This document shows, piece by piece, positions 1 through 64,000 of a DNA stretch of 64,000 nucleotides. The translations under genes and the position numbers were made by a program. The stretch's first letter is position 1; each line of letters starts with the position of its first letter. Origin of the DNA: Desulfovibrio aminophilus DSM 12254 (lineage in GTDB: Bacteria; Desulfobacterota; Desulfovibrionia; Desulfovibrionales; Desulfovibrionaceae); the NCBI RefSeq assembly GCF_000422565.1, contig NZ_AUMA01000003.1, positions 124,001 to 188,000 on the forward strand. Reading direction: 5' to 3'. The notes under the pieces are model-generated. The model was not told the DNA's origin. It did not search any database and saw only the letters and a list, made by a program, of their open reading frames with translations.

Positions 1-1202
1 TGCCCCGCGCGGAACTGGAGGCCCGTTGGGCCAAGGTCCGCCGCTTCCTGGCCGAAACAGCGCCCGATGCGGGCGGCGTCCTGGCCTTTTCGCGCCTCAA
101 CGTCTACTACCTGTCCGGCGTCCTGGGCGCGGGCTGTTGCTGGCTTCCCCTGGAGGGTGAGCCGGTGCTCCTGCTGCGCAAGGGCCGGGAGCGGGCGTTG
201 CTGGAAAGCGCCCTGACTCGGATCGCCGCATTCAAATCCTACAAGGATCTTCCCGCGCTGGCCGCCGAGGCGGGCAGCCCGTTCAGCGAGGTGATCGCGG
301 CCGAGACCACCGGCCTGTCCTGGCAGTTGGGCCAGATGCTGGCCTCGCGCCTCTCCGACCGGCGTTTCGTCTCCGGCGACCTGGCCTTGAACTTGGCCCA
401 AAGCCTCAAGTCCGAATGGGAACTGAACATCCTGCGTCTGGCCGGGGAGCGCCACCATCAGGCCCTGCACGACATTCTGCCGGAGGTCATTCGGCCGGGC
501 ATGAGCGAACGGGAAATTTCCCATCTGGCTTGGCAGGTCTTCTTCACTTTGGGGCACCAGGGGCTCATGCGCATGAGCGCCTTCGGCGAGGAGATATTCC
601 TCGGCCACGTCTCGGCCGGGGATTCCGGCAACTATCCCAGCGTGTTCAACGGCCCCCTCGGCGTGCGCGGCGAACATCCGGCCGCGCCCTACATGGGCTA
701 CGCGGGCAAGCTCTGGAATCGGGGCGAACCCCTGGCCCTGGACATCGGCTTCGCCCTGGAGGGCTACTGCACGGACAAGACCCAGCTCTACTGGGCCGGG
801 GAGGAGGGCGAGATTCCCGAGGCCGCCCGTTCGGCCCACGCCTTCGCCATGGACGTGCAGGCCTGGGCCGCCGAGAATCTGCGGCCCGGCAACACCCCCG
901 AACACATCTGGCTGCATTGCCGGGATTGGGCCGCCAAGGCCGGGTTCGCCGAGGGCTTCATGGGTCTGGACGAAAACAAGGTGCCTTTCCTCGGGCACGG
1001 CATCGGCTTGGCCATCGACTGCTATCCGGCCATCGCCAAGGGTTTCGACCGGCCCATCGAGGCGGGCATGGTCTTCGCCCTGGAGCCCAAGATCGGCGTT
1101 CCCGGCCTGGGCATGGTCGGGGTGGAGAACACCTTCGAGGTCACGCCCTCGGGCGGGGTCTGCATCACCGGCGACGACTGCCGCATGCTCTGCATCGCTT
1201 AG
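1..1202 (+). CDS. M24-family Xaa-Pro peptidase, 5' end outside window
   Basis: The reading frame is open from base 3, so the start codon lies upstream of the window; the GTG at 165 is internal. The visible N-terminal part is a creatinase-like domain (VYYLSGV, then a basic segment). The C-terminal pita-bread catalytic domain shows the expected metal ligands in order: the two Asp of LDIGF...CTDKT, the His of GHGIGL, the Glu of ALEPKIG and the Glu of VENTF. Such enzymes cleave X-Pro dipeptides or peptide N termini in the cytoplasm with two divalent metals. The stop at 1202 overlaps the end of the convergent DUF2867 gene by 4 nt. Substrate (dipeptidase or aminopeptidase) cannot be decided from sequence. 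Confidence 0.88.
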   Translation, partial: PRAELEARWAKVRRFLAETAPDAGGVLAFSRLNVYYLSGVLGAGCCWLPLEGEPVLLLRKGRERALLESALTRIAAFKSYKDLPALAAEAGSPFSEVIAAETTGLSWQLGQMLASRLSDRRFVSGDLALNLAQSLKSEWELNILRLAGERHHQALHDILPEVIRPGMSEREISHLAWQVFFTLGHQGLMRMSAFGEEIFLGHVSAGDSGNYPSVFNGPLGVRGEHPAAPYMGYAGKLWNRGEPLALDIGFALEGYCTDKTQLYWAGEEGEIPEAARSAHAFAMDVQAWAAENLRPGNTPEHIWLHCRDWAAKAGFAEGFMGLDENKVPFLGHGIGLAIDCYPAIAKGFDRPIEAGMVFALEPKIGVPGLGMVGVENTFEVTPSGGVCITGDDCRMLCIA

Positions 1203-1705
1203 GGGAAGGCCCGCTCCACCGACCGGCACATGCCGAGGACCACGAGATGGTGGAAGGGTCGGATGAGGTTGAAATAGACCGGCCCGGTCCAGTGCTTGTA
1301 ATGGACCACGGTGAAGACCAGGAAGACGGCCGCGCCGTGGTCCCCCGAGCGGCGCTCCACCACGACCCTGGCCGCGAGGTGCTTGTCCTCGGCGATCCCG
1401 ACCCAGAGCCGATCCTCGCGGGACAGCTCGGTGGTGAAGAAGCGCAGTTTCCCGCCGGGCGTCAGGTCCACGTCCTGCTCCTCCAACGGAGCCGTGTCCA
1501 TGTGTTCCTGGCGCATGCCGAGCAGGCGCACGAGCCCGGCGCGAACGACATAGAGCCAGTCGAGCCAACGTGGGTGGTAGGAGATGAAGGCGGCCAGGAA
1601 GCCGCGCAACGACGTCCGCGCCCGCACCCGCTTCACGTCCACGTGGTCGGCCCCGGCGATCAGTTCCGCCAGCTCCGGCGTGGTGTCGGCGAAGCGGGTG
1701 CTCAT
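1199..1705 (-). CDS. DUF2867 family protein
   Basis: 168 residues. The ATG at 1705 is chosen because GGAGGAGG lies a few bases upstream; a longer frame back to 1867 runs through the AhpD-like gene and is a shadow. The C-terminal segment (KHWTGPVYFNLIRPFHH) is the hallmark I recognise for DUF2867, a small family of unknown function often fused to or beside NAD-binding epimerases. There is no signal peptide and no clear catalytic motif. The start overlaps the stop of the upstream AhpD-like gene (ATGA), so the two are translationally coupled and probably act together. The family assignment comes from memory of this motif. Confidence 0.75.
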   Translation of the reverse strand: MSTRFADTTPELAELIAGADHVDVKRVRARTSLRGFLAAFISYHPRWLDWLYVVRAGLVRLLGMRQEHMDTAPLEEQDVDLTPGGKLRFFTTELSREDRLWVGIAEDKHLAARVVVERRSGDHGAAVFLVFTVVHYKHWTGPVYFNLIRPFHHLVVLGMCRSVERAFP

Positions 1706-2052
1706 TGATCCTCCTCCCCGAAGGCCCGGTCCATGACTTCCAGGGCGAAGCGGGCCGAGACCGTGGCCGGTCCTCCGCCCATCTCCATGCCCACCTCCAC
1801 GGCCTCCAACACCTCCTCCCGCGTGGCTCCGCGGGCTACGGCCTGTTCGATGTGCCACTGCATGCACGACTCGCAGTCGATGACTACGGAGATGCCCACG
1901 GCGATGAGCTCCTTGGCCTTGCGCGGCAGGGCCCCGTCGGAATAGGCGGCCTTCTCCAGTTCCAGGAAGGCCGCGTAGGTCCGGGACTTGAGCCGCAACA
2001 GACGAGTGTGGGCCTTCTTGCGGGTGCGGGTGAGTTCCTCCAGACGATCCAT
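1702..2052 (-). CDS. Carboxymuconolactone decarboxylase / AhpD-like protein
   Basis: 116 residues. It has the AhpD-type redox motif CESCMQWH (CxxCxxxH) near residue 60, within a helical fold typical of carboxymuconolactone decarboxylase-like proteins. Members with this motif act as small thiol peroxidases or disulfide reductants; decarboxylase activity is unlikely given the CxxC. It is first of a two-gene unit with the DUF2867 gene and starts 9 bases from the end of the alcohol dehydrogenase gene on the same strand, so all three may be co-transcribed. Its specific electron donor is unknown. Confidence 0.85.
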   Translation of the reverse strand: MDRLEELTRTRKKAHTRLLRLKSRTYAAFLELEKAAYSDGALPRKAKELIAVGISVVIDCESCMQWHIEQAVARGATREEVLEAVEVGMEMGGGPATVSARFALEVMDRAFGEEDQ

Positions 2053-2061
2053 TTTCGCCTC

Positions 2062-3240
2062 CTATGCCGACAGGGCGTCTTCCAGGATGCGTTCCATGTC
2101 TTCCTGACCCATGTCGCCGGGGGTGGCAGCCAGCAGGCGGCTGTTGGTCTCCAGGGCGTTCTTGGCCAGGGCCGGGATGTCCTCGCGGGTCAGGCCGCAG
2201 TCGGCCAGTCGCGGAACGCCGAGTCCGGATTCCTCCATGAGCCGGGCCAGGGCCTTCAAGAAGCCTTCGGGACCGGCCTGATCCTCGCCGCAGCCCAGGG
2301 CCAGGGAGAGTTCGTCGAAGCGTTCCGGAGCCTTGGCCGCCAGATGGCGGAGGCAGGCCGGGGCGAGCATGACCAGACCCTCGCCGTGGGGCAGGTCCGG
2401 CTTGAGCGCCGAGAGCGCGTGCTCCAGGCCGTGCAGGATGGTGGTCGAGGACAGGGCCAAGCAGATGCCGCCGGAGCAGGAGGCCCAGGAAAGCACGGTG
2501 CGGAATTCGCGGTCGCTTCCGTCGGCCACGGCCCGGGGCAGGTGGTTGGCCACCAGATGCACGGCCTCCAGGGCGACCAGGTCGGTGAGCGGCTGACGGC
2601 GCAGGGAGAGAAAGCCCTCCACGGCGTGGAACAGGGCGTCCATGCCCGTGAGCGCGGTCAGGCGCGGGGGCATGGTCAAGGTCAGGTCCGGGTCCACCAC
2701 GGACAGGACCGGGGCCCCGGCCTCCACGCCCCAGGCCAGTTTCTCCGGGCTGCCGGTGCGGGTGATGACCGAGCGGTAGTTCATCTCCGAGCCCGTGCCC
2801 GCGGTGCTCGGCACGCAGACCAGGGGCAGGGGGGCGTTTTCCGGCTGTCTGCCGCCGCCGCTGCCGCCCTGCACGTAGTCCCAGACCGAGCCGGGGTTGC
2901 GGGCCATGACCGCCGCCGCTTTGGCCACGTCCAGGGGGCTGCCTCCGCCCAGACCGAGAATGAAGTCCGCCCCTGCCTCGCGGGCCAGGGCCGCCGCCTC
3001 GTCCACCTGATCCGATTCGGGATTGGGCCGCACCCGGTCGTAGACCATGCTGGCTACCCCGCGCGCAGCCAGGAGGGCCTGGACCCGCCCGAGGAAGCCG
3101 TGGCGGATCATGGAGCCGCCGGAACTGGTGACGATGAGCGCCTTGCGGCCCTTGGGCAGGTGGGGGGTGTCGCCCAGGCTCTCAAGGGAGCCGGGGCCGA
3201 AGAGCAGGCGCGTGGGCAGGAAAAACTGGAACAAAGGCAT
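2062..3240 (-). CDS. Iron-containing alcohol dehydrogenase (type III)
   Basis: 392 residues, full length for the family. The NAD(P)-binding glycine motif GGGSPLD is at residues 98-104. The metal ligands expected for group III dehydrogenases are Asp201 and His205 (MDALFHAVEGF), His270 (HGLEH) and His285 (LPHGEG). The protein would interconvert an alcohol and an aldehyde or ketone in the cytoplasm. Desulfovibrio genomes carry many such paralogues with ethanol, butanol or propanediol specificities, which sequence reading cannot separate. The DsbD gene upstream ends only 25 nt away, so read-through is possible. Confidence 0.92.
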   Translation of the reverse strand: MPLFQFFLPTRLLFGPGSLESLGDTPHLPKGRKALIVTSSGGSMIRHGFLGRVQALLAARGVASMVYDRVRPNPESDQVDEAAALAREAGADFILGLGGGSPLDVAKAAAVMARNPGSVWDYVQGGSGGGRQPENAPLPLVCVPSTAGTGSEMNYRSVITRTGSPEKLAWGVEAGAPVLSVVDPDLTLTMPPRLTALTGMDALFHAVEGFLSLRRQPLTDLVALEAVHLVANHLPRAVADGSDREFRTVLSWASCSGGICLALSSTTILHGLEHALSALKPDLPHGEGLVMLAPACLRHLAAKAPERFDELSLALGCGEDQAGPEGFLKALARLMEESGLGVPRLADCGLTREDIPALAKNALETNSRLLAATPGDMGQEDMERILEDALSA

Positions 3241-3265
3241 GAGAATCTCCTTCTGGTTTGGGAGG

Positions 3266-5071
3266 TCAGCGGCTCAAGGATGCGTCCAGGGCCTCGCGGA
3301 TGTCGCGGGTGGTGTAGAAGTCGCGCAGAACCAGGGGCTTGTCCGGGTTTCGGGCCGGGAAGACCGCCAGGACCGGAATGCTCTTGCCGCCGATGGCGCG
3401 CAACAGGGCCTCGCCGTCGGGATTGCTTTCGCTCAGGTCCACGCGAACCAGGGTCAGGTCGTAGCGTTCCCGCCAGGACGCCAGGTTGTCCGGGGTCAGT
3501 ACGGCCTGGTTCAAGACTTTGCAGGAGGGGCACCAGTCGGCGGTGAATTCCACGAACAAGGTGTTCTTGCCCAGGTCGTCGGCGAAGCTCTCGGCTTCGA
3601 AGTCGATCCAGTCGGTTTCCTGGCGGGGCTGAACGGCCCAGACGAAGGCAATCAGCACCACGGCCAGGGCCACCCCTCGCAGAATCAGGGCATTGAGACG
3701 GCCGGAAACCCGGGCGGCCCGTCCCACGAGCCAAGCCGCCGGAACCGTGAACCAGAGCAGGGTCAGGGCTGGGATGATCTGGTTCTCCGGCAGGATGTTC
3801 AGGAGATAGATGCAGGTGCCCATGAGGAAGAAGGCCACGGCCTTCTCGATGTGTCCGACCCAGGGGCCGGGTTTGGGCAGAATACGCACCAGTCCGGGAC
3901 TCGCCACCATGACCAGGTAGGGCGCGGCCATGCCCAGGCCGATGGAGAGGAAGACCGTGCTGATGACCAGCGGCGGCTGGAGCAGGGCCCAGCCCAGGAC
4001 GCCGCCCAGGAAGGGCCCGCTGCATGGGGTGGCCAGGAGCGTGGCCAGGACGCCGGTGAGGAACGCCTGGGTTCTCGGCCGGGTGGCCTGGCCGAATTTC
4101 ATGTCCACGATGGGCAGGGTGTAGAGGCCGAAAAGGGATAGGGACAGGGCAAAGAGGATTGCGGTCAGGGCCAGGACCGTGCCCGGCCGCTGGAACATCT
4201 GGCCCCAGGCCAGGCCGGTGCCGCCCAGGAGCAGGCTCAGGAAGAGGAAGTAGCAGAGCACGCCCAGGGCGAAGAAGAGGTTGTGCTCCCGGAATTGCTC
4301 CTGGCGGGGCAGGTGTGCGCCTCTGGATGCGCCGTGCAGCAGGGCCGTGAGCTTGAGGCTGACCACGGGCAGGACGCAGGGCATGAAGTTGAGCAGGAAA
4401 CCGGCCAGGAGCCCGAAGAGGATCGCCGGAAGCAGTGCCGATACCTCGCGTTCGGGTTGCAGGTAACTGGGCGAGAAGTCCCATTGGCGGGCGCTGCCCT
4501 CGGCCGGGGTCGAGGCTGGGAGCGGAGTGAGCACCGGGCCTCGCTCCAGGGCCTTGGCGAACAACGGCCACCAGCTTTCCTTTCCGCCGGGAGCCGGTGA
4601 TTCCCCGCCGGAATCGGCGGATACGTCCTGGTTCACCGGGAGACACTGATTGTCCGAGCAGAGCAGCAGGCTCAGGGACGCCTTGAGGCGGTATGGCGGC
4701 TTGGCTTCGGCTGGAAGCGGCACGAAGAGCGGCGTGGGGGTCGGATACGTCTCCACCTGGATTGAGCGGTCGGCCTTGTCGCGTTTCATCGTGCCCGGGG
4801 GGAAGAAGACCGGCAGCGGGCCGTAGCCCTCCAGTTCCACCGCCAGACGAGTCGGCAGGCCGACCACCGAGGCCCGATCGGAATAGACGTACCAGCCTTT
4901 GTGAGGCGTGAGTTGAAGCACGGCCAGGGCCCCGCCGCCGGGGTGCTTGTCCTGCCGCGGAGGTGTCAGGAAGCTCCAGTCCGTGGACAAGGGCAGGTCG
5001 CTCGCTTGGACTGGCTCCAAAAAGTTTTGAAAAAATATCAACAAAAACAGGATAATAAAAATTTTGCGCAT
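3266..5071 (-). CDS. dsbD: Thiol:disulfide interchange protein DsbD
   Basis: 601 residues from the ATG at 5071, chosen because it gives a proper signal peptide (MRKIFIILFLLIFFQ...VQA); the GTG at 5122 would add 17 odd residues. Three DsbD domains are visible: a periplasmic alpha domain with paired cysteines (CSDNQC), a membrane domain of about eight helices with the two essential cysteines (NFMPCVLP and TPCSGPF), and a C-terminal thioredoxin-like domain with CPSC. It passes electrons from cytoplasmic thioredoxin across the inner membrane to periplasmic disulfide isomerases and cytochrome c maturation factors, relevant in a cytochrome-rich sulfate reducer. The ribosome site (CGGGAAC) is weak. 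Confidence 0.93.
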   Translation of the reverse strand: MRKIFIILFLLIFFQNFLEPVQASDLPLSTDWSFLTPPRQDKHPGGGALAVLQLTPHKGWYVYSDRASVVGLPTRLAVELEGYGPLPVFFPPGTMKRDKADRSIQVETYPTPTPLFVPLPAEAKPPYRLKASLSLLLCSDNQCLPVNQDVSADSGGESPAPGGKESWWPLFAKALERGPVLTPLPASTPAEGSARQWDFSPSYLQPEREVSALLPAILFGLLAGFLLNFMPCVLPVVSLKLTALLHGASRGAHLPRQEQFREHNLFFALGVLCYFLFLSLLLGGTGLAWGQMFQRPGTVLALTAILFALSLSLFGLYTLPIVDMKFGQATRPRTQAFLTGVLATLLATPCSGPFLGGVLGWALLQPPLVISTVFLSIGLGMAAPYLVMVASPGLVRILPKPGPWVGHIEKAVAFFLMGTCIYLLNILPENQIIPALTLLWFTVPAAWLVGRAARVSGRLNALILRGVALAVVLIAFVWAVQPRQETDWIDFEAESFADDLGKNTLFVEFTADWCPSCKVLNQAVLTPDNLASWRERYDLTLVRVDLSESNPDGEALLRAIGGKSIPVLAVFPARNPDKPLVLRDFYTTRDIREALDASLSR

Positions 5072-5109
5072 GAAATGTTCCCGTTTCGCGAAAAATGCTG
5101 TCCCGATTG

Positions 5110-5138
5110 TTGACAAAAACACGGTCTGCGGCTAGTTA
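5110..5138 (+). promoter_or_regulatory. Sigma70-type promoter of tRNA-Lys
   Basis: TTGACA at 5110-5115, a 17-base spacer, then TAGTTA at 5133-5138. The tRNA begins 32 nt downstream. The promoter lies in the divergent space before dsbD. Confidence 0.7.
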
Positions 5139-5170
5139 CTCTTTCCCGTTGCACGTGAGTGCGGCGCTTC

Positions 5171-5246
5171 GGGTCACTAGCTCAATTGGCAGAGCAGCGG
5201 ACTCTTAATCCGGAGGTTCAAGGTTCGATTCCTTGGTGACCCACCA
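5171..5246 (+). tRNA. tRNA-Lys (anticodon CTT)
   Basis: 76 nt with a 7-bp acceptor stem (GGGTCAC with GTGACCC), discriminator A and encoded CCA at 5244-5246. The anticodon loop CTCTTAA gives CTT, reading AAG. The T arm GGTTCGATTCC is canonical. The top pair of the anticodon stem (27-43) would be G-G, a mismatch, with the other four pairs intact. Confidence 0.97.
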
Positions 5247-5256
5247 GGAAAACACG

Positions 5257-5290
5257 AAAAGCCGGCAGGTTGAAAAACCCGCCGGCTTTT
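5257..5290 (+). terminator. Rho-independent terminator after tRNA-Lys, bidirectional
   Basis: AAAAGCCGGC at 5257-5266 pairs with GCCGGCTTTT at 5281-5290 around a 14-nt loop. The flanking A and T runs let it work in both directions, so it may also end the TonB-like transcript coming from the right. Confidence 0.85.
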
Positions 5291-5479
5291 CTGCTTTTCG
5301 AACGTGGCGGAAAACCGTTTGTGCATCGTCATTCCGAACAGAAGGTCCGGCCGAGGGCCTGGACGTTGGGGTCATGCCGCGCTCAGTGCGCCGACATCGG
5401 TGTTCGAAGGGTTTTTACCCCCAACCGGGCGGGCTCGTCCAGCGCGGAGGCGGCGGAACGGAATGCGGCCCGGCCCGGT

Positions 5480-6226
5480 TCAACGCAGGCTGAAACTGAC
5501 GGGCACGAGCATCCAGACCGCCACGGCCCGCCCCCGCAGCATGCCCGGGCTGAACTCCCAGCGCGAAACCGCATTGACGGCCGCCTGTTCGAAATATCCC
5601 GAAGGCTCGGCTTCGACCACTTCGATGTCGCGGACGCGGCCGTCGGACCCGACGAGAAACCTCACCACCACCTTGCCGCTGACTCCCTGTCTGCGGGCCG
5701 CCTGGGGATAGTCCGGGTCGACTCTACGCAGCAGGCGCGGCGGGCGTTCCACCTGGCCAGGGCCGTAGGTGTCCTGGCCGTTGCCCGCGCCATGACCATG
5801 GATTCGTCCTTCCGTCGACCGGGACGTGTCCGGCGCGGTGCTGGGCGCGGAGGCGGATTCGCTGTTTTTCGAGGGGAGCTGGCCCTTCTCGGGGACTGAT
5901 GGCGGTGCGGATTCCGGCTGCAACGGCTTCGCGGTTCGGGACGCTGTTTCGGCGGGTTTCCCTGAAACGGGTGGCCTGGCGGGATCGGGTGTGGTTGCCG
6001 AGTATCCGCCGTCACCACCATCCGTGTTCCGGCCGAAAGCCGTCAGGTCCATCTCATAGGTGGGGACGTCTCCGGATTCGTCGAGTCCCGAGGGCATGGC
6101 CAGAAGCAGCGCCAGGGCCAGGGCGTGCAGGCCGAGGGCCAGCAGGGCGGCCGAGAGACCGAAACCCCAGGTGTTTTTGCTCCGCCCCGCGAAGGCCGGG
6201 GGAGGGATGCCCGGCCCTCCGGTCAC
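5480..6226 (-). CDS. TonB-family energy transducer
   Basis: 248 residues. One membrane anchor near residues 20-44 (GFGLSAALLALGLHALALALLLAM) is followed by a long Pro/Ser/Ala-rich periplasmic spacer and a C-terminal TonB domain: VDPDYPQAARRQGVSGKVVVRF, then the conserved AVNAVSRWEFSPG. It would span the periplasm and pass proton-motive energy from an ExbBD pair to an outer-membrane receptor. No ExbB, ExbD or receptor gene lies next to it in this window. The spacer is less Lys/Pro-repetitive than E. coli TonB, as is usual in this group. Confidence 0.88.
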   Translation of the reverse strand: MTGGPGIPPPAFAGRSKNTWGFGLSAALLALGLHALALALLLAMPSGLDESGDVPTYEMDLTAFGRNTDGGDGGYSATTPDPARPPVSGKPAETASRTAKPLQPESAPPSVPEKGQLPSKNSESASAPSTAPDTSRSTEGRIHGHGAGNGQDTYGPGQVERPPRLLRRVDPDYPQAARRQGVSGKVVVRFLVGSDGRVRDIEVVEAEPSGYFEQAAVNAVSRWEFSPGMLRGRAVAVWMLVPVSFSLR

Positions 6227-6309
6227 GCCGGGGACCTCGCCGACCGCCGAGCTGGGCGCTGGCGACGCGCCGTGTTTGCTGCTATGGGGAAGACATCGGG
6301 AGGTCCATC

Positions 6310-6597
6310 ATGCGCATGGTCATGCTGCTGTTGGCGGTGCTTGCCACCGTTTCCCCTGCCTGGGCCCTGGAACGGGGTGTGGCCGGGACGGCGGAAACGT
6401 CTGCGGAGTCGCTGGCGGCGGATGGTCCCGGCTGCTGCAGTTTCAACGGCGGGGTTTGCGGTTGCCGAGGCGGACGCGTGGTCTGCTGCGACAGAACCCT
6501 GAGCACGTCTTGTCACTGCTTCCGCGACGATGCCGAACCGGCCGCCCCGCTCCTCTGCCGTGCAGCCGACGCGCCGAATGTGCCTGTGTCCCGCTGA
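6310..6597 (+). CDS. Small secreted cysteine-rich protein
   Basis: 95 residues. ATG at 6310 is preceded by GGGAGG at good spacing. A signal peptide (MRMVMLLLAVLATVSPAWA) precedes a mature part with nine cysteines in a compact pattern: GCCSFNGGVCGC, then VVCC and SCHC, and a later single Cys. The CCS-x-x-GGV-CGC pattern resembles small exported proteins in other proteobacteria whose function is unknown to me. It lies divergent from the TonB-like gene and convergent with the sulfur-metabolism gene. Metal binding or a disulfide-knotted periplasmic role are both possible. Confidence 0.7.
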   Translation: MRMVMLLLAVLATVSPAWALERGVAGTAETSAESLAADGPGCCSFNGGVCGCRGGRVVCCDRTLSTSCHCFRDDAEPAAPLLCRAADAPNVPVSR

Positions 6598-6620
6598 CGC
6601 CCCTTCTTTCTTCACGTCCC

Positions 6621-8000
6621 TCACGACTCCACGGGGAAGCCCGCCCGGGTCCAGGCCAACATGCCGCCCGCCAGGACGCTCACGTCGGCCGCGCCCGTCC
6701 GGCGCAGAAAGGAGGCCGCGATGTTCGAGCGGTAGCCCGAGGCGCAGTAGATCACGGCTTCACCCTCGGGATGGGGCAGTCTGCCTTCCAGAAGGTCCGA
6801 GAGCGGCGCGCGCCGGGCTCCCGGAATGACCCCCTGGCCCCACTCGGCGGGAGTGCGCACGTCCAGGACGAGCGGGGCTCCATCGGCGTCGAGGCGGGCC
6901 TTGAGCCGTTGCGCGGGCGTCAGCGCCAGCGTGTCCACCGGGCGTCCGGAATAGACCCAGGAGCCGATGCTCCCGGACAGGTATCCGTAAATGTTGTCGT
7001 AGCCGATGCGGTGCAACTCCGTGGTCATGGTCTCGTAGGCCGCGTCATCCGGGGTCACCAGCAGAATGTCGCTCTCCGGGGCCACCACCATGCCCACCCA
7101 GTTGGCCAGTTGCCGTTCCAGGCCGATGTTCAGCGAACCGGGGATGTGCATGCCGCCGAAGGCCGCCGCGTCGCGGCAGTCGATGACCACGGTGCCGCTC
7201 TTCATGTAGGCCTCGAACTGGTCCGGGCTCATGGCCCGGTCCACTGGGCAGCGGTCCAGGAGCGGAGCCCCCTTGGCGTTGGTGGCGATGATGTGGGTGA
7301 AGCTTTTGGGCCGGACGGGCAGATTGGCGAGAAGGGCCTCGCGGAAGGATTCCAGGGTTTCGTGTCGGAGCATGGGGTTGCCGAGGCGCTCGAAACCCAG
7401 GGTCGTGCTCGGCTTGGAACTGAGGCCCCGGCCGCAGAGTGAGCCCATGCCGTGGGAGGGGAAGACCTCCAGGTGATCCGGGCAGTTTCCCAGGGTTTCG
7501 CGCAGGCTGCGCCAGAGGTTGCGCACTTGTTCCTCCAGGAGTTCGCCCCCGGCCAGGTCCGGCCGCCCGACGTCGCCCACGAAGAGCAGATCGCCGGAGA
7601 GGAGCATCCAGGGCTCCTCGCTGCGCGCGGTATCCGTCAGCAACAGGGAGATGGCGTGGGGCGTGTGCCCCGGTGTGGAGAGTACGGTGAGCCTGGCCGC
7701 TCCGAAGGTGAGCACGTCGCCGTGGCGCAGGGGCCGGAAGGCGAAGGACACGGGCGAACCTTCGCCCATGAGGATTTCCGCACCGGTGCGAGAGGCCAGT
7801 TCATGGGCTCCGCTGACGTGGTCGGCGTGGAGATGCGTGTCCACCACATGCGTGATGCGCATGCCCTCCTCGCGGGCGATGTCGAGGTAGACCTGCACGT
7901 CGCGGCGGGGATCAACGACGGCCATGACCTTGGCGGCCGGACAGCCAACGGCATAGGACAGACAGCCTAGGCCGGGTGTCGCTATCTGTTGGAAATACAT
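6621..8000 (-). CDS. Metallo-beta-lactamase-fold hydrolase fused to two rhodanese domains (persulfide dioxygenase-like)
   Basis: 459 residues. The N-terminal MBL domain has the metal motif THLHADHVSGA (about residues 55-65) typical of ETHE1/glyoxalase II-like persulfide dioxygenases. Two rhodanese-like domains follow. The last ends in an intact active-site loop YCASGYRS; the first (VVIDCRDAAAFGGMH) has no Cys where the catalytic loop should be (ILLVTPDDAA) and looks inactive. Such fusions oxidise glutathione or protein persulfide and move sulfane sulfur to an acceptor in the cytoplasm. Start supported by AGGAGT upstream of 8000. Confidence 0.85.
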   Translation of the reverse strand: MYFQQIATPGLGCLSYAVGCPAAKVMAVVDPRRDVQVYLDIAREEGMRITHVVDTHLHADHVSGAHELASRTGAEILMGEGSPVSFAFRPLRHGDVLTFGAARLTVLSTPGHTPHAISLLLTDTARSEEPWMLLSGDLLFVGDVGRPDLAGGELLEEQVRNLWRSLRETLGNCPDHLEVFPSHGMGSLCGRGLSSKPSTTLGFERLGNPMLRHETLESFREALLANLPVRPKSFTHIIATNAKGAPLLDRCPVDRAMSPDQFEAYMKSGTVVIDCRDAAAFGGMHIPGSLNIGLERQLANWVGMVVAPESDILLVTPDDAAYETMTTELHRIGYDNIYGYLSGSIGSWVYSGRPVDTLALTPAQRLKARLDADGAPLVLDVRTPAEWGQGVIPGARRAPLSDLLEGRLPHPEGEAVIYCASGYRSNIAASFLRRTGAADVSVLAGGMLAWTRAGFPVES

Positions 8001-8084
8001 AAGGACTCCTGTTGATGGGTGATGTCGCCATAAGGAGTCATTGTACCATCACCCGCCGCCGATGCAATGCGGTGGCCTGGGAAA

Positions 8085-9110
8085 TCAGGAGGCCGAAGGG
8101 GCCGCCGCTTCCAATTCCCCGGCCTTGGCGCGAAACCGCGCCGCCAAGTTGTCCAGGGCGTCGGCCATGGCCGCCAGCACCGCCACCCGTTCCGGGTGTC
8201 CGGCGAGACGCCGTGCGCACCACTGCACGGCATAGAGCGATTCGCCGTCCTCTTCGCAGTGGCCCTGACAAAACCGGCGCAGCCGGTCCATGATGTCCGC
8301 GCGGACTTGTTCCCGCGCGGCGATGACCTTCTTGAGCCGGTCTCCGGCCTTGCGCAGCTCCTTCTCCGGGGGCGTCTCCCTGGAGACGATTTCCTGAAAG
8401 CGGTCGTTGGCGGCGGCGACCTTGCGCGAGGTGTCCAGGTAACGCTCCAGATCCTTGACCAGTTCCGGGTGCGTGCCCACGGCCCGGAAGGTTCCGGCCA
8501 GGGCCTCGATGCGCGGGGCGTTGAGACGGAGCATGTCTGCGGTCTCGTCACGGGTCAGGGCCCGGCGTTCCTGCCGGCCGCCGGCCAAAGTCAGGTCCGT
8601 GGGGGTCTCCAGACTGCGCAGAATCAGCGCCTCCAGGAACCAGTCGGCATAGAGATCGTAGAGCTTGCGGGCCATGTCCGAGGCCAGCACGTAATTCAGG
8701 ATTTCGGCTCGGGCCGCGCCTTCCTCCGGGCTTTGGCGGCCGAGACCGTCGAGACCCCGGCCGAAGTGTTGGTTGAGGGCCTTGAAGGTGGCTGTGGACG
8801 CGCTGTGCGTCGAGCCTTCGGCCGGGTGGTAGCGCTGGACCAGGAAATCGGTCAACGCGTCCACGAAGGCCAGGGTGACCACCGAGTCCTCCTGGGGACG
8901 GGCCGACTTGTTCCAAAGGGGAATGTCCTCTGGGGTTTCCGCCGTGGTGGCGTTGGCGGCCGGAGCGCCCTGGGCTTGGCCGGTGAAGCTCGATTCCGAA
9001 GAGGGAGCGGGCTCCTCGCCGCCTCGGAGCAGAAGCAAGGTTCCGACCGCCAGAGCCACAGCCAGGATGACCGTCACCGTGGGGAACAGTTTTTTCGTTT
9101 GTCTGGACAT
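8085..9110 (-). CDS. Membrane-anchored hypothetical protein
   Basis: 341 residues from the ATG at 9110, which has GGAGG 7 nt upstream; a longer frame to 10271 runs antisense through the response regulator and is not real. Basic N terminus, then one hydrophobic helix (residues about 9-27), a Ser/Ala/Pro-rich linker, and a mainly alpha-helical, charged C-terminal domain rich in Arg, Glu and Leu, probably periplasmic. A Cys pair (CQGHCEE) is near residue 290. I do not recognise a family. It is divergent from the REC-HD-GYP gene. Confidence 0.75.
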   Translation of the reverse strand: MSRQTKKLFPTVTVILAVALAVGTLLLLRGGEEPAPSSESSFTGQAQGAPAANATTAETPEDIPLWNKSARPQEDSVVTLAFVDALTDFLVQRYHPAEGSTHSASTATFKALNQHFGRGLDGLGRQSPEEGAARAEILNYVLASDMARKLYDLYADWFLEALILRSLETPTDLTLAGGRQERRALTRDETADMLRLNAPRIEALAGTFRAVGTHPELVKDLERYLDTSRKVAAANDRFQEIVSRETPPEKELRKAGDRLKKVIAAREQVRADIMDRLRRFCQGHCEEDGESLYAVQWCARRLAGHPERVAVLAAMADALDNLAARFRAKAGELEAAAPSAS

Positions 9111-9269
9111 GCGAATCCTCCAACATTTGCAGTATAGGACGGGCCCGGCCGAAAGGCAAAGACTCTTCGGATCGTTCGTCGGAAAACGAGTGTTCATCGG
9201 ATAATCGTTGACTTCGGAGGGGTTCTGGTCGAGAGGAAAACGACACCTCGCGCCATTGGGGAAGGAAGA

Positions 9270-10349
9270 GTGGAACAGCGCAAGAAAATCCTCGTGGTGG
9301 ACGACGAAGCGGTCAACCGCGACGTCATGTCCGGTCTGTTGCGGTCCTTTGGTCATGAGCCGCTGGTCGCGGACTCCGGACTCACGGCGTTGGAGATGCT
9401 CCGTGAAGGTGTGGATATTGTTCTGCTCGACGCCATGATGCCGTTCATGGACGGTTACGAATTGGTCCGCGTCATTCGCGCCGATCCCCGACACGCCGAC
9501 ATTCCCCTGGTCATGGTCACGGCCCTGGCGGCCAAGGAGGACCGGCTCCGCGCGGTGGAGGCCGGGTGCACGGATTTCATCTCCAAACCCATCGACGCCA
9601 CGGAATTGCGCATCCGCATGACTTCTCTGCTGCGCCTGAAGTCCTACCTCGACGAGGTCAAGGTCTACCAGGCGCGGCTGGAACAGATGGTCGACGAGCA
9701 GACCCGGGCCCTGCGTCTGGCCGTGGAGAACCTCAACGACACCCAGCAGGCCGCCGTGCGGGCCCACCGCGAAACTCTGCACAAGCTGGCCGCCGCGGCC
9801 GAGTTCAAGGACCAGAACACCGGCCAACACATTGTCCGCATGAGCCGTTATTCGGCCTTGCTGGCCTCTCGGCTGGGACTGCCCCCGAGCGAGGTGGAGA
9901 TGGTTCTGCACGGGAGCCCCATGCACGACATCGGCAAGATCGGAGTGCCCGATTCCGTTCTGCTCAAGCCGGACAAGTTGAATGCCGGGGAGTGGGAGGC
10001 CATGAAAACCCATACCGTCATCGGTGCGCGCATCCTCGAATCCGCTTCCTCGCAGCTGTTGGAGACCGGCCGGATCATCGCCGAGAGCCACCATGAGAAG
10101 TGGGACGGTTCGGGCTATCCCCATGGACTGAGCGGAGAGGACATCCCGCTCTATGGGCGCATCTGTGCCGTGGCCGACGTCTTCGACGCCTTGACCAGCC
10201 GTCGACCCTACAAAGATGCCATGACCAACGCCGAGGCGTTGGGGATCATGAACATGGGGCGGGGAAAACACTTCGATCCGGCCATATACGATCTTTTTAT
10301 TAAAAATTTCGATGCGATAGTAACGATCCAGCGGCGTTTCCAGGATTGA
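9270..10349 (+). CDS. Response regulator with HD-GYP cyclic-di-GMP phosphodiesterase domain
   Basis: 359 residues. A receiver domain (1-120) shows the acidic pocket DDE, phosphoacceptor Asp54 (LLDAMMP) and the SKP lysine. A coiled segment leads to an HD-GYP domain with MHDIGKIG around residue 218 and HHEKWDGSGYP around 275. These proteins hydrolyse cyclic-di-GMP to pGpG or GMP when phosphorylated, controlling motility and biofilm. The start is a GTG with GGGAAGGAAG upstream. The cognate kinase is not adjacent. Confidence 0.93.
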   Translation: MEQRKKILVVDDEAVNRDVMSGLLRSFGHEPLVADSGLTALEMLREGVDIVLLDAMMPFMDGYELVRVIRADPRHADIPLVMVTALAAKEDRLRAVEAGCTDFISKPIDATELRIRMTSLLRLKSYLDEVKVYQARLEQMVDEQTRALRLAVENLNDTQQAAVRAHRETLHKLAAAAEFKDQNTGQHIVRMSRYSALLASRLGLPPSEVEMVLHGSPMHDIGKIGVPDSVLLKPDKLNAGEWEAMKTHTVIGARILESASSQLLETGRIIAESHHEKWDGSGYPHGLSGEDIPLYGRICAVADVFDALTSRRPYKDAMTNAEALGIMNMGRGKHFDPAIYDLFIKNFDAIVTIQRRFQD

Positions 10350-10402
10350 TTCTTTTGACCCCGGCGGCGATCGAGGCTATGAGAAAACAGGAGGATTCAG
10401 AC

Positions 10403-10684
10403 ATGGTCAACGCCATCGTTCTGCTGACGGTTCAGCCCGACCTCATCAACGCCGTGGCCCAGAAGCTTGTCCAGATTCCCGGAGTGGGCGAGGTGCATTC
10501 CGTGGGCGGTCGGTTCGACCTGGTGGCTATCATCCGCGCCAAGGACAACGAGGGCCTGGCCCAGATCGTCACCGAGCGCATGCTCAAGGTCCAGGGCATC
10601 CGCGGTTCGGAGACGCTCATTTCCTACCGGGTCATTTCACAGTACGATCTGGAGAATATTTTTTCCCTGGGAGGCGATTCCTGA
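10403..10684 (+). CDS. Stand-alone Lrp/AsnC effector-binding (RAM) domain protein
   Basis: 93 residues from ATG 10403, preceded by AGGAGG. It consists only of the alpha-beta RAM domain of Lrp/AsnC regulators (AIVLLTVQP...IPGVGEVHSVGGRFDLVAII) and lacks the N-terminal DNA-binding helix-turn-helix. Such stand-alone domains form ligand-binding oligomers and can modulate full-length Lrp proteins. It follows the response regulator by 53 nt and precedes a strong terminator, so they may be co-transcribed. The ligand, presumably an amino acid, is unknown. Confidence 0.85.
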   Translation: MVNAIVLLTVQPDLINAVAQKLVQIPGVGEVHSVGGRFDLVAIIRAKDNEGLAQIVTERMLKVQGIRGSETLISYRVISQYDLENIFSLGGDS

Positions 10685-10711
10685 GTGCTCGGTCGCGAGC
10701 GTCACTGGACG

Positions 10712-10748
10712 AAAAGTCCCCCGGCAGAACGTCGGGGGGACTTTTTTT
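10712..10748 (+). terminator. Rho-independent terminator
   Basis: A GC-rich stem (AAAAGTCCCCCG with CGGGGGGACTTTT) around a short loop, followed by seven T. It ends the Lrp-like gene and, being A/T flanked on both sides, could also end the leftward gene at 10824. Confidence 0.88.
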
Positions 10749-10823
10749 GCGGGAGGGGCGCCCCGCCCCGCCGGGAAGCGGGACGGGGCCGCGAAGCGGC
10801 GTTATCTTGATCCGGCCCGCCCC

Positions 10824-11105
10824 TCAGACGATATTGTTCAGAATGGCTCCCGAGGCCCAGGCCCCGAGGACGCTCTTCTGAAAGTCGTAGTCGGCGCCGA
10901 AGGAGCCCGCGCCGCTGCGATCGGTGTTCATGTAATCCAGGGTCTTGCTCACTACGGCCGCCCCGAAGGTCTGACGATCCACGGGGGCCGCGTTCATGGG
11001 GCCGGAACCGTTCATGGCGTCCAGGGTGCCGGAGACCGTGCGGGCCCCGAATTCCTGGCTGCTCCATGCGTTGTTGCCGATGCCGCTGATGCCGAAGTCG
11101 CTCAT
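10824..11105 (-). CDS. Small hypothetical protein with internal TLDxMN repeat
   Basis: 93 residues from ATG 11105, chosen for the upstream GGAGGGG site. Two related segments are seen: GARTVSGTLDAMN and FGAAVVSKTLDYMN, each followed by a short Gly/Ser/Asn-rich stretch. There is no signal peptide, no Cys and no charged cluster. I recall similar low-complexity proteins in Desulfovibrio but no function. Single gene between a terminator and an A/T-rich divergent space. Confidence 0.65.
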   Translation of the reverse strand: MSDFGISGIGNNAWSSQEFGARTVSGTLDAMNGSGPMNAAPVDRQTFGAAVVSKTLDYMNTDRSGAGSFGADYDFQKSVLGAWASGAILNNIV

Positions 11106-11248
11106 GCTTTCCCCTCCTTGCCGCGAGGCGGCCGAAGATAACGCCTTATCCGAGTTCATCGGCATTTCTTTTAAAAACTTTAGGGGGGGAGCCTGGAACG
11201 GATGTTGCTGTCGCTTCCGTCGGGAGAATTTTTCCCGGGGAGGCGTTC

Positions 11249-11386
11249 ATGCGTATGCTGTTGGCGTTGGTGCTGACCACCTTCATCGTGGTCATGGTCA
11301 TGGAGGAATTGTCGTCCGCCCGCCATGTCCCGGAAACCTCCATCGTCATGGAGGAGACACGGGCGCCGATTCCAGGGCGGAATTAG
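11249..11386 (+). CDS. Small single-pass membrane protein (45 aa)
   Basis: 45 residues, starting ATG 11249 with GGGGAGG at 6-nt spacing. The N-terminal half is one hydrophobic helix (MLLALVLTTFIVVMVM), the rest a short charged tail rich in Glu. Its stop overlaps the stop of the convergent gene 11383-11808 by 4 nt. Good ribosome site and membrane pattern support a real gene; no family is recognised. Confidence 0.55.
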   Translation: MRMLLALVLTTFIVVMVMEELSSARHVPETSIVMEETRAPIPGRN

Positions 11387-11808
11387 ATGCTGCTGTTGGC
11401 CAGGAAATGCTCGATGTCCTGGCTCAAGCGGCGGCGTTCGGCGCTGGCCAGGGTTTCAGCCTTGCGCGGGTCCAGGTCGGCGTTCTGGAAGCTGGCGAGG
11501 GCGACATAGGCGGCCTTGAGCCGCGCGGCCTGGCCATGTTCGCCGCGGGCGGCATGATAGGCGATCATGGTCTTCAGCGCGCGTCCGATTTCGGCCTTGG
11601 AGCGAGGCAGGCGGGCAGCGTCTCCCAAGGTGTCGGAGTGTGCGGGAACCAGGCCCAGGAAGGTTTTGGTCAGGCGGTAAGCCGTGGGCACAGTGTCGGC
11701 CGTGACCCTGACCTTCGCGGCCGTCCTCCGGCTGTCCACCACCCGGACGAGAACCCAGATCGCACCGAAAAACAGGGCCAGTCCGGCCCACACTTCAGCC
11801 GGGATCAT
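11383..11808 (-). CDS. Hypothetical membrane-anchored protein
   Basis: 141 residues with GGAGAC upstream of ATG 11808. One N-terminal membrane helix (WAGLALFFGAIWVLVRVV) is followed by a soluble, helical, Ala/Arg/Leu-rich domain with many charged residues (about residues 45-141), predicted cytoplasmic. No catalytic motif. It precedes another small membrane gene on the same strand; the gap of 61 nt makes co-transcription possible. Confidence 0.68.
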   Translation of the reverse strand: MIPAEVWAGLALFFGAIWVLVRVVDSRRTAAKVRVTADTVPTAYRLTKTFLGLVPAHSDTLGDAARLPRSKAEIGRALKTMIAYHAARGEHGQAARLKAAYVALASFQNADLDPRKAETLASAERRRLSQDIEHFLANSSI

Positions 11809-11869
11809 GCCGTCTCCTTCCTTGCGCCATGTGGCGCAGGAACACCTATTACGAAAATCGGAAGAGAGA

Positions 11870-12190
11870 TCAAGCGCCTCCGTCCCGGCCGGGGCCGGGG
11901 TGTTCTCCGTTGGGACGCGGGTGCAGCAGCGTGGTCAGGGCATATCCGATGCAGGCTGAAGTGATGACCAGGCTTTGCACCGGGAAGAGCAGGGAGACGC
12001 CGAGCACGGCGAGGGCTCCGGCCGCTCCGATCAGGCGGCGTGTGCGGCTGGCGCGCAGTTTTTCCCGATAGCCGTCGCCCGGCGCGCGGTCGATGTGCGC
12101 CTGGTTGATCTTCCAGGCCAGCCAGCCGCCCGCGCAGAATCCCGAGAGCAGGGCCGTCAGGGTGAAGAGCAGAGAGGGGCCGCCGTCCAT
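11870..12190 (-). CDS. Hypothetical small membrane protein
   Basis: 106 residues. A hydrophobic helix at about 6-26 (LLFTLTALLSGFCAGGWLAW), an Arg-rich loop, then two close hydrophobic helices at about 52-88, and a Pro/Gly-rich tail. No known motif. It begins 8 nt after the stop of the bacteriohemerythrin gene, so the two are very likely one transcript. Confidence 0.65.
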   Translation of the reverse strand: MDGGPSLLFTLTALLSGFCAGGWLAWKINQAHIDRAPGDGYREKLRASRTRRLIGAAGALAVLGVSLLFPVQSLVITSACIGYALTTLLHPRPNGEHPGPGRDGGA

Positions 12191-12198
12191 TTTCGGTT

Positions 12199-12600
12199 TC
12201 AGTGGCGGTTCACGAAGTCGATGAAGGCCCTGTCGTCGCGCTGAATGTGCCGGGCGAGCCAGCGCGTGAGAAAGGACAGCATCTCCACGGCCGTCGGGTG
12301 GGAGTCGGAGTGGTGGATCGTGGCGGAGCAGGCGTCCATGCGTTCCCGGAACTCCATGTGGGCCAGCCGGTGATCTTCCAACTCGGGAAAGCCGTGCCGG
12401 AGCATGAGCCGCTCCTCATCGGAAAAATGATAGTCGGCGTATGCCGCGAGTCCTTGGACTGCGTCCAGGAGGCCCTGATGCTCTGCGCCTTCCTGGATGC
12501 GGTCGTGCAACTCGTTGATCGCCTCCACGAGCAGACGGTGCTGCTCGTCGATCTCGGCATGGCCGAGGGTCAGACTCTGATTCCATTGGAGGAGGGGCAT
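12199..12600 (-). CDS. Bacteriohemerythrin
   Basis: 133 residues, full length for the single-domain family. The diiron ligand pattern is complete: HAEIDEQH near residues 14-21, HFSDEE near 58-63, HRLAH near 76-80 and HIQRDD near 117-122. These proteins bind oxygen reversibly and are common in anaerobes and microaerophiles as oxygen scavengers, carriers or sensors. The gene is the last chromosomal gene before the integrated element and is transcribed away from it. Confidence 0.93.
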   Translation of the reverse strand: MPLLQWNQSLTLGHAEIDEQHRLLVEAINELHDRIQEGAEHQGLLDAVQGLAAYADYHFSDEERLMLRHGFPELEDHRLAHMEFRERMDACSATIHHSDSHPTAVEMLSFLTRWLARHIQRDDRAFIDFVNRH

Positions 12601-12704
12601 GGGTCCGCCTGTTTCGCGCTTCGCGCCGGTCGGCTGTTTCAGGGAAACACCCTGGCAATGTAAAGCGTTTCAGGCCAACAATCCAGCATTGGACGGCGAG
12701 AGCG

Positions 12705-12744
12705 GGGAAAAGAAAAGCGGGCCGGATGATTTCATCCAACCCGC
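12705..12744 (-). terminator. Likely original terminator of tRNA-Asn, now at the element's left border
   Basis: On the minus strand GCGGG and GGATGA pair with TCATCC and CCCGC, then TTTTCTTTT. It sits 10 nt beyond the left copy of the tRNA-Asn 3' end, where a tRNA terminator would be, while the tRNA itself is now 41 kb away. Confidence 0.7.
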
Positions 12745-12751
12745 CGTTTGT

Positions 12752-12763
12752 TCTGGCTCCCCG
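12752..12763. repeat. Left attachment-site core (attL-like)
   Basis: TCTGGCTCCCCG, identical to 53707-53718, which covers the 3' end of tRNA-Asn. The tRNA identity does not continue further left to right, except for a short TGAACCG match nearby. The pair brackets all phage-like, recombinase and defence genes. Confidence 0.7.
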
Positions 12764-12947
12764 ATGTGAACCGTATATGCAATCATGCTTGTGGGTTGAC
12801 TGTCGCTAAGCCGTGCATCGATCCGGACAGACCTGCCGCGCTAAGATTGAATCAGCATCCTCTCCTCAGCATGGTCAACACGCCACTCTTTGCCTCGGTC
12901 ATCGGTCAGGATCACGGTGAAAACGGATCTGCCAATCAAGGCGAAAT
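12764..12947. other. Non-coding element end
   Basis: About 180 bases between the left attachment core and the Vsr stop. I see no gene with a ribosome site, no tRNA and no terminator with a clear T run. It may hold the recombinase binding site of the left end. Confidence 0.4.
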
Positions 12948-13418
12948 TTAGCGCCGAGAACTTACGGTTTGAGCATCTTTAGGGATTACCTGGTGCTTCT
13001 CGCTCGTGAGCAACCATTCGCGCACAAGCCTCGCAACCTCATCGGGGTCGGCATTTTTGCCTTTTAACGAACACTCCCAGACCACCGCCACCCTCCACCC
13101 CGAATCCTGGAGGGCTTCGATGTCCCGTCTATCTCTGGCGATGTTTTCGTCGAACTTCTTGCGCCAGAAATCCACGTTGGTTCCGGGCGTCGTAGTAGCC
13201 TTGCAGCCGTGGCGGTGCCAGAAACAGCCATGGACGAACAAAGCCGCCTTGAACCTGGGGAAGACGATATCCGGAGATCCCGGCAATCTCTTGTCGTGAA
13301 GCCGATATCGCAGTCCTATTTTGTGTAGCGACCTTCGAAGCTTCATCTCCGGACCAGTGTCTTTTTGACCAACCCTGGACATGATTCTCGAACGTGTCGA
13401 TTTATCGACGGTATCCAC
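12948..13418 (-). CDS. vsr: Very-short-patch repair endonuclease Vsr
   Basis: 156 residues, typical family length. Conserved features: DKSTRSRIMSRVGQKDTGPEM, LPGSPDIVF with the catalytic Asp near 50, HGCFWHRHGC, DFWRKKF, RDRRDI and GWRVAVVWEC. Vsr nicks 5' of the T in T:G mismatches made by deamination of 5-methylcytosine, so its natural partner is the m5C methyltransferase at the other end of this operon. Start is a GTG; an in-frame stop lies just upstream. It is the last gene of the DISARM-like operon, 29 nt after drmC. Confidence 0.93.
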   Translation of the reverse strand: MDTVDKSTRSRIMSRVGQKDTGPEMKLRRSLHKIGLRYRLHDKRLPGSPDIVFPRFKAALFVHGCFWHRHGCKATTTPGTNVDFWRKKFDENIARDRRDIEALQDSGWRVAVVWECSLKGKNADPDEVARLVREWLLTSEKHQVIPKDAQTVSSRR

Positions 13419-13447
13419 CGCTGCTCATCCTCGACAGGCACAGTTCA

Positions 13448-14269
13448 TTACCCGACATGCCGGCAATTATCCTCGTCCACTTTTTCGATGACCTTCGTGG
13501 AAATCAGCGCTTCCAAATGCCGGTGAAGCTCGAAGGGCAGCTCTCCGCCCTTGACCAGGACACCGAGTTCCATGTTGCGCTCCATCGCGGCGGAGGTGAG
13601 ATTCGCACTTGTGATAAAGGACAGTTCACCATCCGCCACGGCGCATTTGGCGTGAACGGCTCCCGAAAAATGACCCGATTTCGACTTCGTTTCCGAGGAC
13701 CAGACGTAAACGTCGATCGAGGGGAGAATGCTTTTCATGGCCTTGACGGAATCGTATGTCACCCGCCCGCCATGCTTGTCCGACGACTCCAGCAACACGT
13801 CGATCTGAACCTGGCGACCAATGGCACCACGGAGCGCCCTGATTATCGAATCCACTTCATAGGCGACGAAGCTGACAAGGAAAAGACGTCTTTTCGCAGC
13901 TTCGATAACTTCACAGAGCACCTGTTCCGTATGCCTTACCGGCACCTGTCCGGTAGATGGGCCTGTCCATACCAACTCCACAGCTCCGCGATTCTCGCGC
14001 AAGACTGCCGCCGCCGAAGCTCCCCGGAGAGCGGACGCCACATCGCTTGGAGCGGTGTCTTTGCTGTTCTTCCAGGCACGATCCAATCGCCCAACCAACT
14101 CTTTGTCCGCGTTGGGACCGAAGCTCGACTTGGTCAAGGCGAATTGCTCGACCGATCCGAGCGTTTCGATCTTTGCCGCCACGGTGGAGACTCTGTCGGG
14201 ATGCAACTCCAAACCGAGTTCGGCGATCACTGCCAACAGATCATCCATTCTCGCCTCCGTTTCCGGCAA
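13448..14269 (-). CDS. drmC: DrmC: phospholipase-D-fold protein of DISARM
   Basis: 273 residues. An N-terminal helical region is followed by a PLD-like domain with one full HKD motif near residue 210 (HAKCAVADG, then SFITSANLT and NMELGVLV). Size, motif and position after DrmB match DrmC of DISARM (PLDc_2). PLD-fold nucleases usually dimerise to build one active site. In published DISARM work DrmC is reported as dispensable for protection in some contexts. The start overlaps the end of drmB by 29 nt. Confidence 0.88.
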   Translation of the reverse strand: MPETEARMDDLLAVIAELGLELHPDRVSTVAAKIETLGSVEQFALTKSSFGPNADKELVGRLDRAWKNSKDTAPSDVASALRGASAAAVLRENRGAVELVWTGPSTGQVPVRHTEQVLCEVIEAAKRRLFLVSFVAYEVDSIIRALRGAIGRQVQIDVLLESSDKHGGRVTYDSVKAMKSILPSIDVYVWSSETKSKSGHFSGAVHAKCAVADGELSFITSANLTSAAMERNMELGVLVKGGELPFELHRHLEALISTKVIEKVDEDNCRHVG

Positions 14270-16088
14270 AGAAGGCGACGTCTACGGCCTCGAATGTCCT
14301 AACGAGCAGAGCTCTGTCGAGATAGCGGTTCCCTCGTTCGCAGGATGTTTCGGCGACGAAAGTACAGGCGTGACATGCCGCTGCATGAAGGGATCTGTCG
14401 ACACCCGGATTGTGTTCGGAGCAAAGCGGGTCAGATGAACAGATGGTGGCCCGATCGAGAGCCTGTTCGATCAGCCTGCCGAGATTTTCGGGTTTCCCGA
14501 GTTCCACGAGGCCCCCCAGGGTCCCATCGGAGTCGGCGGCGGCCGTGTAGAGCAATACGCCTGCCATGGGTGATTCTTCATCGCTCTTGGCGTAGATGCG
14601 TTCCCGGATGCTCGCCGCGTTGTAGCCACATTCTAGAGCCAGCTCACGAATGAGAAGATGAGCGAACGTGTGCAGCATGGCGTATCTAATGCCCGGATAT
14701 CCCTCGTCGGGGTCCAGCCCGCGCGCATTCCGCCAGCCCCGATGACCCGCCTCCAGCTTTTGGCTTCGGGCCTGAACGGCTTTTTGCTTTTCCCATTCGG
14801 CCACGGCATTCTCGTCGAACCTGATGAATATCCCCTCACCATGCACCTCACTGGCGGGTATCCAATCGGGCTTGTTCCGGCTGAGATCGGCCATCGGCGG
14901 TCGCTCGTCCGGATCGGTCGATTCCTCCGGAGCCTCCACCCGGGTGTAGCCGATCAGGGCGTTCACCTCACGGAGACGTTCCAGTAGCAACACCCTGGCC
15001 AGACGGTCTCGATAGCCATCCGGTGTTTCGGTCTTGCTGCTCAAGAAATGCGGCCAGTCCGTCGGAGGATCGTCCGAGGTCAGGACGTCCCACTCAGGGT
15101 CCTTGATGTCGCCCTCGGAAATGACCGTTGTGCTCGATCGGCCTTCCTTTCGGTCTTCGACGGTCTTCCAAATGTCCCTATGATCCCATTTGTCGATTCC
15201 CGGGAGGCTACCGCTCTTGACCAGGGTCTTCACTATCACCTTGATCTCGTCGGTCGACTCCGCATCCGAGAAATACTCCCATCCATCCAGGACCAATTGC
15301 CCGAGCTGGTCTCGTTCGAGAGGAATCGCGAGAACGGACAGCGTGATCGGGAACCATCCGTTGGTCGCCCCCAGAAGGATGGTCCTGGGGTCCTCGGTAC
15401 ATTCCTCGTACTTGTTGAGGTGGGGATGCCGTCCTCGACAGGCGGGGAGATTCTCCTGCGCCTCCCGCCCAAAGGCATGAACCAGCGAACGTGCCGCGTC
15501 GCAGGTATCGCATTTCACCCAAAGGTTTTCGGTCTGCAGGGATGCGCCTCGCTCGAAGAAACGTAGCGTCCCTTTGCACTCGGAGGGGCCGCCATGCACG
15601 AACCAATGCCACGGAAAATCGTCGAGGTGACCGTTCCTGCACGCGAGCAGAAAACGGGCGGGAACCGCGTCGGCGTTCTTGCCTTTCTCGCAGTTCGAAT
15701 GCACGAAATGGGTCTGCTCCGGGCGGTACGGGTTGGCCTTGATGTCGAACAGGCCCGAATCGTATTCGGCCAGCAAGCCGCATTTGACGCACCTCAACCA
15801 ACGCGGAAAGGGGCGGACCGGCACACCGATCTTGCCTTCGGCGGACATGGGGTCGACACTTTCCTCCCTAAGAAAGGGGGGCATCCGCAACCGTTCTACT
15901 TGAGGGCCGAGCACCCGGCGAACGGCGGCGAGTAGGCGTGCCTCATCGATCGGCGGGCATCGGTCCGGATTCCAACGATCAAGACCCATGGTCAAGACCG
16001 AAAGATTCGGCAGGTCGATCAGGGCTCCGGGACCATAGGTCCAGAGCAATTGACTGGGGCGTACTTGCCCGACGAGATAGGAACTCAT
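14241..16088 (-). CDS. drmB: DrmB: DUF1998 protein of DISARM
   Basis: 615 residues. It begins with VGQVRPSQLLWTYGPGALIDLPN, typical of DrmB, and ends with the DUF1998 region containing four clustered cysteines (CSSDPLCSEHNPG, then ACHACTF and CERGNRYLDR). Other CxxC pairs (CVKCG, CDTC) suggest further zinc binding. DrmB forms the core complex with the DrmA helicase, which in known systems engages unmethylated DNA with free 5' ends. Its start overlaps the drmA stop by 4 nt. Confidence 0.93.
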   Translation of the reverse strand: MSSYLVGQVRPSQLLWTYGPGALIDLPNLSVLTMGLDRWNPDRCPPIDEARLLAAVRRVLGPQVERLRMPPFLREESVDPMSAEGKIGVPVRPFPRWLRCVKCGLLAEYDSGLFDIKANPYRPEQTHFVHSNCEKGKNADAVPARFLLACRNGHLDDFPWHWFVHGGPSECKGTLRFFERGASLQTENLWVKCDTCDAARSLVHAFGREAQENLPACRGRHPHLNKYEECTEDPRTILLGATNGWFPITLSVLAIPLERDQLGQLVLDGWEYFSDAESTDEIKVIVKTLVKSGSLPGIDKWDHRDIWKTVEDRKEGRSSTTVISEGDIKDPEWDVLTSDDPPTDWPHFLSSKTETPDGYRDRLARVLLLERLREVNALIGYTRVEAPEESTDPDERPPMADLSRNKPDWIPASEVHGEGIFIRFDENAVAEWEKQKAVQARSQKLEAGHRGWRNARGLDPDEGYPGIRYAMLHTFAHLLIRELALECGYNAASIRERIYAKSDEESPMAGVLLYTAAADSDGTLGGLVELGKPENLGRLIEQALDRATICSSDPLCSEHNPGVDRSLHAAACHACTFVAETSCERGNRYLDRALLVRTFEAVDVAFFAGNGGENG

Positions 16089-19000
16089 GCGTCACCTCCG
16101 TTCGCTTTCTTGATCTTCGGTTTCCAGGACGGAGGTTCGGTAGAGTGCTTCGAGGCATCCATGATCAGTTGAACTCCGGGTTCCACTTCGCGCATCGACA
16201 TGGGAACCGTGAATTCATCCCATGCCAACGCTCCGGGCTTTTTCAGGAGGGCGGCGAGGTCTCCTTGTCCATGTACCGTTTCGTAACCCAGCCTGCGCCC
16301 GGTCTTCACGGACTCCTTCACCCACCGGTCGATCCGATCGGCGGTCATGGCGTCGGCGATGGTTTTCGCCGCCTTGTCCTTCACCTTCCAGGCACGCTCG
16401 GACAGTACTTTCCGTGCTCTCAGGGCTTCCGCCTTGCCGGAACTGTCGAGGGATTGCGCCCCGGGATTCGGGTTCATGGAATCGTTTTCGAGCCGGAGGA
16501 GACTCACCATCGCACCGGTCAGGCCACGGTCCAGCGCTCTCGCCGCGAACGGCGTGACCGACTGGGCCTCGACATGCTTGTAGAACGTCGCGTGATAGTG
16601 CTCGAACGTTTCGTAATGGGACAGATCGCGAGGCCGCGACCAGGTGAGCACCGTACAGACGAGCCCCGGGAAGGAACGGCCGACGCGGCTCGTGGCCTGA
16701 ATGTATTCCGCCGTGTTCTTCGGTTGGCCGTTGACGACCATCAACCCGATGCGGTTGACGTCGACGCCCACCGACAGCATGTTGGTGGCCAGCACGATGT
16801 CGATGGCCCGCGTCTCGCCCTTTTCCCAGGTGGGCTTGAACTTAACCTCCAGTTGGTCGAGCTTCTTGGGAATCTCCTTGTTCGAAACCCGCGAGGTCAG
16901 CTCGTCCACGATGCGTACCGAACGCTGGCTCAGCCCCGGTCGCTTCACGTCGCTCATCTGGACGCGATAGGCACGGGTCTGCACGTCGTCCTCTGCCAGT
17001 CGCCGCATACCACCCAGCTCGCGCAGAGAATTGAAATATCCGACCACGGTCATGTAAGGGTCGGCCGCCGCGCCGAAGCGCTGGAACAGCGACTGGGCGG
17101 CGGTCAGAAGGGCGACGTAGACACGGATCAGAACGGCGGGACGGGAACTGCCCGGCGAGCAGATCCCCATGTAGAGACGGCCAGGCTTGTCTTCCACAGA
17201 GCGCTGAACCGAGAAAAAGTTGTCCTCGACATCGAGACCATGGGGCGGAAACACCGAAACCTTCCTGAGAAAGACGTTGTTAACCTGTTCCTCGGCCTTA
17301 CGAACGGTGGCGGTCGAAGCGATGACCTTGGGGCGGATCGTCTTTCCGTCGATCGACCAGGTCGACAGCTCGTCCACGGCGGTTTCGTACAGGCCAACCA
17401 TGGTTCCCAACGGTCCGCTGATGAGATGGAATTCGTCCTGAATGATAAGGTCAGGCGGGCGGATCGGCGTAATCTCCTTGACGCTCACACGTGGAAGATT
17501 GCCCTTGGCGTTGTGGTTGCCATTGCAATCGGCCTCGGGCCAGAGCAGTCCATGGCGTGGGCATTCCCTGGTCGCCTTGCCGAAGAGTGTGCGCACCTGA
17601 CCACGCCAAGCCATCATGGCGAATTTGTCCACGGTGGCAATCAACATCGAGGGCGGATGACGATAGATTTCGTTGTCCACCACCAGCACAGGAAGTCCCA
17701 GATTCTTCGATTTGGCCTGACTGAATTCGCAGCGGCCGTACTTGTCGCCGCAATAGATGAAGGTTCGACCGAGATCCCTGTCGACTCTGATTTCACGGCC
17801 AGGGGCGATCTCGGAGCCGCACCACGGACAACTGGTCAACTGGGCCGGTGTCGAGCCCGTGCCATACTTGCCGTCCCGTTCCTTTTCTATCGCGGCATGG
17901 CTCTCTTCGGTGGTGTTCGGAGTGACCCGCTGGCCGACCCAGAGTCCGATGGTGAAAGGTGTCTCGCCCCAGACCGCCGGTTCACCTCGACGGAGCACCT
18001 CCATGGCGCAGATCAGGGCAGTAGCCCGTTGAAACTGCTGCAGGGTCAACAGGCGCAAGGTATAACGCATGATGACGGCGAGACCACGTCCGCCATCGAG
18101 ACCGCCCATATCTCCCTGCAATCGCCGAATACCCATGGTGAAGGCCGCGACACCGAGATAGGCCTCGGTCTTGCCACCGCCGGTGGGGAACCAGAGCAGG
18201 TCGGCGAAAGCCTCCAAGGGTTGGGTGCGGTCCCGGTGAGTCGGGTCGGCGAGCGCCGGAATCGAAAGCAGCATGAACGCCAACTGGAAAGGTCGCCACG
18301 AGCGGTTCTTGCGGACGTTCAACGCGTCGAGTGTCACCTCGTCTCCACGGCGCTTGGCGAGCGCGTAGATGCTGTGAATGCGCTGCGAGGCCATGGCCCG
18401 GTTGGCGAACCGGAAGGCGGCCAGCGCCCGGTCGTCCGACGCGAGGACATCGACGCCTTCCCTGAGCCTCTCCAGTATCAGATTGCATCGATCCATCGCC
18501 TCGGTGGCGGGGATGTCGTATCCCACGACCTCGCTGCCGATGGCATTCCGGTTTTCGGCGATCCACTCCGCGTAGTCGTCCGTCAACACTTTCAGCCCGG
18601 CGACCAGTTCGTCGCGCTTTTCGGGTGTGGCGAGCTCGGCGAGTCGCTCCATGTCGAGCAGGCCGTCCTCGATCATCCGACGCATGGCCGGGCGGTCTTC
18701 CGGTTCGAGACCGGGCGTTTCGGTCACCTGGATCTCGTACTCGGGCAGAACGGCGGTCCTGACCTCCGTGGCCCGCTCGCGATCTTCCTCCGATACGGTC
18801 GCGTGGACCGAAATGCCATGTCCGACGGCGAACTCGACCCGGTCCCGATAGATCATTTCGAGTGCTTCACGCTCCTCGTCGAATTCGTCGGCCCGCAGGA
18901 TCGGGCGACGCCGGAACACCGCACGCCCCTCCATGTCCCGCACGCTCAGTTCGGGCTGGAATATCCAGGCCTGATCCTGGTTCTGTTCGGGCATGGTCTG

Positions 19001-19942
19001 GGTGTTGACCAGAAAGAGCGTAACCAGCCTGTCGCCGTTTTCCAGCGGGGCGCTGACCGAGCCCTGCACCACGACCGAAGGGCAGTCCGTGTCGATCCGG
19101 ATCGGTTCGATGGTCCGCTTCTTCAGGGAGACCACGGCGGAGCCGCCCGAGGGTATGCGCTTCCAGCAACGAGGGGATTTGCCCGTCTCTTCGTTCTCCC
19201 GCTCGCTCTGCGTCCGTTCGTAACGCCCCCAGTTGGCGAACAGTTGGACATTTTCCAGTTCGCCGTCAACGCAGAAGGTGAACCCCATGGACGATGGAAC
19301 CAGGGATCGATGGGTGGAGGTGTCGACTTCCTCGTCTCGCTCCTCGGCATCCGGGCGTCCCGATTCGCCGAAGGTGTCCGTCTCCGCCGCATCCGGAGCC
19401 GTGTCCATCGGAGCCAGCTTGCCGACCAGGTAGCGATCGCGGACGCTCATGCCCACGATCTCCTCGACCGGCCCGTCCGCCGGACCGAGCAGGTCGTCGA
19501 TGACGGCCAACTGGAGAAGTTCCCGCACGTAGTCCTGTTCCTCGGCGGAATCGCCTTCCAGTACGGGCAGGGCATCGAAGGCGATGCCGCAAGCCGTCTT
19601 CAGCGCCGCCTCGAATACCGGCCACTCCAGTCGCACCATGGCGGCCTTGGATTCGGGTGCGGTCACCGCGAGGTCGGTCAAGGTCTTTCCGCCATTCACG
19701 GGGAGGACGCCATCGAAGAAGAATGTCGTTTCGTCGAGCTTGGCACGAATGCGGTAGATACGGGCGAACGAGACCGCAGCCAACGGGTCGCCACCGGCGA
19801 TCAGCACGGCGTCACCTTCCTCGACACCCCGGAAGAGAGAAGAGCCGTGATCGACGGTCACCGAAAAGCGCCGGTTGTGAGCTTCGTCACCGAGACGGAT
19901 GAGCCAGGAATTATGAGTATTGATAGACAGTTTATCAGTCAT
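16085..19942 (-). CDS. drmA: DrmA: SF2 helicase of DISARM
   Basis: 1285 residues, typical for DrmA. Helicase motifs: Walker A FPTGGGKTEAYL near residue 584, the DEAH-box variant DEFH near 834 (LIIQDEFHLISGPLGT), and motifs V-VI near 1065-1085 (ATNMLSVGVDV, QATSRVGRSFPG). A zinc finger (CPWCGSEI...CGDKYGRC) sits between. Together with DrmB it makes the central DNA-loading complex. It begins 12 nt after the KAP ATPase gene ends, one of only two gaps in the operon (the other lies between drmC and vsr). Confidence 0.95.
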   Translation of the reverse strand: MTDKLSINTHNSWLIRLGDEAHNRRFSVTVDHGSSLFRGVEEGDAVLIAGGDPLAAVSFARIYRIRAKLDETTFFFDGVLPVNGGKTLTDLAVTAPESKAAMVRLEWPVFEAALKTACGIAFDALPVLEGDSAEEQDYVRELLQLAVIDDLLGPADGPVEEIVGMSVRDRYLVGKLAPMDTAPDAAETDTFGESGRPDAEERDEEVDTSTHRSLVPSSMGFTFCVDGELENVQLFANWGRYERTQSERENEETGKSPRCWKRIPSGGSAVVSLKKRTIEPIRIDTDCPSVVVQGSVSAPLENGDRLVTLFLVNTQTMPEQNQDQAWIFQPELSVRDMEGRAVFRRRPILRADEFDEEREALEMIYRDRVEFAVGHGISVHATVSEEDRERATEVRTAVLPEYEIQVTETPGLEPEDRPAMRRMIEDGLLDMERLAELATPEKRDELVAGLKVLTDDYAEWIAENRNAIGSEVVGYDIPATEAMDRCNLILERLREGVDVLASDDRALAAFRFANRAMASQRIHSIYALAKRRGDEVTLDALNVRKNRSWRPFQLAFMLLSIPALADPTHRDRTQPLEAFADLLWFPTGGGKTEAYLGVAAFTMGIRRLQGDMGGLDGGRGLAVIMRYTLRLLTLQQFQRATALICAMEVLRRGEPAVWGETPFTIGLWVGQRVTPNTTEESHAAIEKERDGKYGTGSTPAQLTSCPWCGSEIAPGREIRVDRDLGRTFIYCGDKYGRCEFSQAKSKNLGLPVLVVDNEIYRHPPSMLIATVDKFAMMAWRGQVRTLFGKATRECPRHGLLWPEADCNGNHNAKGNLPRVSVKEITPIRPPDLIIQDEFHLISGPLGTMVGLYETAVDELSTWSIDGKTIRPKVIASTATVRKAEEQVNNVFLRKVSVFPPHGLDVEDNFFSVQRSVEDKPGRLYMGICSPGSSRPAVLIRVYVALLTAAQSLFQRFGAAADPYMTVVGYFNSLRELGGMRRLAEDDVQTRAYRVQMSDVKRPGLSQRSVRIVDELTSRVSNKEIPKKLDQLEVKFKPTWEKGETRAIDIVLATNMLSVGVDVNRIGLMVVNGQPKNTAEYIQATSRVGRSFPGLVCTVLTWSRPRDLSHYETFEHYHATFYKHVEAQSVTPFAARALDRGLTGAMVSLLRLENDSMNPNPGAQSLDSSGKAEALRARKVLSERAWKVKDKAAKTIADAMTADRIDRWVKESVKTGRRLGYETVHGQGDLAALLKKPGALAWDEFTVPMSMREVEPGVQLIMDASKHSTEPPSWKPKIKKANGGDA

Positions 19943-19954
19943 GCCTTCTCTCCA

Positions 19955-22093
19955 TCAATCATCAAATGCATTGAGCCCATCCGGGTTTTCTCCCGCCTGA
20001 AGCATGTCAAACTCTAGAAGGTATTGAGATGCGGCCTCATGAGCGTCAGAGGGTATCTGATCGTTTCGCTGCAAATAGCGAAGTCGGTCTGCGAAGGCGG
20101 CCGTATCTATGTAGCTTTCCAACCAAGCTGGGTTGAGACGAGGTTGGAAGCGAACCGCCCAATCACCCATGGCCTGGGACCTTGTGTGCTGAAGAAATCT
20201 CGGAAGAAAGCTCAGCAGTCCTTCGTCGGACGCCGTGGTTTGATCACACCATGTTCGGACTTCGGCTTCGCTCGCCCACCGTCGCCATGCGGCGAGAAGT
20301 CTTGGTAATTCTGCGTGATGCAGGAAACTCGCCTTACCTGATAGCGTCCGCACTCGATCCAGCCAGACTGTCTTCAGTCGTTCGACCCCGTCAACGGTCA
20401 ACAACGTGGCCTTACCAGAATCCTTTGTCTTCGTGACCTCCTCGTCCAGGGCCTGCAAGAGCCACAACTGCACGGCGACTGCGTTGCCTGATCGGAGGGC
20501 TGACTCCAATATGCCGGCGCGCTGATCTGCTTCCACGCGCTTCAGGAGGTGGTAAACCGGGCGTGACGCCCGAGAAGCATTGCCGAAATCAAACATTCCA
20601 CGTTCGTCGTCGGGATCTATCAACGCATCACTGACGTCGAGAAGTGCTTGGATAACCGATGGTATCTGCCCATCCGGGATATCTTTTTCGACATGATCCA
20701 TCAGTCGTTCGAGTAGCGCCCGCGCCTTCGATAGGCCGTCGGGACGTTTTTCATCTTTGGCCCGAACAAGAACATTGCCGAAATCTGCAGATACTCCGGC
20801 CAGACTAAGCCACGCTGTCATGTCACTGCGGCGGACGGTTCCGGGGGGAACGGTGAGTCGGAAATAAGTCGGGAATACATCAGGGTGGCAGGCGCGTAGA
20901 TTCCTGCGCCACTCGGCCAACCAATCAGTGCCGTACCCCAGGCCGATTTTCGGAAAGATACGCTCAAGCAAGGCACGGGTGCTCTCCCGTAGCGCTTCGG
21001 GTATCTCGCTCACCCACTGTTGATGAAAGGCTTGGCTGGCGTTTCGGGCACCCTCGTATACATCGTCACGACTATGCCCGGAGAACCGTGCCTGATTCGT
21101 TCGCACGAGGTCATACAGATCGGGCAAAAAAACCCGAATGGCCTCAAGTGCGATGAAGTCCACGGGATTGACCTCTCCGCGTACCGCAGGATAGGTTACC
21201 GACAGCGTATTGGTGAAGCGAACGACATCACGCGGCACTTTGATCAGTGGATCAATGCCATCGTGAAATACATTCGTCCAATAGGACTGGTCGAACAGTC
21301 CATCTGACGCGTCACCCAACACCTGATCAAGGCGTCTGAACAGGGCAGCCCGCAAAGCCACGCGATCGACCGGCGGCAACTCGAACGGCACCTGAATGAT
21401 CTTCTCTAGATAGCGTTCGCCAGGCAGGCCGCTCTGTTGTTCGATGGCCTGTGCGGCGACATCACGGTCGAAGGCCAGCAGGTAAACGACGTTCGGGAAA
21501 TCTGCCAGCGCCTTGATGACCGTGAACAACTGGCGCGTCTCTTCCGGGGTCAGGCGGTCGATGTCGTCGATGACGATCAAAATGCGCTTTCCGGCCTCCT
21601 TCAGTATCTTACTGATCTCGGACTTGAGGGCAGGTACGTCTTTCGGCTTTCGCTTGGTCACCATCCCGATGAGCTTCCCAAGCCTGCCACCAGCACCACC
21701 TGTCATGCCTGACAGATCGATCAGGCCTCCGATGCCTTCCGCGAAATCACCCAGCAGGTCACCCAGCTTCTTGTACTTCTCGCTCTTGTTGGGCAACACG
21801 GCACGAAGCTGGCCGAGGAATGCTCGGGCAAGATTTTCCTGCCCAGAGAACCACCAGGGGTTGAAGATAACGACGACAGGTCGGTTCTCTTGGGGTTGGC
21901 GTTCAAGATAGTGGCCTACATAGCCGAGCACCGTTGATTTGCCCGAGCCCCACGGCCCGTAGAGGGCGAGCACCAAGCCATCACTGCTCGGATAATGGCA
22001 GATACTATCGGCCAAGCTCTTCGCAAACGGCGCGTGCCCGAATAGATCCTCTCTTGGATCGGTGCTGGGGCGGTCGGCGGATAGGCTGGTCAT
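19955..22093 (-). CDS. KAP-family P-loop NTPase inside the DISARM operon
   Basis: 712 residues. Walker A GPWGSGKS at 46-53, the KAP signature FNPWWFSGQ near 77-85, and Walker B ILIVIDDIDRL at 171-181. A Gly-rich segment (GGLIDLSGMTGGAGGRLGKLIG, near 120-143) is where many KAP ATPases carry membrane helices; here it is only moderately hydrophobic. The C-terminal 350 residues are helical with no recognised domain. KAP ATPases occur in several phage-defence loci, but it is not one of the DISARM core proteins I know. Its start overlaps the drmMI stop by 4 nt, so it is translated with the system. Confidence 0.9.
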   Translation of the reverse strand: MTSLSADRPSTDPREDLFGHAPFAKSLADSICHYPSSDGLVLALYGPWGSGKSTVLGYVGHYLERQPQENRPVVVIFNPWWFSGQENLARAFLGQLRAVLPNKSEKYKKLGDLLGDFAEGIGGLIDLSGMTGGAGGRLGKLIGMVTKRKPKDVPALKSEISKILKEAGKRILIVIDDIDRLTPEETRQLFTVIKALADFPNVVYLLAFDRDVAAQAIEQQSGLPGERYLEKIIQVPFELPPVDRVALRAALFRRLDQVLGDASDGLFDQSYWTNVFHDGIDPLIKVPRDVVRFTNTLSVTYPAVRGEVNPVDFIALEAIRVFLPDLYDLVRTNQARFSGHSRDDVYEGARNASQAFHQQWVSEIPEALRESTRALLERIFPKIGLGYGTDWLAEWRRNLRACHPDVFPTYFRLTVPPGTVRRSDMTAWLSLAGVSADFGNVLVRAKDEKRPDGLSKARALLERLMDHVEKDIPDGQIPSVIQALLDVSDALIDPDDERGMFDFGNASRASRPVYHLLKRVEADQRAGILESALRSGNAVAVQLWLLQALDEEVTKTKDSGKATLLTVDGVERLKTVWLDRVRTLSGKASFLHHAELPRLLAAWRRWASEAEVRTWCDQTTASDEGLLSFLPRFLQHTRSQAMGDWAVRFQPRLNPAWLESYIDTAAFADRLRYLQRNDQIPSDAHEAASQYLLEFDMLQAGENPDGLNAFDD

Positions 22094-25000
22094 GATTGCT
22101 TCTCCCCCTCAATCACGGCTCGATACCGCGCACCTCGCCTTACACCTTGTCGTTCGACACTGCCTCCAGCAATCAAGTCGGCGATTGCCGCGTTCCACTG
22201 ACCATCCGTGATTCCAGCGGTGGCGAGGACATCAGCCTTGGCGTGCCATCCTGTGTGTGTACGTAGAAAGTCAAGGATTACCGTGGCTGGAGGCTCGCCA
22301 TGGCTTGTATTCACAGTTCCCGTCTCGAAGTCGAGGGAGGGCTGGGTCTGGGCGGCGCGTCGCGGGGTTCGTGCCCCAGCATTGCCATGTAGCCTTTGAG
22401 CAACTTCTTCCGCATATCGTTGGTGATTCAACTCCGACAAGCGACGCAACACTTCAAGCCGCACACGATCGCTGATGGTGAAACGCATGCGGTCGCTCGT
22501 GGGCAGATACGGCACTTCGTGGAATCCGTGCTCCAGGTCGAGGTCACCCCATCCATAAGCATGAGCAACCGCGACATCCATCTCAAGATGAAGCCTACGC
22601 ATCTGCTCAATTCGAAAATCGTCGTCTGACGGATCATGGAAACGGTTGTAGAGTTGGGTAAGGCCGATCGTATCCTCCAACATTATTTTCTCGCGATTTC
22701 CATGATACGTTTCGCCGTATGCACATAATTTTTCTCGACCGTCCTGAATAGGCATCGGCCATGTCTCTAATGCCGCAGATGTCGAATAACTCAGTGTTGA
22801 CGCCCCAAGAGTGGCACAGGTCCAGAATGCCCATTCCTGATGAATGCTGGATTGCAACACAGCAAAATCAGACCAGTCGTATAAAAAATAGATTTTCGTT
22901 TTATGATTAAAAACGTTTCGAGACGGGACCCTTCTGAACGAGACATACTTTGTAACTACTGGTGATGCTAGAAAATGGGCATGATTTTCCGCTTCGCAAA
23001 GAAGCTTTGGGCGCAAATCCCAAAATTTCCAGAAACATTTCTGATGTATTTGTCCGGTGAGCGAATCTCGATAGGGCTTGACAAGTTCTTCTATTCGACG
23101 GAATGCCGCCCTATACTGACGCGCCTTTTCTTCTGGCCAATCTCGGAAATAGATAACCCAGCGGTAAGGCTCAAGCTTGGGCATGGTATTGAGGTCTTGC
23201 CCATTGAACAACGGGAAGATCACCTCCGCACATTTCGGGTCGGCTTCGAGCATTGCCACCCGCTCTTCGGCCGTGAGTTCGAAGCCGCGCCCCATGACGT
23301 CCTGGCCTTGCGAAAACTGACCTTTTAAAGCTTTGAGTTTCATCGGGCGTTCTATCTGAAAATCCTCTTCCAGTGCGCCGTTGATGGCCGATACCGTCTT
23401 ATCGTCCAGAATTTTCTGGCCCTGCCAGCCATTGCGAGCAACCCATGCGATCGAAACGACCACAGCCGCATTGCCCGGCCAAGGCATTCGTGAAGAACCG
23501 CAATAGACGATACCGCCTTTTCCAATGATCTGATCCAAACAGACCACTCGAGAGCCAGTCTCTGTGATCGACTTGGTTGCCAACAGGCCAAAACACCCCT
23601 TCGAGCCAAGCAAGGAAAAGGCTCGCAGAAAAAAGTATGCGCAGAGATCGGGAGATCCTTTAACTCCGTTACGGATGAATTTTAGATATTCCTGGTAAGC
23701 CAATCCGAATCGACGGCCTACCAAGCGCCCTCCAGTGAATGGTGGATTCCCAACCATTCCATCGAAGCCTCCTTTTCTAAACACTTCCGGAAATACCAAA
23801 GGCCAATGGAATGGTTTTCGAGGTAGTGAGCCTGCAGGAAAATCAATAGCCAAATTCGCTATCGCCTGACGAGCGATCTGCTCGCCCATCCTTTCGTTAC
23901 CGCTCAGGAAATCACCAGCCATGGCAGCGAGTGTGTCAAGCGCGGCATTGAGAGTCCGGGTATTGCCGCCGCATCGAAGAGCTTCGCCGATCATTGCGTC
24001 GGCGATCAGTTCGACGGATTCGAGTTTCCGCCGCGCTTCGCGGTCCAGCCGGGCCATGGCCTCGACATCCTTTATGTCTCGGATGGTGGTGGCTCGGAGC
24101 CGTTTGCGCAGTTCGATGGCCTCGTTGACCGCCGCCTCGACGTTCTGACCGAAGATGCGGAGCTGGTACTGTTGGCCGGATTCCGTATCCATTCGCAACC
24201 GGGTGAGCTGTTCCAGTCGGTGAATACCCAGCAGACTGTCGCCGGAGCGAAGGTTGTGATCGAGAAATCCGAACGGCCTGCCCTTGGCGAGGGTCACCAG
24301 CCAGATGGAGAGTTTGGCCAGCTCCACGGCCAGCGGGTTGACGTCCACGCCGTACAGGCAGCGCTCGGCCACCAGACGGCGAGCGATGGTCAGCCGTTCG
24401 TCGAGCTGGGACGGCAGGGGTTCCTCCGCACCAAGCTGGTCGAGCGCCTCGCCGTCGACGGTGATGGCCTTACCGACAGCCTCCTCGTGGAGCCAGGCCT
24501 CGACCAGTTTCTCGCCGAGATAGCGGCAGGCCTGAACGAGGAAGGCCCCCGAACCCATGGCCGGGTCGCAGACCTTGAGGTCGAGAATCTCCCGCGACGA
24601 CCTGAGTGTCCATTCCTCGCGAGGCTTGCCCTCGGCCGGACCGACGTACACCACCGGTTCGAGCGTGGTGGTGACGATGCTCTCGGTGAGGGATTTCGGA
24701 GTGTAATGGGTGCCGGTCTCACGCCGGTCGGCCCCGAGGGTGACCATAAACGAATTGTCGCGATAGACGATCGGATCGTCCCAGGCGTCGGTGCGGAGCA
24801 GGTTCGTGAAGGGGCGGATACGTTCGGCCAATTCTGTGTCCCCACCGCAGACACCCAATACCCGACCGAAGATCGTGTCGTCGGCAGGCTTGGAAAGGCC
24901 GTTCCTGATGGCCGATTCGCTCCTCCCTGTAACATCCAGAACCAATTTGACGAGCGCCGCTTCGCCGTCCAGGCGCGCCGATTCCAGTTCCGCGAGAGCC

Positions 25001-26376
25001 ACGTTCGGGTTCTTCGCCTTCTGTGATCCCTGCAGGCCCAGGGTCACCCGGGGAACGCGAGCCACGGTGTGTTCGAGGAGGCCTTCGTAGACATGCCCGA
25101 TCTGTTCGACATCGAGCGCACGGTAGGACAGCAGCAGTGCACCACCGGACTGCTCCAAAATCTGCAACGAGTTCAGGAGCAGCAGCACGGTGCGGTTGTC
25201 GATGGGCAGCGGCGCGGCCGAGGTATCCCGCCAACCGGTGCCCTTGGCCCGGCCCTCAAGGAACGGAAAACGGTCGGGATCGAACAGGGAACCGCCCAAG
25301 GCTGGCATCCGCAGGCTTTCATGCTCGATGCCGCCATAGACGGCCCGGAAGACCGCGAGCAACCTGGCCCAGGCGTCGTGACGGCGGTCGAGCACCTCCG
25401 GTCCGTGACGATCGGCTTCTTCTGCCAGTTGTCCGCGCAGGGTGGAAACGGCGTAGCACCGGTCGTAGACCGAATCACCGAGAAGGAGCAGCCCGCGCTC
25501 CTCGGCGCAGAGGACGAATACCAGCCGCATCATCACGGTCAGCCCGGCCTCGTATAGCTCGGCGGGCTTAACGTCACGGAGCAGTTCCCGGTTGCGGTCC
25601 TCGTCGGCCTTGTCGAGACACTGCACGAGCACCTCGACCGCACGACGTACCTGCTCTCCGAGGGTGTCCGTGACCTCCTCATGATGCCTGAGGGATTCAT
25701 CCAGAAGCGATTCGAGGGTGTCTTCCGTCGGGCCGAAACAGCGCCGGACACCGAGCAAAGACTGGAAGGCCTTCAGCGTGATCGGCTCCTGGAACCAGAG
25801 ACGGGCATACCACGACGCCTGGCTGGATGTGGAACCTACCGGCGCGTTGACCAGCATCCAACGTTCGCCATCGGTCAATAGCCCCACGCGCACTCCATGG
25901 GCGCGGCAGAGCAGGTTCATGCGCTCCTGGAGGGAAACGGGCCAGCCATCACCTCGCTGGACGGATTCGAGATCGGTGTCCGGCGGCAGAACGGCGATAA
26001 ACAGGCGCGGCTTTCCGTCTTCGGGTGTGTGGACGATCCAGTCGGGTTTGAACTCCCCGACATGTTCCTGCGACGAAACGCTCGGGAGTTCGCCCGGCCA
26101 GTCGTCCGCGTGGACGAGGGATTCCTGATCGTATTCGAGCAGTTCCGCCAGCACCAAGCGAACCCATTCTTGGTGCAATTCCGGCAACAGCTTGTCTTCC
26201 TGGTCCACCGCCTCGCGCCACTCCTCGTAGGCGGCCCTGAGTCGCTGGCGTCGCGGTGTTTCCACCGCTTCCAGCCCTTGTGGGAACGCCTTGTCCAGCA
26301 TGGACACGGTGAGGAAAGGACCGGATATCTCGATCAGGGAGAGCCATTCGGCGTGTTTCGATAGAGTTCTCACCAT
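22090..26376 (-). CDS. drmMI: DrmMI: large N6-adenine DNA methyltransferase of class 1 DISARM
   Basis: 1428 residues from ATG 26376, chosen for GGAAGAG just upstream and overlap with the previous gene. An N-terminal helical region, then S-adenosylmethionine motif I (DPAMGSGAF) near residue 600, the catalytic NPPF motif near 873 (VGNPPFTGGRLVG), and a C-terminal target-recognition region. Size and motifs match DrmMI and also resemble BREX PglX and type IIG methylases; the DrmA/B/C/D neighbours decide for DISARM. Bases about 22650-23900, covering the catalytic and recognition part, are visibly richer in A/T than the 5' half. Confidence 0.9.
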   Translation of the reverse strand: MVRTLSKHAEWLSLIEISGPFLTVSMLDKAFPQGLEAVETPRRQRLRAAYEEWREAVDQEDKLLPELHQEWVRLVLAELLEYDQESLVHADDWPGELPSVSSQEHVGEFKPDWIVHTPEDGKPRLFIAVLPPDTDLESVQRGDGWPVSLQERMNLLCRAHGVRVGLLTDGERWMLVNAPVGSTSSQASWYARLWFQEPITLKAFQSLLGVRRCFGPTEDTLESLLDESLRHHEEVTDTLGEQVRRAVEVLVQCLDKADEDRNRELLRDVKPAELYEAGLTVMMRLVFVLCAEERGLLLLGDSVYDRCYAVSTLRGQLAEEADRHGPEVLDRRHDAWARLLAVFRAVYGGIEHESLRMPALGGSLFDPDRFPFLEGRAKGTGWRDTSAAPLPIDNRTVLLLLNSLQILEQSGGALLLSYRALDVEQIGHVYEGLLEHTVARVPRVTLGLQGSQKAKNPNVALAELESARLDGEAALVKLVLDVTGRSESAIRNGLSKPADDTIFGRVLGVCGGDTELAERIRPFTNLLRTDAWDDPIVYRDNSFMVTLGADRRETGTHYTPKSLTESIVTTTLEPVVYVGPAEGKPREEWTLRSSREILDLKVCDPAMGSGAFLVQACRYLGEKLVEAWLHEEAVGKAITVDGEALDQLGAEEPLPSQLDERLTIARRLVAERCLYGVDVNPLAVELAKLSIWLVTLAKGRPFGFLDHNLRSGDSLLGIHRLEQLTRLRMDTESGQQYQLRIFGQNVEAAVNEAIELRKRLRATTIRDIKDVEAMARLDREARRKLESVELIADAMIGEALRCGGNTRTLNAALDTLAAMAGDFLSGNERMGEQIARQAIANLAIDFPAGSLPRKPFHWPLVFPEVFRKGGFDGMVGNPPFTGGRLVGRRFGLAYQEYLKFIRNGVKGSPDLCAYFFLRAFSLLGSKGCFGLLATKSITETGSRVVCLDQIIGKGGIVYCGSSRMPWPGNAAVVVSIAWVARNGWQGQKILDDKTVSAINGALEEDFQIERPMKLKALKGQFSQGQDVMGRGFELTAEERVAMLEADPKCAEVIFPLFNGQDLNTMPKLEPYRWVIYFRDWPEEKARQYRAAFRRIEELVKPYRDSLTGQIHQKCFWKFWDLRPKLLCEAENHAHFLASPVVTKYVSFRRVPSRNVFNHKTKIYFLYDWSDFAVLQSSIHQEWAFWTCATLGASTLSYSTSAALETWPMPIQDGREKLCAYGETYHGNREKIMLEDTIGLTQLYNRFHDPSDDDFRIEQMRRLHLEMDVAVAHAYGWGDLDLEHGFHEVPYLPTSDRMRFTISDRVRLEVLRRLSELNHQRYAEEVAQRLHGNAGARTPRRAAQTQPSLDFETGTVNTSHGEPPATVILDFLRTHTGWHAKADVLATAGITDGQWNAAIADLIAGGSVERQGVRRGARYRAVIEGEKQS

Positions 26377-27005
26377 TGGGGCTCTTCCTTGAAAAATTCG
26401 ATGGCAATTCCTTCTTCGGTGGCGTGCCATTCATGGCCACACCCACACACCAGAGATTTGCCGATTTCTATGTACATTTTTTGTCCGCAATCTTGGCAAT
26501 GTACTCGACCACAATTGCAACCACGGCATTGCCCGGCCAGCCACCAGAAAATCGAGCCATCATCGAATTGCGTCATACCGTCCTGGTCGAGGACAATGCA
26601 GTCGGCGTTGCAAACCGGGCACATTTTCCACTTGTCAGGGACGATGAGATCCAGAGCCTCTTCCATGGACAGAGTCATCAAATCGCACTGAATGAAACGA
26701 GCCTTTGTCTCGGCCGGAGAAGTGAATCCGTTCGCCGCTACGATGATTGTTTTGTGTGCTCCGACAGCCTGTGAAAGTGCTGCGACTTCTTCGATATCCT
26801 TGACGTCGAGGGGCGTTGAATGGAATTTCGCATCAATGAGCATACGCAACGAGTGCCCCCGCTCGGTCATCTCGATCATTACATCGACTTGCCTACGTTG
26901 TCCCGTCACGAGATCCGGCAAGTAGACGTTGCGATGAACCGTCCCGAATCCGTCCAACTGTTCATAGAGTACGGCGACAGCTTCTTGGTATTCCTGCCAT
27001 TTCAT
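26370..27005 (-). CDS. PD-(D/E)XK nuclease-like protein with zinc ribbons (Mrr-like), inside the DISARM operon
   Basis: 211 residues. The N-terminal domain looks like a restriction-endonuclease fold: Asp41 (RRQVDVMIE), then Asp58-x-Lys60 (MLIDAKF), and a following helix with Glu-Glu-Val, the order seen in Mrr-like PD-(D/E)XK nucleases. The C-terminal 85 residues have three cysteine clusters (CPVCNADC; CRGCNCGRVHCQDCG; CGCGHEWH), probably zinc ribbons for nucleic acid or protein contact. It overlaps drmD by 4 nt and drmMI by 7 nt. No nuclease of this type is in the DISARM core. Nuclease activity is inference from the motif. Confidence 0.75.
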   Translation of the reverse strand: MKWQEYQEAVAVLYEQLDGFGTVHRNVYLPDLVTGQRRQVDVMIEMTERGHSLRMLIDAKFHSTPLDVKDIEEVAALSQAVGAHKTIIVAANGFTSPAETKARFIQCDLMTLSMEEALDLIVPDKWKMCPVCNADCIVLDQDGMTQFDDGSIFWWLAGQCRGCNCGRVHCQDCGQKMYIEIGKSLVCGCGHEWHATEEGIAIEFFKEEPQW

Positions 27006-30000
27006 TGCTTTATCCTCGATTGAGAGGCGGGCACCAAGAACACGACGGCCACCGGGAACGTTCGATCCACCGGGTTGGCGTAGTGTTTTTCGATCGCGGC
27101 CTTTTCTTCTTCCCGCTCTTCCGGAATCCGAGCCAATCGGGCTTCGAGGGCATGGACGTCCTTCTTCACCTGCGCCATCTCCTCGGGCGAAAACCCGGGC
27201 AAATAGAGCTGGCCACCTTGGCGATCCGACTTCAGCTCCTTGCGGATGCTGGCCTCAAGTTCGTCCAGAACCGTTCGGACGTCGGCGATTTCGCTTTTCA
27301 TGCGCCTGTCGAGGGTGTTCTCGAGAAACTTCAAGCGGTCCCTGGATCTCGCTTCGACGGCGGCCATGAGAGCGTCTTCGTGGCGCTCGAACCTGTCCTT
27401 CAGGACATCGAACAGCGCCTGGTCGGGTTCGATCGGTGACCCTTGGGCGACCAGAGCTTCGAGTTTGCCGACCTGGGCGATGCGGGCGAAGCGTTTGTGT
27501 TCGAGTTCGCCACCGGCGAGGGTCAGTTCTTCGTGAAGGCGATGGTGGTCTCCGCCGGTGATCACCAAACGCGACCAGACCGCCACCGCCGGGACTCGCA
27601 ATTCACTGTCGGGTACGGTTCGAACCGCCACGCGGTGAAGTCGCTTGACGTCGTCGAGTTTCCATATCTCCTCGCGAAGCAGGCGCAGACACATCTGCAC
27701 CAGCCGGTGGTTGAGATGGGCCAGGACAACATCGTCTCTACCTTTGGCGACATCGTGATCGAAGGTGATCGGGCGACGAACGCCGGTATGGGGATGTTCC
27801 AGTCCGACGGTGGCTCTGCCCCAGGAGCCGGGCAGGACGGGCACTTCGAAAACGCTCTCCTTTTCGCCCTGGGGCGATCCGGTGGGCTTGAGCGACGGTT
27901 TTTCCGCCAGATCCAAAGCGACCTCGACCGCACGCGAAATGTGCTCGGGCGACAGATGGAAATCGTTCTTCGCCTCCATGAGTCTCTCGTGCAGGCGGGC
28001 GATGCGCTCCTGAAGACGCTTCTCCGCCGTGACGAACTTCCTCGCCTTGGCCGCCTTGGCTTCCGCCGAGGCGGTGTCCAGGCCGCTGCGCTTCCCGAGC
28101 ATGGCTTCTTCGATCTGCCGGGCGATGACCGGCCCGACGCTGCCGAGATCCTCCCGGATCGTGTCGATCTTGAGGACGGCACGCATCAAATACTCGTGAT
28201 CGCCCGCGACATCGCCGGGTTTGACGGAGTCTGATCGTTCATTGGCGGCGACTCTCGCGGAGAAGCCTTTCCCCACCGGATGCCAGATGAAGACGGCGTC
28301 TTCCTTCTGCCCGTGGCGGTCGATACGACCATTGCGCTGTTCCATGACATTCGGATTCCATGGAATCTCGACATGGATGAGGTAGTTGCAATGGTTCTGC
28401 AGATCGATACCTTCCGAGGCCGCGTCGGTAGCGAGCAGGATGCGGACCGGCGAGATGTCCGGATGCGCCTGGAACGCGGCTTTGACGGCCTCGCGCTCGT
28501 CCGGCAGCATGCTTCCATGAAGGTACATCAAGCGATCGCCGCCGAAGCCGTTGGCAGTGAGAATCTGATGGAGCCACGAATGGGTGGCCCGGTATTCGGT
28601 GAACAGAATCACGCGCTTTCCGTTCCAGCGGCCATCGGTCTTCAGATGGCTCTCGATCCAGTCGAGAATGGCCCTGGCTTTCGAGTCGACGCGGTTGCGT
28701 GCTTTCTCCGACCATGCGATGAGCCGGTCGAGCATGTCTCTCTGCTCTCGTGACAACGGTGGTGCGAGCTCGCCCACCACCTCGACCGCTTCGTGCTGGG
28801 CTTCTTCGACCAGCGAATCGTCCGAATACTCCTCTTCGGTTTTCAGGATCGCCTTGCGCAGAATGCGATCGTCCATGGTGTCGCGATCGCCTTTTGGCTT
28901 GCCGCGTTCGAGCGTTTCCCGATGTTTTGCAAGTGTGTGCGCGAAAGCCATCGGCGAGGAAAAGAGCCGCTTTTTGAGAAGCATGTGAACGAAATCGGTT
29001 CCATATTCGAAGCGCGTGCCCTTGACGCTCTTCGAACGGTCGGCCGTGTACTCTCCGAGCAAGGCGTGGATTTGCCGCTCCTCCTCCGAGTAGTCGATTT
29101 CGAGACCTTCGAGCTTGCGCACCGGAAACACCGGCTTGCCGTTCGCGTCGACGATGTCGCTCTTCAGTCGGCGAACCATGACGCGGTGGAGTTGTTTCTC
29201 GTCCGGCATCACCGTCCTGGCGAACCGCTGATCGTCCAGCAACTCCAACAACGAGGTGAAGGACTCCTGGTATCCGTTGTGGGGTGTGGCGCTCAAAAAC
29301 AGCCGATGGGTGAAGTGAGGTGCGAGCGACCGGATCAGTCGCGTTCTCTGGCTTTCCAGGGCATACATGGATGCCGACGCCGGTGCGACGTTGTGCGCCT
29401 CGTCGACGACCAGAATGTCGAATTTTCGCGGATAGGTAATGTGAGGAGGGAGTACGTCCTTCAACAACCGGAAACCCTCGCCGCTCTTCATCCAGTCCAT
29501 CGAGGTGACGAGACGTGGATAGGACGTCCAGGGATTCACGTGGATACCGCGTTCGCGACGGAGGCGCTTGACGTACTCGGTGTCGACGATCCGAAACTCG
29601 AGGCCGAATTTTTCCTGCATCTCGGTCTGCCATTTGACCTGCAGGCTGGCGGGGCAAACGACGAACACGGTCCTGGCGCGATGACGGACGAGCAGCTCCT
29701 GGATGACCAGCCCCGCCTCGATCGTTTTACCCAAGCCGACATCGTCCGCGATGAGGAGATTGACGCGAGCCATCTCGACGGCTCGAACCAACGGATCGAG
29801 CTGGTAGTCTTCGATGGTTATCCCGCTCCGGAAAGGCGATTGCAGAAAAGAGCGATCCGCGTTGGTGACTGCTCCCCAGCGAACGGCGTCGAGAAAGGCT
29901 TCCAGGCGGTCGTTGCTGTCCCAGCCGGTGATCGACGGCAGGCCCGCCTTTTCCAAGACCTGGGCTCCGGCCTCCATCTGCCAGACGACCTGGATCTCTT

Positions 30001-30193
30001 CGCCCATGGAATCTTCGTCCAGGGATGACAGGCCGACGAGGTGTTGGTCACCGTTGCTCGCCGGTGACAAGGCTCCACTGGAAACATCGGTGACCACCCA
30101 TTGACGACGTCGGACCTCGACGAGTTGACCGGGCTCGGGAACGGCACCGAAACGAACGACACCGTTCGCCGAACTTGCGTTTGTCGTTGTCAT
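27002..30193 (-). CDS. drmD: DrmD: SNF2-like helicase of class 1 DISARM
   Basis: 1063 residues. Walker A DVGLGKT at 151-157, DEAH at 264-267 (LVVDEAHNVAP), and C-terminal motifs LLATDAASEGIDLQ and NGRIDRHGQ. The long C-terminal half is helical and charged. This is the class 1-specific SNF2 ATPase; class 2 systems have DrmE instead. RapA-like enzymes look similar, but the adjacent DrmMI/DrmA/DrmB/DrmC settle the call. Overlaps the methyltransferase gene upstream (ATGA at 30190-30193) and the nuclease gene downstream. Confidence 0.93.
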   Translation of the reverse strand: MTTTNASSANGVVRFGAVPEPGQLVEVRRRQWVVTDVSSGALSPASNGDQHLVGLSSLDEDSMGEEIQVVWQMEAGAQVLEKAGLPSITGWDSNDRLEAFLDAVRWGAVTNADRSFLQSPFRSGITIEDYQLDPLVRAVEMARVNLLIADDVGLGKTIEAGLVIQELLVRHRARTVFVVCPASLQVKWQTEMQEKFGLEFRIVDTEYVKRLRRERGIHVNPWTSYPRLVTSMDWMKSGEGFRLLKDVLPPHITYPRKFDILVVDEAHNVAPASASMYALESQRTRLIRSLAPHFTHRLFLSATPHNGYQESFTSLLELLDDQRFARTVMPDEKQLHRVMVRRLKSDIVDANGKPVFPVRKLEGLEIDYSEEERQIHALLGEYTADRSKSVKGTRFEYGTDFVHMLLKKRLFSSPMAFAHTLAKHRETLERGKPKGDRDTMDDRILRKAILKTEEEYSDDSLVEEAQHEAVEVVGELAPPLSREQRDMLDRLIAWSEKARNRVDSKARAILDWIESHLKTDGRWNGKRVILFTEYRATHSWLHQILTANGFGGDRLMYLHGSMLPDEREAVKAAFQAHPDISPVRILLATDAASEGIDLQNHCNYLIHVEIPWNPNVMEQRNGRIDRHGQKEDAVFIWHPVGKGFSARVAANERSDSVKPGDVAGDHEYLMRAVLKIDTIREDLGSVGPVIARQIEEAMLGKRSGLDTASAEAKAAKARKFVTAEKRLQERIARLHERLMEAKNDFHLSPEHISRAVEVALDLAEKPSLKPTGSPQGEKESVFEVPVLPGSWGRATVGLEHPHTGVRRPITFDHDVAKGRDDVVLAHLNHRLVQMCLRLLREEIWKLDDVKRLHRVAVRTVPDSELRVPAVAVWSRLVITGGDHHRLHEELTLAGGELEHKRFARIAQVGKLEALVAQGSPIEPDQALFDVLKDRFERHEDALMAAVEARSRDRLKFLENTLDRRMKSEIADVRTVLDELEASIRKELKSDRQGGQLYLPGFSPEEMAQVKKDVHALEARLARIPEEREEEKAAIEKHYANPVDRTFPVAVVFLVPASQSRIKQ

Positions 30194-31305
30194 TGTGACC
30201 GGCTCCTCCGTCTCGACTGATACGCTTTCTTGGTCGCTTCCGATACGTGCGACAGCAAGCTGGCTCCGATGACCTCTCCGAGGGTGACGGGAACGGCGTT
30301 GCCGATAAGCCTGCCGATGGACTTCTGGCAGACCTGTTCTCCCGGTCGAGTGAACTCGTAATCTGGTGGAAAGCTCTGTAAGATCGCGCCTTCTCTGAGT
30401 GAAATAGCTCTGTCTTGCTCCGGGTGGCCGAAACGGCCGTTACCGAACCCGAAGAATTGGGTCGTCATCGTCGGGGCGGGATCGTCCCAGGTCATGCGGC
30501 CATAGACGCTGGGGTAGGTCTTTCCGGAAGATTTCTTGTGGCAGTCGGCCACCAACTCCCTGGGCCAGTCACGCCATGTCCCCCCGGGCCTGGATGCCTT
30601 TATGCGGCGCATATTGATTTCGGAGAGAGCGGAGCATTGGTGCAGAGGGTCTTTCGGGTGGCTCGTTCCGGCCTCTAGAGGAGGCAGGTTGCCGATGGCC
30701 TCCTTGACAGTTTTCGGTCTCTTGCCGAACTGCTCGGGAGTCAGAAGCGAGATCGGCCCGAGCTTGGACGCCAGCAACACCAGACGGTTGCGCTGTTGGG
30801 GGACGCCGTATTCTGCGCAATTGACGACCCGGTATGCGACCGAGTACCCATTGCCTTCGAGGTTGGCCACGAACTCGTCGAAAACGTTCTGTTCGATCAG
30901 TCGCGGAACGTTCTCCATGGTCACAAGATCCGGTGACAGTTCGTCCACGAGTCTCGAAAACTGCAGCAGGAGCCACCAGCGTTTGTCGGATTCCGTTGCC
31001 TTCTGGTTGTAGGTGGAAAAAGTCTGGCACGGAGCGCAACCGGCGAGGAGTTTGATCCCGTTCTTTCTATAGTGGCGCTTCAGCTCGCTGGCTTCCAGCT
31101 CCTCCACCGATTTGAGCAGGAACCTGGCGTTGTTGTTGGCGACGTAGGGGTGTTCACAAGCCGGATCAATGTCCACGCCCAGACGGACATCGACACCGGC
31201 CTTCACGAGGCCATGTGTCAGTCCACCCGCCCCGCAGAACAAGTCGACGGCATAGACCTTCCGGCCTGGCGTCGCTCCGATTTTAGCCTGTGTCCCGTGT
31301 TTCAT
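30190..31305 (-). CDS. C5-cytosine DNA methyltransferase (DrmMII-like)
   Basis: 371 residues from ATG 31305, which overlaps the HTH gene stop as ATGA. All m5C motifs are present: DLFCGAGG at 21-28, the catalytic PCQ at 92-94 (GCAPCQTFS), ENV at 131-133, QQRNR at 170-174, and the C-terminal IGNAVPV. It would methylate cytosine in a defined site to mark self DNA. Class 2 DISARM uses a methylase of this family (DrmMII), whereas this locus has the class 1 helicase and DrmMI as well. The Vsr gene at the other end fits the need to repair deaminated m5C. Target sequence not predictable by reading. Confidence 0.92.
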   Translation of the reverse strand: MKHGTQAKIGATPGRKVYAVDLFCGAGGLTHGLVKAGVDVRLGVDIDPACEHPYVANNNARFLLKSVEELEASELKRHYRKNGIKLLAGCAPCQTFSTYNQKATESDKRWWLLLQFSRLVDELSPDLVTMENVPRLIEQNVFDEFVANLEGNGYSVAYRVVNCAEYGVPQQRNRLVLLASKLGPISLLTPEQFGKRPKTVKEAIGNLPPLEAGTSHPKDPLHQCSALSEINMRRIKASRPGGTWRDWPRELVADCHKKSSGKTYPSVYGRMTWDDPAPTMTTQFFGFGNGRFGHPEQDRAISLREGAILQSFPPDYEFTRPGEQVCQKSIGRLIGNAVPVTLGEVIGASLLSHVSEATKKAYQSRRRSRSQ

Positions 31306-31526
31306 TTTTTCGAATCCTTGCCTACATCTTCCTTGGACGAGTCGGCGGACGCGCCACCAGCCTTCACCCACTCGTCGACCTCGTCCGTCTTGAACTTCCA
31401 GAGGCGGCCGACTTTGTGTGCGGGCATGCCGCGTCCCGCTATCCAGCGGTAGATGGTGTCGATGCTGACCCCGAGATGTTGGGCAATCTCCTCGGCTGAA
31501 AGCCAGCGGTGTTGTTCTGATGCCAT
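31302..31526 (-). CDS. Excisionase-type HTH DNA-binding protein, first gene of the DISARM operon
   Basis: 74 residues from ATG 31526 (GGAGAG upstream). A MerR/excisionase-type helix-turn-helix of the HTH_17 type is clear: WLSAEEIAQHLGVSIDTIYRW, then GMPAHKVGRLWKFKTDEVDEW. The tail is Ser/Lys-rich. Proteins of this form act as excisionases or as small regulators at the head of restriction and DISARM/BREX loci. Being first in the operon and 80 nt from the promoter it could be an autoregulator. In a satellite context an AlpA-like role is an alternative. Confidence 0.85.
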   Translation of the reverse strand: MASEQHRWLSAEEIAQHLGVSIDTIYRWIAGRGMPAHKVGRLWKFKTDEVDEWVKAGGASADSSKEDVGKDSKK

Positions 31527-31605
31527 GTGCTCTCCGCTTTGGGCCGTCCGGCCTTGAAAGCAGCTGTTCCAGGGGCAGCCCCGGAGAATGAGAGGAATGT
31601 CTGGC

Positions 31606-31634
31606 ACATTAGAGGAGAGCCCAGTATCGGTCAA
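31606..31634 (-). promoter_or_regulatory. Sigma70-type promoter of the DISARM operon
   Basis: On the minus strand TTGACC (31634-31629), 17-base spacer, TAATGT (31611-31606). Downstream, before the HTH gene, lies the inverted repeat GGGGC-A-GCCCC at about 31571-31582, a possible operator. The sequence differs from the three element-specific promoter motifs. Confidence 0.72.
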
Positions 31635-31725
31635 ACGATTTGTGCTGCATCTTTGCCACATCAAACCGCAGAAGCCGACTTTGCCTTGCAGGCGGGGGCA
31701 GGAAGTCAAGCAGGCCAGCGAAAGA

Positions 31726-32040
31726 TTACACCTGCTCGGTGCACATGATCACGAGGCGGGATTTGCGTTCGTCCGGCAGGACCGCCTCGATGTCGAGGAT
31801 GCGGCCCTCGAATACCAGACGGTGGGTGGGGGTGAGGTCGGCGCGGTAGCGCATGGTGACGCGGTGGCTGACCGAGTTCTGCATTTGGGCGGCGGCGAAG
31901 TACTCCTCGCCCTTGAGGGCTTCGACCCGCGCCCAGACCGTGGCCAAGTCAGCCCAGGTTTCCTCCCAGCCGCCCATGCCGTCGAAGATGAGCGTCACCG
32001 CCTGAATGGTCACCCGGTGGCGATATGGAGCGGCTGGCAT
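31726..32040 (-). CDS. Phage head closure / head-tail adaptor protein
   Basis: 104 residues, normal size. HRVTIQ near the start, WADLATVWARVEALKGEEYFAA, and DRIL-type ending (EGRILDIEAV, ...RLVIMCTEQ) are characteristic of the SPP1 gp16/HK97 gp7-like head closure family that seals the portal after packaging. Its ATG directly follows the stop of the connector gene. It is the last phage morphogenesis gene; no tail gene follows. Confidence 0.82.
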   Translation of the reverse strand: MPAAPYRHRVTIQAVTLIFDGMGGWEETWADLATVWARVEALKGEEYFAAAQMQNSVSHRVTMRYRADLTPTHRLVFEGRILDIEAVLPDERKSRLVIMCTEQV

Positions 32041-32637
32041 CTACACCACCCCGGCAACCCGCCACGGGTCCAACAAGCCGTCCAGGAAGTCGCCGGGGAG
32101 CGTGCTGACGGATCTTCCGGCAAAGCTCTCCCGCTGCTCGTAGAGGCCGGTGACACGACAGAGCATCCAGCTTTTGATGGCGTCCGGCGTAGACGGATTT
32201 CCTGTGACGACGGGCCAGCCGGTACGGAAACTGATTGTCACGGCGTTGCGCCGGCGGCGGGCGGCCGGCCACGCTGCGCCATCGGCTGGATAGATGCGGC
32301 CGAGCAGTCCGGAAGTATCAACGACATAGTCCGTGGCGGACATGGTCTGCGTTATGCCATCCGGAGCCACAAAGGAGACGGCCTCCACGGCCTGCAACGG
32401 AGGCTTGGGCAGTTCGATCGGACCATCGTCGCAAGGAAAGCCGTCCAGAGAGAGCTCGTATGCAGCTTCCACGAATTGCCTTCCGGTCAGCTGTTCCCCA
32501 TGCTGGCGCGCGGCTGCGATGAATGTCGCAAGCAGCCCGTCCTCGAGATCGTGGTCGATCCTGGCGTGGAGCTTGGCTTCCGCCAAGCTGACCGGCTCCA
32601 TGGCCGGAGGCGTGATCAGGCGTAGACGTCCGTGCAT
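32041..32637 (-). CDS. Phage gp6-like head-tail connector protein
   Basis: 198 residues from ATG 32637 (AGGTGAG upstream). The N-terminal block PVSLAEAKLHARIDHDLEDGLLATFIAAARQHGEQLTGRQ is typical of the HK97 gp6-like connector that forms a ring under the portal. The rest contains RNAVTISFRTGWP, also typical. It follows the unknown head gene by 56 nt and is directly followed by the head closure gene. Confidence 0.85.
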   Translation of the reverse strand: MHGRLRLITPPAMEPVSLAEAKLHARIDHDLEDGLLATFIAAARQHGEQLTGRQFVEAAYELSLDGFPCDDGPIELPKPPLQAVEAVSFVAPDGITQTMSATDYVVDTSGLLGRIYPADGAAWPAARRRRNAVTISFRTGWPVVTGNPSTPDAIKSWMLCRVTGLYEQRESFAGRSVSTLPGDFLDGLLDPWRVAGVV

Positions 32638-32693
32638 GGGCTCACCTATAAATGGGGCGGAGCCGAAGCCCCGCCCCATTGGACTACTCGGAG

Positions 32694-33134
32694 TTACTCG
32701 GTCACCGGGGCCACTTGGGCGTGGCTGAGCAGCGCCGTGACGCCGATGGGCGTGCCGGTCCCATGGGTCCCGATGAAGTTCACTACCACGCGGCAGTAGC
32801 GTTTGTGGCCGCGATAGGCCGTGGCGTAGACCGCGCTGTCGTCGCCGGCGTTGTCGATGACCGCGAAACAGCCGTCGTTTGCGCCGGTGACCGACTTTGC
32901 CAGATCGCCCGGGTCCACGTCGGTCCAGGGGCCGCTCACCTTGTCATCGGCTTCCTCAACTTCGAGCTCGATCTTGTCTGTTTCGGATAGCGTCACGCCG
33001 GCCGCGCCCACGTTGACCAGCAGCATGCAGGAGTCGAAGCCCTGCAGGTCCACGGGGTCGGAGTTCTGGTCAGCGTCGTACAAGGCCGGGGCCAGGACCT
33101 GGGTCGTCTTGAGGTTGCTGTAGAGATCGCGCAT
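32694..33134 (-). CDS. Phage head-region hypothetical protein
   Basis: 146 residues with AGGAGG upstream of ATG 33134. It is mostly beta-rich, with acidic stretches (KIELEVEEADDK) and a conserved-looking VYATAYRGHKRYCRVVV. It lies between the major capsid gene and the connector, where many HK97-type clusters encode a decoration or stabilising protein. I do not recognise the family with certainty, so its role on the head is inferred from position. Confidence 0.65.
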   Translation of the reverse strand: MRDLYSNLKTTQVLAPALYDADQNSDPVDLQGFDSCMLLVNVGAAGVTLSETDKIELEVEEADDKVSGPWTDVDPGDLAKSVTGANDGCFAVIDNAGDDSAVYATAYRGHKRYCRVVVNFIGTHGTGTPIGVTALLSHAQVAPVTE

Positions 33135-33145
33135 GTGGGCCTCCT

Positions 33146-34351
33146 TTAGCTCGCGGAGAATTTCATGAGCTTCACGGCCTCGAAGTTCTGGACGCCGCCG
33201 CCGAAGCGCTCGGTCACCCAGAAGGAGGTGAAGCCCTTGTTGGTGATGTTGTCGCGGATGATGCGCATGCCCCGGCGGCGGTAAATCAGGTAGGCCCGCT
33301 TGAAGTCGCCGAAGGCGATGGACAGGCTCCCGGAAGCCACGTCGGGCATGTAGTCGTCAGTGCGCACCGGATAGCCCAGGAGCATGCCTGCGACGCCCGC
33401 CTGCAGCCCCGGCTGCCAGAGGTAGTTGCCCTGGCCGTCCTTGAACTTGCGAATGGCTGCCAGCGTCAGGTCGTTCAGGAGAAAGGCCCCGGACGCTCGG
33501 TACTGAGCTTTGAGCGCGTGGATCAGGTCGATGAGTTTGTCGCTGGGGTTGCTGGACGCGAACGCGCCGTTGCCGCCGGAGAGCACGGTGCCGAGCTTGC
33601 CCCAGTCGTAGGAATCGTTGGCCACGGCGTCATAGGTCAGCAATCCGCGCGGGCGGGAGACGCCGTTGCCGGTCAGGAAGGCTTCGGCCTCGGCCTCGGC
33701 AAAAGCCAGGGCGACTTCCTCCATGAGGAAAGCCTCGACGTTGAAGCCCAGGTCCTCCAGGCTCTCATTGGTCACCTCGGGAAAGGCATCCACTTCCCGG
33801 GCCTCGAAGGTCAGCAGGCTGAACTTGGGTGTCGAGGTGGCCGACGGACTTTCACCCTCGCCGCGCCAGGCGTAGGATACGCCGGTGGTGCGCACGGGCT
33901 TCTTGTACACGGCCGCGTTGCCCGCGATGGTCTGGGCCATGCCGGAGAGCGCGGACATGGCGCTCACGGTGCGCTCGATGGCCTGGGCCATGTCCTCGGT
34001 GAGGAAATAGCCGCCGTCGGGATCGCTGTAGGTGGCCATGGCCTTGCGCTGGACTCCGGCCAGTTCGCGGTCGTCGCCCTTGCGCAGGTACTTGCCCAGG
34101 GCCTGTTTGTGCTCCTGGATCATGGGGTCCTGGCCGTCCACTCCCGCGCCCGGCCGGTTGGCCTTCTTGGCGACCTCGGCCAGGTCTTTGCCCAACCGGG
34201 TCAGATCCTCGTTGATCCTGGCGACCTTTTCCTCCAGGTCGGCCGGAGCGAAGCCTTTCTTCTCGATGGCCGTAAGACGATCGTCGTTGGCCTGCTTGAA
34301 CTCCTCGAACGCCTTGTGCTGCTCTTCCAGCAGCTGTTTGATCTCGTCCAT
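33146..34351 (-). CDS. HK97-fold major capsid protein
   Basis: 401 residues. An N-terminal coiled-coil delta/scaffold segment (about 1-100, rich in Glu/Lys) is followed by the capsid fold: GGYFLTEDMAQAIERTVS, FPEVTNESLEDLGFNVEAFL, AEAEAEAFLTGNG, and the C-terminal RNFGDFKRAYLI-like segment (SIAFGDFKRAYLIYRRRGMRI). The delta domain is normally removed by the adjacent protease. The Shine-Dalgarno (AAGGAGGTAATCC) includes the protease stop codon, coupling the two genes. Confidence 0.93.
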   Translation of the reverse strand: MDEIKQLLEEQHKAFEEFKQANDDRLTAIEKKGFAPADLEEKVARINEDLTRLGKDLAEVAKKANRPGAGVDGQDPMIQEHKQALGKYLRKGDDRELAGVQRKAMATYSDPDGGYFLTEDMAQAIERTVSAMSALSGMAQTIAGNAAVYKKPVRTTGVSYAWRGEGESPSATSTPKFSLLTFEAREVDAFPEVTNESLEDLGFNVEAFLMEEVALAFAEAEAEAFLTGNGVSRPRGLLTYDAVANDSYDWGKLGTVLSGGNGAFASSNPSDKLIDLIHALKAQYRASGAFLLNDLTLAAIRKFKDGQGNYLWQPGLQAGVAGMLLGYPVRTDDYMPDVASGSLSIAFGDFKRAYLIYRRRGMRIIRDNITNKGFTSFWVTERFGGGVQNFEAVKLMKFSAS

Positions 34352-34354
34352 GGA

Positions 34355-35068
34355 TTACCTCCTTGCGGACGTCTTGATGGTGGCGATGTTTCGCCGCAGC
34401 AAAGCGGCGACCGCATCCGCACCCCCGTTATGGGCATCCTCGGCGTCACGCAGAGGCAGGGCCTTGAATCCTTCGGCCAGAACGGCCTTGGCCTGTGTCC
34501 TGGAGAACCCGGCCTCACGCAGGGCCCTCTCGGCGAGCCGGATGTCCGGCACGCCCTTCACTTGATCCACCCGCGCCCTGGCATTGGCCGGAAAGGTCAC
34601 GGGGCTGATCTCGATGAGTTCGATGCGCTTGAGCCTGCGACGGGGCTCACCCGGCTTGCCGCCCGAATCCCACTCCCGGGCCACGTAGCCGATGGACAAG
34701 CCGTCGATGGCCGGCCGGGGTTTCATGCGCATCAGGGAGTGAACTTCGCGCCCGCGCGGAGTCTCTGCCAGCCGGCCGGTTACGCGCAGACCCACTTCGT
34801 CCTCAGTGATATCCGTCCAGATGCCGATGGGCGTCAGGTCCTGCGCACCGAACCCGAGTCCGCCGTGCTGCAGGAGCATGACCGGCCAGGCGGCCTTGCC
34901 CGATCTGGCGTCGGTCAGGCTTTGCGTGAACGCCCCGGGCAGAATCACGTCGCCGTAGGCGTCCACGTTGCCGAACACGGCTCCGTATCCGGAAAAGGTC
35001 ATCTGCTCGGCGTCGGTTCCGCCGGGAGCGAACTTGAGTTCCTTCAGGCTACAGTTGAGGCGTTGCAT
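34355..35068 (-). CDS. HK97-family prohead protease
   Basis: 237 residues from the ATG at 35068, preceded by GAGGA; the start 30 nt earlier has no ribosome site. Features: FSGYGAVFGNVDAYGDVILPGAF, LLQHGG with the catalytic His, and DGLSIGY with the catalytic Ser, the order of herpesvirus/HK97-type serine proteases. It cleaves scaffold segments during prohead maturation. It overlaps the end of the portal gene by 20 nt. Confidence 0.9.
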   Translation of the reverse strand: MQRLNCSLKELKFAPGGTDAEQMTFSGYGAVFGNVDAYGDVILPGAFTQSLTDARSGKAAWPVMLLQHGGLGFGAQDLTPIGIWTDITEDEVGLRVTGRLAETPRGREVHSLMRMKPRPAIDGLSIGYVAREWDSGGKPGEPRRRLKRIELIEISPVTFPANARARVDQVKGVPDIRLAERALREAGFSRTQAKAVLAEGFKALPLRDAEDAHNGGADAVAALLRRNIATIKTSARR

Positions 35069-36287
35069 CGGCGGTATCCTCCGCGTTGTCACCGTCATCC
35101 GGCTCGGCCGGATCGGTCATGTTGAGGGGCACGCGGTAGCGTTCGCCGCCTTCGTAGGGATTCATGTCCTCATACTCGCGCACCTCGTTGGGATTCATGG
35201 CTCCGATGCCGTACATCCTGGCGTAGAACTCGGCCCGGTCCTTGGCCGCGCCGCGTAGGAGGCCGTTGAGCATGAACTTGGCGTAGAGCCCCTGGCGGCG
35301 CTCCTCCTCGCTGAACAGATTCTTGGCGATGCTCGTTTCGATGCGGCGGCACCAGGGCGAGAGCGTGTGGACAACGTGGGCCAGAAACATCTGCTCGGCG
35401 CTGGCGTAGGTGGCGGTCTTATCCGAGTAGCCCACCATGATGGGCAATACCCTGAAGGCCCGGCAGATTTCCTCGACCTGAAACTTGCGGGTCTCCAGGA
35501 ACTGGGCCTGATCGTTGGGCGCGGTCATGGAAGTGAACTTCATGCCGCCCCAGAGCACGGCGGTTTTGAAGGCGTTTCCGCCGCCGGCGTGCCTTGCCTC
35601 CCAGGACTTGCGCAGGGCCAGGCGCTGCTCCTCGTTCAGGACCTGATCCGTGGACAGGACGCCGCCGACCACGGCTCCGTTGGAGAAAAGCCGCGCGCCA
35701 TGTTCCTCGGTGGCCAAAGACAGGCCGATAGCCTCCCGGGCGAGGCGCACGCCTTCGAGCCCCATCCAGCCGTTCCAGGACGGCCCACGCAGGTGCCACA
35801 TCTCGGAGGCGGAAAGTCCAATGCGACGGCCGTCGTCCGTGGTCACCTCGTAAGAGATCACGTAGCCGTCGCGCTTTACGGTCACCTGCTGCGGCTCGTA
35901 GGGGAGCAGCTCCACAACGCGGCCCAGCCCCCGATTCACGAACACAAATGCGTTGCCGCAGAACACCAGATGCATGACCACCTGCTCGATGAACTCGAAG
36001 CTGGTCTGCCAGTCGTTGGGCGCGTCCCCGAGCAGGCCGTAGAGCGGGTGGGCGTCGGCCGGGGTGCGCACGCCGCCTTGTGAGCGAAAGACTTTGAGCG
36101 GCACCTGGGCCAGCCCTTCGGCGATGACCCGGGCGCAGGCCAAGGCCGTAGTCGCCTGCAAGGCCGTCTTCCAGGTCACGGCCACGCCGCTCTTGGCGGG
36201 CTGGGTGAAGAAGCCGTCGGCCAGGAGGTCCTCCAGGGCCATCCCCGATGCCGACTTGCGGCCCTTGAGCCAGGAGATGACGCCCAT
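35049..36287 (-). CDS. Phage portal protein (HK97 family)
   Basis: 412 residues from ATG 36287, which shares one base with the terminase stop (TGATG). Typical portal segments: ALACARVIAEGLAQVPLKVFR, HPLYGLLGDAPN, FEFIEQVVMHLVFCGNAF, ARLFSNGAVVGGVL and VEEICRAFRVLPIMVG. Twelve copies form the DNA entry ring of the capsid. A frame reaching to 37472 is a shadow of the terminase. Confidence 0.93.
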   Translation of the reverse strand: MGVISWLKGRKSASGMALEDLLADGFFTQPAKSGVAVTWKTALQATTALACARVIAEGLAQVPLKVFRSQGGVRTPADAHPLYGLLGDAPNDWQTSFEFIEQVVMHLVFCGNAFVFVNRGLGRVVELLPYEPQQVTVKRDGYVISYEVTTDDGRRIGLSASEMWHLRGPSWNGWMGLEGVRLAREAIGLSLATEEHGARLFSNGAVVGGVLSTDQVLNEEQRLALRKSWEARHAGGGNAFKTAVLWGGMKFTSMTAPNDQAQFLETRKFQVEEICRAFRVLPIMVGYSDKTATYASAEQMFLAHVVHTLSPWCRRIETSIAKNLFSEEERRQGLYAKFMLNGLLRGAAKDRAEFYARMYGIGAMNPNEVREYEDMNPYEGGERYRVPLNMTDPAEPDDGDNAEDTADATPQL

Positions 36288-37957
36288 CAGTCCCAGACCT
36301 CCATGCCGACAAACGGCTCTTCCGCGTGGAGCATGGCGCGGGAAAGGGCCATGATGGCGGCCACGATGCCGTCGATCTTGTTCTCGGCGCGTTCCTTGCC
36401 CGGATAATAGGCCTTGGTCCTGGTGGAGCGCAGCACCACGTTGGCGGCCTGCCAGGCCAGCAGCGGGTCGCCGTCGTGACGCAGCTTGCCCGAGAGGTAG
36501 ATGGCCTCGAACTCCTTCATGGGCTCGGAGATGAACGCCGGAGACTGGTTGATCTCGATGCAGGAAAAGGACACCCGTTCGCGGATCTCCTGCATAAGCA
36601 TCTCGGCCTCGCGCGGGTCGTAGGCCAGTTCCCGGATGGAGAAGCGGTCGGCGTAGGCCAGCAGGTCGTCCATGAGATAGTGGTAATCGGTGCGCGCGCC
36701 GGGCGTGGCCACCAGATGCCCCTCGGCCACCCAGCGCTGGTAGTGAGCGTTTTCGGGAAGGGTGACCGTCTCCTCCGGCAGGTAGTGCCTGCCGAAGAGA
36801 TAGAATTCGTCCCCGCGCCTGAAGAGCAGCACCATGGCCGTGAGGTCCACCTTGGAGGCCAGGTCCACACCGACCCAGCAGGGCTCGCCCGCGAAGTCGT
36901 CCAAGGAGACGTCCGCCCGGCAGGCATTCCACTTGACCATGTTGATCCAGGCCGAGCCGGCGTTGGCCCAGACGTTCAGGTGCTTGCACTTGAGGATGTT
37001 CTGGCGGGAGGCGATCTGCAGGGCCTCCTTGCGCCGGGCCTGGAGGAAATCGGGGTAGACCGAGACGCCCAGGTTCGGGTTGGCCTTTTCCCAGGACGGC
37101 CACTCGGTCCAATCGTCGTCTTCGTCGATGGTGAACACGATGGCGAACAGCTGGTCGTTTTCCAGGGTGCCCTCGAGGACCTTCACGGCCTCGTCGCGTT
37201 TGGCGTAGCAGGGCCCGGAGGTGTCCACGCCGGCCGTGGTGATCACTGCAAGCATGGGCTGGGAGCGCGCGCCCATGCCGGTGAGCATGGTGTCGTAGAG
37301 GTCGGGCGTCTGGTGTTCGTGGTATTCGTCCACGATGGCGCAATGGGGCGAGGCCCCGTCGCCGGGCTTGCCGATGACCGGCTCGAACTTGCTGGCGTTG
37401 TCCAGGATGTGCAGGTTCTTGGCCCCGACGTGGATGCCGAAGTGGCTGACGAAGGACGGATTCTTGAGGCACATCTGACGGGCCGGACCGAAGACCTCCC
37501 AGGCCTGCTTCTCGCTGGTGGCACCGGAATAGACCTCGGCCCCGGGCTCGTTGTCGGCCGCGAACATGTACAGACCAATGCAGGCTCCGAGCACGGACTT
37601 GCCGGATTTTCTGGGGATCTCAGCGTAGATTTCACGGAAACGGCGCAGTCCGTCCGCCTTGCGCACCCAGCCGAAGGCCACGGCCAGGATGAAGCACTGC
37701 CAGGGTTCGAGGGCGATCTTCTTGCCCGCCCATTCCCGGCCTTTCACATGCACCATGTTGGAGGCGAAGCGGCAGATGCGTTCAGCCGCCTCCCGATCCC
37801 AGCGGAAGGGGTAGTCTTTGGATCTGGAGCGTTCCAGATCGTCCAGATGCCTCCCGCAGGCCTGCCGCACGAACGAGCAGGCCGCGATCTTTCCGCGCAC
37901 GACGTCCCGCGCGTAGCGGTTAGCGGCGGTGGCATATGGGTGGGTGGTCTTTGGCAT
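36287..37957 (-). CDS. Phage terminase large subunit
   Basis: 556 residues. Walker A-like PRKSGKS at 115-121, Walker B with CAIVDEYHE near 200, and a C-terminal RNase H-like nuclease domain beginning GVDLASKVDLTA. It cuts concatemeric DNA and pumps it into the prohead through the portal. The family is the common HK97/lambdoid TerL (Terminase_1). The small plus-strand gene at 38037 separates it from TerS. Confidence 0.95.
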   Translation of the reverse strand: MPKTTHPYATAANRYARDVVRGKIAACSFVRQACGRHLDDLERSRSKDYPFRWDREAAERICRFASNMVHVKGREWAGKKIALEPWQCFILAVAFGWVRKADGLRRFREIYAEIPRKSGKSVLGACIGLYMFAADNEPGAEVYSGATSEKQAWEVFGPARQMCLKNPSFVSHFGIHVGAKNLHILDNASKFEPVIGKPGDGASPHCAIVDEYHEHQTPDLYDTMLTGMGARSQPMLAVITTAGVDTSGPCYAKRDEAVKVLEGTLENDQLFAIVFTIDEDDDWTEWPSWEKANPNLGVSVYPDFLQARRKEALQIASRQNILKCKHLNVWANAGSAWINMVKWNACRADVSLDDFAGEPCWVGVDLASKVDLTAMVLLFRRGDEFYLFGRHYLPEETVTLPENAHYQRWVAEGHLVATPGARTDYHYLMDDLLAYADRFSIRELAYDPREAEMLMQEIRERVSFSCIEINQSPAFISEPMKEFEAIYLSGKLRHDGDPLLAWQAANVVLRSTRTKAYYPGKERAENKIDGIVAAIMALSRAMLHAEEPFVGMEVWD

Positions 37958-38036
37958 CTATTTACCTGGAACGACTTGCTATATGCCAGGATGTATGGAC
38001 ATGTGGTCTGCAAGCGAACAGCGAAAGGAGAGGACC

Positions 38037-38231
38037 ATGAGCAACCAGGAACAAGCCCTTGCCGACTTCATGAACAAGATTCAGGAATCCAGAGAGCTGC
38101 TGCGCAAGATCGGCGAACGGTTCGACGATCACCTTGGTGTTGCGCCGGAAGAGATCACCTGGGCCAATGCCGGAGACGCTGGGCGGATTCTGGCCGACCT
38201 GCGGGATATCGCCGCATATCTTGAGGTGTAA
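38037..38231 (+). CDS. Small hypothetical protein on the opposite strand between terS and terL
   Basis: 64 residues, ATG 38037 with AAAGGAGAGG upstream. Acidic and helical (ADFMNKIQESRELLRKIGERFDDHLG), ending DLRDIAAYLEV. It is transcribed against the surrounding packaging operon, converging on terS with an 8-nt gap. No family recognised. The strong ribosome site and lack of an overlapping leftward gene support it. Confidence 0.65.
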   Translation: MSNQEQALADFMNKIQESRELLRKIGERFDDHLGVAPEEITWANAGDAGRILADLRDIAAYLEV

Positions 38232-38239
38232 GCGACCCC

Positions 38240-38698
38240 TCATGCTTTCCCGAACCCCGCCCATTCAGCGTTTTCCTTCCCGGCCGGATTCGCCGCGACC
38301 CGTGTGCGGCTCGATGGCGTCAGGCCGAACTCAGTCAGAAATTTGTGCATGATCTCCATGGCCCGGTTGGCCACCCCCACCAGCGGGTTCTGGATCACGT
38401 TGCCGCCGGTGGTCTTGATGAGCAGCCCGGACTGACGAATCTTGCGTTCTGCCTCGACAAAGCGCTCAAAGGCCTGGCAGTAAGCCGCCAGGGCCGCATC
38501 GTCCCCCTCGGTGAGCACGCCCATGCGGGCGAGCACCGGAGCCTTGCGGAGCCATTCCTCCCGGGCGGTCTCGCCAAGAAAGTCGGGCGGCTCAGGCAGC
38601 GCCGGGGCAAGCTCTGGCTCGTTGGGATTGACGCGGCACTTCTGCGCCGTGCCCTTGAGCATCTTGAGCTTGGTGGGGAGAGGCTTACGGCCGGCCAT
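38240..38698 (-). CDS. Phage terminase small subunit (P27 family)
   Basis: 152 residues with GGAGGGGGAGG upstream of ATG 38698. The start MAGRKPLPTKLKMLKGTAQ and the motif EPPDFLGETAREEWLRKAP, followed by ALAAYCQAFERFVEAE, are typical of P27-family small terminases, which bind the packaging site and recruit TerL. It overlaps the methylase gene by 14 nt. Confidence 0.92.
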   Translation of the reverse strand: MAGRKPLPTKLKMLKGTAQKCRVNPNEPELAPALPEPPDFLGETAREEWLRKAPVLARMGVLTEGDDAALAAYCQAFERFVEAERKIRQSGLLIKTTGGNVIQNPLVGVANRAMEIMHKFLTEFGLTPSSRTRVAANPAGKENAEWAGFGKA

Positions 38699-39884
38699 CT
38701 TCCTCCCCCTCCAGCGCTGCCTTCTCGCCCGTGAAGTCTTCCCAGCGCTTCACGGCGACATCGACGTATGCGGGGTTCAGCTCCATGGCCAGACAGGCGC
38801 GGCCGGTGATTTCGGCGGCGATGATGGTGGTGCCGGAGCCGGAGAAAGGTTCGTACACGGCCTGGCCCGGGCTGGAGTTGTTCTCCATGGGCCGCTTCAT
38901 GCACTCGACGGGCTTCTGGGTGCCATGGATGGTGTCGGCGTCCTGGCCCTTGGACGGGATGTTCCAGATCGTGACCTGCTTGCGGTCTCCGCTCCAGTGG
39001 GCCTTGCCCTTGACCGCGTACCAGCAGGGCTCGTGCATCCAGTGGTAATGCCCCCGGGAGAGAACCAGACGTTCCTTGGCCCAGATGATCTGGGAGCGGA
39101 TGCCGAAGCCGCAGACGACAAGGCTTTCCGCGACCGTGGCCGCGTGCAGCGCCCCGTGCCAGACATAGGCCACATCGCCGGGGAAGAGCGCCCAGGCCTC
39201 GCGCCAGTCGGCGCGGTCGTCGTTCAGGACAATGCCGGTGCGCTTGGTCTTCTGGCCGGACAGCGCCTCGTTGCGCCAGGCGGGATCGTATTCGACGCCG
39301 TAGGGCGGGTCGGTGACCATGAGGTGCGGCCGGACGCCGGCCAGCAATCTGCCCACGTCGTCCGCGCTGGTGCTGTCGCCGCACATGAGCCGATGGCGGC
39401 CCAGAATCCAGACCTCACCCGGTTTGCTTACTGGCTCTGCAGGAGTCTCGGGCACCTCGTCGGGATCGGTCAGACCCTCGGTGGTCGGCTTTGACAGCAG
39501 GGAGTCGATCTCGGCGGCGTCAAAGCCCGTGAGACTGACGTCAAAGGCCATGGCCTGGAGTTCTTCCAGTTCCAGGGCCAGGAGGTCCTCGTCCCAGGCG
39601 GCCCAATTGGCGGAGCGGTTGGCCAGCAGACGAAAGGCCTTCACCTGCGCGTCGGTCAGTTCGTCGGCCAATGCAACGGGAACTTCCGTCAGGCCCAGCT
39701 TGCGGGCGGCCTTGAGCCGCAGGTGCCCGTCCACCACGGTGCCGTCGGACTTGGCCACCACCGGGATGCGGAAGCCGAACTCCCGGATGGCCGCGACCAT
39801 GCGCTCGACCTGCTCGTCGTTCTTGCGCGGGTTGCGGGCATAGGGAACAAGCCGCTCGATGGGCCAGGATTCGGTCTTCAGCAT
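38685..39884 (-). CDS. ParB-like nuclease domain fused to DNA adenine/cytosine-N4 methylase
   Basis: 399 residues from ATG 39884. The N-terminal ParB/Srx-like domain (residues about 8-95) shows YARNPRKNDEQVERMVAAIREFGFRIPVV and VVDGHLRLKAARKLG. The C-terminal methylase has DPPYGVEYD near 180 and the SAM motif FSGSGTT near 345, the beta-class order. Such fusions are common beside phage terminases and may mark packaging sites or protect phage DNA from host restriction. It overlaps the HNH gene by 7 nt. Confidence 0.92.
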   Translation of the reverse strand: MLKTESWPIERLVPYARNPRKNDEQVERMVAAIREFGFRIPVVAKSDGTVVDGHLRLKAARKLGLTEVPVALADELTDAQVKAFRLLANRSANWAAWDEDLLALELEELQAMAFDVSLTGFDAAEIDSLLSKPTTEGLTDPDEVPETPAEPVSKPGEVWILGRHRLMCGDSTSADDVGRLLAGVRPHLMVTDPPYGVEYDPAWRNEALSGQKTKRTGIVLNDDRADWREAWALFPGDVAYVWHGALHAATVAESLVVCGFGIRSQIIWAKERLVLSRGHYHWMHEPCWYAVKGKAHWSGDRKQVTIWNIPSKGQDADTIHGTQKPVECMKRPMENNSSPGQAVYEPFSGSGTTIIAAEITGRACLAMELNPAYVDVAVKRWEDFTGEKAALEGEEDGRP

Positions 39885-40249
39885 GGTTTCGGTCCTGGGT
39901 GTGGGGTGCGCAGTCTGCCGTGCAGGCGCTCGTGGCATTCGCGGCACAGGCTCATGAGGTTGCCGCTCGCATTGTTGCGGGGATTGCCGTCACGATGGTG
40001 AACCACTTCGGCCCCCCGGGTGCAGATGGCGCAGAGCGGGTCGCGTCTGAGCTTGCGATGCCGGACCCGCTGCCAGTGCGCGCTGTAGCCGCGTTTGGCC
40101 GCGTTACCCCGGACTTTGTCCTGGGCGCTGCGGCGAAGAGCGAGGGCCTCATCCGCGAGGTGCTTGTGCTCTGGGCAATACCCTCCGGCGTCAGTCGCCA
40201 GATTGCGGCAGCCCGGCTTGCGGCATGGTTTCGGCGGTCTTGGCGGCAT
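39878..40249 (-). CDS. HNH endonuclease next to terminase
   Basis: 123 residues from ATG 40249; an ATG 15 nt earlier is possible. Zinc cysteines CAIC and CREC frame the HNH core VVHHRDGNPRNN and NLMSLCRECHERLHG. A second zinc pair lies at the N terminus (CRKPGC...CPEHKH). In HK97-type phages an HNH protein at this position is needed for efficient cos cleavage by terminase. It is the first gene of the leftward packaging and head operon, about 120 nt downstream of an element promoter motif. Confidence 0.9.
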   Translation of the reverse strand: MPPRPPKPCRKPGCRNLATDAGGYCPEHKHLADEALALRRSAQDKVRGNAAKRGYSAHWQRVRHRKLRRDPLCAICTRGAEVVHHRDGNPRNNASGNLMSLCRECHERLHGRLRTPHPGPKPC

Positions 40250-40364
40250 ACCCCCACCCGTCATTTTGCACGCGTAAAAATCTTGGGGCCCACCCGGTCT
40301 ACGGGCCGAACCCACAGAGATTCGACCCGCCCCGGGCATCCTCCGAGGGTTTTCCCCTCTCTTG

Positions 40365-40396
40365 CATACATACCGGGGGGAATGGGAAAACGTCGG
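40365..40396 (-). promoter_or_regulatory. Element-specific promoter motif, copy 1
   Basis: Minus strand: CCGACGTTT, 11 nt, then CCGGTATGTAT. It lies upstream of the HNH-to-head operon. Copies 2 and 3 (44741-44772 and 53404-53435) have the same spacing. A hairpin of the form GAGGGG-AAAA-CCCTC follows just downstream in the transcript. Confidence 0.65.
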
Positions 40397-40498
40397 AGTT
40401 GGGAGGCTGTTTTTTGAATCAGCTCGGAAAGGGCTTGATTTAGAATTCTGTTCTGATAAAAATACCGACAGAAGTGAATAAGTGTAGGTAATTTTATC

Positions 40499-41122
40499 AT
40501 GCCAAAAAATGAAACGTCGCGAGGCGGCAGGTTCTACGAGGCCATCGCCGTTTTCAAACGAGAAGGCGGCATGCTTCGCACGGGGCAAGCCCTGCGCAAA
40601 GGGATTCATCCAAGCACGTTGTACGCTCTCAGGGATTCGGGGATTGTGGAGCCTGTGAGCCGAGGAGTGTATAGGCTGGCAGAGGCTCCTGCCCTTGGCG
40701 ACCCGGATCTGGTAGTTGTAGCTACGCGAGTCCCGCAAGGGGTCATTTGTCTCATCTCCGCTCTGGCCTTTCACGGGATCACAACCCAGATACCGCATGA
40801 GGTTCATCTGGCACTGCCCAGGGGGGCAGAGGAGCCGCGACTGGACCATCCTCCAATCGCAACGTATCGATTCACCGGCGAGGCCTTCTCGGAGGGAGTG
40901 GAAAATCACGTCCTCGACAATATGAACGTCCGCATCTACTGCCTGGAGAAGACGCTGGCGGATTGCTTCAAATTCAGGAACAAGATCGGAATGGACACTG
41001 CCATCGAGGCGGTCAGGCTGTATCGGGAACGAAGAGAAGTGAAAGTGAACGATCTGATGCGGTATGCGGCCATCTGCCGGGTGGCCAAGGTCATGCGTCC
41101 TTACATCGAGGCGATCCTGTGA
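40499..41122 (+). CDS. abiEi: AbiEi-like antitoxin of a type IV toxin-antitoxin pair
   Basis: 207 residues. A winged-helix N terminus (GGMLRTGQALRKGIHPSTLYALRDSGIVEPVSRGVYRL) and the AbiEi C-terminal domain (DLVVVATRVPQGVICLISALAFHGIT, LEKTLADCFKFRNKIG) are clear. The protein counteracts the AbiEii toxin and represses its own promoter by binding inverted repeats. A promoter TTGATT-16-TAAAAA is visible at 40435-40462. It is on the strand opposite to the phage operons, with noticeably A/T-rich upstream DNA. Confidence 0.9.
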   Translation: MPKNETSRGGRFYEAIAVFKREGGMLRTGQALRKGIHPSTLYALRDSGIVEPVSRGVYRLAEAPALGDPDLVVVATRVPQGVICLISALAFHGITTQIPHEVHLALPRGAEEPRLDHPPIATYRFTGEAFSEGVENHVLDNMNVRIYCLEKTLADCFKFRNKIGMDTAIEAVRLYRERREVKVNDLMRYAAICRVAKVMRPYIEAIL

Positions 41123-42027
41123 GAGAAATCAAGAACATCCCCGCATCCGTTCATCATCGTTTGCAGAACAAGGCGAGGGAATCGTCCAGAACGTTTGGCG
41201 AACTCCTGCAGCATTACGCTATTGAGAGGTTTATCTACAGGGTGAGCAAGACACCCCACGCGGACAAATTTTTCCTCAAGGGAGCCCTGATGCTGCGAGC
41301 CTGGGGTGGGCCAGGTGTTCGCCCCACCATGGACATCGACTTTTTGGGCAGGACTGACAACAGCCTTCAATCCATTGAAAGCATCATGAAGGATGTCTGT
41401 GAGGCGGTTGTCGAAGCGGACGGCATGTCCTTCGACCCTGATTCCGTTCGGACGGTGAGAATTACTGAAGATGCAGAATATGATGGAGTTCGGGTGCGAC
41501 TCCAAGGCCGGCTTGGCACCGCGCGGGTTTCCATCCAGGTGGACATTGGGTTTGGCGATATTGTCGTACCTGAATGCAAGCAGGTCATCTACCCGACTCT
41601 TCTCGATTTCCCTGCCCCGGAATTGGCTGGGTACTCCATGGAGAGTTCCATCGCGGAGAAGTTCCAGGCCATGGTGAAGCTGAGCCAGTTGAACAGCCGC
41701 ATGAAGGATTTTTATGACGTATGGCTGCTTTCCAGGATGTTCGATTTCCAGGGGAAAGTCTTGATGCAGGCAATCGTGGCTACGTTCACTCGGCGAAAGA
41801 CTGCATTGGACAGTGCTTCAGATCTATTCCGGACAACGCTCAGACGGGACAAAAGCAAACAATCACAATGGAGTGCCTTTCTCAAAAAGCTGAAGCTCGA
41901 AGATTGCCCTGACGACTTCGGGTCCGTTCTTGGTCATATGGAGTCCTTTCTGGTCCCACCGACAGAAGCGGTTATGACGGATGAGAATTTCGACCTCTTC
42001 TGGAATGCCCCGGGACCCTGGAAATGA
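41119..42027 (+). CDS. abiEii: AbiEii-like nucleotidyltransferase toxin
   Basis: 302 residues. It starts with GTG 41119, overlapping the antitoxin stop. The nucleotidyltransferase signature is present: FLKGALMLRAW, then RPTMDIDFLG with the two Asp, and the later LAGYSMESSIAEKFQAMVKL and RMKDFYDVWLL. Family members transfer nucleotides to tRNA and stop growth during phage infection. As cargo it would stabilise the element and add a second defence layer next to DISARM. Confidence 0.9.
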   Translation: MREIKNIPASVHHRLQNKARESSRTFGELLQHYAIERFIYRVSKTPHADKFFLKGALMLRAWGGPGVRPTMDIDFLGRTDNSLQSIESIMKDVCEAVVEADGMSFDPDSVRTVRITEDAEYDGVRVRLQGRLGTARVSIQVDIGFGDIVVPECKQVIYPTLLDFPAPELAGYSMESSIAEKFQAMVKLSQLNSRMKDFYDVWLLSRMFDFQGKVLMQAIVATFTRRKTALDSASDLFRTTLRRDKSKQSQWSAFLKKLKLEDCPDDFGSVLGHMESFLVPPTEAVMTDENFDLFWNAPGPWK

Positions 42028-42044
42028 CATGTAACGCAGAAGTT

Positions 42045-42157
42045 GGTGACAGGTGACGGATTGTGACAGGTCATCCGGTTATCTGCTCATGCGCATGCGC
42101 GCACGCGCGCGTGAGCGATTAATGGTTTTTTCCCGTCACCATCTGTCACCCGTCACC
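42045..42157. other. Candidate replication origin with GTGAC iterons
   Basis: Three GTGAC units on the plus strand (around 42046, 42053, 42063) face three on the minus strand (around 42135, 42145, 42152). Between them lie about 65 bases including an alternating GC/CA tract (42089-42113). It directly follows the primase-helicase stop, as origins do in P4-like satellites. The function is inference. Confidence 0.45.
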
Positions 42158-44392
42158 CTACCTGTCGTAGGCATCTTGCCACTCCTCCCGCTTTTTCAAA
42201 CAAATACCGGTGAAATGTCGTGATGCTTTCGTCCTGCCTGGAATGAACTCCCGTTTGCAGAGGTTCGCGCTGAATGCCTTTGTGCTGCCCGGGTGCTCTC
42301 CGTTGCGCTCGGCAAATCCCTTCCACGACTCAAAGAGCTCGGCTGTCTTGCAGACCAGCCTGGGGCCGACATCGCAGCATTCTTCGATCCACTGCCCGAA
42401 GAGGTCCTGCTCGTCGAAATAGGCGGCCGTGGCCTCCTTCACGCTTTCCGGCCGCAGGAGACCGTTCTCCCGCCAGTCCAGGCAGCCTTCGATCATCCAG
42501 CGCAGGATGGCCGGGTACTCGGCCTTCAGCTTTTCCTCCAGGCGCTTGTCCGGGCTCGCGGGCTTGTGGACAAAGGGGATGATGTTGAAACGTCTGCGGG
42601 CTGCCTCGTCCACGTTGCGAAGCACGGGCTTGTGATTGCCGACGATCAGGAGCTTGAACTGGGGCGTGTAGGTGAAGAAGTCCTGACGCATGAAGCGGGC
42701 GCTGATCTTGTCGCCGCCGGTGAGCTGTTTGATGCGGCTCTCGGCCCATGGACGGCCTTCTTCGGTCTCGGAGACGCTGACCAGCCTGGCCCCGCGCAGC
42801 ATGGCCAGGTCGGTGGGGTGGCGGTCGCCCTGGCTGGCCGTGAAGGTGTCCATTGCCGCCGTGGCGGCGTAATCGCCCAGGATGTTGGTAAGGGTGTTGA
42901 GGAACACGGATTTTCCGTTGCCGCCAGGGCCGTATATGAAGAACAGGGCGTGTTCGGAAATGTCGCCGGTTAACGCGTAGCCGGCCACTTGCTGCATGAA
43001 GCGCTGCAACATGGCATCCCCTTGGGTCGCCTCATCCAGAAACCGCCGCCAGAGCGGGGCGTCGGAAGAACGCGCCGGAGCCACGGCGGCAAGCTTGGTG
43101 ATGTAATCCTCGCGGCGAGCCGGACGCAAGGTCCCTGTGCGCAGATCCACCACGCCATCCGGAGTGCCCAGCAGAAGGAGGTCGGCGTCCCATATCTCGC
43201 TGGTCACGGCGAAGGCTCGGTCGGTCTGGGCGAACCGCTCCACCGCACCGGCCGTGGCGGCCTTGGACAGCGTGGCCGCGACCTTCGTGTTGTCCATGCC
43301 TGCGGCGGCCATCCGGCAGAGCTTTCTCGCCCAGGCAAAGGCCAGCCTGGTCTTTTCCACCCGCCAGTGACTGCCGGTCCAGACGAACCACGCTCCGGTC
43401 TCGTGGCAGTAGCGCAGATCGTCCTTGTGCTCCCTGGCGAAGAGGAGCGCGATGGCGTCTTCTGTGGCAGGATATGGGGTGGCTGGACAGGCGTCGTTCG
43501 ATTCATCCGGCTTTGCCGGATCGAGCGCTGCTACGGCTTCGACCAGACGGAGCAGTTCCTCGCGGCCGTGGCCGGCCTTCTTCCAGTCCACGATGTCGCC
43601 CTTGGGCGGCAGGCCGGGCAGTTCCACGATCTTGACCGAGGCGGCCACGGGCAACAGTGCCTTGGCCACCCTGCGGGCGTGATTGCGCCCTGGCGTGTCG
43701 TTGTCCGGCAGGATGACCACCTGCTTGCCCTGGAAGTACGGATTGTACTCCTCGCGCCACTTGCCCGCGCCCATGGGGTTGCAGGTGGCGGCCAGCCCCC
43801 AGCCGGCGAGCTCCAGGGCCTTCTGCTCGCCCTCGACGATGAAAACGGTCTCGGCCCGCAGCATTTCAGGAAGGCGAAACGGCACCAACCGCACGCCCTT
43901 GACGGAGTTGATGCGTTTACCGGTCGCGTCCAGATGCCACTGGCGGATGGCCTTGCGGCAACCCGGGGTCTCGTAGCGGTCCACGGCAAACAGAAACCGG
44001 CCTGCCTCATCCTCGTAGCGAAAGGTGGCGACGAGATTTTCGGGCCGGACAGGCGTCTCCGGCAGGTCCTTACGCTTGGGCTTTAGCGTGACAGGTGCAA
44101 GCCCGATCTCCTCGGCGATCATCCGGGCGGCCTTGGCCTGGCCGAGTTCTTCTTGGGCCGCGACCAGGGAGATGATGTCACCGCCGCTCTCGCCGGTCGC
44201 AAAATCGGACCAGACCCCGGTCTCGGTGTTGCAGCTGAACGACTTTCCAGGGTTGCCATGGATGTCGCCGGCTACCAGTTCCCTGCCTTGGCGTTTGGCC
44301 TGAGGCAACCTACCTTGCAGAAAGCCCGGATTGGCCAGGGCCGCCTCGTTGATGCGCTTAAAGTCAAGGTCGGTTCCACGTCCGCCGCTCAT
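42158..44392 (-). CDS. P4-type primase-helicase (TOPRIM plus D5/SF3 helicase)
   Basis: 744 residues. N terminus resembles a degenerate primase zinc region without the cysteines (GDIHGNPGKSFSC). A TOPRIM domain follows (FIVEGEQKALELAG near 190, VVILPDND near 230), then a D5_N region and an SF3 helicase with Walker A GPGGNGKS near 490 and the later RFMRQDFFTYTPQFKLLIVGNHKP. It would initiate and drive element replication. Its start shares a base with the upstream stop (TGATG). Confidence 0.93.
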   Translation of the reverse strand: MSGGRGTDLDFKRINEAALANPGFLQGRLPQAKRQGRELVAGDIHGNPGKSFSCNTETGVWSDFATGESGGDIISLVAAQEELGQAKAARMIAEEIGLAPVTLKPKRKDLPETPVRPENLVATFRYEDEAGRFLFAVDRYETPGCRKAIRQWHLDATGKRINSVKGVRLVPFRLPEMLRAETVFIVEGEQKALELAGWGLAATCNPMGAGKWREEYNPYFQGKQVVILPDNDTPGRNHARRVAKALLPVAASVKIVELPGLPPKGDIVDWKKAGHGREELLRLVEAVAALDPAKPDESNDACPATPYPATEDAIALLFAREHKDDLRYCHETGAWFVWTGSHWRVEKTRLAFAWARKLCRMAAAGMDNTKVAATLSKAATAGAVERFAQTDRAFAVTSEIWDADLLLLGTPDGVVDLRTGTLRPARREDYITKLAAVAPARSSDAPLWRRFLDEATQGDAMLQRFMQQVAGYALTGDISEHALFFIYGPGGNGKSVFLNTLTNILGDYAATAAMDTFTASQGDRHPTDLAMLRGARLVSVSETEEGRPWAESRIKQLTGGDKISARFMRQDFFTYTPQFKLLIVGNHKPVLRNVDEAARRRFNIIPFVHKPASPDKRLEEKLKAEYPAILRWMIEGCLDWRENGLLRPESVKEATAAYFDEQDLFGQWIEECCDVGPRLVCKTAELFESWKGFAERNGEHPGSTKAFSANLCKREFIPGRTKASRHFTGICLKKREEWQDAYDR

Positions 44393-44670
44393 CAGGCCGC
44401 CTCGAAGATTATGTTCCCGGCTGCGAGGCGAACGACGTTGAAAGCATCTTCGCCAAATTCCCTGGCCAGGAATCCGGTGAAGACCTGGGCGATGGTCCGC
44501 CCCACGGCCTTGTCGTCCTCGATGGCGCAGACCCGTCCCTTGAGCTGGAAGCAGGCATCGAGACGAATCCCCGTCCTGCCATGGATACTCTCGGCGGCGA
44601 GTGCGGCAAGAAACAAAGTGTCTTCGACGCCGGCCATGTCCACATGCTCGGCGAAATGGAATTTGAGCAT
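44392..44670 (-). CDS. Small hypothetical protein upstream of primase
   Basis: 92 residues from ATG 44670 with GGAGGG upstream. Mixed alpha/beta sequence with no signal peptide; GRTGIRLDACFQLKGRVCAIEDD may be a beta sheet. Translationally coupled to the primase gene and 70 nt downstream of an element promoter motif. No family recognised; position suggests a replication accessory or regulator. Confidence 0.75.
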   Translation of the reverse strand: MLKFHFAEHVDMAGVEDTLFLAALAAESIHGRTGIRLDACFQLKGRVCAIEDDKAVGRTIAQVFTGFLAREFGEDAFNVVRLAAGNIIFEAA

Positions 44671-44740
44671 GACATTCCCTCCGGTGAGTGGAAGTTCACT
44701 AGAAGAGGGCCGAACACCGGAGCGGCATCCGGCCCTATGG

Positions 44741-44772
44741 GATACGTACCGGCGTGAAGCCGGAAACGTCGG
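44741..44772 (-). promoter_or_regulatory. Element-specific promoter motif, copy 2
   Basis: Minus strand: CCGACGTTT, 11 nt, then CCGGTACGTAT. It lies just beyond the stop of the sigma-factor gene and 70 nt before the primase operon. A hairpin (GGGCCG with CGGCCC, 44707-44735) follows immediately. Confidence 0.65.
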
Positions 44773-44774
44773 CT

Positions 44775-45359
44775 CTAGAGGTAGTCTTCCAGCCCAGCGT
44801 CCTTGAATGCGACGCGGACCTTGTCGATGATGCCGTACAGGGTCGATCTCGGGATGCCGGTTTCGCGCGAGACGTCGGTGATGGAGTCGCGCATCAGCCT
44901 CTGGCACAGGTCACTCAGCTTAGGAGGCAACTGATCCACGACCGAACGCACGTCGATGCCCAGGTCCCGCAGTTCATCGGATGAACGGCTCTGTCGCCCC
45001 GTGCGCAGCAGGTAGTCGTCCTGGTCAAAGGTTTCCGAGCGTTCGCAGCGCACGCCGTCTTCATCCTCGATGAGATCGTTCAGGGAGAACTCCTGAAGCC
45101 GGTAATCGCGCAGGCCGGCCTTGCGCTCTTCGATGAGGGTGGCCGCGCGGTGCTCCACGACCCTTGCGACGAAGGTGTTGTTTTGAGCCCGGGCGGGATC
45201 GTATTTGGGCTGACGGCGCAGCAGGTCGAGGAGCAGCTCCTGCTCCAGGTCCTCACGGTCCGCATCGGAGAAGCCGGGGTGGGCGGTCAGTTGCTTGGCT
45301 TTGAAGGTGATCAAACGGACTGTGTATTCGTCGATGCCGTGGTAACGGTTCTGGGACAT
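44775..45359 (-). CDS. Phage-type sigma factor (sigma70-like, two-domain)
   Basis: 194 residues from ATG 45359 (GGAGAG upstream). A sigma region 2-like helical block (FSDADREDLEQELLLDLLRRQPKYDP, then TFVARVVEHRAATLIEERK) and a region 4-like HTH near the C terminus (DSITDVSRETGIPRSTLYGIIDKVR) are seen. No region 1.1 or 3. It could direct host RNA polymerase to element promoters; the three shared bipartite motifs in the element are candidates for its targets. A plain DNA-binding regulator is an alternative. Confidence 0.78.
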   Translation of the reverse strand: MSQNRYHGIDEYTVRLITFKAKQLTAHPGFSDADREDLEQELLLDLLRRQPKYDPARAQNNTFVARVVEHRAATLIEERKAGLRDYRLQEFSLNDLIEDEDGVRCERSETFDQDDYLLRTGRQSRSSDELRDLGIDVRSVVDQLPPKLSDLCQRLMRDSITDVSRETGIPRSTLYGIIDKVRVAFKDAGLEDYL

Positions 45360-45389
45360 TGTGCTCTCCTCGAGGCCGAGGAGGAGCGC

Positions 45390-45463
45390 TGTGGATGTCG
45401 ACCGGACCGGTCCGCATGAAAATGCGGAGGTGTTGCGAGATCGCCGGATCGGCGACACCCACA
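45390..45463 (-). ncRNA. Structured 5' leader of the sigma-factor gene, copy A
   Basis: In the transcript TGTGGGTGTCG (45463-45453) pairs with CGACATCCACA (45400-45390). Inside are two perfect hairpins: CCGCAT-loop-ATGCGG (45412-45427) and TCGCC-loop-GGCGA (45441-45455, sharing its last bases with the outer stem). The ribosome site follows 20-25 nt later. Copy B lies at 53247-53335. Confidence 0.5.
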
Positions 45464-45518
45464 ACGACCTCCGCTTCGCGGCCAGTCGATTGTCTGGTGT
45501 GTTGTTGGACCGCCTCAG

Positions 45519-45830
45519 CTAGGCGGCGTCTTCCACATTCATTTTGAAGGGCAGGCCGTGCTTGACCTCGAGCAGACGCACCACACCGTCGCGGATGCGG
45601 TCAAAATGGGAAAAAAGCTCGATGATCTGGGCCTTGAGCTGGAAGTCCGAGAGATCGGCCTCGGGGCGCGGAGCATTGTCCCCGCCGAACTTGATCTCGC
45701 GCACGGTGGTGGCCGTTTCGAGCAGCGGCTCGCCGTTCTGGAGGCGGAGGTCTTCGATACGGCCGAAGTTGATGGACTGGAGGCGAAGCAGAAGCTGTCG
45801 CCGGGCCGGGGAGAGGGAGGATGCGTTCAT
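45519..45830 (-). CDS. Hypothetical element protein
   Basis: 103 residues from ATG 45830 (AAAGGAGACGCG upstream). N-terminal basic helix (SPARRQLLLRLQSINFGRIEDLRLQ) and a C-terminal helix (FSHFDRIRDGVVRLLEVKHGLP). I do not recognise a family. It is first of the leftward early genes and is preceded by a long hairpin leader. Confidence 0.7.
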   Translation of the reverse strand: MNASSLSPARRQLLLRLQSINFGRIEDLRLQNGEPLLETATTVREIKFGGDNAPRPEADLSDFQLKAQIIELFSHFDRIRDGVVRLLEVKHGLPFKMNVEDAA

Positions 45831-45852
45831 GTCGCGTCTCCTTTCGGAGCTG

Positions 45853-45887
45853 CGCCTGAAGACGGGGCCCGGCGATGCCTTCAGGCG
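45853..45887 (-). promoter_or_regulatory. Long hairpin in the leader of gene 45519-45830
   Basis: CGCCTGAA (45853-45860) pairs perfectly with TTCAGGCG (45880-45887) around a GC-rich loop with GGGGCCC. It lies 23-57 nt before the start codon and lacks a T run, so it looks like a leader structure and not a terminator. Confidence 0.4.
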
Positions 45888-46029
45888 TTCAGGGATCAAT
45901 GGCCGAGCCTTATCCCCTTCCCGCGACATGTCACAGGGACACGGAAAAAAGTTTGGCTGGAACTGAAAACATGATGTTAATTCAAATGCTTAATTGGTGA
46001 AGAAAGTTTGTTTTGCCAGAAAACACGGG

Positions 46030-46076
46030 CGTGACACGTCACGTGTCTTGACTGGGTGTGACTTAAAAGTTACATA
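46030..46076 (+). promoter_or_regulatory. Operator and promoter of the RelE-type toxin-antitoxin operon
   Basis: Palindrome CGTGAC-AC-GTCACG at 46030-46043, overlapping GACACGTCACGTGTC. Then TTGACT (46048-46053), 17-base spacer, TACATA (46071-46076). The predicted transcript start is at or next to the ATG at 46083. Confidence 0.65.
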
Positions 46077-46082
46077 TTGCCC

Positions 46083-46409
46083 ATGAACGAAGTCCGTCGG
46101 TACCGGAATGAGAATGGCTCTGAGATCATCACCGAATGGCTGGCGGGACTGAAGGACATCCGGGCTCGTGCACGAATCGTTGCCAGGATAGATCGTTTGG
46201 CTGTTGGGAATTTTGGAGACTGCAAGGCGGTCCGGGACGGAGTGTCGGAGTTGCGCGTTGATTATGGCCCAGGGTATCGAGTGTATTTTGGGAAGGTGGG
46301 TAAGAGGATAGTTCTGCTCCTTTGCGGCGGCGACAAGCGGACCCAGGAGGCCGATATCGAAAGGGCAGTGATGTGCTTGAAGGATTACAAAAGGAGGTCG
46401 CGATCATGA
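46083..46409 (+). CDS. RelE/HigB-type toxin (addiction-module killer)
   Basis: 108 residues. The pattern RRYRNENGSEIITEWLAGLKDIRARARIVARIDRLAVGNFGDCKAVRDGVSELRVDYGPGYRVYF is typical of the RelE-superfamily killer proteins that pair with an HTH antidote. Family members cleave mRNA on the ribosome. ATG 46083 is chosen over TTG 46077. No Shine-Dalgarno is seen and the promoter leaves almost no leader. Antitoxin start overlaps its stop. Confidence 0.88.
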   Translation: MNEVRRYRNENGSEIITEWLAGLKDIRARARIVARIDRLAVGNFGDCKAVRDGVSELRVDYGPGYRVYFGKVGKRIVLLLCGGDKRTQEADIERAVMCLKDYKRRSRS

Positions 46410-46741
46410 AGAGCAACACCAACCGTGCAAGCGTCAGCCATGACGAGGCGCTGGTGCGCGAACTCCGCGCCGATCCCGCCTTTGCTGCGGAATATCTCCA
46501 GGCCGCCATGGAAGACACCGATGAGCCGGCGGTGCTCCTCATTGCGCTCCGGCATGTCTCCGAAGCCTTCGGCATGGCCGAGGTGGCCCGAGAGGCCGGC
46601 ATCAAGAGGGAGAGTCTCTACCGGGCCTTGTCCCCAACGGGGAATCCGACGCTGAAGACCTTGACGGCAGTGCTGAAGGCCGTGGGCCTGCGACTCGCCG
46701 TAGCTCCGGACAAATCAGGGCATCATCCTGCTTGTGCGTGA
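46406..46741 (+). CDS. HTH antitoxin of the RelE-type pair
   Basis: 111 residues, ATG 46406 overlapping the toxin stop (ATGA), AGGAGG upstream. The HTH SEAFGMAEVAREAGIKRESLYRALSPTGNPTLKTLTAVLKAVGLRL is the usual addiction-module antidote pattern. It should neutralise the toxin and repress the palindromic operator upstream. Toxin-first order is common in this HigB/HigA-like group. Confidence 0.9.
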   Translation: MKSNTNRASVSHDEALVRELRADPAFAAEYLQAAMEDTDEPAVLLIALRHVSEAFGMAEVAREAGIKRESLYRALSPTGNPTLKTLTAVLKAVGLRLAVAPDKSGHHPACA

Positions 46742-47410
46742 TTGTTCAGGAGGATCAGATCAAGGAGCCGTTGCTACCAATTTTCTTCAGGAGGCTCCTC
46801 CCACCCCTCGGGCCGGATGAGAAAGGCCGTCTTCCAGCCCTGACCGTCTCGAACAATGGGCTCGCCGTCGATCTGGAAATAGGCTTTCAGAGCCTGCCTA
46901 AGCCGCGAAACCTGCTGCTTCTCACTTTCCTTGCGAGACTGGAATCCAGATTCATAATATCCATTTCCTTCGGCGAACTTCTCCAGCATCTCCCACTGGA
47001 CACTGCGATTGGCGTTGTCGCTCCTGGCCATGCCCATGTCCGCATAACTCACCCGCAGTCTGGCATCTCTGATGGTGACAGATGCCGTGTCACCGGTGAG
47101 GAACCGAATGGTCAACTCGTTCCATTTGGCCCCATGCGGCGTGGGGAATGTCGTGGGAGGCGCTTTGGTGGTGGTCCTGGGAATACGGGTGTCGAGAAAG
47201 GAGCGCCAGCCAGCTGACGCCGAGAATCCCTTGTCTGCAAGGTCAACCACCTCTTCAAGGGACATGAGGTACGATGTGGCCGTCTCGATGGAGCTCCGTA
47301 GCCTCGCTGTCCAATAGCGATTGGTCGGGGTCAAGAGAATGAAACCACGCTTGCCGGTGCTTGTCAGATGGAGTGCGGCGCTTTCGAGTTGCTCCGTGGA
47401 GTTGCCCCCG

Positions 47411-48253
47411 CTAAACCGGACCCCCTGCGGTTGCAGACGAGCGGATGAATTCCCTGGGGGATTTCATCCGCAGCCCCTTGTGGGGGTGCCTCTCGTTGTA
47501 GTCCTCGAACCAGGCGTGGAGCTGGTTCAAAACCGCCTCCGCATCGGGACGTTCATGAATACGGACATAGTCCCGCTTGAAGGTCTTCACAAACGCCTCG
47601 GCCATGCCGTTGCTTTCCGGGCTGCGGACCGGCGTGAAGCGCGAGCGCAGCCCCAACATGGCTGCGAACTTCATCGTATCTTTGGCCGTGTAGCAGGAGC
47701 CGTTGTCCGAGAGCCACTCCACCGGGTGAGCGGTCCGCGGCGTCCCAAACCGCCTCTCCACGCATTCCAGCATCAAGTCCTGCACCATGCGGCTGGTGAT
47801 GCCTCCTGTCGTCGCCAAGTAGCCCAGGGCCTCGCGGTCGCAGGTGTCGATGACGAAGACCACGCGCACGGTGTCGCCGTTGTCGCAGTGGATTTCAAAG
47901 GCATCGGAACTCCAGCGAAGGTTGCTTTTGAGCGTGACGACCTTGCCGTCATGGCTGCGCTCCGGCCTGTAGCCTTTGTGCCTGGCCAACAGCAGGCCAT
48001 GAAGGCGCATGATCCGGTAAACGCGTTTGTGATTCACGCCCGGGCGCCCATCTTGCCGGAGCTGCCTGTTCAACAGGGCGCAGACCCGGCGATAGCCGTA
48101 AGTCAGGCGGTGATCCACGATGTCCCGGATCAGCGGCAGCAACCGCTCGTCCTCGGCCTTGGAGTAGCGCGCAGGCCGTTCACGGGGCGGCTCCTTCACC
48201 CGCTCGGCAAGTCTGGAGCGGGAAACGCTCAGAGCCTCGGCCACGCGTTTCAT
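47411..48253 (-). CDS. IS3-family transposase OrfB (DDE integrase domain)
   Basis: 280 residues. HTH_21-like region at the start (YGYRRVCALLNRQ), then an rve integrase core with the three acidic residues: Asp in AFEIHCDNGDTVRVVFVIDT, Asp in VEWLSDNGSCY, Glu in PESNGMAEAFVKTFKRDYV. Normally made as an OrfAB fusion by frameshifting at the orfA/orfB overlap. Here the overlap is 4 nt at 48250-48253. Confidence 0.93.
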   Translation of the reverse strand: MKRVAEALSVSRSRLAERVKEPPRERPARYSKAEDERLLPLIRDIVDHRLTYGYRRVCALLNRQLRQDGRPGVNHKRVYRIMRLHGLLLARHKGYRPERSHDGKVVTLKSNLRWSSDAFEIHCDNGDTVRVVFVIDTCDREALGYLATTGGITSRMVQDLMLECVERRFGTPRTAHPVEWLSDNGSCYTAKDTMKFAAMLGLRSRFTPVRSPESNGMAEAFVKTFKRDYVRIHERPDAEAVLNQLHAWFEDYNERHPHKGLRMKSPREFIRSSATAGGPV

Positions 48254-48648
48254 CGGAAACCGTCCTCCCAGGGCAACGGCGTGCGCGAGAGCAGTTTTTT
48301 TTCACGCGCGATCTCCAACGCCTCCTTGAGGATTTCCACCTCCATGGTCTTCCTGCCAAGCATGCGCTCCAATTCGCGGACACGCTTCTTGAGCAACCGC
48401 AACTCGGCAGCCCCGACGACTTGGTCATCGGCCTGCACTGCGGCTTTTCCCCCATCGCTCATGAGCTTTCTCCACCGAAACAGCAGACTCGGCGAGATGC
48501 CGTGCTTGCGGGCCACGTACGAGACGTTCATGCCCGGATGCAGCGACTCCTGGACCAGCTCCAGTTTCTCCGCCACGGTCCACCGTCGACGGTGGACCGT
48601 GGTCAGCACCTCCACCACTGCTTCCCCGTTAGCACTAGGTCTGGACAT
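48250..48648 (-). CDS. IS3-family transposase OrfA (HTH domain)
   Basis: 132 residues. HTH_Tnp_1-type segment RRRWTVAEKLELVQESLHPGMNVSYVARKHGISPSLLFRWRKL, followed by a leucine-zipper-like coiled coil (ELRLLKKRVRELERMLGRKTMEVEILKEAL) that mediates dimerisation. It binds the terminal repeats. Typical of the IS2 group. Confidence 0.92.
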   Translation of the reverse strand: MSRPSANGEAVVEVLTTVHRRRWTVAEKLELVQESLHPGMNVSYVARKHGISPSLLFRWRKLMSDGGKAAVQADDQVVGAAELRLLKKRVRELERMLGRKTMEVEILKEALEIAREKKLLSRTPLPWEDGFR

Positions 48649-49098
48649 AGGGCTAGACCTATCTCCTATCGCTGCCAGGGTGTCCGGTCCAAACAGGGGC
48701 TACTCCACTCCGGATCGCCCCGGCAGCAGAGGTAAACACCATGCCGTGTACCAGGATTAGGGACGAGTTCGCCGATGAAGTAGTGGCCGAGAGCCTGGGA
48801 TTCAAAGCCGGGCGAAAGACCGAGCGCCGTCGCGATGTCCTTGCACAGGGATTGTACATCGAGGCGTTGGATAACGATGTCGGCTTTGGAGAGCTTTTCG
48901 GTAGGGCAGTGTCTGCACTCCCCGACGATGTCTCCAGGGCCGTGGCGCACTACCCTGTGCAGGCCGCCGGGTGTAACGGGGCAGTCAAGGGACCCGGCTA
49001 AATCGTTGGTGGGGCGGAGATAGCGGCCGAGAGCGGCCAGAATCAGTGCGGAACTTCGCCGCCAGTCCATCGCGGCCAAGGCGAGGCCGGGAATATCC

Positions 49099-50292
49099 TC
49101 AAGAGCACGCCACGCTGACATCGTTCTCGACGTCCTCCTCGGATGTCTGGTTCAGGATGAAGCCACGTTTGGCCATCCAGGCGTCCAGCACGGTGCTGTC
49201 GTCGTGGCGCTTGATGTTGATCTTGTTGGGCGGATAGATGACCAATACCCTCGTCTTTTTCGTATTGGCGAAGGTGACTCTGAATTTGGCCAGAACAAGC
49301 GGAGCGTGTCTCGGCAACTCCTTTTCCCTGGCCTCATAGGCGGCGAAGAGATCCTCGGCACGCCGGGTTTCGAATTCCTTGTGTTGCCCACCCCATTTGA
49401 TGCGTACTTCCTGGAGCACGATATCGTCCAGCCCTTCGATGTCGGAGCAGACCAGGGAGTCCTCACCGTCTCGGCGAAGGGGTTCCAAGGTGTACTTGCC
49501 GCGCTCGGAAAAGAACTCGTCATCCTCGAACAGATGCTTGCCGAATACACCCAGATAGAGCTCGCGCTCCTTTTTGGTCACGGGACTGATGCGAAGCTCC
49601 GCCAGGGCCGGTGTATATACCAGCACATCATGTTTTTCCGGGCGGTAGACGACGCTACCCGATTTGCCGTCGAGCACGGCCCCTTGGCGCTTGATTGGCT
49701 CTCCCCGTCGAATGAGGAACCAGAGGCCGTCATCGCGTTCAAAAGGATGGATCGTGACTGTTTTGCCGCACTTTTTTCTGTCAAACCATTCTGTAAGCGC
49801 GGCCTCCATGCCTTTCAGCGTGACGGCGGATGGGACTTTAATTGCAGGAACGCTTTTACTGTCGGGATTGAAGAAGCTTTCGAAACTGCGAGGCCTGTCC
49901 AGCTGATATTCGTTGTGCGCTCTTTCGAATATCTCTGGAGCCTGGAGCCAGGCTTGTACGGCAACATCCGTGGGTGCTGGTTCTTCTCCAAGGACAAGGT
50001 CTACACCCGCATCCTCGCAGCGTTCCAGAATATCCTGCATTCCCTCGTGTGTCGCCATCTCGTTGACTTGATACAGCGCCTCGACGAGGTCCTGGGGCAT
50101 GTCGTCAGTGGAAAGAAAAAGACTCGTCAACGCCTCGTAGTCGAAGCCGTCGGACGAGCCTTCCGATGGAAGAGCAAATCCTTTTGCACCGAGGTATGCC
50201 GCGTGCGGAGCCAGGAATCTGACCAGCGAGTCGTGATGAATGGCTTTCAGATCGTTGACATGTGAGAACCGCTTGAAGTTGAGTGTCGCCAT
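49099..50292 (-). CDS. Unknown accessory protein, partner of the split gene
   Basis: 397 residues from ATG 50292 (GGAGGG upstream). N-terminal part helical; the middle includes TEWFDRKKCGKTVTIHPFERDDGLWFLIRRGEPIKRQG and a beta-rich domain to the end (APLVLAKFRVTFANTKKTRVLVIYPPNKINIKRH). I do not recognise a family. Together with the downstream 343-residue gene it forms an accessory pair in a region where satellites carry defence cargo, so a defence role is possible but unproven. Confidence 0.8.
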   Translation of the reverse strand: MATLNFKRFSHVNDLKAIHHDSLVRFLAPHAAYLGAKGFALPSEGSSDGFDYEALTSLFLSTDDMPQDLVEALYQVNEMATHEGMQDILERCEDAGVDLVLGEEPAPTDVAVQAWLQAPEIFERAHNEYQLDRPRSFESFFNPDSKSVPAIKVPSAVTLKGMEAALTEWFDRKKCGKTVTIHPFERDDGLWFLIRRGEPIKRQGAVLDGKSGSVVYRPEKHDVLVYTPALAELRISPVTKKERELYLGVFGKHLFEDDEFFSERGKYTLEPLRRDGEDSLVCSDIEGLDDIVLQEVRIKWGGQHKEFETRRAEDLFAAYEAREKELPRHAPLVLAKFRVTFANTKKTRVLVIYPPNKINIKRHDDSTVLDAWMAKRGFILNQTSEEDVENDVSVACS

Positions 50293-50455
50293 TGATCTGC
50301 CCTCCAGGTCTGATCTCGATGGCCGAGCGGGAAAGAATGCTGTTGCATGAAGACTGCATTGGCCGTTCGTAGGCAGAATGTCTACGGCCCATTCATAGCC
50401 CAAAACGTCTTTCAAATACAAGAGCAGCTGAGGACAAGAAAGGGTTTTGCCCTTT

Positions 50456-50878
50456 TCAGGACAGAGGAAGTGACGCTGATTCGCGAACAGTGCTCCAGAC
50501 CTTCCGCTGCCGATGCCAGTGTGGAATAGCGGCGATGGCTCGGACATCCTTTTCCTTGATGGGATCGCGACCTGCGGTCGTCGGAGGCAGGAACAGGATC
50601 TCCTCCTGAATATCGGGAGCCAGAAGGGTGAGGTCCATGATCTGGGTGATCCGGGCGCGGGTCACGTACCCGAGTCGGGCCAGGTCGGCGAAATCGCGTA
50701 CCTCGCCCCGGTCGACCATGTCCTGGAAGCGCATGGCCAGGGCCAGCAGTCGAGCGACCCGAGGAACCAGCCCAGGTGAGGTTTGTTGATCCTGCTGTTG
50801 GCCCGCTCCCTGGCGCGAGCCGTGCGGAGCCCGCCTGGAGGCCAGTGTGAAGCGCACTTCAAGCTTCGTTTCATCCAT
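50456..50878 (-). CDS. Small HTH-like protein after the serine recombinase
   Basis: 140 residues with GAGGAGG upstream of ATG 50878. The segment MVDRGEVRDFADLARLGYVTRARITQIMDLTLLAPDIQEEILFLPP resembles an HTH protein often found directly downstream of site-specific recombinases in mobile elements. It begins 22 nt after the recombinase stop. It may control excision direction or recombinase expression. Confidence 0.75.
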   Translation of the reverse strand: MDETKLEVRFTLASRRAPHGSRQGAGQQQDQQTSPGLVPRVARLLALAMRFQDMVDRGEVRDFADLARLGYVTRARITQIMDLTLLAPDIQEEILFLPPTTAGRDPIKEKDVRAIAAIPHWHRQRKVWSTVRESASLPLS

Positions 50879-50900
50879 TCGAAATAATCCTCCTCTTCGT

Positions 50901-52460
50901 TCAGGCGGCTGTTCTCTGGCACAGTTGCTTGAGACCCTCGCTTCTGAAAGTCACCGTCACCGACTGGTCACGGCCGTCGAACCCCACTCGTTCGACGAGA
51001 ATATGGATGATCTTCGCCTGCTCCTTGGAGGACAGCGAGTTCCACACCTCGTCAAAATCCGCCAATGCCTGCGTCAGATCGTTCTCTTTGACGGTCGTCT
51101 TGCCCAGCACGATGATCTCCTCCTGGATGGCCGTCATGCGCTGCTCGGTGGTGCGAATCCGCTCCTGCAAATCCGCCAGGCGGTCGGTCGCGATTTCCGA
51201 GGCCCCGGCCGGTAATTTACCGCCCAGGAGTTTTCGGACCTGGGCATGGAGCCGTTTGAGTTCCCGCTCCGCTGCTTTCCGCTCCATCTCCAGCTCATGC
51301 AGGCGGACTTCGGCTTGTTCCGTGGCCTTGGTGAGTGTGGTCGACAGGACCGCCGGGTTGGTGCCCAACCCCTTGATGTGCTGCACCACCGCGTTTTCAA
51401 TGTCGTAGGCGTTGACGGATTTCGTGGGGCATTTCGCCCACCCTCGCTGCTGGGCAGTCTGGCAGACGTAATATCGGTAACTCTTGCCGTTCTTTTTATT
51501 GGCGCAGGAGTGCGTCATCCCTGTTCCGCAGGGCGTGCAGAAGATCAGCCCCTTGAGCAGCGCGCCGTACTTGTTGCGGACGAGGGTGCCGCCGTTGAGG
51601 CGATTGCGCCGCAGAATTGCCTGGACCCTCTTCCAAGTCTCCATGTCCACGATGGCTTCGTGCTCGCCTTCGTAGGTGGTCCCCTGGAACACCACCTTGC
51701 CCGTGTAGATGGGATTGGTCAGCAGTCGGAAGAGCGTGCTCTTGTTGAACGGCTTCCCGCCACGCTCCTTGCCCTTGCGGGTCACCCAACGCTTGTTGTT
51801 CCAGCCTCGGCGCTCAAGCTCCTGTGCCGAGGGGAGTAGCGACTCCAGTTCCAGGTAGAGCTGGAAGATCGCCCTGACTCGTGCGGCTTCGTCCTCGTTG
51901 ACCTCCAGCCGGCCGCCGCCCTCGGCCACGTCGTAACCCAGGACAGGCATGCCGCCGACCCATTTGCCTTTTCTGCGCGCGGCCCACATCTTGTCTTTGG
52001 TCCGCTCGGCGATGATCTCGCGTTCGAACTGGGCGAAGGAGAGCAGGATGTTCAGGGTCAGCCGGCCCATGGAGTGGGTGGTGTTGAACTGCTGGGTGAC
52101 CGAGACGAAACTCACGCCGTGGCGATCAAAGATCTCCATGAGGCGCGAGAAGTCGAGCAGGGAGCGGCTGAGGCGGTCCACTTTGTAGACCACGACGCAA
52201 TCGATGCCGCCGGCCTCGATGTCCGCCATGAGGCGCTTGAGCGCGGGGCGCTCCAGATTGCCGCCGGAGAAGCCGCCGTCATCGTATCGATCCGGCAGGC
52301 ATGTCCAGCCCTCGTGGCGTTGGCTGGCGATATAGGCCTCGGCCGATTCCCGCTGGGCGTCCAGGGTGTTGAACTCCTGCTCCAATCCCTCATCGGTGGA
52401 CTTGCGGGTATAAATGGCGCAGCGGATTGCACCAGAGTCTATTTTGGCGGAAGTGGTCAT
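50901..52460 (-). CDS. Large serine recombinase (integrase of the element)
   Basis: 519 residues from ATG 52460, overlapping the DUF2924 stop (ATGA). Resolvase domain with catalytic Ser21 (IYTRKSTDEG), YDDGGFSGGNLERPALKRL and VDRLSRSLLDF; then a recombinase domain (ARVRAIFQLYLELES, RLLTNPIYTGKVVF), a zinc ribbon (FCTPCGTGMTH...YYVC) and a coiled coil (QAEVRLHELEMERKAAERELKRL). It is the only integrase candidate in the element, 1.2 kb from the tRNA-Asn border. Large serine integrases at a tRNA 3' end are uncommon. Confidence 0.94.
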   Translation of the reverse strand: MTTSAKIDSGAIRCAIYTRKSTDEGLEQEFNTLDAQRESAEAYIASQRHEGWTCLPDRYDDGGFSGGNLERPALKRLMADIEAGGIDCVVVYKVDRLSRSLLDFSRLMEIFDRHGVSFVSVTQQFNTTHSMGRLTLNILLSFAQFEREIIAERTKDKMWAARRKGKWVGGMPVLGYDVAEGGGRLEVNEDEAARVRAIFQLYLELESLLPSAQELERRGWNNKRWVTRKGKERGGKPFNKSTLFRLLTNPIYTGKVVFQGTTYEGEHEAIVDMETWKRVQAILRRNRLNGGTLVRNKYGALLKGLIFCTPCGTGMTHSCANKKNGKSYRYYVCQTAQQRGWAKCPTKSVNAYDIENAVVQHIKGLGTNPAVLSTTLTKATEQAEVRLHELEMERKAAERELKRLHAQVRKLLGGKLPAGASEIATDRLADLQERIRTTEQRMTAIQEEIIVLGKTTVKENDLTQALADFDEVWNSLSSKEQAKIIHILVERVGFDGRDQSVTVTFRSEGLKQLCQRTAA

Positions 52461-52978
52461 TTGCGCCCTTTGTTTTTGTTCGTGGAGGCCTTGTTCAGAC
52501 CGAAAAAGACGAAGCCGTTCCATTTGCCGCCGGTCACCTCACGGGCAATGGCCGTGAGCGACTTGTACCGGCGATCCTCGAACTCGAAACCATCGTCCAG
52601 CACCCGGACCACGATGTCCCGCCCTTTGTATTCCCTGTGAAGGAGCACGCCGGGGAGGGGCACTCTGGGATCATGGGCTGAAGACAAGCGGCTTTTGACA
52701 GATCGCGCTCGGGCCTCGGCCGAGCCGGGCTTCACCGGATCGCGCGGGGCGCGCATTCTGAGGTCAGCGTCCCGGGCCAGCTCCTTGGCCCGCTTGCGAG
52801 CCCGTTCCGACAGGTTACCCTCGGCCAGAGCCTGAATGCGCCAGGCGATGCGCTTTTTCAGGAAGGGCTTGTTGTTGGAGCGGGTCTCCTCGCCGAAGAC
52901 ATCGAGGTACTTCTCCTTCAACTCGCCCACGGTCATTCGCTCGAGGCTTTGGACCTCCTTGTACGTCTCTGGGTTCAT
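52457..52978 (-). CDS. DUF2924 family protein
   Basis: 173 residues. The pattern VQSLERMTVGELKEKYLDVFGEETRSNNKPFLKKRIAWRIQALAEG, then LLHREYKGRDIVVRVLDDGFEFEDRRYKSLTAIAREVTGGKWNGFVFFGL is the DUF2924 signature. These proteins commonly sit beside serine recombinases in phages and islands; a role as recombination partner is likely but not shown. Coupled by 4-nt overlaps to genes on both sides. Confidence 0.9.
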   Translation of the reverse strand: MNPETYKEVQSLERMTVGELKEKYLDVFGEETRSNNKPFLKKRIAWRIQALAEGNLSERARKRAKELARDADLRMRAPRDPVKPGSAEARARSVKSRLSSAHDPRVPLPGVLLHREYKGRDIVVRVLDDGFEFEDRRYKSLTAIAREVTGGKWNGFVFFGLNKASTNKNKGRK

Positions 52979-53217
52979 GTGTCCTCTCCTTGCTTGGATT
53001 CTCCTGCGGCGGAGGGAGGGGCGTGCCTCTGGCCGCCAGGAGCATGAACGCTCTGTTCCGGCTGAATAGCAAGTCCATCTGCGGAAGATTCATCATTTGT
53101 TTTAATGAGTTGAGAGGCTTCTTCACGCAGGAGGCGTTGATAGCCCCTCGCAAGCAACGTTGCGATCTCTGAAATGGCGTCCTCGGCGGGAAAGGTAGGG
53201 GAGGTTGCGTCCGGCAT
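52975..53217 (-). CDS. Small hypothetical protein, first gene of the recombination operon
   Basis: 80 residues from ATG 53217 (AAGGAGAATCAG upstream). A short helical part (EDAISEIATLLARGYQRLLREEA) then a low-complexity Ser/Pro/Gln tail. Similar short proteins precede DUF2924 genes in other elements. Its leader carries copy B of the shared RNA fold and promoter motif copy 3 lies about 190 nt upstream. Confidence 0.75.
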   Translation of the reverse strand: MPDATSPTFPAEDAISEIATLLARGYQRLLREEASQLIKTNDESSADGLAIQPEQSVHAPGGQRHAPPSAAGESKQGEDT

Positions 53218-53246
53218 CTGATTCTCCTTGGCCTGCGGCGAAAGGA

Positions 53247-53335
53247 TGTGGATGCCGACCGAGTGCGCGAACGGCCCTGAGGCGCGTCGGGATCGCTGAT
53301 CACCCTGGAGCAGGGCGATACGGACGACATCCACA
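53247..53335 (-). ncRNA. Structured 5' leader of the recombination operon, copy B
   Basis: In the transcript TGTGGATGTCG (53335-53325) pairs with CGGCATCCACA (53257-53247), with a U-G wobble at the site where copy A also varies. An inner hairpin CCCTG-GAG-CAGGG sits at 53303-53315. The block just upstream, GGCCGGAAGC and GGAG...CGTTGTGG, matches copy A closely. Confidence 0.5.
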
Positions 53336-53403
53336 ACGTGCTCCGGCTTCCGGCCGCTGGCGCTGTCTGATGGTTCCGACCGGAGTGTTTCCGGCCTTCA
53401 CCC

Positions 53404-53435
53404 CATACATACCGGCTGGGCGTGAAAAACGTCGG
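53404..53435 (-). promoter_or_regulatory. Element-specific promoter motif, copy 3
   Basis: Minus strand: CCGACGTTT, 11 nt, then CCGGTATGTAT. It is upstream of the recombination operon and is followed by the hairpin CCGGA-AACAC-TCCGG near 53376-53390. Confidence 0.65.
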
Positions 53436-53637
53436 TTTGGGTGCCAATGGCGGCGGGGTTGTTAAACAACTCGCCGGGCTAAACGGAGAATTGGAGAATC
53501 AGGGGGGAGAAAGCGGGGATTTCGGAATCGATCATCGAAGGTTGCAATTGCATCTCGAGCGCATCGACCTTGGATGGAGAATCCTGTTGAAGGAGAGCCT
53601 ACTGGCGCAACATGGCAAGATGCTTGCAGAAAAGACG
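53436..53637. other. Non-coding element end next to tRNA-Asn
   Basis: About 200 bases with no gene I can support. A plus-strand frame runs through it but has no ribosome site or family. It probably carries recombinase-binding sequence of the right end. Confidence 0.4.
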
Positions 53638-53668
53638 AAAGCCCCAGGCAGTGCATGCCCAGGGCTTT
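53638..53668 (-). terminator. Terminator downstream of tRNA-Asn, supplied by the element
   Basis: AAAGCCC (53638-53644) pairs with GGGCTTT (53662-53668) and inner GGC with GCC. On the minus strand the stem is followed by TTTCGTCTTTTC. It lies 40 nt beyond the tRNA 3' end and replaces the displaced terminator at the left border. Confidence 0.72.
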
Positions 53669-53706
53669 CTCTTAAAGAAGAACCGTCTCGAAGTACGGTT
53701 TTGCTG

Positions 53707-53718
53707 TCTGGCTCCCCG
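53707..53718. repeat. Right attachment-site core (attR-like)
   Basis: TCTGGCTCCCCG, identical to 12752-12763. Ten of its bases are the 3' end of tRNA-Asn, including the encoded CCA. Confidence 0.7.
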
Positions 53719-53784
53719 GCACGGACTTGAACCGCGAACCTAGTGGTTAACAGCCACCCGCTCTGCCGATTGAGCTACCGGGGA
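53709..53784 (-). tRNA. tRNA-Asn (anticodon GTT), element integration site
   Basis: 76 nt. Acceptor stem TCCCCGG with CCGGGGA, discriminator G, encoded CCA. Anticodon loop CTGTTAA gives GTT. T arm GGTTCAAGTCC is canonical. The gene is intact because the element re-creates its 3' end. Confidence 0.97.
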
Positions 53785-53810
53785 ACAAACCTCGTCGCAA
53801 CGAGAGGAAC

Positions 53811-53839
53811 CCTTTAATCAATCCCCCGGAGATGGTCAA
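53811..53839 (-). promoter_or_regulatory. Sigma70-type promoter of tRNA-Asn
   Basis: Minus strand TTGACC (53839-53834), 17-base spacer, TAAAGG (53816-53811); the tRNA begins 26 nt downstream. Confidence 0.7.
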
Positions 53840-53902
53840 GCGCTTTTTGCGAAACTTCGCAGGGCCGCGCGGCTCTAAGCCCAGGCCCGGGGGAGGTATT
53901 TC

Positions 53903-53931
53903 TTGACGACGCACGGTATTTGGCATAGTTC
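53903..53931 (+). promoter_or_regulatory. Possible promoter of lysS
   Basis: TTGACG at 53903-53908, 17-base spacer, TAGTTC at 53926-53931, 63 nt before the start codon. The -10 match is weak. Confidence 0.5.
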
Positions 53932-53993
53932 AAACCACGACTCCAGGCACTCTTGTTTTTTTCTAGACTTTGCATGCGACGGAGATTCGCAAC

Positions 53994-55577
53994 TTGTCCG
54001 ACGACGCACAAAAAAAGAAGATCAAACTCGCCACCAAATCGCCCCATGTGGCGCGATTCATGCCCATGCTTCAGGCCCTGGCGGCCCGGGACGAGTTGAA
54101 CGAAGTCCTCAAGACGCGGGTGGAGAAGGCCTGCGCGGTTCTGGATGAGAACGCGCCGCTTTACCCCAATGATTTCCGCAAGGATACGGACCTCTCCCAT
54201 ATCCTTGAAAACTGCAACGACCTCGACGAGGCGGCCCTCGCCGCCTTGGGGCGGGAATACGCCCTGGCCGGACGCGTGGTCTCCCTGCGCTCCTTCGGCA
54301 AGGTGACCTTCTTTCATCTCAAGGATCCCACCGGCCGCATGCAGGTGTACGCCGCCCGAGACGACATGGGCGCGGAGAACTACCAGCGCTTCAAGAAGGT
54401 CGACATCGGCGACATCGTGGGCGTGATCGGTGACCTCTTCCGCACCAAGACCGGCGAACTGACCGTGCGGGCCAAGGACGTGCGGCTGGTGTCCAAGTCC
54501 ATGCGCCCCCTGCCCGAGAAGTACCATGGCCTCAAGGACGTGGAGACCCGCTACCGCCAACGTTACGTGGACCTCATCGTGACCCCGCGCACGTCGGAGA
54601 TCTTCCGGCGGCGCACCCTGATCGTCCGCGCCCTGCGCAACTACCTGGACGCCAAAGGCTTCATGGAAGTCGAAACGCCCATGATGCAGCCCATCCCGGG
54701 CGGCGCCACGGCCAAGCCCTTCGAGACCCACCACAACGCCCTGGACATGAAGCTTTACATGCGCATCGCTCCGGAGTTGTATCTCAAACGTCTTCTGGTG
54801 GGCGGGTTCGAGCGTGTGTACGAGATCAACAGAAACTTCCGCAACGAGGGCATCTCCACCCAGCACAACCCCGAGTTCACCATGCTCGAGTTCTACTGGG
54901 CCTATGCCGACTACCGCGATCTCATGGACCTCACCGAGGACATGTTCGCCCACGTGGCCCGCGAAGCCACGGGCAGTTCCGTGGTGCCCTACCAGGGGCA
55001 GGACATCGACCTCACGCCCGGGGCCTGGAAACGCGTGACATTCCATGATTCGCTGCAGACCATCGGCGGCGTATCCCCGGAGATATACACCGATTACGAT
55101 CAGTGCGCGGCGCTGGTGCGCAAGAGCGGCGAGAAGGTCATCAAGGGCGAGAAGCTCGGCAAGCTCCAGGCCAAGCTCTTCGACCTCTTCGTCGAGCCCA
55201 AGCTCATTCAGCCGCACTTCATCTATCATTACCCCACGGACATCTCGCCCCTGTCTCGACGCAACGAAGACAACCCCGATCTCACGGATCGCTTCGAGAT
55301 GTTCATCGCCGGTCGCGAGATGGCCAACGCCTTCTCGGAGCTGAACGATCCGGTGGACCAGAGATTGCGCTTCGAGGAGCAGGTGCGTGAGAAGGCCGCC
55401 GGAGATGAGGAGGCCCACTTCATGGACGAGGACTACGTCCGCGCCCTGGAGTACGGCATGCCTCCGGCCGCGGGCGAGGGCGTGGGCATCGACCGCTTGG
55501 TCATGCTGCTCACGGACAGCCCTTCCATTCGCGAGGTCATTCTCTTTCCGCTCCTGAGGCCCGAGGTCGGAGCCTGA
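53994..55577 (+). CDS. lysS: Lysyl-tRNA synthetase, class II
   Basis: 527 residues. TTG 53994 is chosen because GGAG lies 9 nt upstream; the TTG at 53970 has none. An OB-fold anticodon-binding domain (GRVVSLRSFGKVTFFHLKDPTGRMQVY, residues about 90-190) precedes the class II core: motif 2 FRNEGISTQHNPEFTMLEFY and motif 3 GVGIDRLVMLLTDSPSIR. It charges tRNA-Lys in the cytoplasm. The stop shares a base with the lolC start (TGATG), placing it first in the envelope operon. Confidence 0.95.
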   Translation: MSDDAQKKKIKLATKSPHVARFMPMLQALAARDELNEVLKTRVEKACAVLDENAPLYPNDFRKDTDLSHILENCNDLDEAALAALGREYALAGRVVSLRSFGKVTFFHLKDPTGRMQVYAARDDMGAENYQRFKKVDIGDIVGVIGDLFRTKTGELTVRAKDVRLVSKSMRPLPEKYHGLKDVETRYRQRYVDLIVTPRTSEIFRRRTLIVRALRNYLDAKGFMEVETPMMQPIPGGATAKPFETHHNALDMKLYMRIAPELYLKRLLVGGFERVYEINRNFRNEGISTQHNPEFTMLEFYWAYADYRDLMDLTEDMFAHVAREATGSSVVPYQGQDIDLTPGAWKRVTFHDSLQTIGGVSPEIYTDYDQCAALVRKSGEKVIKGEKLGKLQAKLFDLFVEPKLIQPHFIYHYPTDISPLSRRNEDNPDLTDRFEMFIAGREMANAFSELNDPVDQRLRFEEQVREKAAGDEEAHFMDEDYVRALEYGMPPAAGEGVGIDRLVMLLTDSPSIREVILFPLLRPEVGA

Positions 55578-56821
55578 TGCGCGGCGGCCGCTTCGAAGCG
55601 TTCATCGCCCTGCGCTACCTCTTCGCCCTGCGCAAGCAGTCGTTCATTTCGATCATCTCGATCTGCGCGGTCTGCGGCGTGGCCCTGGGCGTGGCCGCGC
55701 TCATCGTGGTCATCGGAGTGATGAACGGCTTTTCCAAGGACTTGCGGGACAAGATTCTGGGCGTGAACGCCCATGTGATCATCAGTTCCCTGGCGGGTGG
55801 AGTCCGCGACGCCGAAGCTGTGGAGACGGCCGCCTCCCAGACGCCGGAGGTGATGGGCGTGACCCCCTTCATCTATTCCGAGGTCATGCTTTCCAGCCCG
55901 GAGGGTGTCAAGGGGATGGTCCTGCGCGGCATCGACCCGCGCACTGCCGAGAGCGTGCTGAGCCTGTCCAAGGACATGCTCGACGGCAGTCTCTCCGCAC
56001 TGTCCGACGACGACCCCGACGGACGGCCCGGCATCATCATCGGCAACGAGCTGGCCAAGCGCCTGTCGCTCTCCCCGGGCATGCAGGTGAGTCTGCTCTC
56101 GCCCTCCGGGCGCCATACAGCGGCCGGCTTCCAGCCCAAGATCCGCAATTTCATCGTCCAAGGCACCTTCCGCACCGGCATGTACGAATACGACTCCTCC
56201 CTGGGGTACGTCACCGTGGAGGCGGCCCGCGATCTTCTGGGCTACAAGCCGGGCTTCGTCTCCGGCCTGGAGGTGCGGATCAAGGACGTGGATCGCGCCG
56301 AACAGGTCAGTCAGTCCCTGCGCCAGCGCCTGAGCGGTTTCCCGGTCTACGTGCGCCACTGGCAGGAGATGAACGCCAACCTCTTCGCGGCCCTCAAGCT
56401 GGAAAAGACGGCCATGTTCATCATCCTGGCCATGATCGTGCTGGTGGGCTCGTTCAGCATCGTGAACACCCTGGTCATGCTCGTCATGCAGAAGACCAAG
56501 GACATAGCCATACTCATGTCCCTTGGCGCCGAACCGTCCAGCATCAGCCGAATCTTCATGCTCCAGGGCACCTTCATCGGCGTCATCGGGACGATCCTGG
56601 GCTATGCCCTGGGTGTGCCCACCAGCCTGCTGCTCAAAAAATACCAGTTCATCAAGCTGCCGAGCGACGTCTATCCCGTGGATTACCTCCCGGTGCGCCT
56701 GGAGGCTCTGGACATGACGCTCATCGGTCTGGCGGCTCTGGCCCTCTGCTTCCTGTCCACCCTGTATCCGGCCCGGCGTGCCGCGGCGCTCAACCCGAGC
56801 GACGCCTTGCGTTATGAATAG
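55577..56821 (+). CDS. lolC: Lipoprotein-release transporter membrane protein LolC/LolE type
   Basis: 414 residues. One N-terminal helix (residues about 24-48, FISIISICAVCGVALGVAALIVVIGVMNGF), a large periplasmic domain to about 265, then three C-terminal helices (AMFIILAMIVLVGSFSIVNTLVMLV and following). FEAFIALRYL at the start is typical. With LolD it extracts lipoproteins from the inner membrane for delivery to LolA. Only one such gene is here, so it may serve as a homodimer (LolF-like). Confidence 0.92.
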   Translation: MRGGRFEAFIALRYLFALRKQSFISIISICAVCGVALGVAALIVVIGVMNGFSKDLRDKILGVNAHVIISSLAGGVRDAEAVETAASQTPEVMGVTPFIYSEVMLSSPEGVKGMVLRGIDPRTAESVLSLSKDMLDGSLSALSDDDPDGRPGIIIGNELAKRLSLSPGMQVSLLSPSGRHTAAGFQPKIRNFIVQGTFRTGMYEYDSSLGYVTVEAARDLLGYKPGFVSGLEVRIKDVDRAEQVSQSLRQRLSGFPVYVRHWQEMNANLFAALKLEKTAMFIILAMIVLVGSFSIVNTLVMLVMQKTKDIAILMSLGAEPSSISRIFMLQGTFIGVIGTILGYALGVPTSLLLKKYQFIKLPSDVYPVDYLPVRLEALDMTLIGLAALALCFLSTLYPARRAAALNPSDALRYE

Positions 56822-57497
56822 CGAGCCGCTATATCTCCTCACCGGGGTCGGCAAGGAATACGACGGCCCCACCGAGCGCCTGCGGGTGCTGGGCAAGATC
56901 GATCTGCGCATCGAGGCCGGCGAATCCGTGGCCATCATCGGAGCCTCGGGGTCGGGCAAGACCACGCTCCTGCACATCATGGGCACCCTGGATACGCCGA
57001 CGCACGGAGACGTCCGCTTCGCCGGACAATCCCTGAAGGGGCTCTCGGTCCAGAAGCGTTCGGTGTTGAGGAACCGGGACATCGGTTTCGTTTTCCAGTT
57101 CCATCACCTTTTGGCCGAGTTTTCGACCCTGGAGAACGTGGCCATGCCCGGAATCATCGGCGGCCTGGGGCGCGAGGCCTCCTTGCGACTGGCCCGCGAG
57201 GCTCTGGGGCAGGTCGGGATGGAACATCGCATGGAACATCGGGTGACCACGCTGTCCGGCGGTGAGCGCCAGCGGGCGGCCATCGCCCGGGCCATCCTGC
57301 TCAAGCCCAAGGTCGTGCTGGCCGACGAGCCCACCGGCAACCTGGACGAAAAGACGGGGCAGGCCGTGGGCGATCTGCTGGTTTCCCTGAATCGGGATTT
57401 GGGCATGACTTTTGTGGTCGTTACGCATAATGTCGATTTGGCCAGCGTCATGGGACGCCGCCTGGAGCTACGTTCGGGAGAACTCTATGCGCACTAG
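56814..57497 (+). CDS. lolD: Lipoprotein-release ABC transporter ATPase LolD
   Basis: 227 residues from ATG 56814, overlapping lolC by 8 nt. Walker A GASGSGKTTLLH near 42, signature LSGGERQRAAIARA near 143, Walker B VVLADEPTGNLD near 165, His switch VVTHN. ATP hydrolysis powers release of outer-membrane lipoproteins. Overlaps bamA by 11 nt. Confidence 0.94.
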   Translation: MNSEPLYLLTGVGKEYDGPTERLRVLGKIDLRIEAGESVAIIGASGSGKTTLLHIMGTLDTPTHGDVRFAGQSLKGLSVQKRSVLRNRDIGFVFQFHHLLAEFSTLENVAMPGIIGGLGREASLRLAREALGQVGMEHRMEHRVTTLSGGERQRAAIARAILLKPKVVLADEPTGNLDEKTGQAVGDLLVSLNRDLGMTFVVVTHNVDLASVMGRRLELRSGELYAH

Positions 57498-60198
57498 GAA
57501 AGCCCTTCTCGGCCTGCTTCCACTTCTCCTCCTCGCCGCTCTCGTCTTCGCTCCCGGCAGCGTTTCGGCGGCGCCTGAAAAATCCGGCGTGAAGATCGCG
57601 GTCCTGCCCTTCGAGGTGAACACGGGCGAGGATCTCGCCTACCTCAAGCAGAGCCTGCCGGATCTCCTCTCCGACCGCTTCAAGGCCGCCGGTTACGCCT
57701 TGACCGACTCCGCCGAAACCCGGGCCGCCGCCGCCCGCCTTGGCGTCATGGACGCGGCCAAGGCCCGCGAGGTGGCCCGCGCCATGGGGGCGACACACGC
57801 CATCTACGGCAGCTTCTCCCAGGTGGGCGAATCACTTTCCGTGGACGCCAAGCTCGTGGACGCCGGGGCCCAATCTCCCGTGATGCCCGTCACCGTGGTC
57901 AAACAGGGACTCATCAATCTGCTTCCGGCCCTGGACGGCGTGGTTCAGAACGTCTCCCACCTCGTCCTTTCCGGCGACACCATCGCCGAGATCGACGTGG
58001 AGGGCACCAAGGTTCTGGACAAGGACGTGATCCTCATGCGCCTGACCATGCGCAAGGGCGAGACTTACGACCCCAAGGCAGTGAACCGCGACCTGAAGAC
58101 CATTTATGATCTCGGCTACTTTGACGACGTGCGCATCAAAGTGGCGGACGTGCCCGGCGGCAAGAAGATCGTCGTCGCGGTCAAGGAGCGCCCCCGCATC
58201 CAGGCCATCGGCGTCACCGGTTCGGAAAAATTCGACGCGGATGACATCACCTCGGCCATTTCAACCAAGAAGGGTGCGGTCCTCAACCCGAAAGTCCTGG
58301 CGGACGACATCAACGTGATCCGCGAGATGTACCGCAAGGACGGCTATTACAACGCCAAGATCTCGCATCAGGTCGAGACATCCGGCGATGGACAGGCGCG
58401 CCTGAATTTCGTCGTGGAAGAGGGCAAGAAGCTCTACGTCGAGAACATCCGCATCGAGGGCTGCAAGAGCCTGGACGCCGACGACATCAAGAATGGGCTG
58501 GCCGTCAAGGAAAAAGGTCTTCTCTCCTGGTTCACCAAGAGCGGCGTGCTCAAGGAGGACATGCTGGAGCGCGACGCCTCATACATCATGAGCTACTACG
58601 GCGATCACGGCTTCATTGAGGCCCGGGTCGGCAAACCCGAGGTGGAGATCAAGGAGGACCGCATCGAGGTGGTCTTCCGCGTGGAGGAGGGGCCGCGGTT
58701 CAAGACCGGCGAGATCACCTTCGAAGGCGATCTCATCACCGATCCCACGACCCTTGCCGATGTGACCAAGGCCGACGAACTGGGCGTGGACCACCAGTAT
58801 TTCAACCGTTCCGTGGTGCGCGAGGACATCAAACACCTCGGTGCGTACTACAACAATTACGGCTACGCCTATGCCGAGGTGGATGTGCGCACCAACGTGC
58901 ATCCCGAGGACAAGGTCGTGGACGTTATCTATGTCATCTCCAAACACCAGAAGGTTCATATCCGGCGCGTGGTGCTCGAGGGCAACACCAAGACCCGGGA
59001 CAACGTCGTGCTGCGCGAGATGCGTCTGGCGGATGGCGATCAGTTCAGCGGCGAGAAGTTGCAGCGCTCCACGGAGCGTTTGAACAAGCTGAACTACTTC
59101 AGCGACGTGGATATCGAGCCCGTGCCCACGGGCGACCCCGACGAGATGGACCTCAAGGTCAAGGTCACGGACAAGCCCACGGGCAAGATCGGCGGCGGCG
59201 TCGGGTATTCGTCCTACGATGGTGTGTTTTTCGGCGGCAATGTCGGTGAGAACAACCTTTTCGGCAAGGGGTACGCGGCCAACTTCTCCGGTTACGTGAG
59301 CAAGAAGACCACCAACTACACTTTGAGTTTCCTCAATCCCAGGATCAACGACTCGCTCTGGGCCGGAATGGCCAAGGCCTACGCGGTGGAGAGCGATTTC
59401 GTGGACTTCGACCAAAACACCGTTGGCGGCACCGGCGGCGTGAGTCATCCCCTGGGCGAATACACGACGGCCTACGTCAACTACCGCCTGGACTTCTACG
59501 ACATCACGGATGTCAAGGACAACGCCGCCCGTGACGTGAGGAAGTCTGCCGGTTCCCATGTGGCCAGCGTCATCAACGGTTCCATAATCCGGGACACCAC
59601 GGACCGCCTGTACAACCCCACCCGGGGCAACGTGACCACGATCCTGCTGGAGAACGGCGGCGGCGTGCTCGGCGGCACCGACGAATTCATCAAAACGGGT
59701 TTTGAAAACAGCTATTACCAGACTCTGTTCGGGGATCTCGTCTTCCACGGGAAGTTCAACATCGGCTTCGTGGGCGAGAACTTCAACGGTGAGGAAATCC
59801 CGGTGGTCGAACGTTACTACCTGGGCGGCATGGACAACGTGCGCGGCTATTCCTACCGGAAGATATCCCCCCAGGATTCGGATGGTGAGCGCATGGGCGG
59901 CAACAAGAGTCTGTACACGAACCTGGAACTCATCCATCCTTTGAATAAGGACATGGGCATCTATGGCGTGACGTTTTTCGACGCCGGTGGTTCCTGGAAG
60001 GAAGGGGATTCCTATTTGAGCACTCCCACCCTGGTCCACGGCGAAATGCCGCCCCTCGGCCTGTACAAGAGCGTGGGCGGGGGCATTCGCTGGATTTCGC
60101 CTTTCGGACCGCTGCGGTTCGAGTACGGCTACGGTATCGACGACCTGTACGAAAGCTCGCACCACAAGTTTGAATTCAGCATGGGGCAGCAGTTCTAG
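57487..60198 (+). CDS. bamA: Outer-membrane protein assembly factor BamA with extra N-terminal domain
   Basis: 903 residues from ATG 57487 (GGGAGA upstream). Signal peptide to about 28. Residues about 30-165 form an extra domain (VKIAVLPFEVNTGEDLAYL, AMGATHAIYGSFSQVG) like TolB/FlgO-type N-terminal modules, not part of E. coli BamA. Then five POTRA repeats (about 170-560) and a 16-strand barrel with the conserved VRGYSYR loop 6 motif and a terminal aromatic (MGQQF). It folds proteins into the outer membrane. Lies between lolD and skp, its usual partners. Confidence 0.94.
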   Translation: MRTRKALLGLLPLLLLAALVFAPGSVSAAPEKSGVKIAVLPFEVNTGEDLAYLKQSLPDLLSDRFKAAGYALTDSAETRAAAARLGVMDAAKAREVARAMGATHAIYGSFSQVGESLSVDAKLVDAGAQSPVMPVTVVKQGLINLLPALDGVVQNVSHLVLSGDTIAEIDVEGTKVLDKDVILMRLTMRKGETYDPKAVNRDLKTIYDLGYFDDVRIKVADVPGGKKIVVAVKERPRIQAIGVTGSEKFDADDITSAISTKKGAVLNPKVLADDINVIREMYRKDGYYNAKISHQVETSGDGQARLNFVVEEGKKLYVENIRIEGCKSLDADDIKNGLAVKEKGLLSWFTKSGVLKEDMLERDASYIMSYYGDHGFIEARVGKPEVEIKEDRIEVVFRVEEGPRFKTGEITFEGDLITDPTTLADVTKADELGVDHQYFNRSVVREDIKHLGAYYNNYGYAYAEVDVRTNVHPEDKVVDVIYVISKHQKVHIRRVVLEGNTKTRDNVVLREMRLADGDQFSGEKLQRSTERLNKLNYFSDVDIEPVPTGDPDEMDLKVKVTDKPTGKIGGGVGYSSYDGVFFGGNVGENNLFGKGYAANFSGYVSKKTTNYTLSFLNPRINDSLWAGMAKAYAVESDFVDFDQNTVGGTGGVSHPLGEYTTAYVNYRLDFYDITDVKDNAARDVRKSAGSHVASVINGSIIRDTTDRLYNPTRGNVTTILLENGGGVLGGTDEFIKTGFENSYYQTLFGDLVFHGKFNIGFVGENFNGEEIPVVERYYLGGMDNVRGYSYRKISPQDSDGERMGGNKSLYTNLELIHPLNKDMGIYGVTFFDAGGSWKEGDSYLSTPTLVHGEMPPLGLYKSVGGGIRWISPFGPLRFEYGYGIDDLYESSHHKFEFSMGQQF

Positions 60199-60265
60199 GC
60201 CGGAAGCGTCCGGAAGCGCCCTTTGCCTTGTGCGTGGATTCGGTGTAGAGGCGTTCGGGTTTCAC

Positions 60266-60299
60266 GGGACGACTTTCGCCGGGGAGCGGAGTTCGTCCC
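60266..60299. promoter_or_regulatory. Inverted repeat in the bamA-skp gap
   Basis: GGGACGA (60266-60272) and TCGTCCC (60293-60299) form a 7-bp stem without a T run, 38 nt before skp. A weak promoter-like pair TTGCCT/TAGAGG (17-base spacer) lies just upstream. Possible leader structure or attenuator. Confidence 0.3.
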
Positions 60300-60336
60300 A
60301 ATCTGTCCGGTCCCAATCCATTGAAGGAGAACACAG

Positions 60337-60867
60337 ATGAAAAAGATTCTCGCGGCGATGCTTTTCCTCGTCTTCGCGCTTCAGGTTCCGGCCTTCGCCG
60401 GGCCGCTCAAGGTGGGCGTCGTGGATCGCGGTGCGGTGCTCAAGAAGTCCGAGCCGGGCGCCGCCGCCCTGGCAAAGCTCAAGGCCCAGTCCGAAAGCAT
60501 GCGCGCCGATCTGGAGCGCCAGAAGAAGGACATCGAGAAGATGCGCGAGGATCTCCAGAAGCAGGGCATGGTCCTGTCCATGGAGGCCAAGCAGGAAAAG
60601 GATCTTCAGTTCAAGCGCCGCGTGCGTGACTTCCAGGACACCCAGGCCGGCTACGAGCAGAAGATCAAGGCCGCCGAGGCCCAGGCCCTGGACCCCGTCT
60701 GGAAGATGCTCAATGAAGTGATCCAAAATTACGCCAAGAAGAATGAGTTCACTCTGGTGCTTGAGAAGAACGACCTCATGGTTCTCTACTCCGAGTCGTC
60801 CATCGACATGGACGCGGCCGTGATCCAGGAATTGAACACCAACTGGAAGGCCAAGGGCGGCAAGTAG
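60337..60867 (+). CDS. skp: Periplasmic chaperone Skp/OmpH family
   Basis: 176 residues, ATG 60337 with AAGGAG. Signal peptide ([21 protein letters not shown]), then [17 protein letters not shown] and a long charged coiled coil (about 50-130), ending in the beta base ([23 protein letters not shown]). Trimeric Skp holds unfolded outer-membrane proteins for BamA, directly upstream. Confidence 0.92.
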
Positions 60868-60871
60868 CATC

Positions 60872-61912
60872 ATGCCGTTTCAGTTGAAGGAACTGGCCGA
60901 ACGACTGGGCATCGAGTCACGCGGGCCGGACAAGACCATTCGGGGTGTGAACACCCTGGAGAAGGCCGGTCCCGACGAAATCGCCTTTTTGGCCAGTCCG
61001 AAGTACGCGCATCTGCTGGAGAATACCCACGCCGGGGCCGTGCTTCTCGACGAGAAGCACGGCCCGCGCGTGGAATCAGCGCTGGTCAGCGCCCACGTGC
61101 GTCTGGATTGGGCTCGGGTGGTCATGCTTTTCGCCCGTCCCCAGGGTTCCATGCGCGGTCGGCATGAACTGGCTTATGTGCATCCCGAGGCGGTGATTCA
61201 TGAGTCCGCCACGGTCTATCCCTTCGCCTTCATCGGTCCAAGGGCTGAAATCGGCGCCGGAGCGACCGTTTTTCCCGGCTGTTATGTCGGCGAGGACTGC
61301 CGTGTTGGAGAGGGCAGCACCCTGTATCCCAACGTGGTGCTCATGGCGGGCACCCGGCTTGGCAGCAACGTCGTCATCCACCCCGGCACGTCCATCGGCG
61401 CGGACGGCTATGGCTACGTGCAGGGGCCGGCCGGACATGTGAAGGTGCCACAGATCGGCCGTGTGGAGATCGAGGACGACGTGGAGATCGGGGCCAACTC
61501 GGCCGTGGACCGCGCCGCCCTTGACGCCACGCGCATCGGTCGCGGCACCAAGATCGACAATCTGGTTCAGATCGCCCACAACGTGCAGATCGGCCCGTGC
61601 TGCCTGCTCGTCAGCCAAGTAGGCATCGCCGGCAGCACCACCGTGGGCGCCGGAGTGGTCATGGGCGGCCAGGCGGGTGTCGCCGACAACCTGAGCATCG
61701 GCGACGGCGCCATGCTGGCTCCCCAGGTCGGCGTGGGCCGCGACGTCCCGGCCAAGGCCGCCGTCGGCGGCTCTCCTCAGATGGAATACAACACATATCT
61801 CCGCGCCGGACTGGCTTTGCCGAAACTCCCAGAACTGCTGCACCGGGTGCGTCGGCTGGAGAAGGAGATCAAGTCGCTCAAGACGGCCCGGGAAGGAGGC
61901 CAGGATGGCTGA
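60872..61912 (+). CDS. lpxD: UDP-3-O-acylglucosamine N-acyltransferase LpxD
   Basis: 346 residues. N-terminal uridine-binding domain ([11 protein letters not shown]...[17 protein letters not shown]), then a left-handed beta helix of hexapeptide repeats with the catalytic His in IAHNVQIG near 230. Third enzyme of lipid A synthesis, adding the amide-linked acyl chain. Four nt after skp, and it overlaps fabZ by 8 nt. Confidence 0.95.
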
Positions 61913-62369
61913 CAAAGCCGGTGTGATCGACATCCAGCGCATACTGAGCATGCTGCCCCACCGTTATCCGTTTCTGTTGGTGGACCGGGTTACGGAGGTG
62001 GATTATCAGGCCAACACCATCACGGCCTACAAGAACGTGACCGTGAATGAGCCTTTTTTCCAGGGACATTTTCCCGGCCTGCCGGTGATGCCCGGGGTGC
62101 TCATCCTGGAAGCCCTGGCCCAGGCCGGTGGGCTTTTCGTGATGTCTCACCCCGACCTGGATCTGAACGGGAAACTTTTTCTCTTCGCCAGCGCCGACAA
62201 AGTGAAATTCCGCCGCCCGGTGGTTCCTGGGGACCAACTGTTCCTGCATGTGAGCGACTTCCGGCGGAAGATGAACCTCTGGAAGATGTCGGCCGTAGCC
62301 AAGGTGGGCGGGGAGACGGCGGCTGCGGGAGAGTTTTCCGCGGCCATGGTCAACAAGGAGAATTTTTAG
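61905..62369 (+). CDS. fabZ: 3-hydroxyacyl-ACP dehydratase FabZ
   Basis: 154 residues. [11 protein letters not shown] and the catalytic pair His in [13 protein letters not shown] and Glu in [11 protein letters not shown]. Dehydrates 3-hydroxyacyl-ACP in fatty-acid synthesis and competes with LpxA/LpxD for the same substrate, the reason these genes cluster. Stop overlaps the lpxA GTG start by one base. Confidence 0.96.
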
Positions 62370-63178
62370 TGGCCAGGAACATCCATCCCACGGCGATCAT
62401 CGACAAGTCCGCCAAGGTGGGCGAGGGCACGGTCATCGGCCCGTATGTCGTCGTCGACGCGGACGTGGTCATCGGCGAGAACTGCCGCATTGAGCCCTTC
62501 GTACACATCAAGCGGTTCGTGAGCATGGGGTCGGGCAACCATATCCATTCCAACGCCTGCATCGGTGGTGAGCCCCAACATCTGGGATTTCGCGGTGAAG
62601 ACACCCTGGTGGAGATCGGCGACAACAACATCATCCGCGAGAGCGTGACCATCCACCGCGGTACGGCTCAGGGCCGCGGCAAGACCATTCTGGGATCCAA
62701 CTGCCTGCTTATGGCGTATGCCCACATCGCGCATGACTGCGTGGTGGGCAACAAGGTCATCCTGGCCAACTCCGTGAACTTGGCGGGTCACGTGGAGGTG
62801 GGCGACTGCGTCGTGGTCAGCGGCATGGCCGCTGTCCAGCAATGGATCAAGATCGGCGAGTACGCCTTCCTCGGCGGCGCGAGCGGCTACAACCTGGACA
62901 TCCCGCCCTACATGTTGGCCCACGGTGTGCGTGGTAAGCTTTTCGGGCCCAATCTCATCGGCCTCAAACGCCACGGGTTCACGGCCGAAGCCTGCCAGGA
63001 GCTGAAGAAGGCCTATCGGATCATCTTCCGTTCCGGTCTCGGCAAGGAGGACGCCCTGGCGCGCGTGGAAGCCGAACTGCCCGATATCCCCGAGGTCGCC
63101 CGGCTGGTGGCCTTCATACGGGAAAGCAAGAACGGCGTCGCCCCGGCGTCGGCCAGCAAGAACGGCAACGGAGAATAA
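62369..63178 (+). CDS. lpxA: UDP-GlcNAc O-acyltransferase LpxA
   Basis: 269 residues with a GTG start. Hexapeptide-repeat beta helix from the first residues (IHPTAIIDKSAKVGEGTVIGPYVVV), catalytic His in AHIAHDCVVGN near 125, and the C-terminal helical domain (GLKRHGFTAEACQELKKAYRIIF). First step of lipid A synthesis. The C-terminal tail is Ser/Ala/Asn-rich. Confidence 0.96.
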   Translation: MARNIHPTAIIDKSAKVGEGTVIGPYVVVDADVVIGENCRIEPFVHIKRFVSMGSGNHIHSNACIGGEPQHLGFRGEDTLVEIGDNNIIRESVTIHRGTAQGRGKTILGSNCLLMAYAHIAHDCVVGNKVILANSVNLAGHVEVGDCVVVSGMAAVQQWIKIGEYAFLGGASGYNLDIPPYMLAHGVRGKLFGPNLIGLKRHGFTAEACQELKKAYRIIFRSGLGKEDALARVEAELPDIPEVARLVAFIRESKNGVAPASASKNGNGE

Positions 63179-63195
63179 CCGATCGCGGAGGGACC

Positions 63196-64000
63196 ATGAC
63201 CGAGACCCCGGCAGTCATCGGCCTCATTGCCGGCGGCCGTCAATACCCTCTGCTCGTGGCCCAGGGCGTCAAGGCCGCCGGGCATCCCCTGGTGGCGGTC
63301 GGATTCACCGGGCATTCCAACATGGACGTCGCCGGGCTGGCCGACGAGTTTCGCGAGATGAAACTCGGCCAGCTCGGCAAACTCATCGATTTCTTCAAAC
63401 AGCACGGCGTACGTCGCGTGATCATGGCCGGGACCATCAACAAGCCCAAGGCCATGGACATCCGTCATCTGGACATGCGCGCTCTGAAGCTCGTGTTCAG
63501 GCGCAAGGACAAGGGCGATGACGCGTTGCTGCGGGCCCTGGCCGGTGAATTCGAGACCGAGGGCATGACCGTGGTTCCGGCCCACGTTTTTCTGCCCGAC
63601 CTGCTCACTCCTGAAGGAGTCCTTTCCCGTCGCGCCCCGGATGAACGGGAGATGTCGGATGCGCGCTTCGCCATTGAGGTGGCCCGTGCGTTGGGGCGGT
63701 TGGACATCGGCCAATGCGTGGTGGTGCGCGAGGGCATCGTCAGCGCCGTTGAGGCGCTGGAGGGCACGGACGAAACCGTACGCCGGGGTTGCGCCCTGGG
63801 CGGACCCGGTTGCGTGGTGGCCAAGGTCTTCAAACCCGGTCAGGAAGACCGCGTGGATCTGCCGAGCATCGGCCCGGACACCCTGAGGATCATGGCTCAG
63901 GGGGGCGCGAGCTGCCTCGTCGTGGAGGCGGGCAAGAGCCTGTTTTTCGACCGCGAGGCCGCCTTGGCCGAAGCCGACCGGGCGGGCATCGCTGTCTATG
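63196..64000 (+). CDS. lpxI: UDP-2,3-diacylglucosamine pyrophosphatase LpxI, 3' end outside window
   Basis: 268 residues visible, nearly complete for the family. ATG 63196 with GCGGAGGG upstream. N-terminal VIGLIAGGRQYPLLVAQGVKAAGH and the LpxI C-terminal domain (VVREGIVSAVEALEGTDETVRRG, GCVVAKVFKPGQEDRVDLPSIG with the DLPSIGP signature). Hydrolyses UDP-diacylglucosamine to lipid X by a mechanism unrelated to LpxH; typical of alpha- and deltaproteobacteria. Confidence 0.94.
   Translation, partial: MTETPAVIGLIAGGRQYPLLVAQGVKAAGHPLVAVGFTGHSNMDVAGLADEFREMKLGQLGKLIDFFKQHGVRRVIMAGTINKPKAMDIRHLDMRALKLVFRRKDKGDDALLRALAGEFETEGMTVVPAHVFLPDLLTPEGVLSRRAPDEREMSDARFAIEVARALGRLDIGQCVVVREGIVSAVEALEGTDETVRRGCALGGPGCVVAKVFKPGQEDRVDLPSIGPDTLRIMAQGGASCLVVEAGKSLFFDREAALAEADRAGIAVY

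Follow-up and report, generated by a model that had tools for sequence, protein, structure and literature searches.

Facing iterons around an alternating purine-pyrimidine tract as a putative P4/PICI-like replication origin behind a P4-family primase-helicase gene

The window, by which we mean the whole 64-kb stretch of DNA analyzed, carries a mobile element with a P4-family primase-helicase gene and a compact array of short repeats behind it. The stop codon of the primase gene is at 42158-42160 on the minus strand and the array therefore abuts that gene. Since the AbiEii gene on the other side ends at 42027 on the plus strand, both genes converge on the array. The features of the locus are as follows.

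42045-42157, no strand assigned: the whole array, 113 bp, proposed replication origin
42046-42067, plus strand: left iteron set, GTGAC at 42046-42050, 42053-42057 and 42063-42067
42088-42113, no strand assigned: alternating purine-pyrimidine tract, 26 nt
42135-42156, minus strand: right iteron set, inverted GTGAC at 42135-42139, 42145-42149 and 42152-42156
42158-44392, minus strand: P4-family primase-helicase, 744 aa, proposed initiator (D5_N, DUF5906, TIGR01613)
42197-42403, minus strand: predicted C-terminal winged helix of the primase, residues 664-732, proposed iteron reader (AlphaFold model, fold comparison)
42227-42229, minus strand: codon of the wing residue K722
33146-38698, minus strand: head module with major capsid protein, prohead protease, portal, TerL and TerS
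50901-52523, minus strand: large serine recombinase, probable integrase of the element

Besides the head module, the serine recombinase and the primase, the element encodes a ParB-methyltransferase. The ORFs scanned, which are part of those in the element, included no tail gene, and the element is possibly a capsid-forming satellite. Long direct repeats were considered as attachment sites but just one pair of 21 nt was found, and it was not convincing. Several other genes are found nearby. An AbiEi/AbiEii pair (40499-42027) adjoins the array, on which it and the primase gene converge, and a two-gene transposase with rve and HTH_Tnp_1 domains (47411-48648) is encoded between the primase and the recombinase. 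Beside the head module is a DISARM-type defence cluster (12948-31371) in which PADLOC models identify DrmC, DrmB, DrmA, DrmMI, DrmD and DrmMII. The cluster also includes a PifA-like gene (19955-22093) and a Vsr-like gene.

An earlier note on this DNA, made from the letters alone, had described three GTGAC units facing three inverted units across a 65-bp centre with an alternating purine-pyrimidine tract, directly after the primase-helicase stop. The six units, the tract and the position after the stop codon were all confirmed at the coordinates listed above, while the innermost GTGAC cores proved to be 67 bp apart. The two iteron sets have mirror spacing, with steps of 7 and 10 bp. The arms at 42045-42070 and 42132-42157 enclose 61 nt and have a complementarity of 85%.

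To judge the array against chance, we compared it with the rest of the window and with synthetic DNA. Six GTGAC/GTCAC words in 115 bp is the maximum of the window, and this is its single GTGAC cluster, the next best site having three units in 115 bp. In 100 synthetic 64-kb Markov sequences the maximum was five per 115 bp, reached once. The window has 63 alternating runs of at least 9 nt, of which the tract is the longest (the runner-up has 14 nt), and the inverted-repeat score around it, 14, is likewise the top of the window with a runner-up of 9. G or C is found at 20 of the 26 tract bases, so the centre is not the AT-rich one of a PICI-type origin. The GC-skew of the window has no clear switch at the array. 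The sole Rfam match sits in the neighbouring gene below the gathering score, and a search of phage DNA with 501 bp of the array region gave no match.

To determine how common the layout is, we collected relatives of the primase from bacterial genomes and viral contigs, at least 287 loci among the matches listed. Loci with less than 150 bp downstream or an open frame shorter than 250 aa were left out before counting. The 287 loci coded for 243 distinct C-termini, from which 192 representatives were taken. A fixed detector, searching from 60 bp upstream of the stop to 240 bp downstream of it for an inverted repeat around an alternating tract, was positive in 134 of the 192. The same detector was positive in 23 of 1920 dinucleotide shuffles of these regions and in 45 of 2464 random windows from the same loci. 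Above a primase score of 400 bits, 118 of 151 representatives were positive; below it, 16 of 41 were. Twelve of the 33 negatives above 400 bits have an inverted repeat scoring at least 11 with no qualifying tract, versus 26 of 814 random windows, and in 21 of these 151 the layout was found by neither detector. Most of the distant primases that belong to the same order as the window were negative, and three loci (L311, L397 and L401) have no obvious array 3' of the primase gene. The titles of the records place positives in Desulfovibrionaceae, in alpha-, beta- and gammaproteobacteria, and in the actinobacteria Streptomyces (L077) and Actinomadura (L078).

Very long inverted arms with no qualifying tract are found 3' of the primase in L049, where 37 nt are perfect, and in L300, with a score of 24. 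In the genome with L162 (G000:C7) there is another primase-like gene, a distant one at 38% over residues 286-676, and the detector found no array at it.

In the recurrent order after the stop, two to three iterons come first, followed by an alternating stretch such as CACGCGCGCGTGCGCG and then by those iterons inverted. Among the 134 positives, the tract starts at a median of 55 nt after the stop (interquartile range 38-67). The stop is TGA followed by C in 37 of them and so reads as part of a TGAC word. The iteron words differ and include GTGAC, ATGAC, TTGGAC, TCGGAC, TTGAAGG, TGTAGCC, GGTGGAGG, GTTACG, AGCGACG, CAGTGACAG and others. Layout and tract thus persist across elements while the word changes. 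The check on conservation in related elements that the earlier note had named came out in its favour, in that the layout is conserved and the units co-vary with the protein (see below), although the word itself is not kept.

Differences within the tract are mostly transitions. In 68 pairs we counted 149 transitions and 48 transversions in the tract versus 935 and 1039 in the flanks, a test that is partly circular and serves as support only, as the tract was defined in one partner but 56 of the 68 partners are themselves positive. With that circularity in mind, the excess of transitions suggests that alternation itself matters. A previous form of the test (97:13 versus 330:406) was discarded as circular because the tracts of both partners had been defined by alternation.

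We also inspected 17 named phages by eye, without a statistic. Facing repeats are seen in six of them (AcaML1, Cheetobro, Aminay, A9Y, R24.1 and Ruminococcus phage NatCom_2329). Five were ambiguous by eye (Prithvi, Amelie, phi1207.3, YS387 and Terrisporobacter phage TPDSL_ph1), and nothing clear was seen by eye in phiC31, Cen1621, Moss, JCL1032, Pumpkins and 9NA. In AcaML1, a complete phage that is tailed by its annotation, the layout is the top match of the genome (17, the next 9) with its tract at 13753-13772. As a tailed phage has the same layout, the layout is not restricted to P4-like satellites. The cumulative GC-skew minimum of AcaML1 is at 9805, 4 kb from the array, a position confounded by gene orientation. 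The array is also the top match in R24.1 (14, the next 8), where it surrounds a 9-nt run. By eye, the AT-rich phages A9Y, R24.1 and NatCom_2329 have TA-alternating stretches in the centre, and Cheetobro and Aminay have facing repeats without an alternating tract. Lacticaseibacillus phage R24.1 (L421) has several GTGACGGAT groups in both orientations 3' of its primase gene, spread wider than the compact array of the window.

The protein encoded beside the array passes the NCBIfam model for 'phage/plasmid primase, P4 family' (TIGR01613) with 305 bits against a cut-off of 108.7, and has the Pfam domains D5_N and DUF5906. Its C-terminal domain was modelled with a mean pLDDT of 76.7; 59 of 108 residues are at 90 or above and 30 are below 50, mostly at the ends. 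In the model numbering, the helix at 68-77 occupies the recognition position and a wing lies between the strands 81-84 and 89-96. K722 is model residue 86 and is placed in this predicted wing. Compared with solved structures by VIA-align, the model scored best with RFX1 on DNA (1dp7, Z 9.2) and RFX5 (8.9). The P4 origin-binding domain, 1ka8, was third best with a Z of 8.0 over 77 residues at 20% identity, followed by AsfvPrimPol at 7.9 and lower, and other folds from 5.8 downwards. The primase thus has a predicted winged-helix domain like the origin-binding domain of P4, a likeness of fold only. A Foldseek search with the C-terminal domain gave nothing at E ≤0.001 (the best row had an E of 0.0036), and 1ka8 was absent from its best 50 rows. 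When the winged-helix alignment was run as a sequence profile against solved structures, 1ka8 was not reached either; the best rows were chains of the African swine fever virus C962R primase at an E of 0.013. RFX reads DNA mainly through its wing. Wing reading of that kind would fit the modelled position of residue 722.

Two close relatives of the window primase, L165 and L083, are identical to it at 357 and 352 of 368 positions over residues 301-673, and at 39 and 41 of 71 positions over residues 674-744. Both have TTGGAC iterons where the window has GTGAC. In both loci, the primase tail and the iterons changed together.

In the subfamily of the window, the tail mostly reads R[TSN]-X-x-x-R, and X, which is K722 in the window, tracks the first base of the xTGAC iteron. 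Each locus was labelled by whether G or A was more frequent among its xTGAC units, giving 29 labelled rows. K or N occurs with G in 15 of 15 (including L091, mixed with four G to three A), and M, Y, T, E or Q with A in 12 of 12, while S is split 1:1. These rows derive from a broader regex that gave 61 rows and assigned a residue in 53. Of the 61 rows, 30 were chosen for a tree by the form of the motif and the residue, and 31, from other subfamilies or of unclear register, were dropped; one of the 30 has as many G as A and hence no base label. On this tree, built from the helicase core without the tail, the iteron base changes nine times. Among eight independent pairs on well-supported branches, 7.5 on average agree with the association and none oppose it (p about 0.008). 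Some rows, such as those of the window, L001 and L081, are near copies, for which the independent-pair test allows. Residue 722 is the best associated of the C-terminal 440 columns, with a z of 8.0 and the next at 4.5.

The wing rule was first seen in 22 loci found with the first C-terminal regex and was then checked on later loci. Seven later loci, copies of earlier ones excluded, have xTGAC units and one of K, N, M, T or Y at this position, and all seven fit the rule: L205, L232, L281, L394 and L409 with G, and L410 and L413 with A. The regex was unchanged for L205, L232 and L281 only; the residue of the other four was placed by the broader regex, written after their sequences were visible. 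Residues outside the original rule are found in L308 (E with A), L209 (Q with mostly A), L298 (A with A), L256 (A with equal counts) and L407 (S with G), and L406 (S) is mixed by eye. The rule is confined to one subfamily. Elsewhere, the regex position holds G, I, R, S or V in loci with GTGAC sites, and L015 is an exception with M and the iteron base C. The K722 codon is 70 bp from the iterons, so an overlap of code and site does not explain the association. Three close pairs (window/L164, L138/L232 and L124/L024) differ at the wing residue, a few other positions and the first iteron base.

The two arms can be read as sets of iterons or as the strands of a stem. A direct 6-mer repeat is present inside both flanks in 111 of the 134 positives, compared with 9.9% of shuffled pairs, and repeated 5-mers have spacing peaks at 9, 10 and 7 bp, close to the helical repeat. 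Neither these repeats nor the link between one wing residue and one iteron base is needed by a pure stem. Both argue against an origin of the pRN1 type, in which the initiator would recognize a stem-loop or cruciform of the two arms with the repeats in them secondary, and we consider such an origin unlikely. Pairing does leave traces. The array folds as a strand with a z of -5.2, and in 43 loci the linkers between paired units are complementary at 71 of 112 positions versus 103 of 352 just outside the arms. In addition, pRN1 and BIP-1 are described in the accessible text as having a stem-loop directly 3' of a gene for a primase-SF3 helicase-winged helix protein (PMC4234260). The inverted structure there is at the same place as in the window and is kept while the sequence diverges, and that work suggests stem-loop recognition behind such genes. 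However, the same text reports no iteron structure at the pRN1 origin, and the pRN1 primase is not of the Toprim type. Some pressure for pairing, a stem-forming constraint, may act on the arms.

The comparison with P4 satellites made in the earlier note is borne out by the TIGR01613 match, the winged-helix fold match to 1ka8 and the placement of crr. The P4 α protein and the window primase match the same NCBIfam model and probably share an origin-binding winged helix of similar fold. Both genes are followed directly by short iterons in both orientations; in P4 this is the cis region crr, directly 3' of the α gene with type 1 repeats in both orientations. P4 differs in having two separate iteron sites, an origin and the crr behind α, where the window has one GTGAC cluster. 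It also has its own repeat word and no alternating tract visible by eye in crr or ori, and its similarity to the window primase is weak (26% over 242 residues). The comparison is refined by the head module and the large serine recombinase of the element, by the recurrence of the layout in the tailed phage AcaML1, and by a centre that, unlike that of P4 or PICIs, is not AT-rich.

Similar to the window array, PICI/SaPI origins are immediately 3' of pri-rep with two iteron sets flanking the presumed melting site, as far as the accessible text describes them (PMC6092414). That centre is described there as AT rich, whereas the centre in the window has a mostly G+C alternating tract; the comparison is with PICI as described in that source. 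The putative origin of SCCmec Cch2 is downstream of the helicase operon and has short iterons bound by the C-terminal domain, according to the accessible part of the report (PMC7581432). Unlike the window, it has a separate primase-polymerase, and deletion of its inverted repeats left binding unaffected (PMC7581432). As the array has neither an AT-rich centre nor the second site of P4, we class it as a variant of P4/PICI-like origins. In the open-access literature, which leaves most subscription journals outside, we found no report of iterons that follow a primase gene and have an alternating tract between them, or of an association between a wing residue and an iteron.

With good confidence, we read the array as the replication origin of the mobile element, P4/PICI-like and recognized in cis by the adjoining primase-helicase, an assignment based on sequence comparison. 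Like crr in P4, which has its main origin apart from it, the array could instead be an accessory cis site, or a copy-number, partition or autoregulation site of the same protein with the main origin elsewhere, and the ParB-methyltransferase of the element is in keeping with this. We think this quite improbable, as the window has a single GTGAC cluster, the array is the top-scoring site of AcaML1, and plasmids can replicate from PICI origins in this position, according to the accessible account (PMC6092414). A bidirectional transcription terminator or another non-replication repeat, suggested by the two converging genes, is extremely unlikely given that a terminator and promoter scan of 41600-42600 found no site, that the gene after the array in AcaML1 runs in the primase direction, and that co-variation with the primase tail would be left unexplained.

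For the array as an origin recognized by its own primase-helicase, we infer that the protein binds directly, that two rings face each other, that the tract melts and that replication starts at the array. The C-terminal winged helix of the primase would bind the GTGAC iterons, and the two facing iteron sets would load two oppositely oriented helicase rings. The rings would untwist the alternating purine-pyrimidine centre and then unwind outwards, with the primase-helicase priming both forks. Alternation would give the tract many flexible pyrimidine-purine steps. Where an AT-rich stretch is lacking, the tract may take up supercoiling, for example as Z-DNA.

Extended to the family, P4-family primases could be a very large class of self-addressed replicators, each using its wing, as RFX does, to read the iterons that follow its own gene. 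New origin specificities would then have arisen repeatedly, each through one wing substitution matched by one iteron change (K/N with G, M/Y/T/E/Q with A), and an alternating tract independent of composition would replace the AT-rich unwinding element. Whether all of these propositions hold jointly is, in our estimate, evenly balanced. It is a long-standing question how an initiator and its origin can acquire a new specificity in step and still function, and the three close pairs named above reduce it to a small mutational experiment. The layout itself offers a simple way to find putative origins in genomes of phages and satellites without an annotated one, and it raises the question of why an alternating rather than an AT-rich centre is kept. 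If the family-wide proposal is true, the origins and compatibility groups of uncultured phages would be predictable from sequence.
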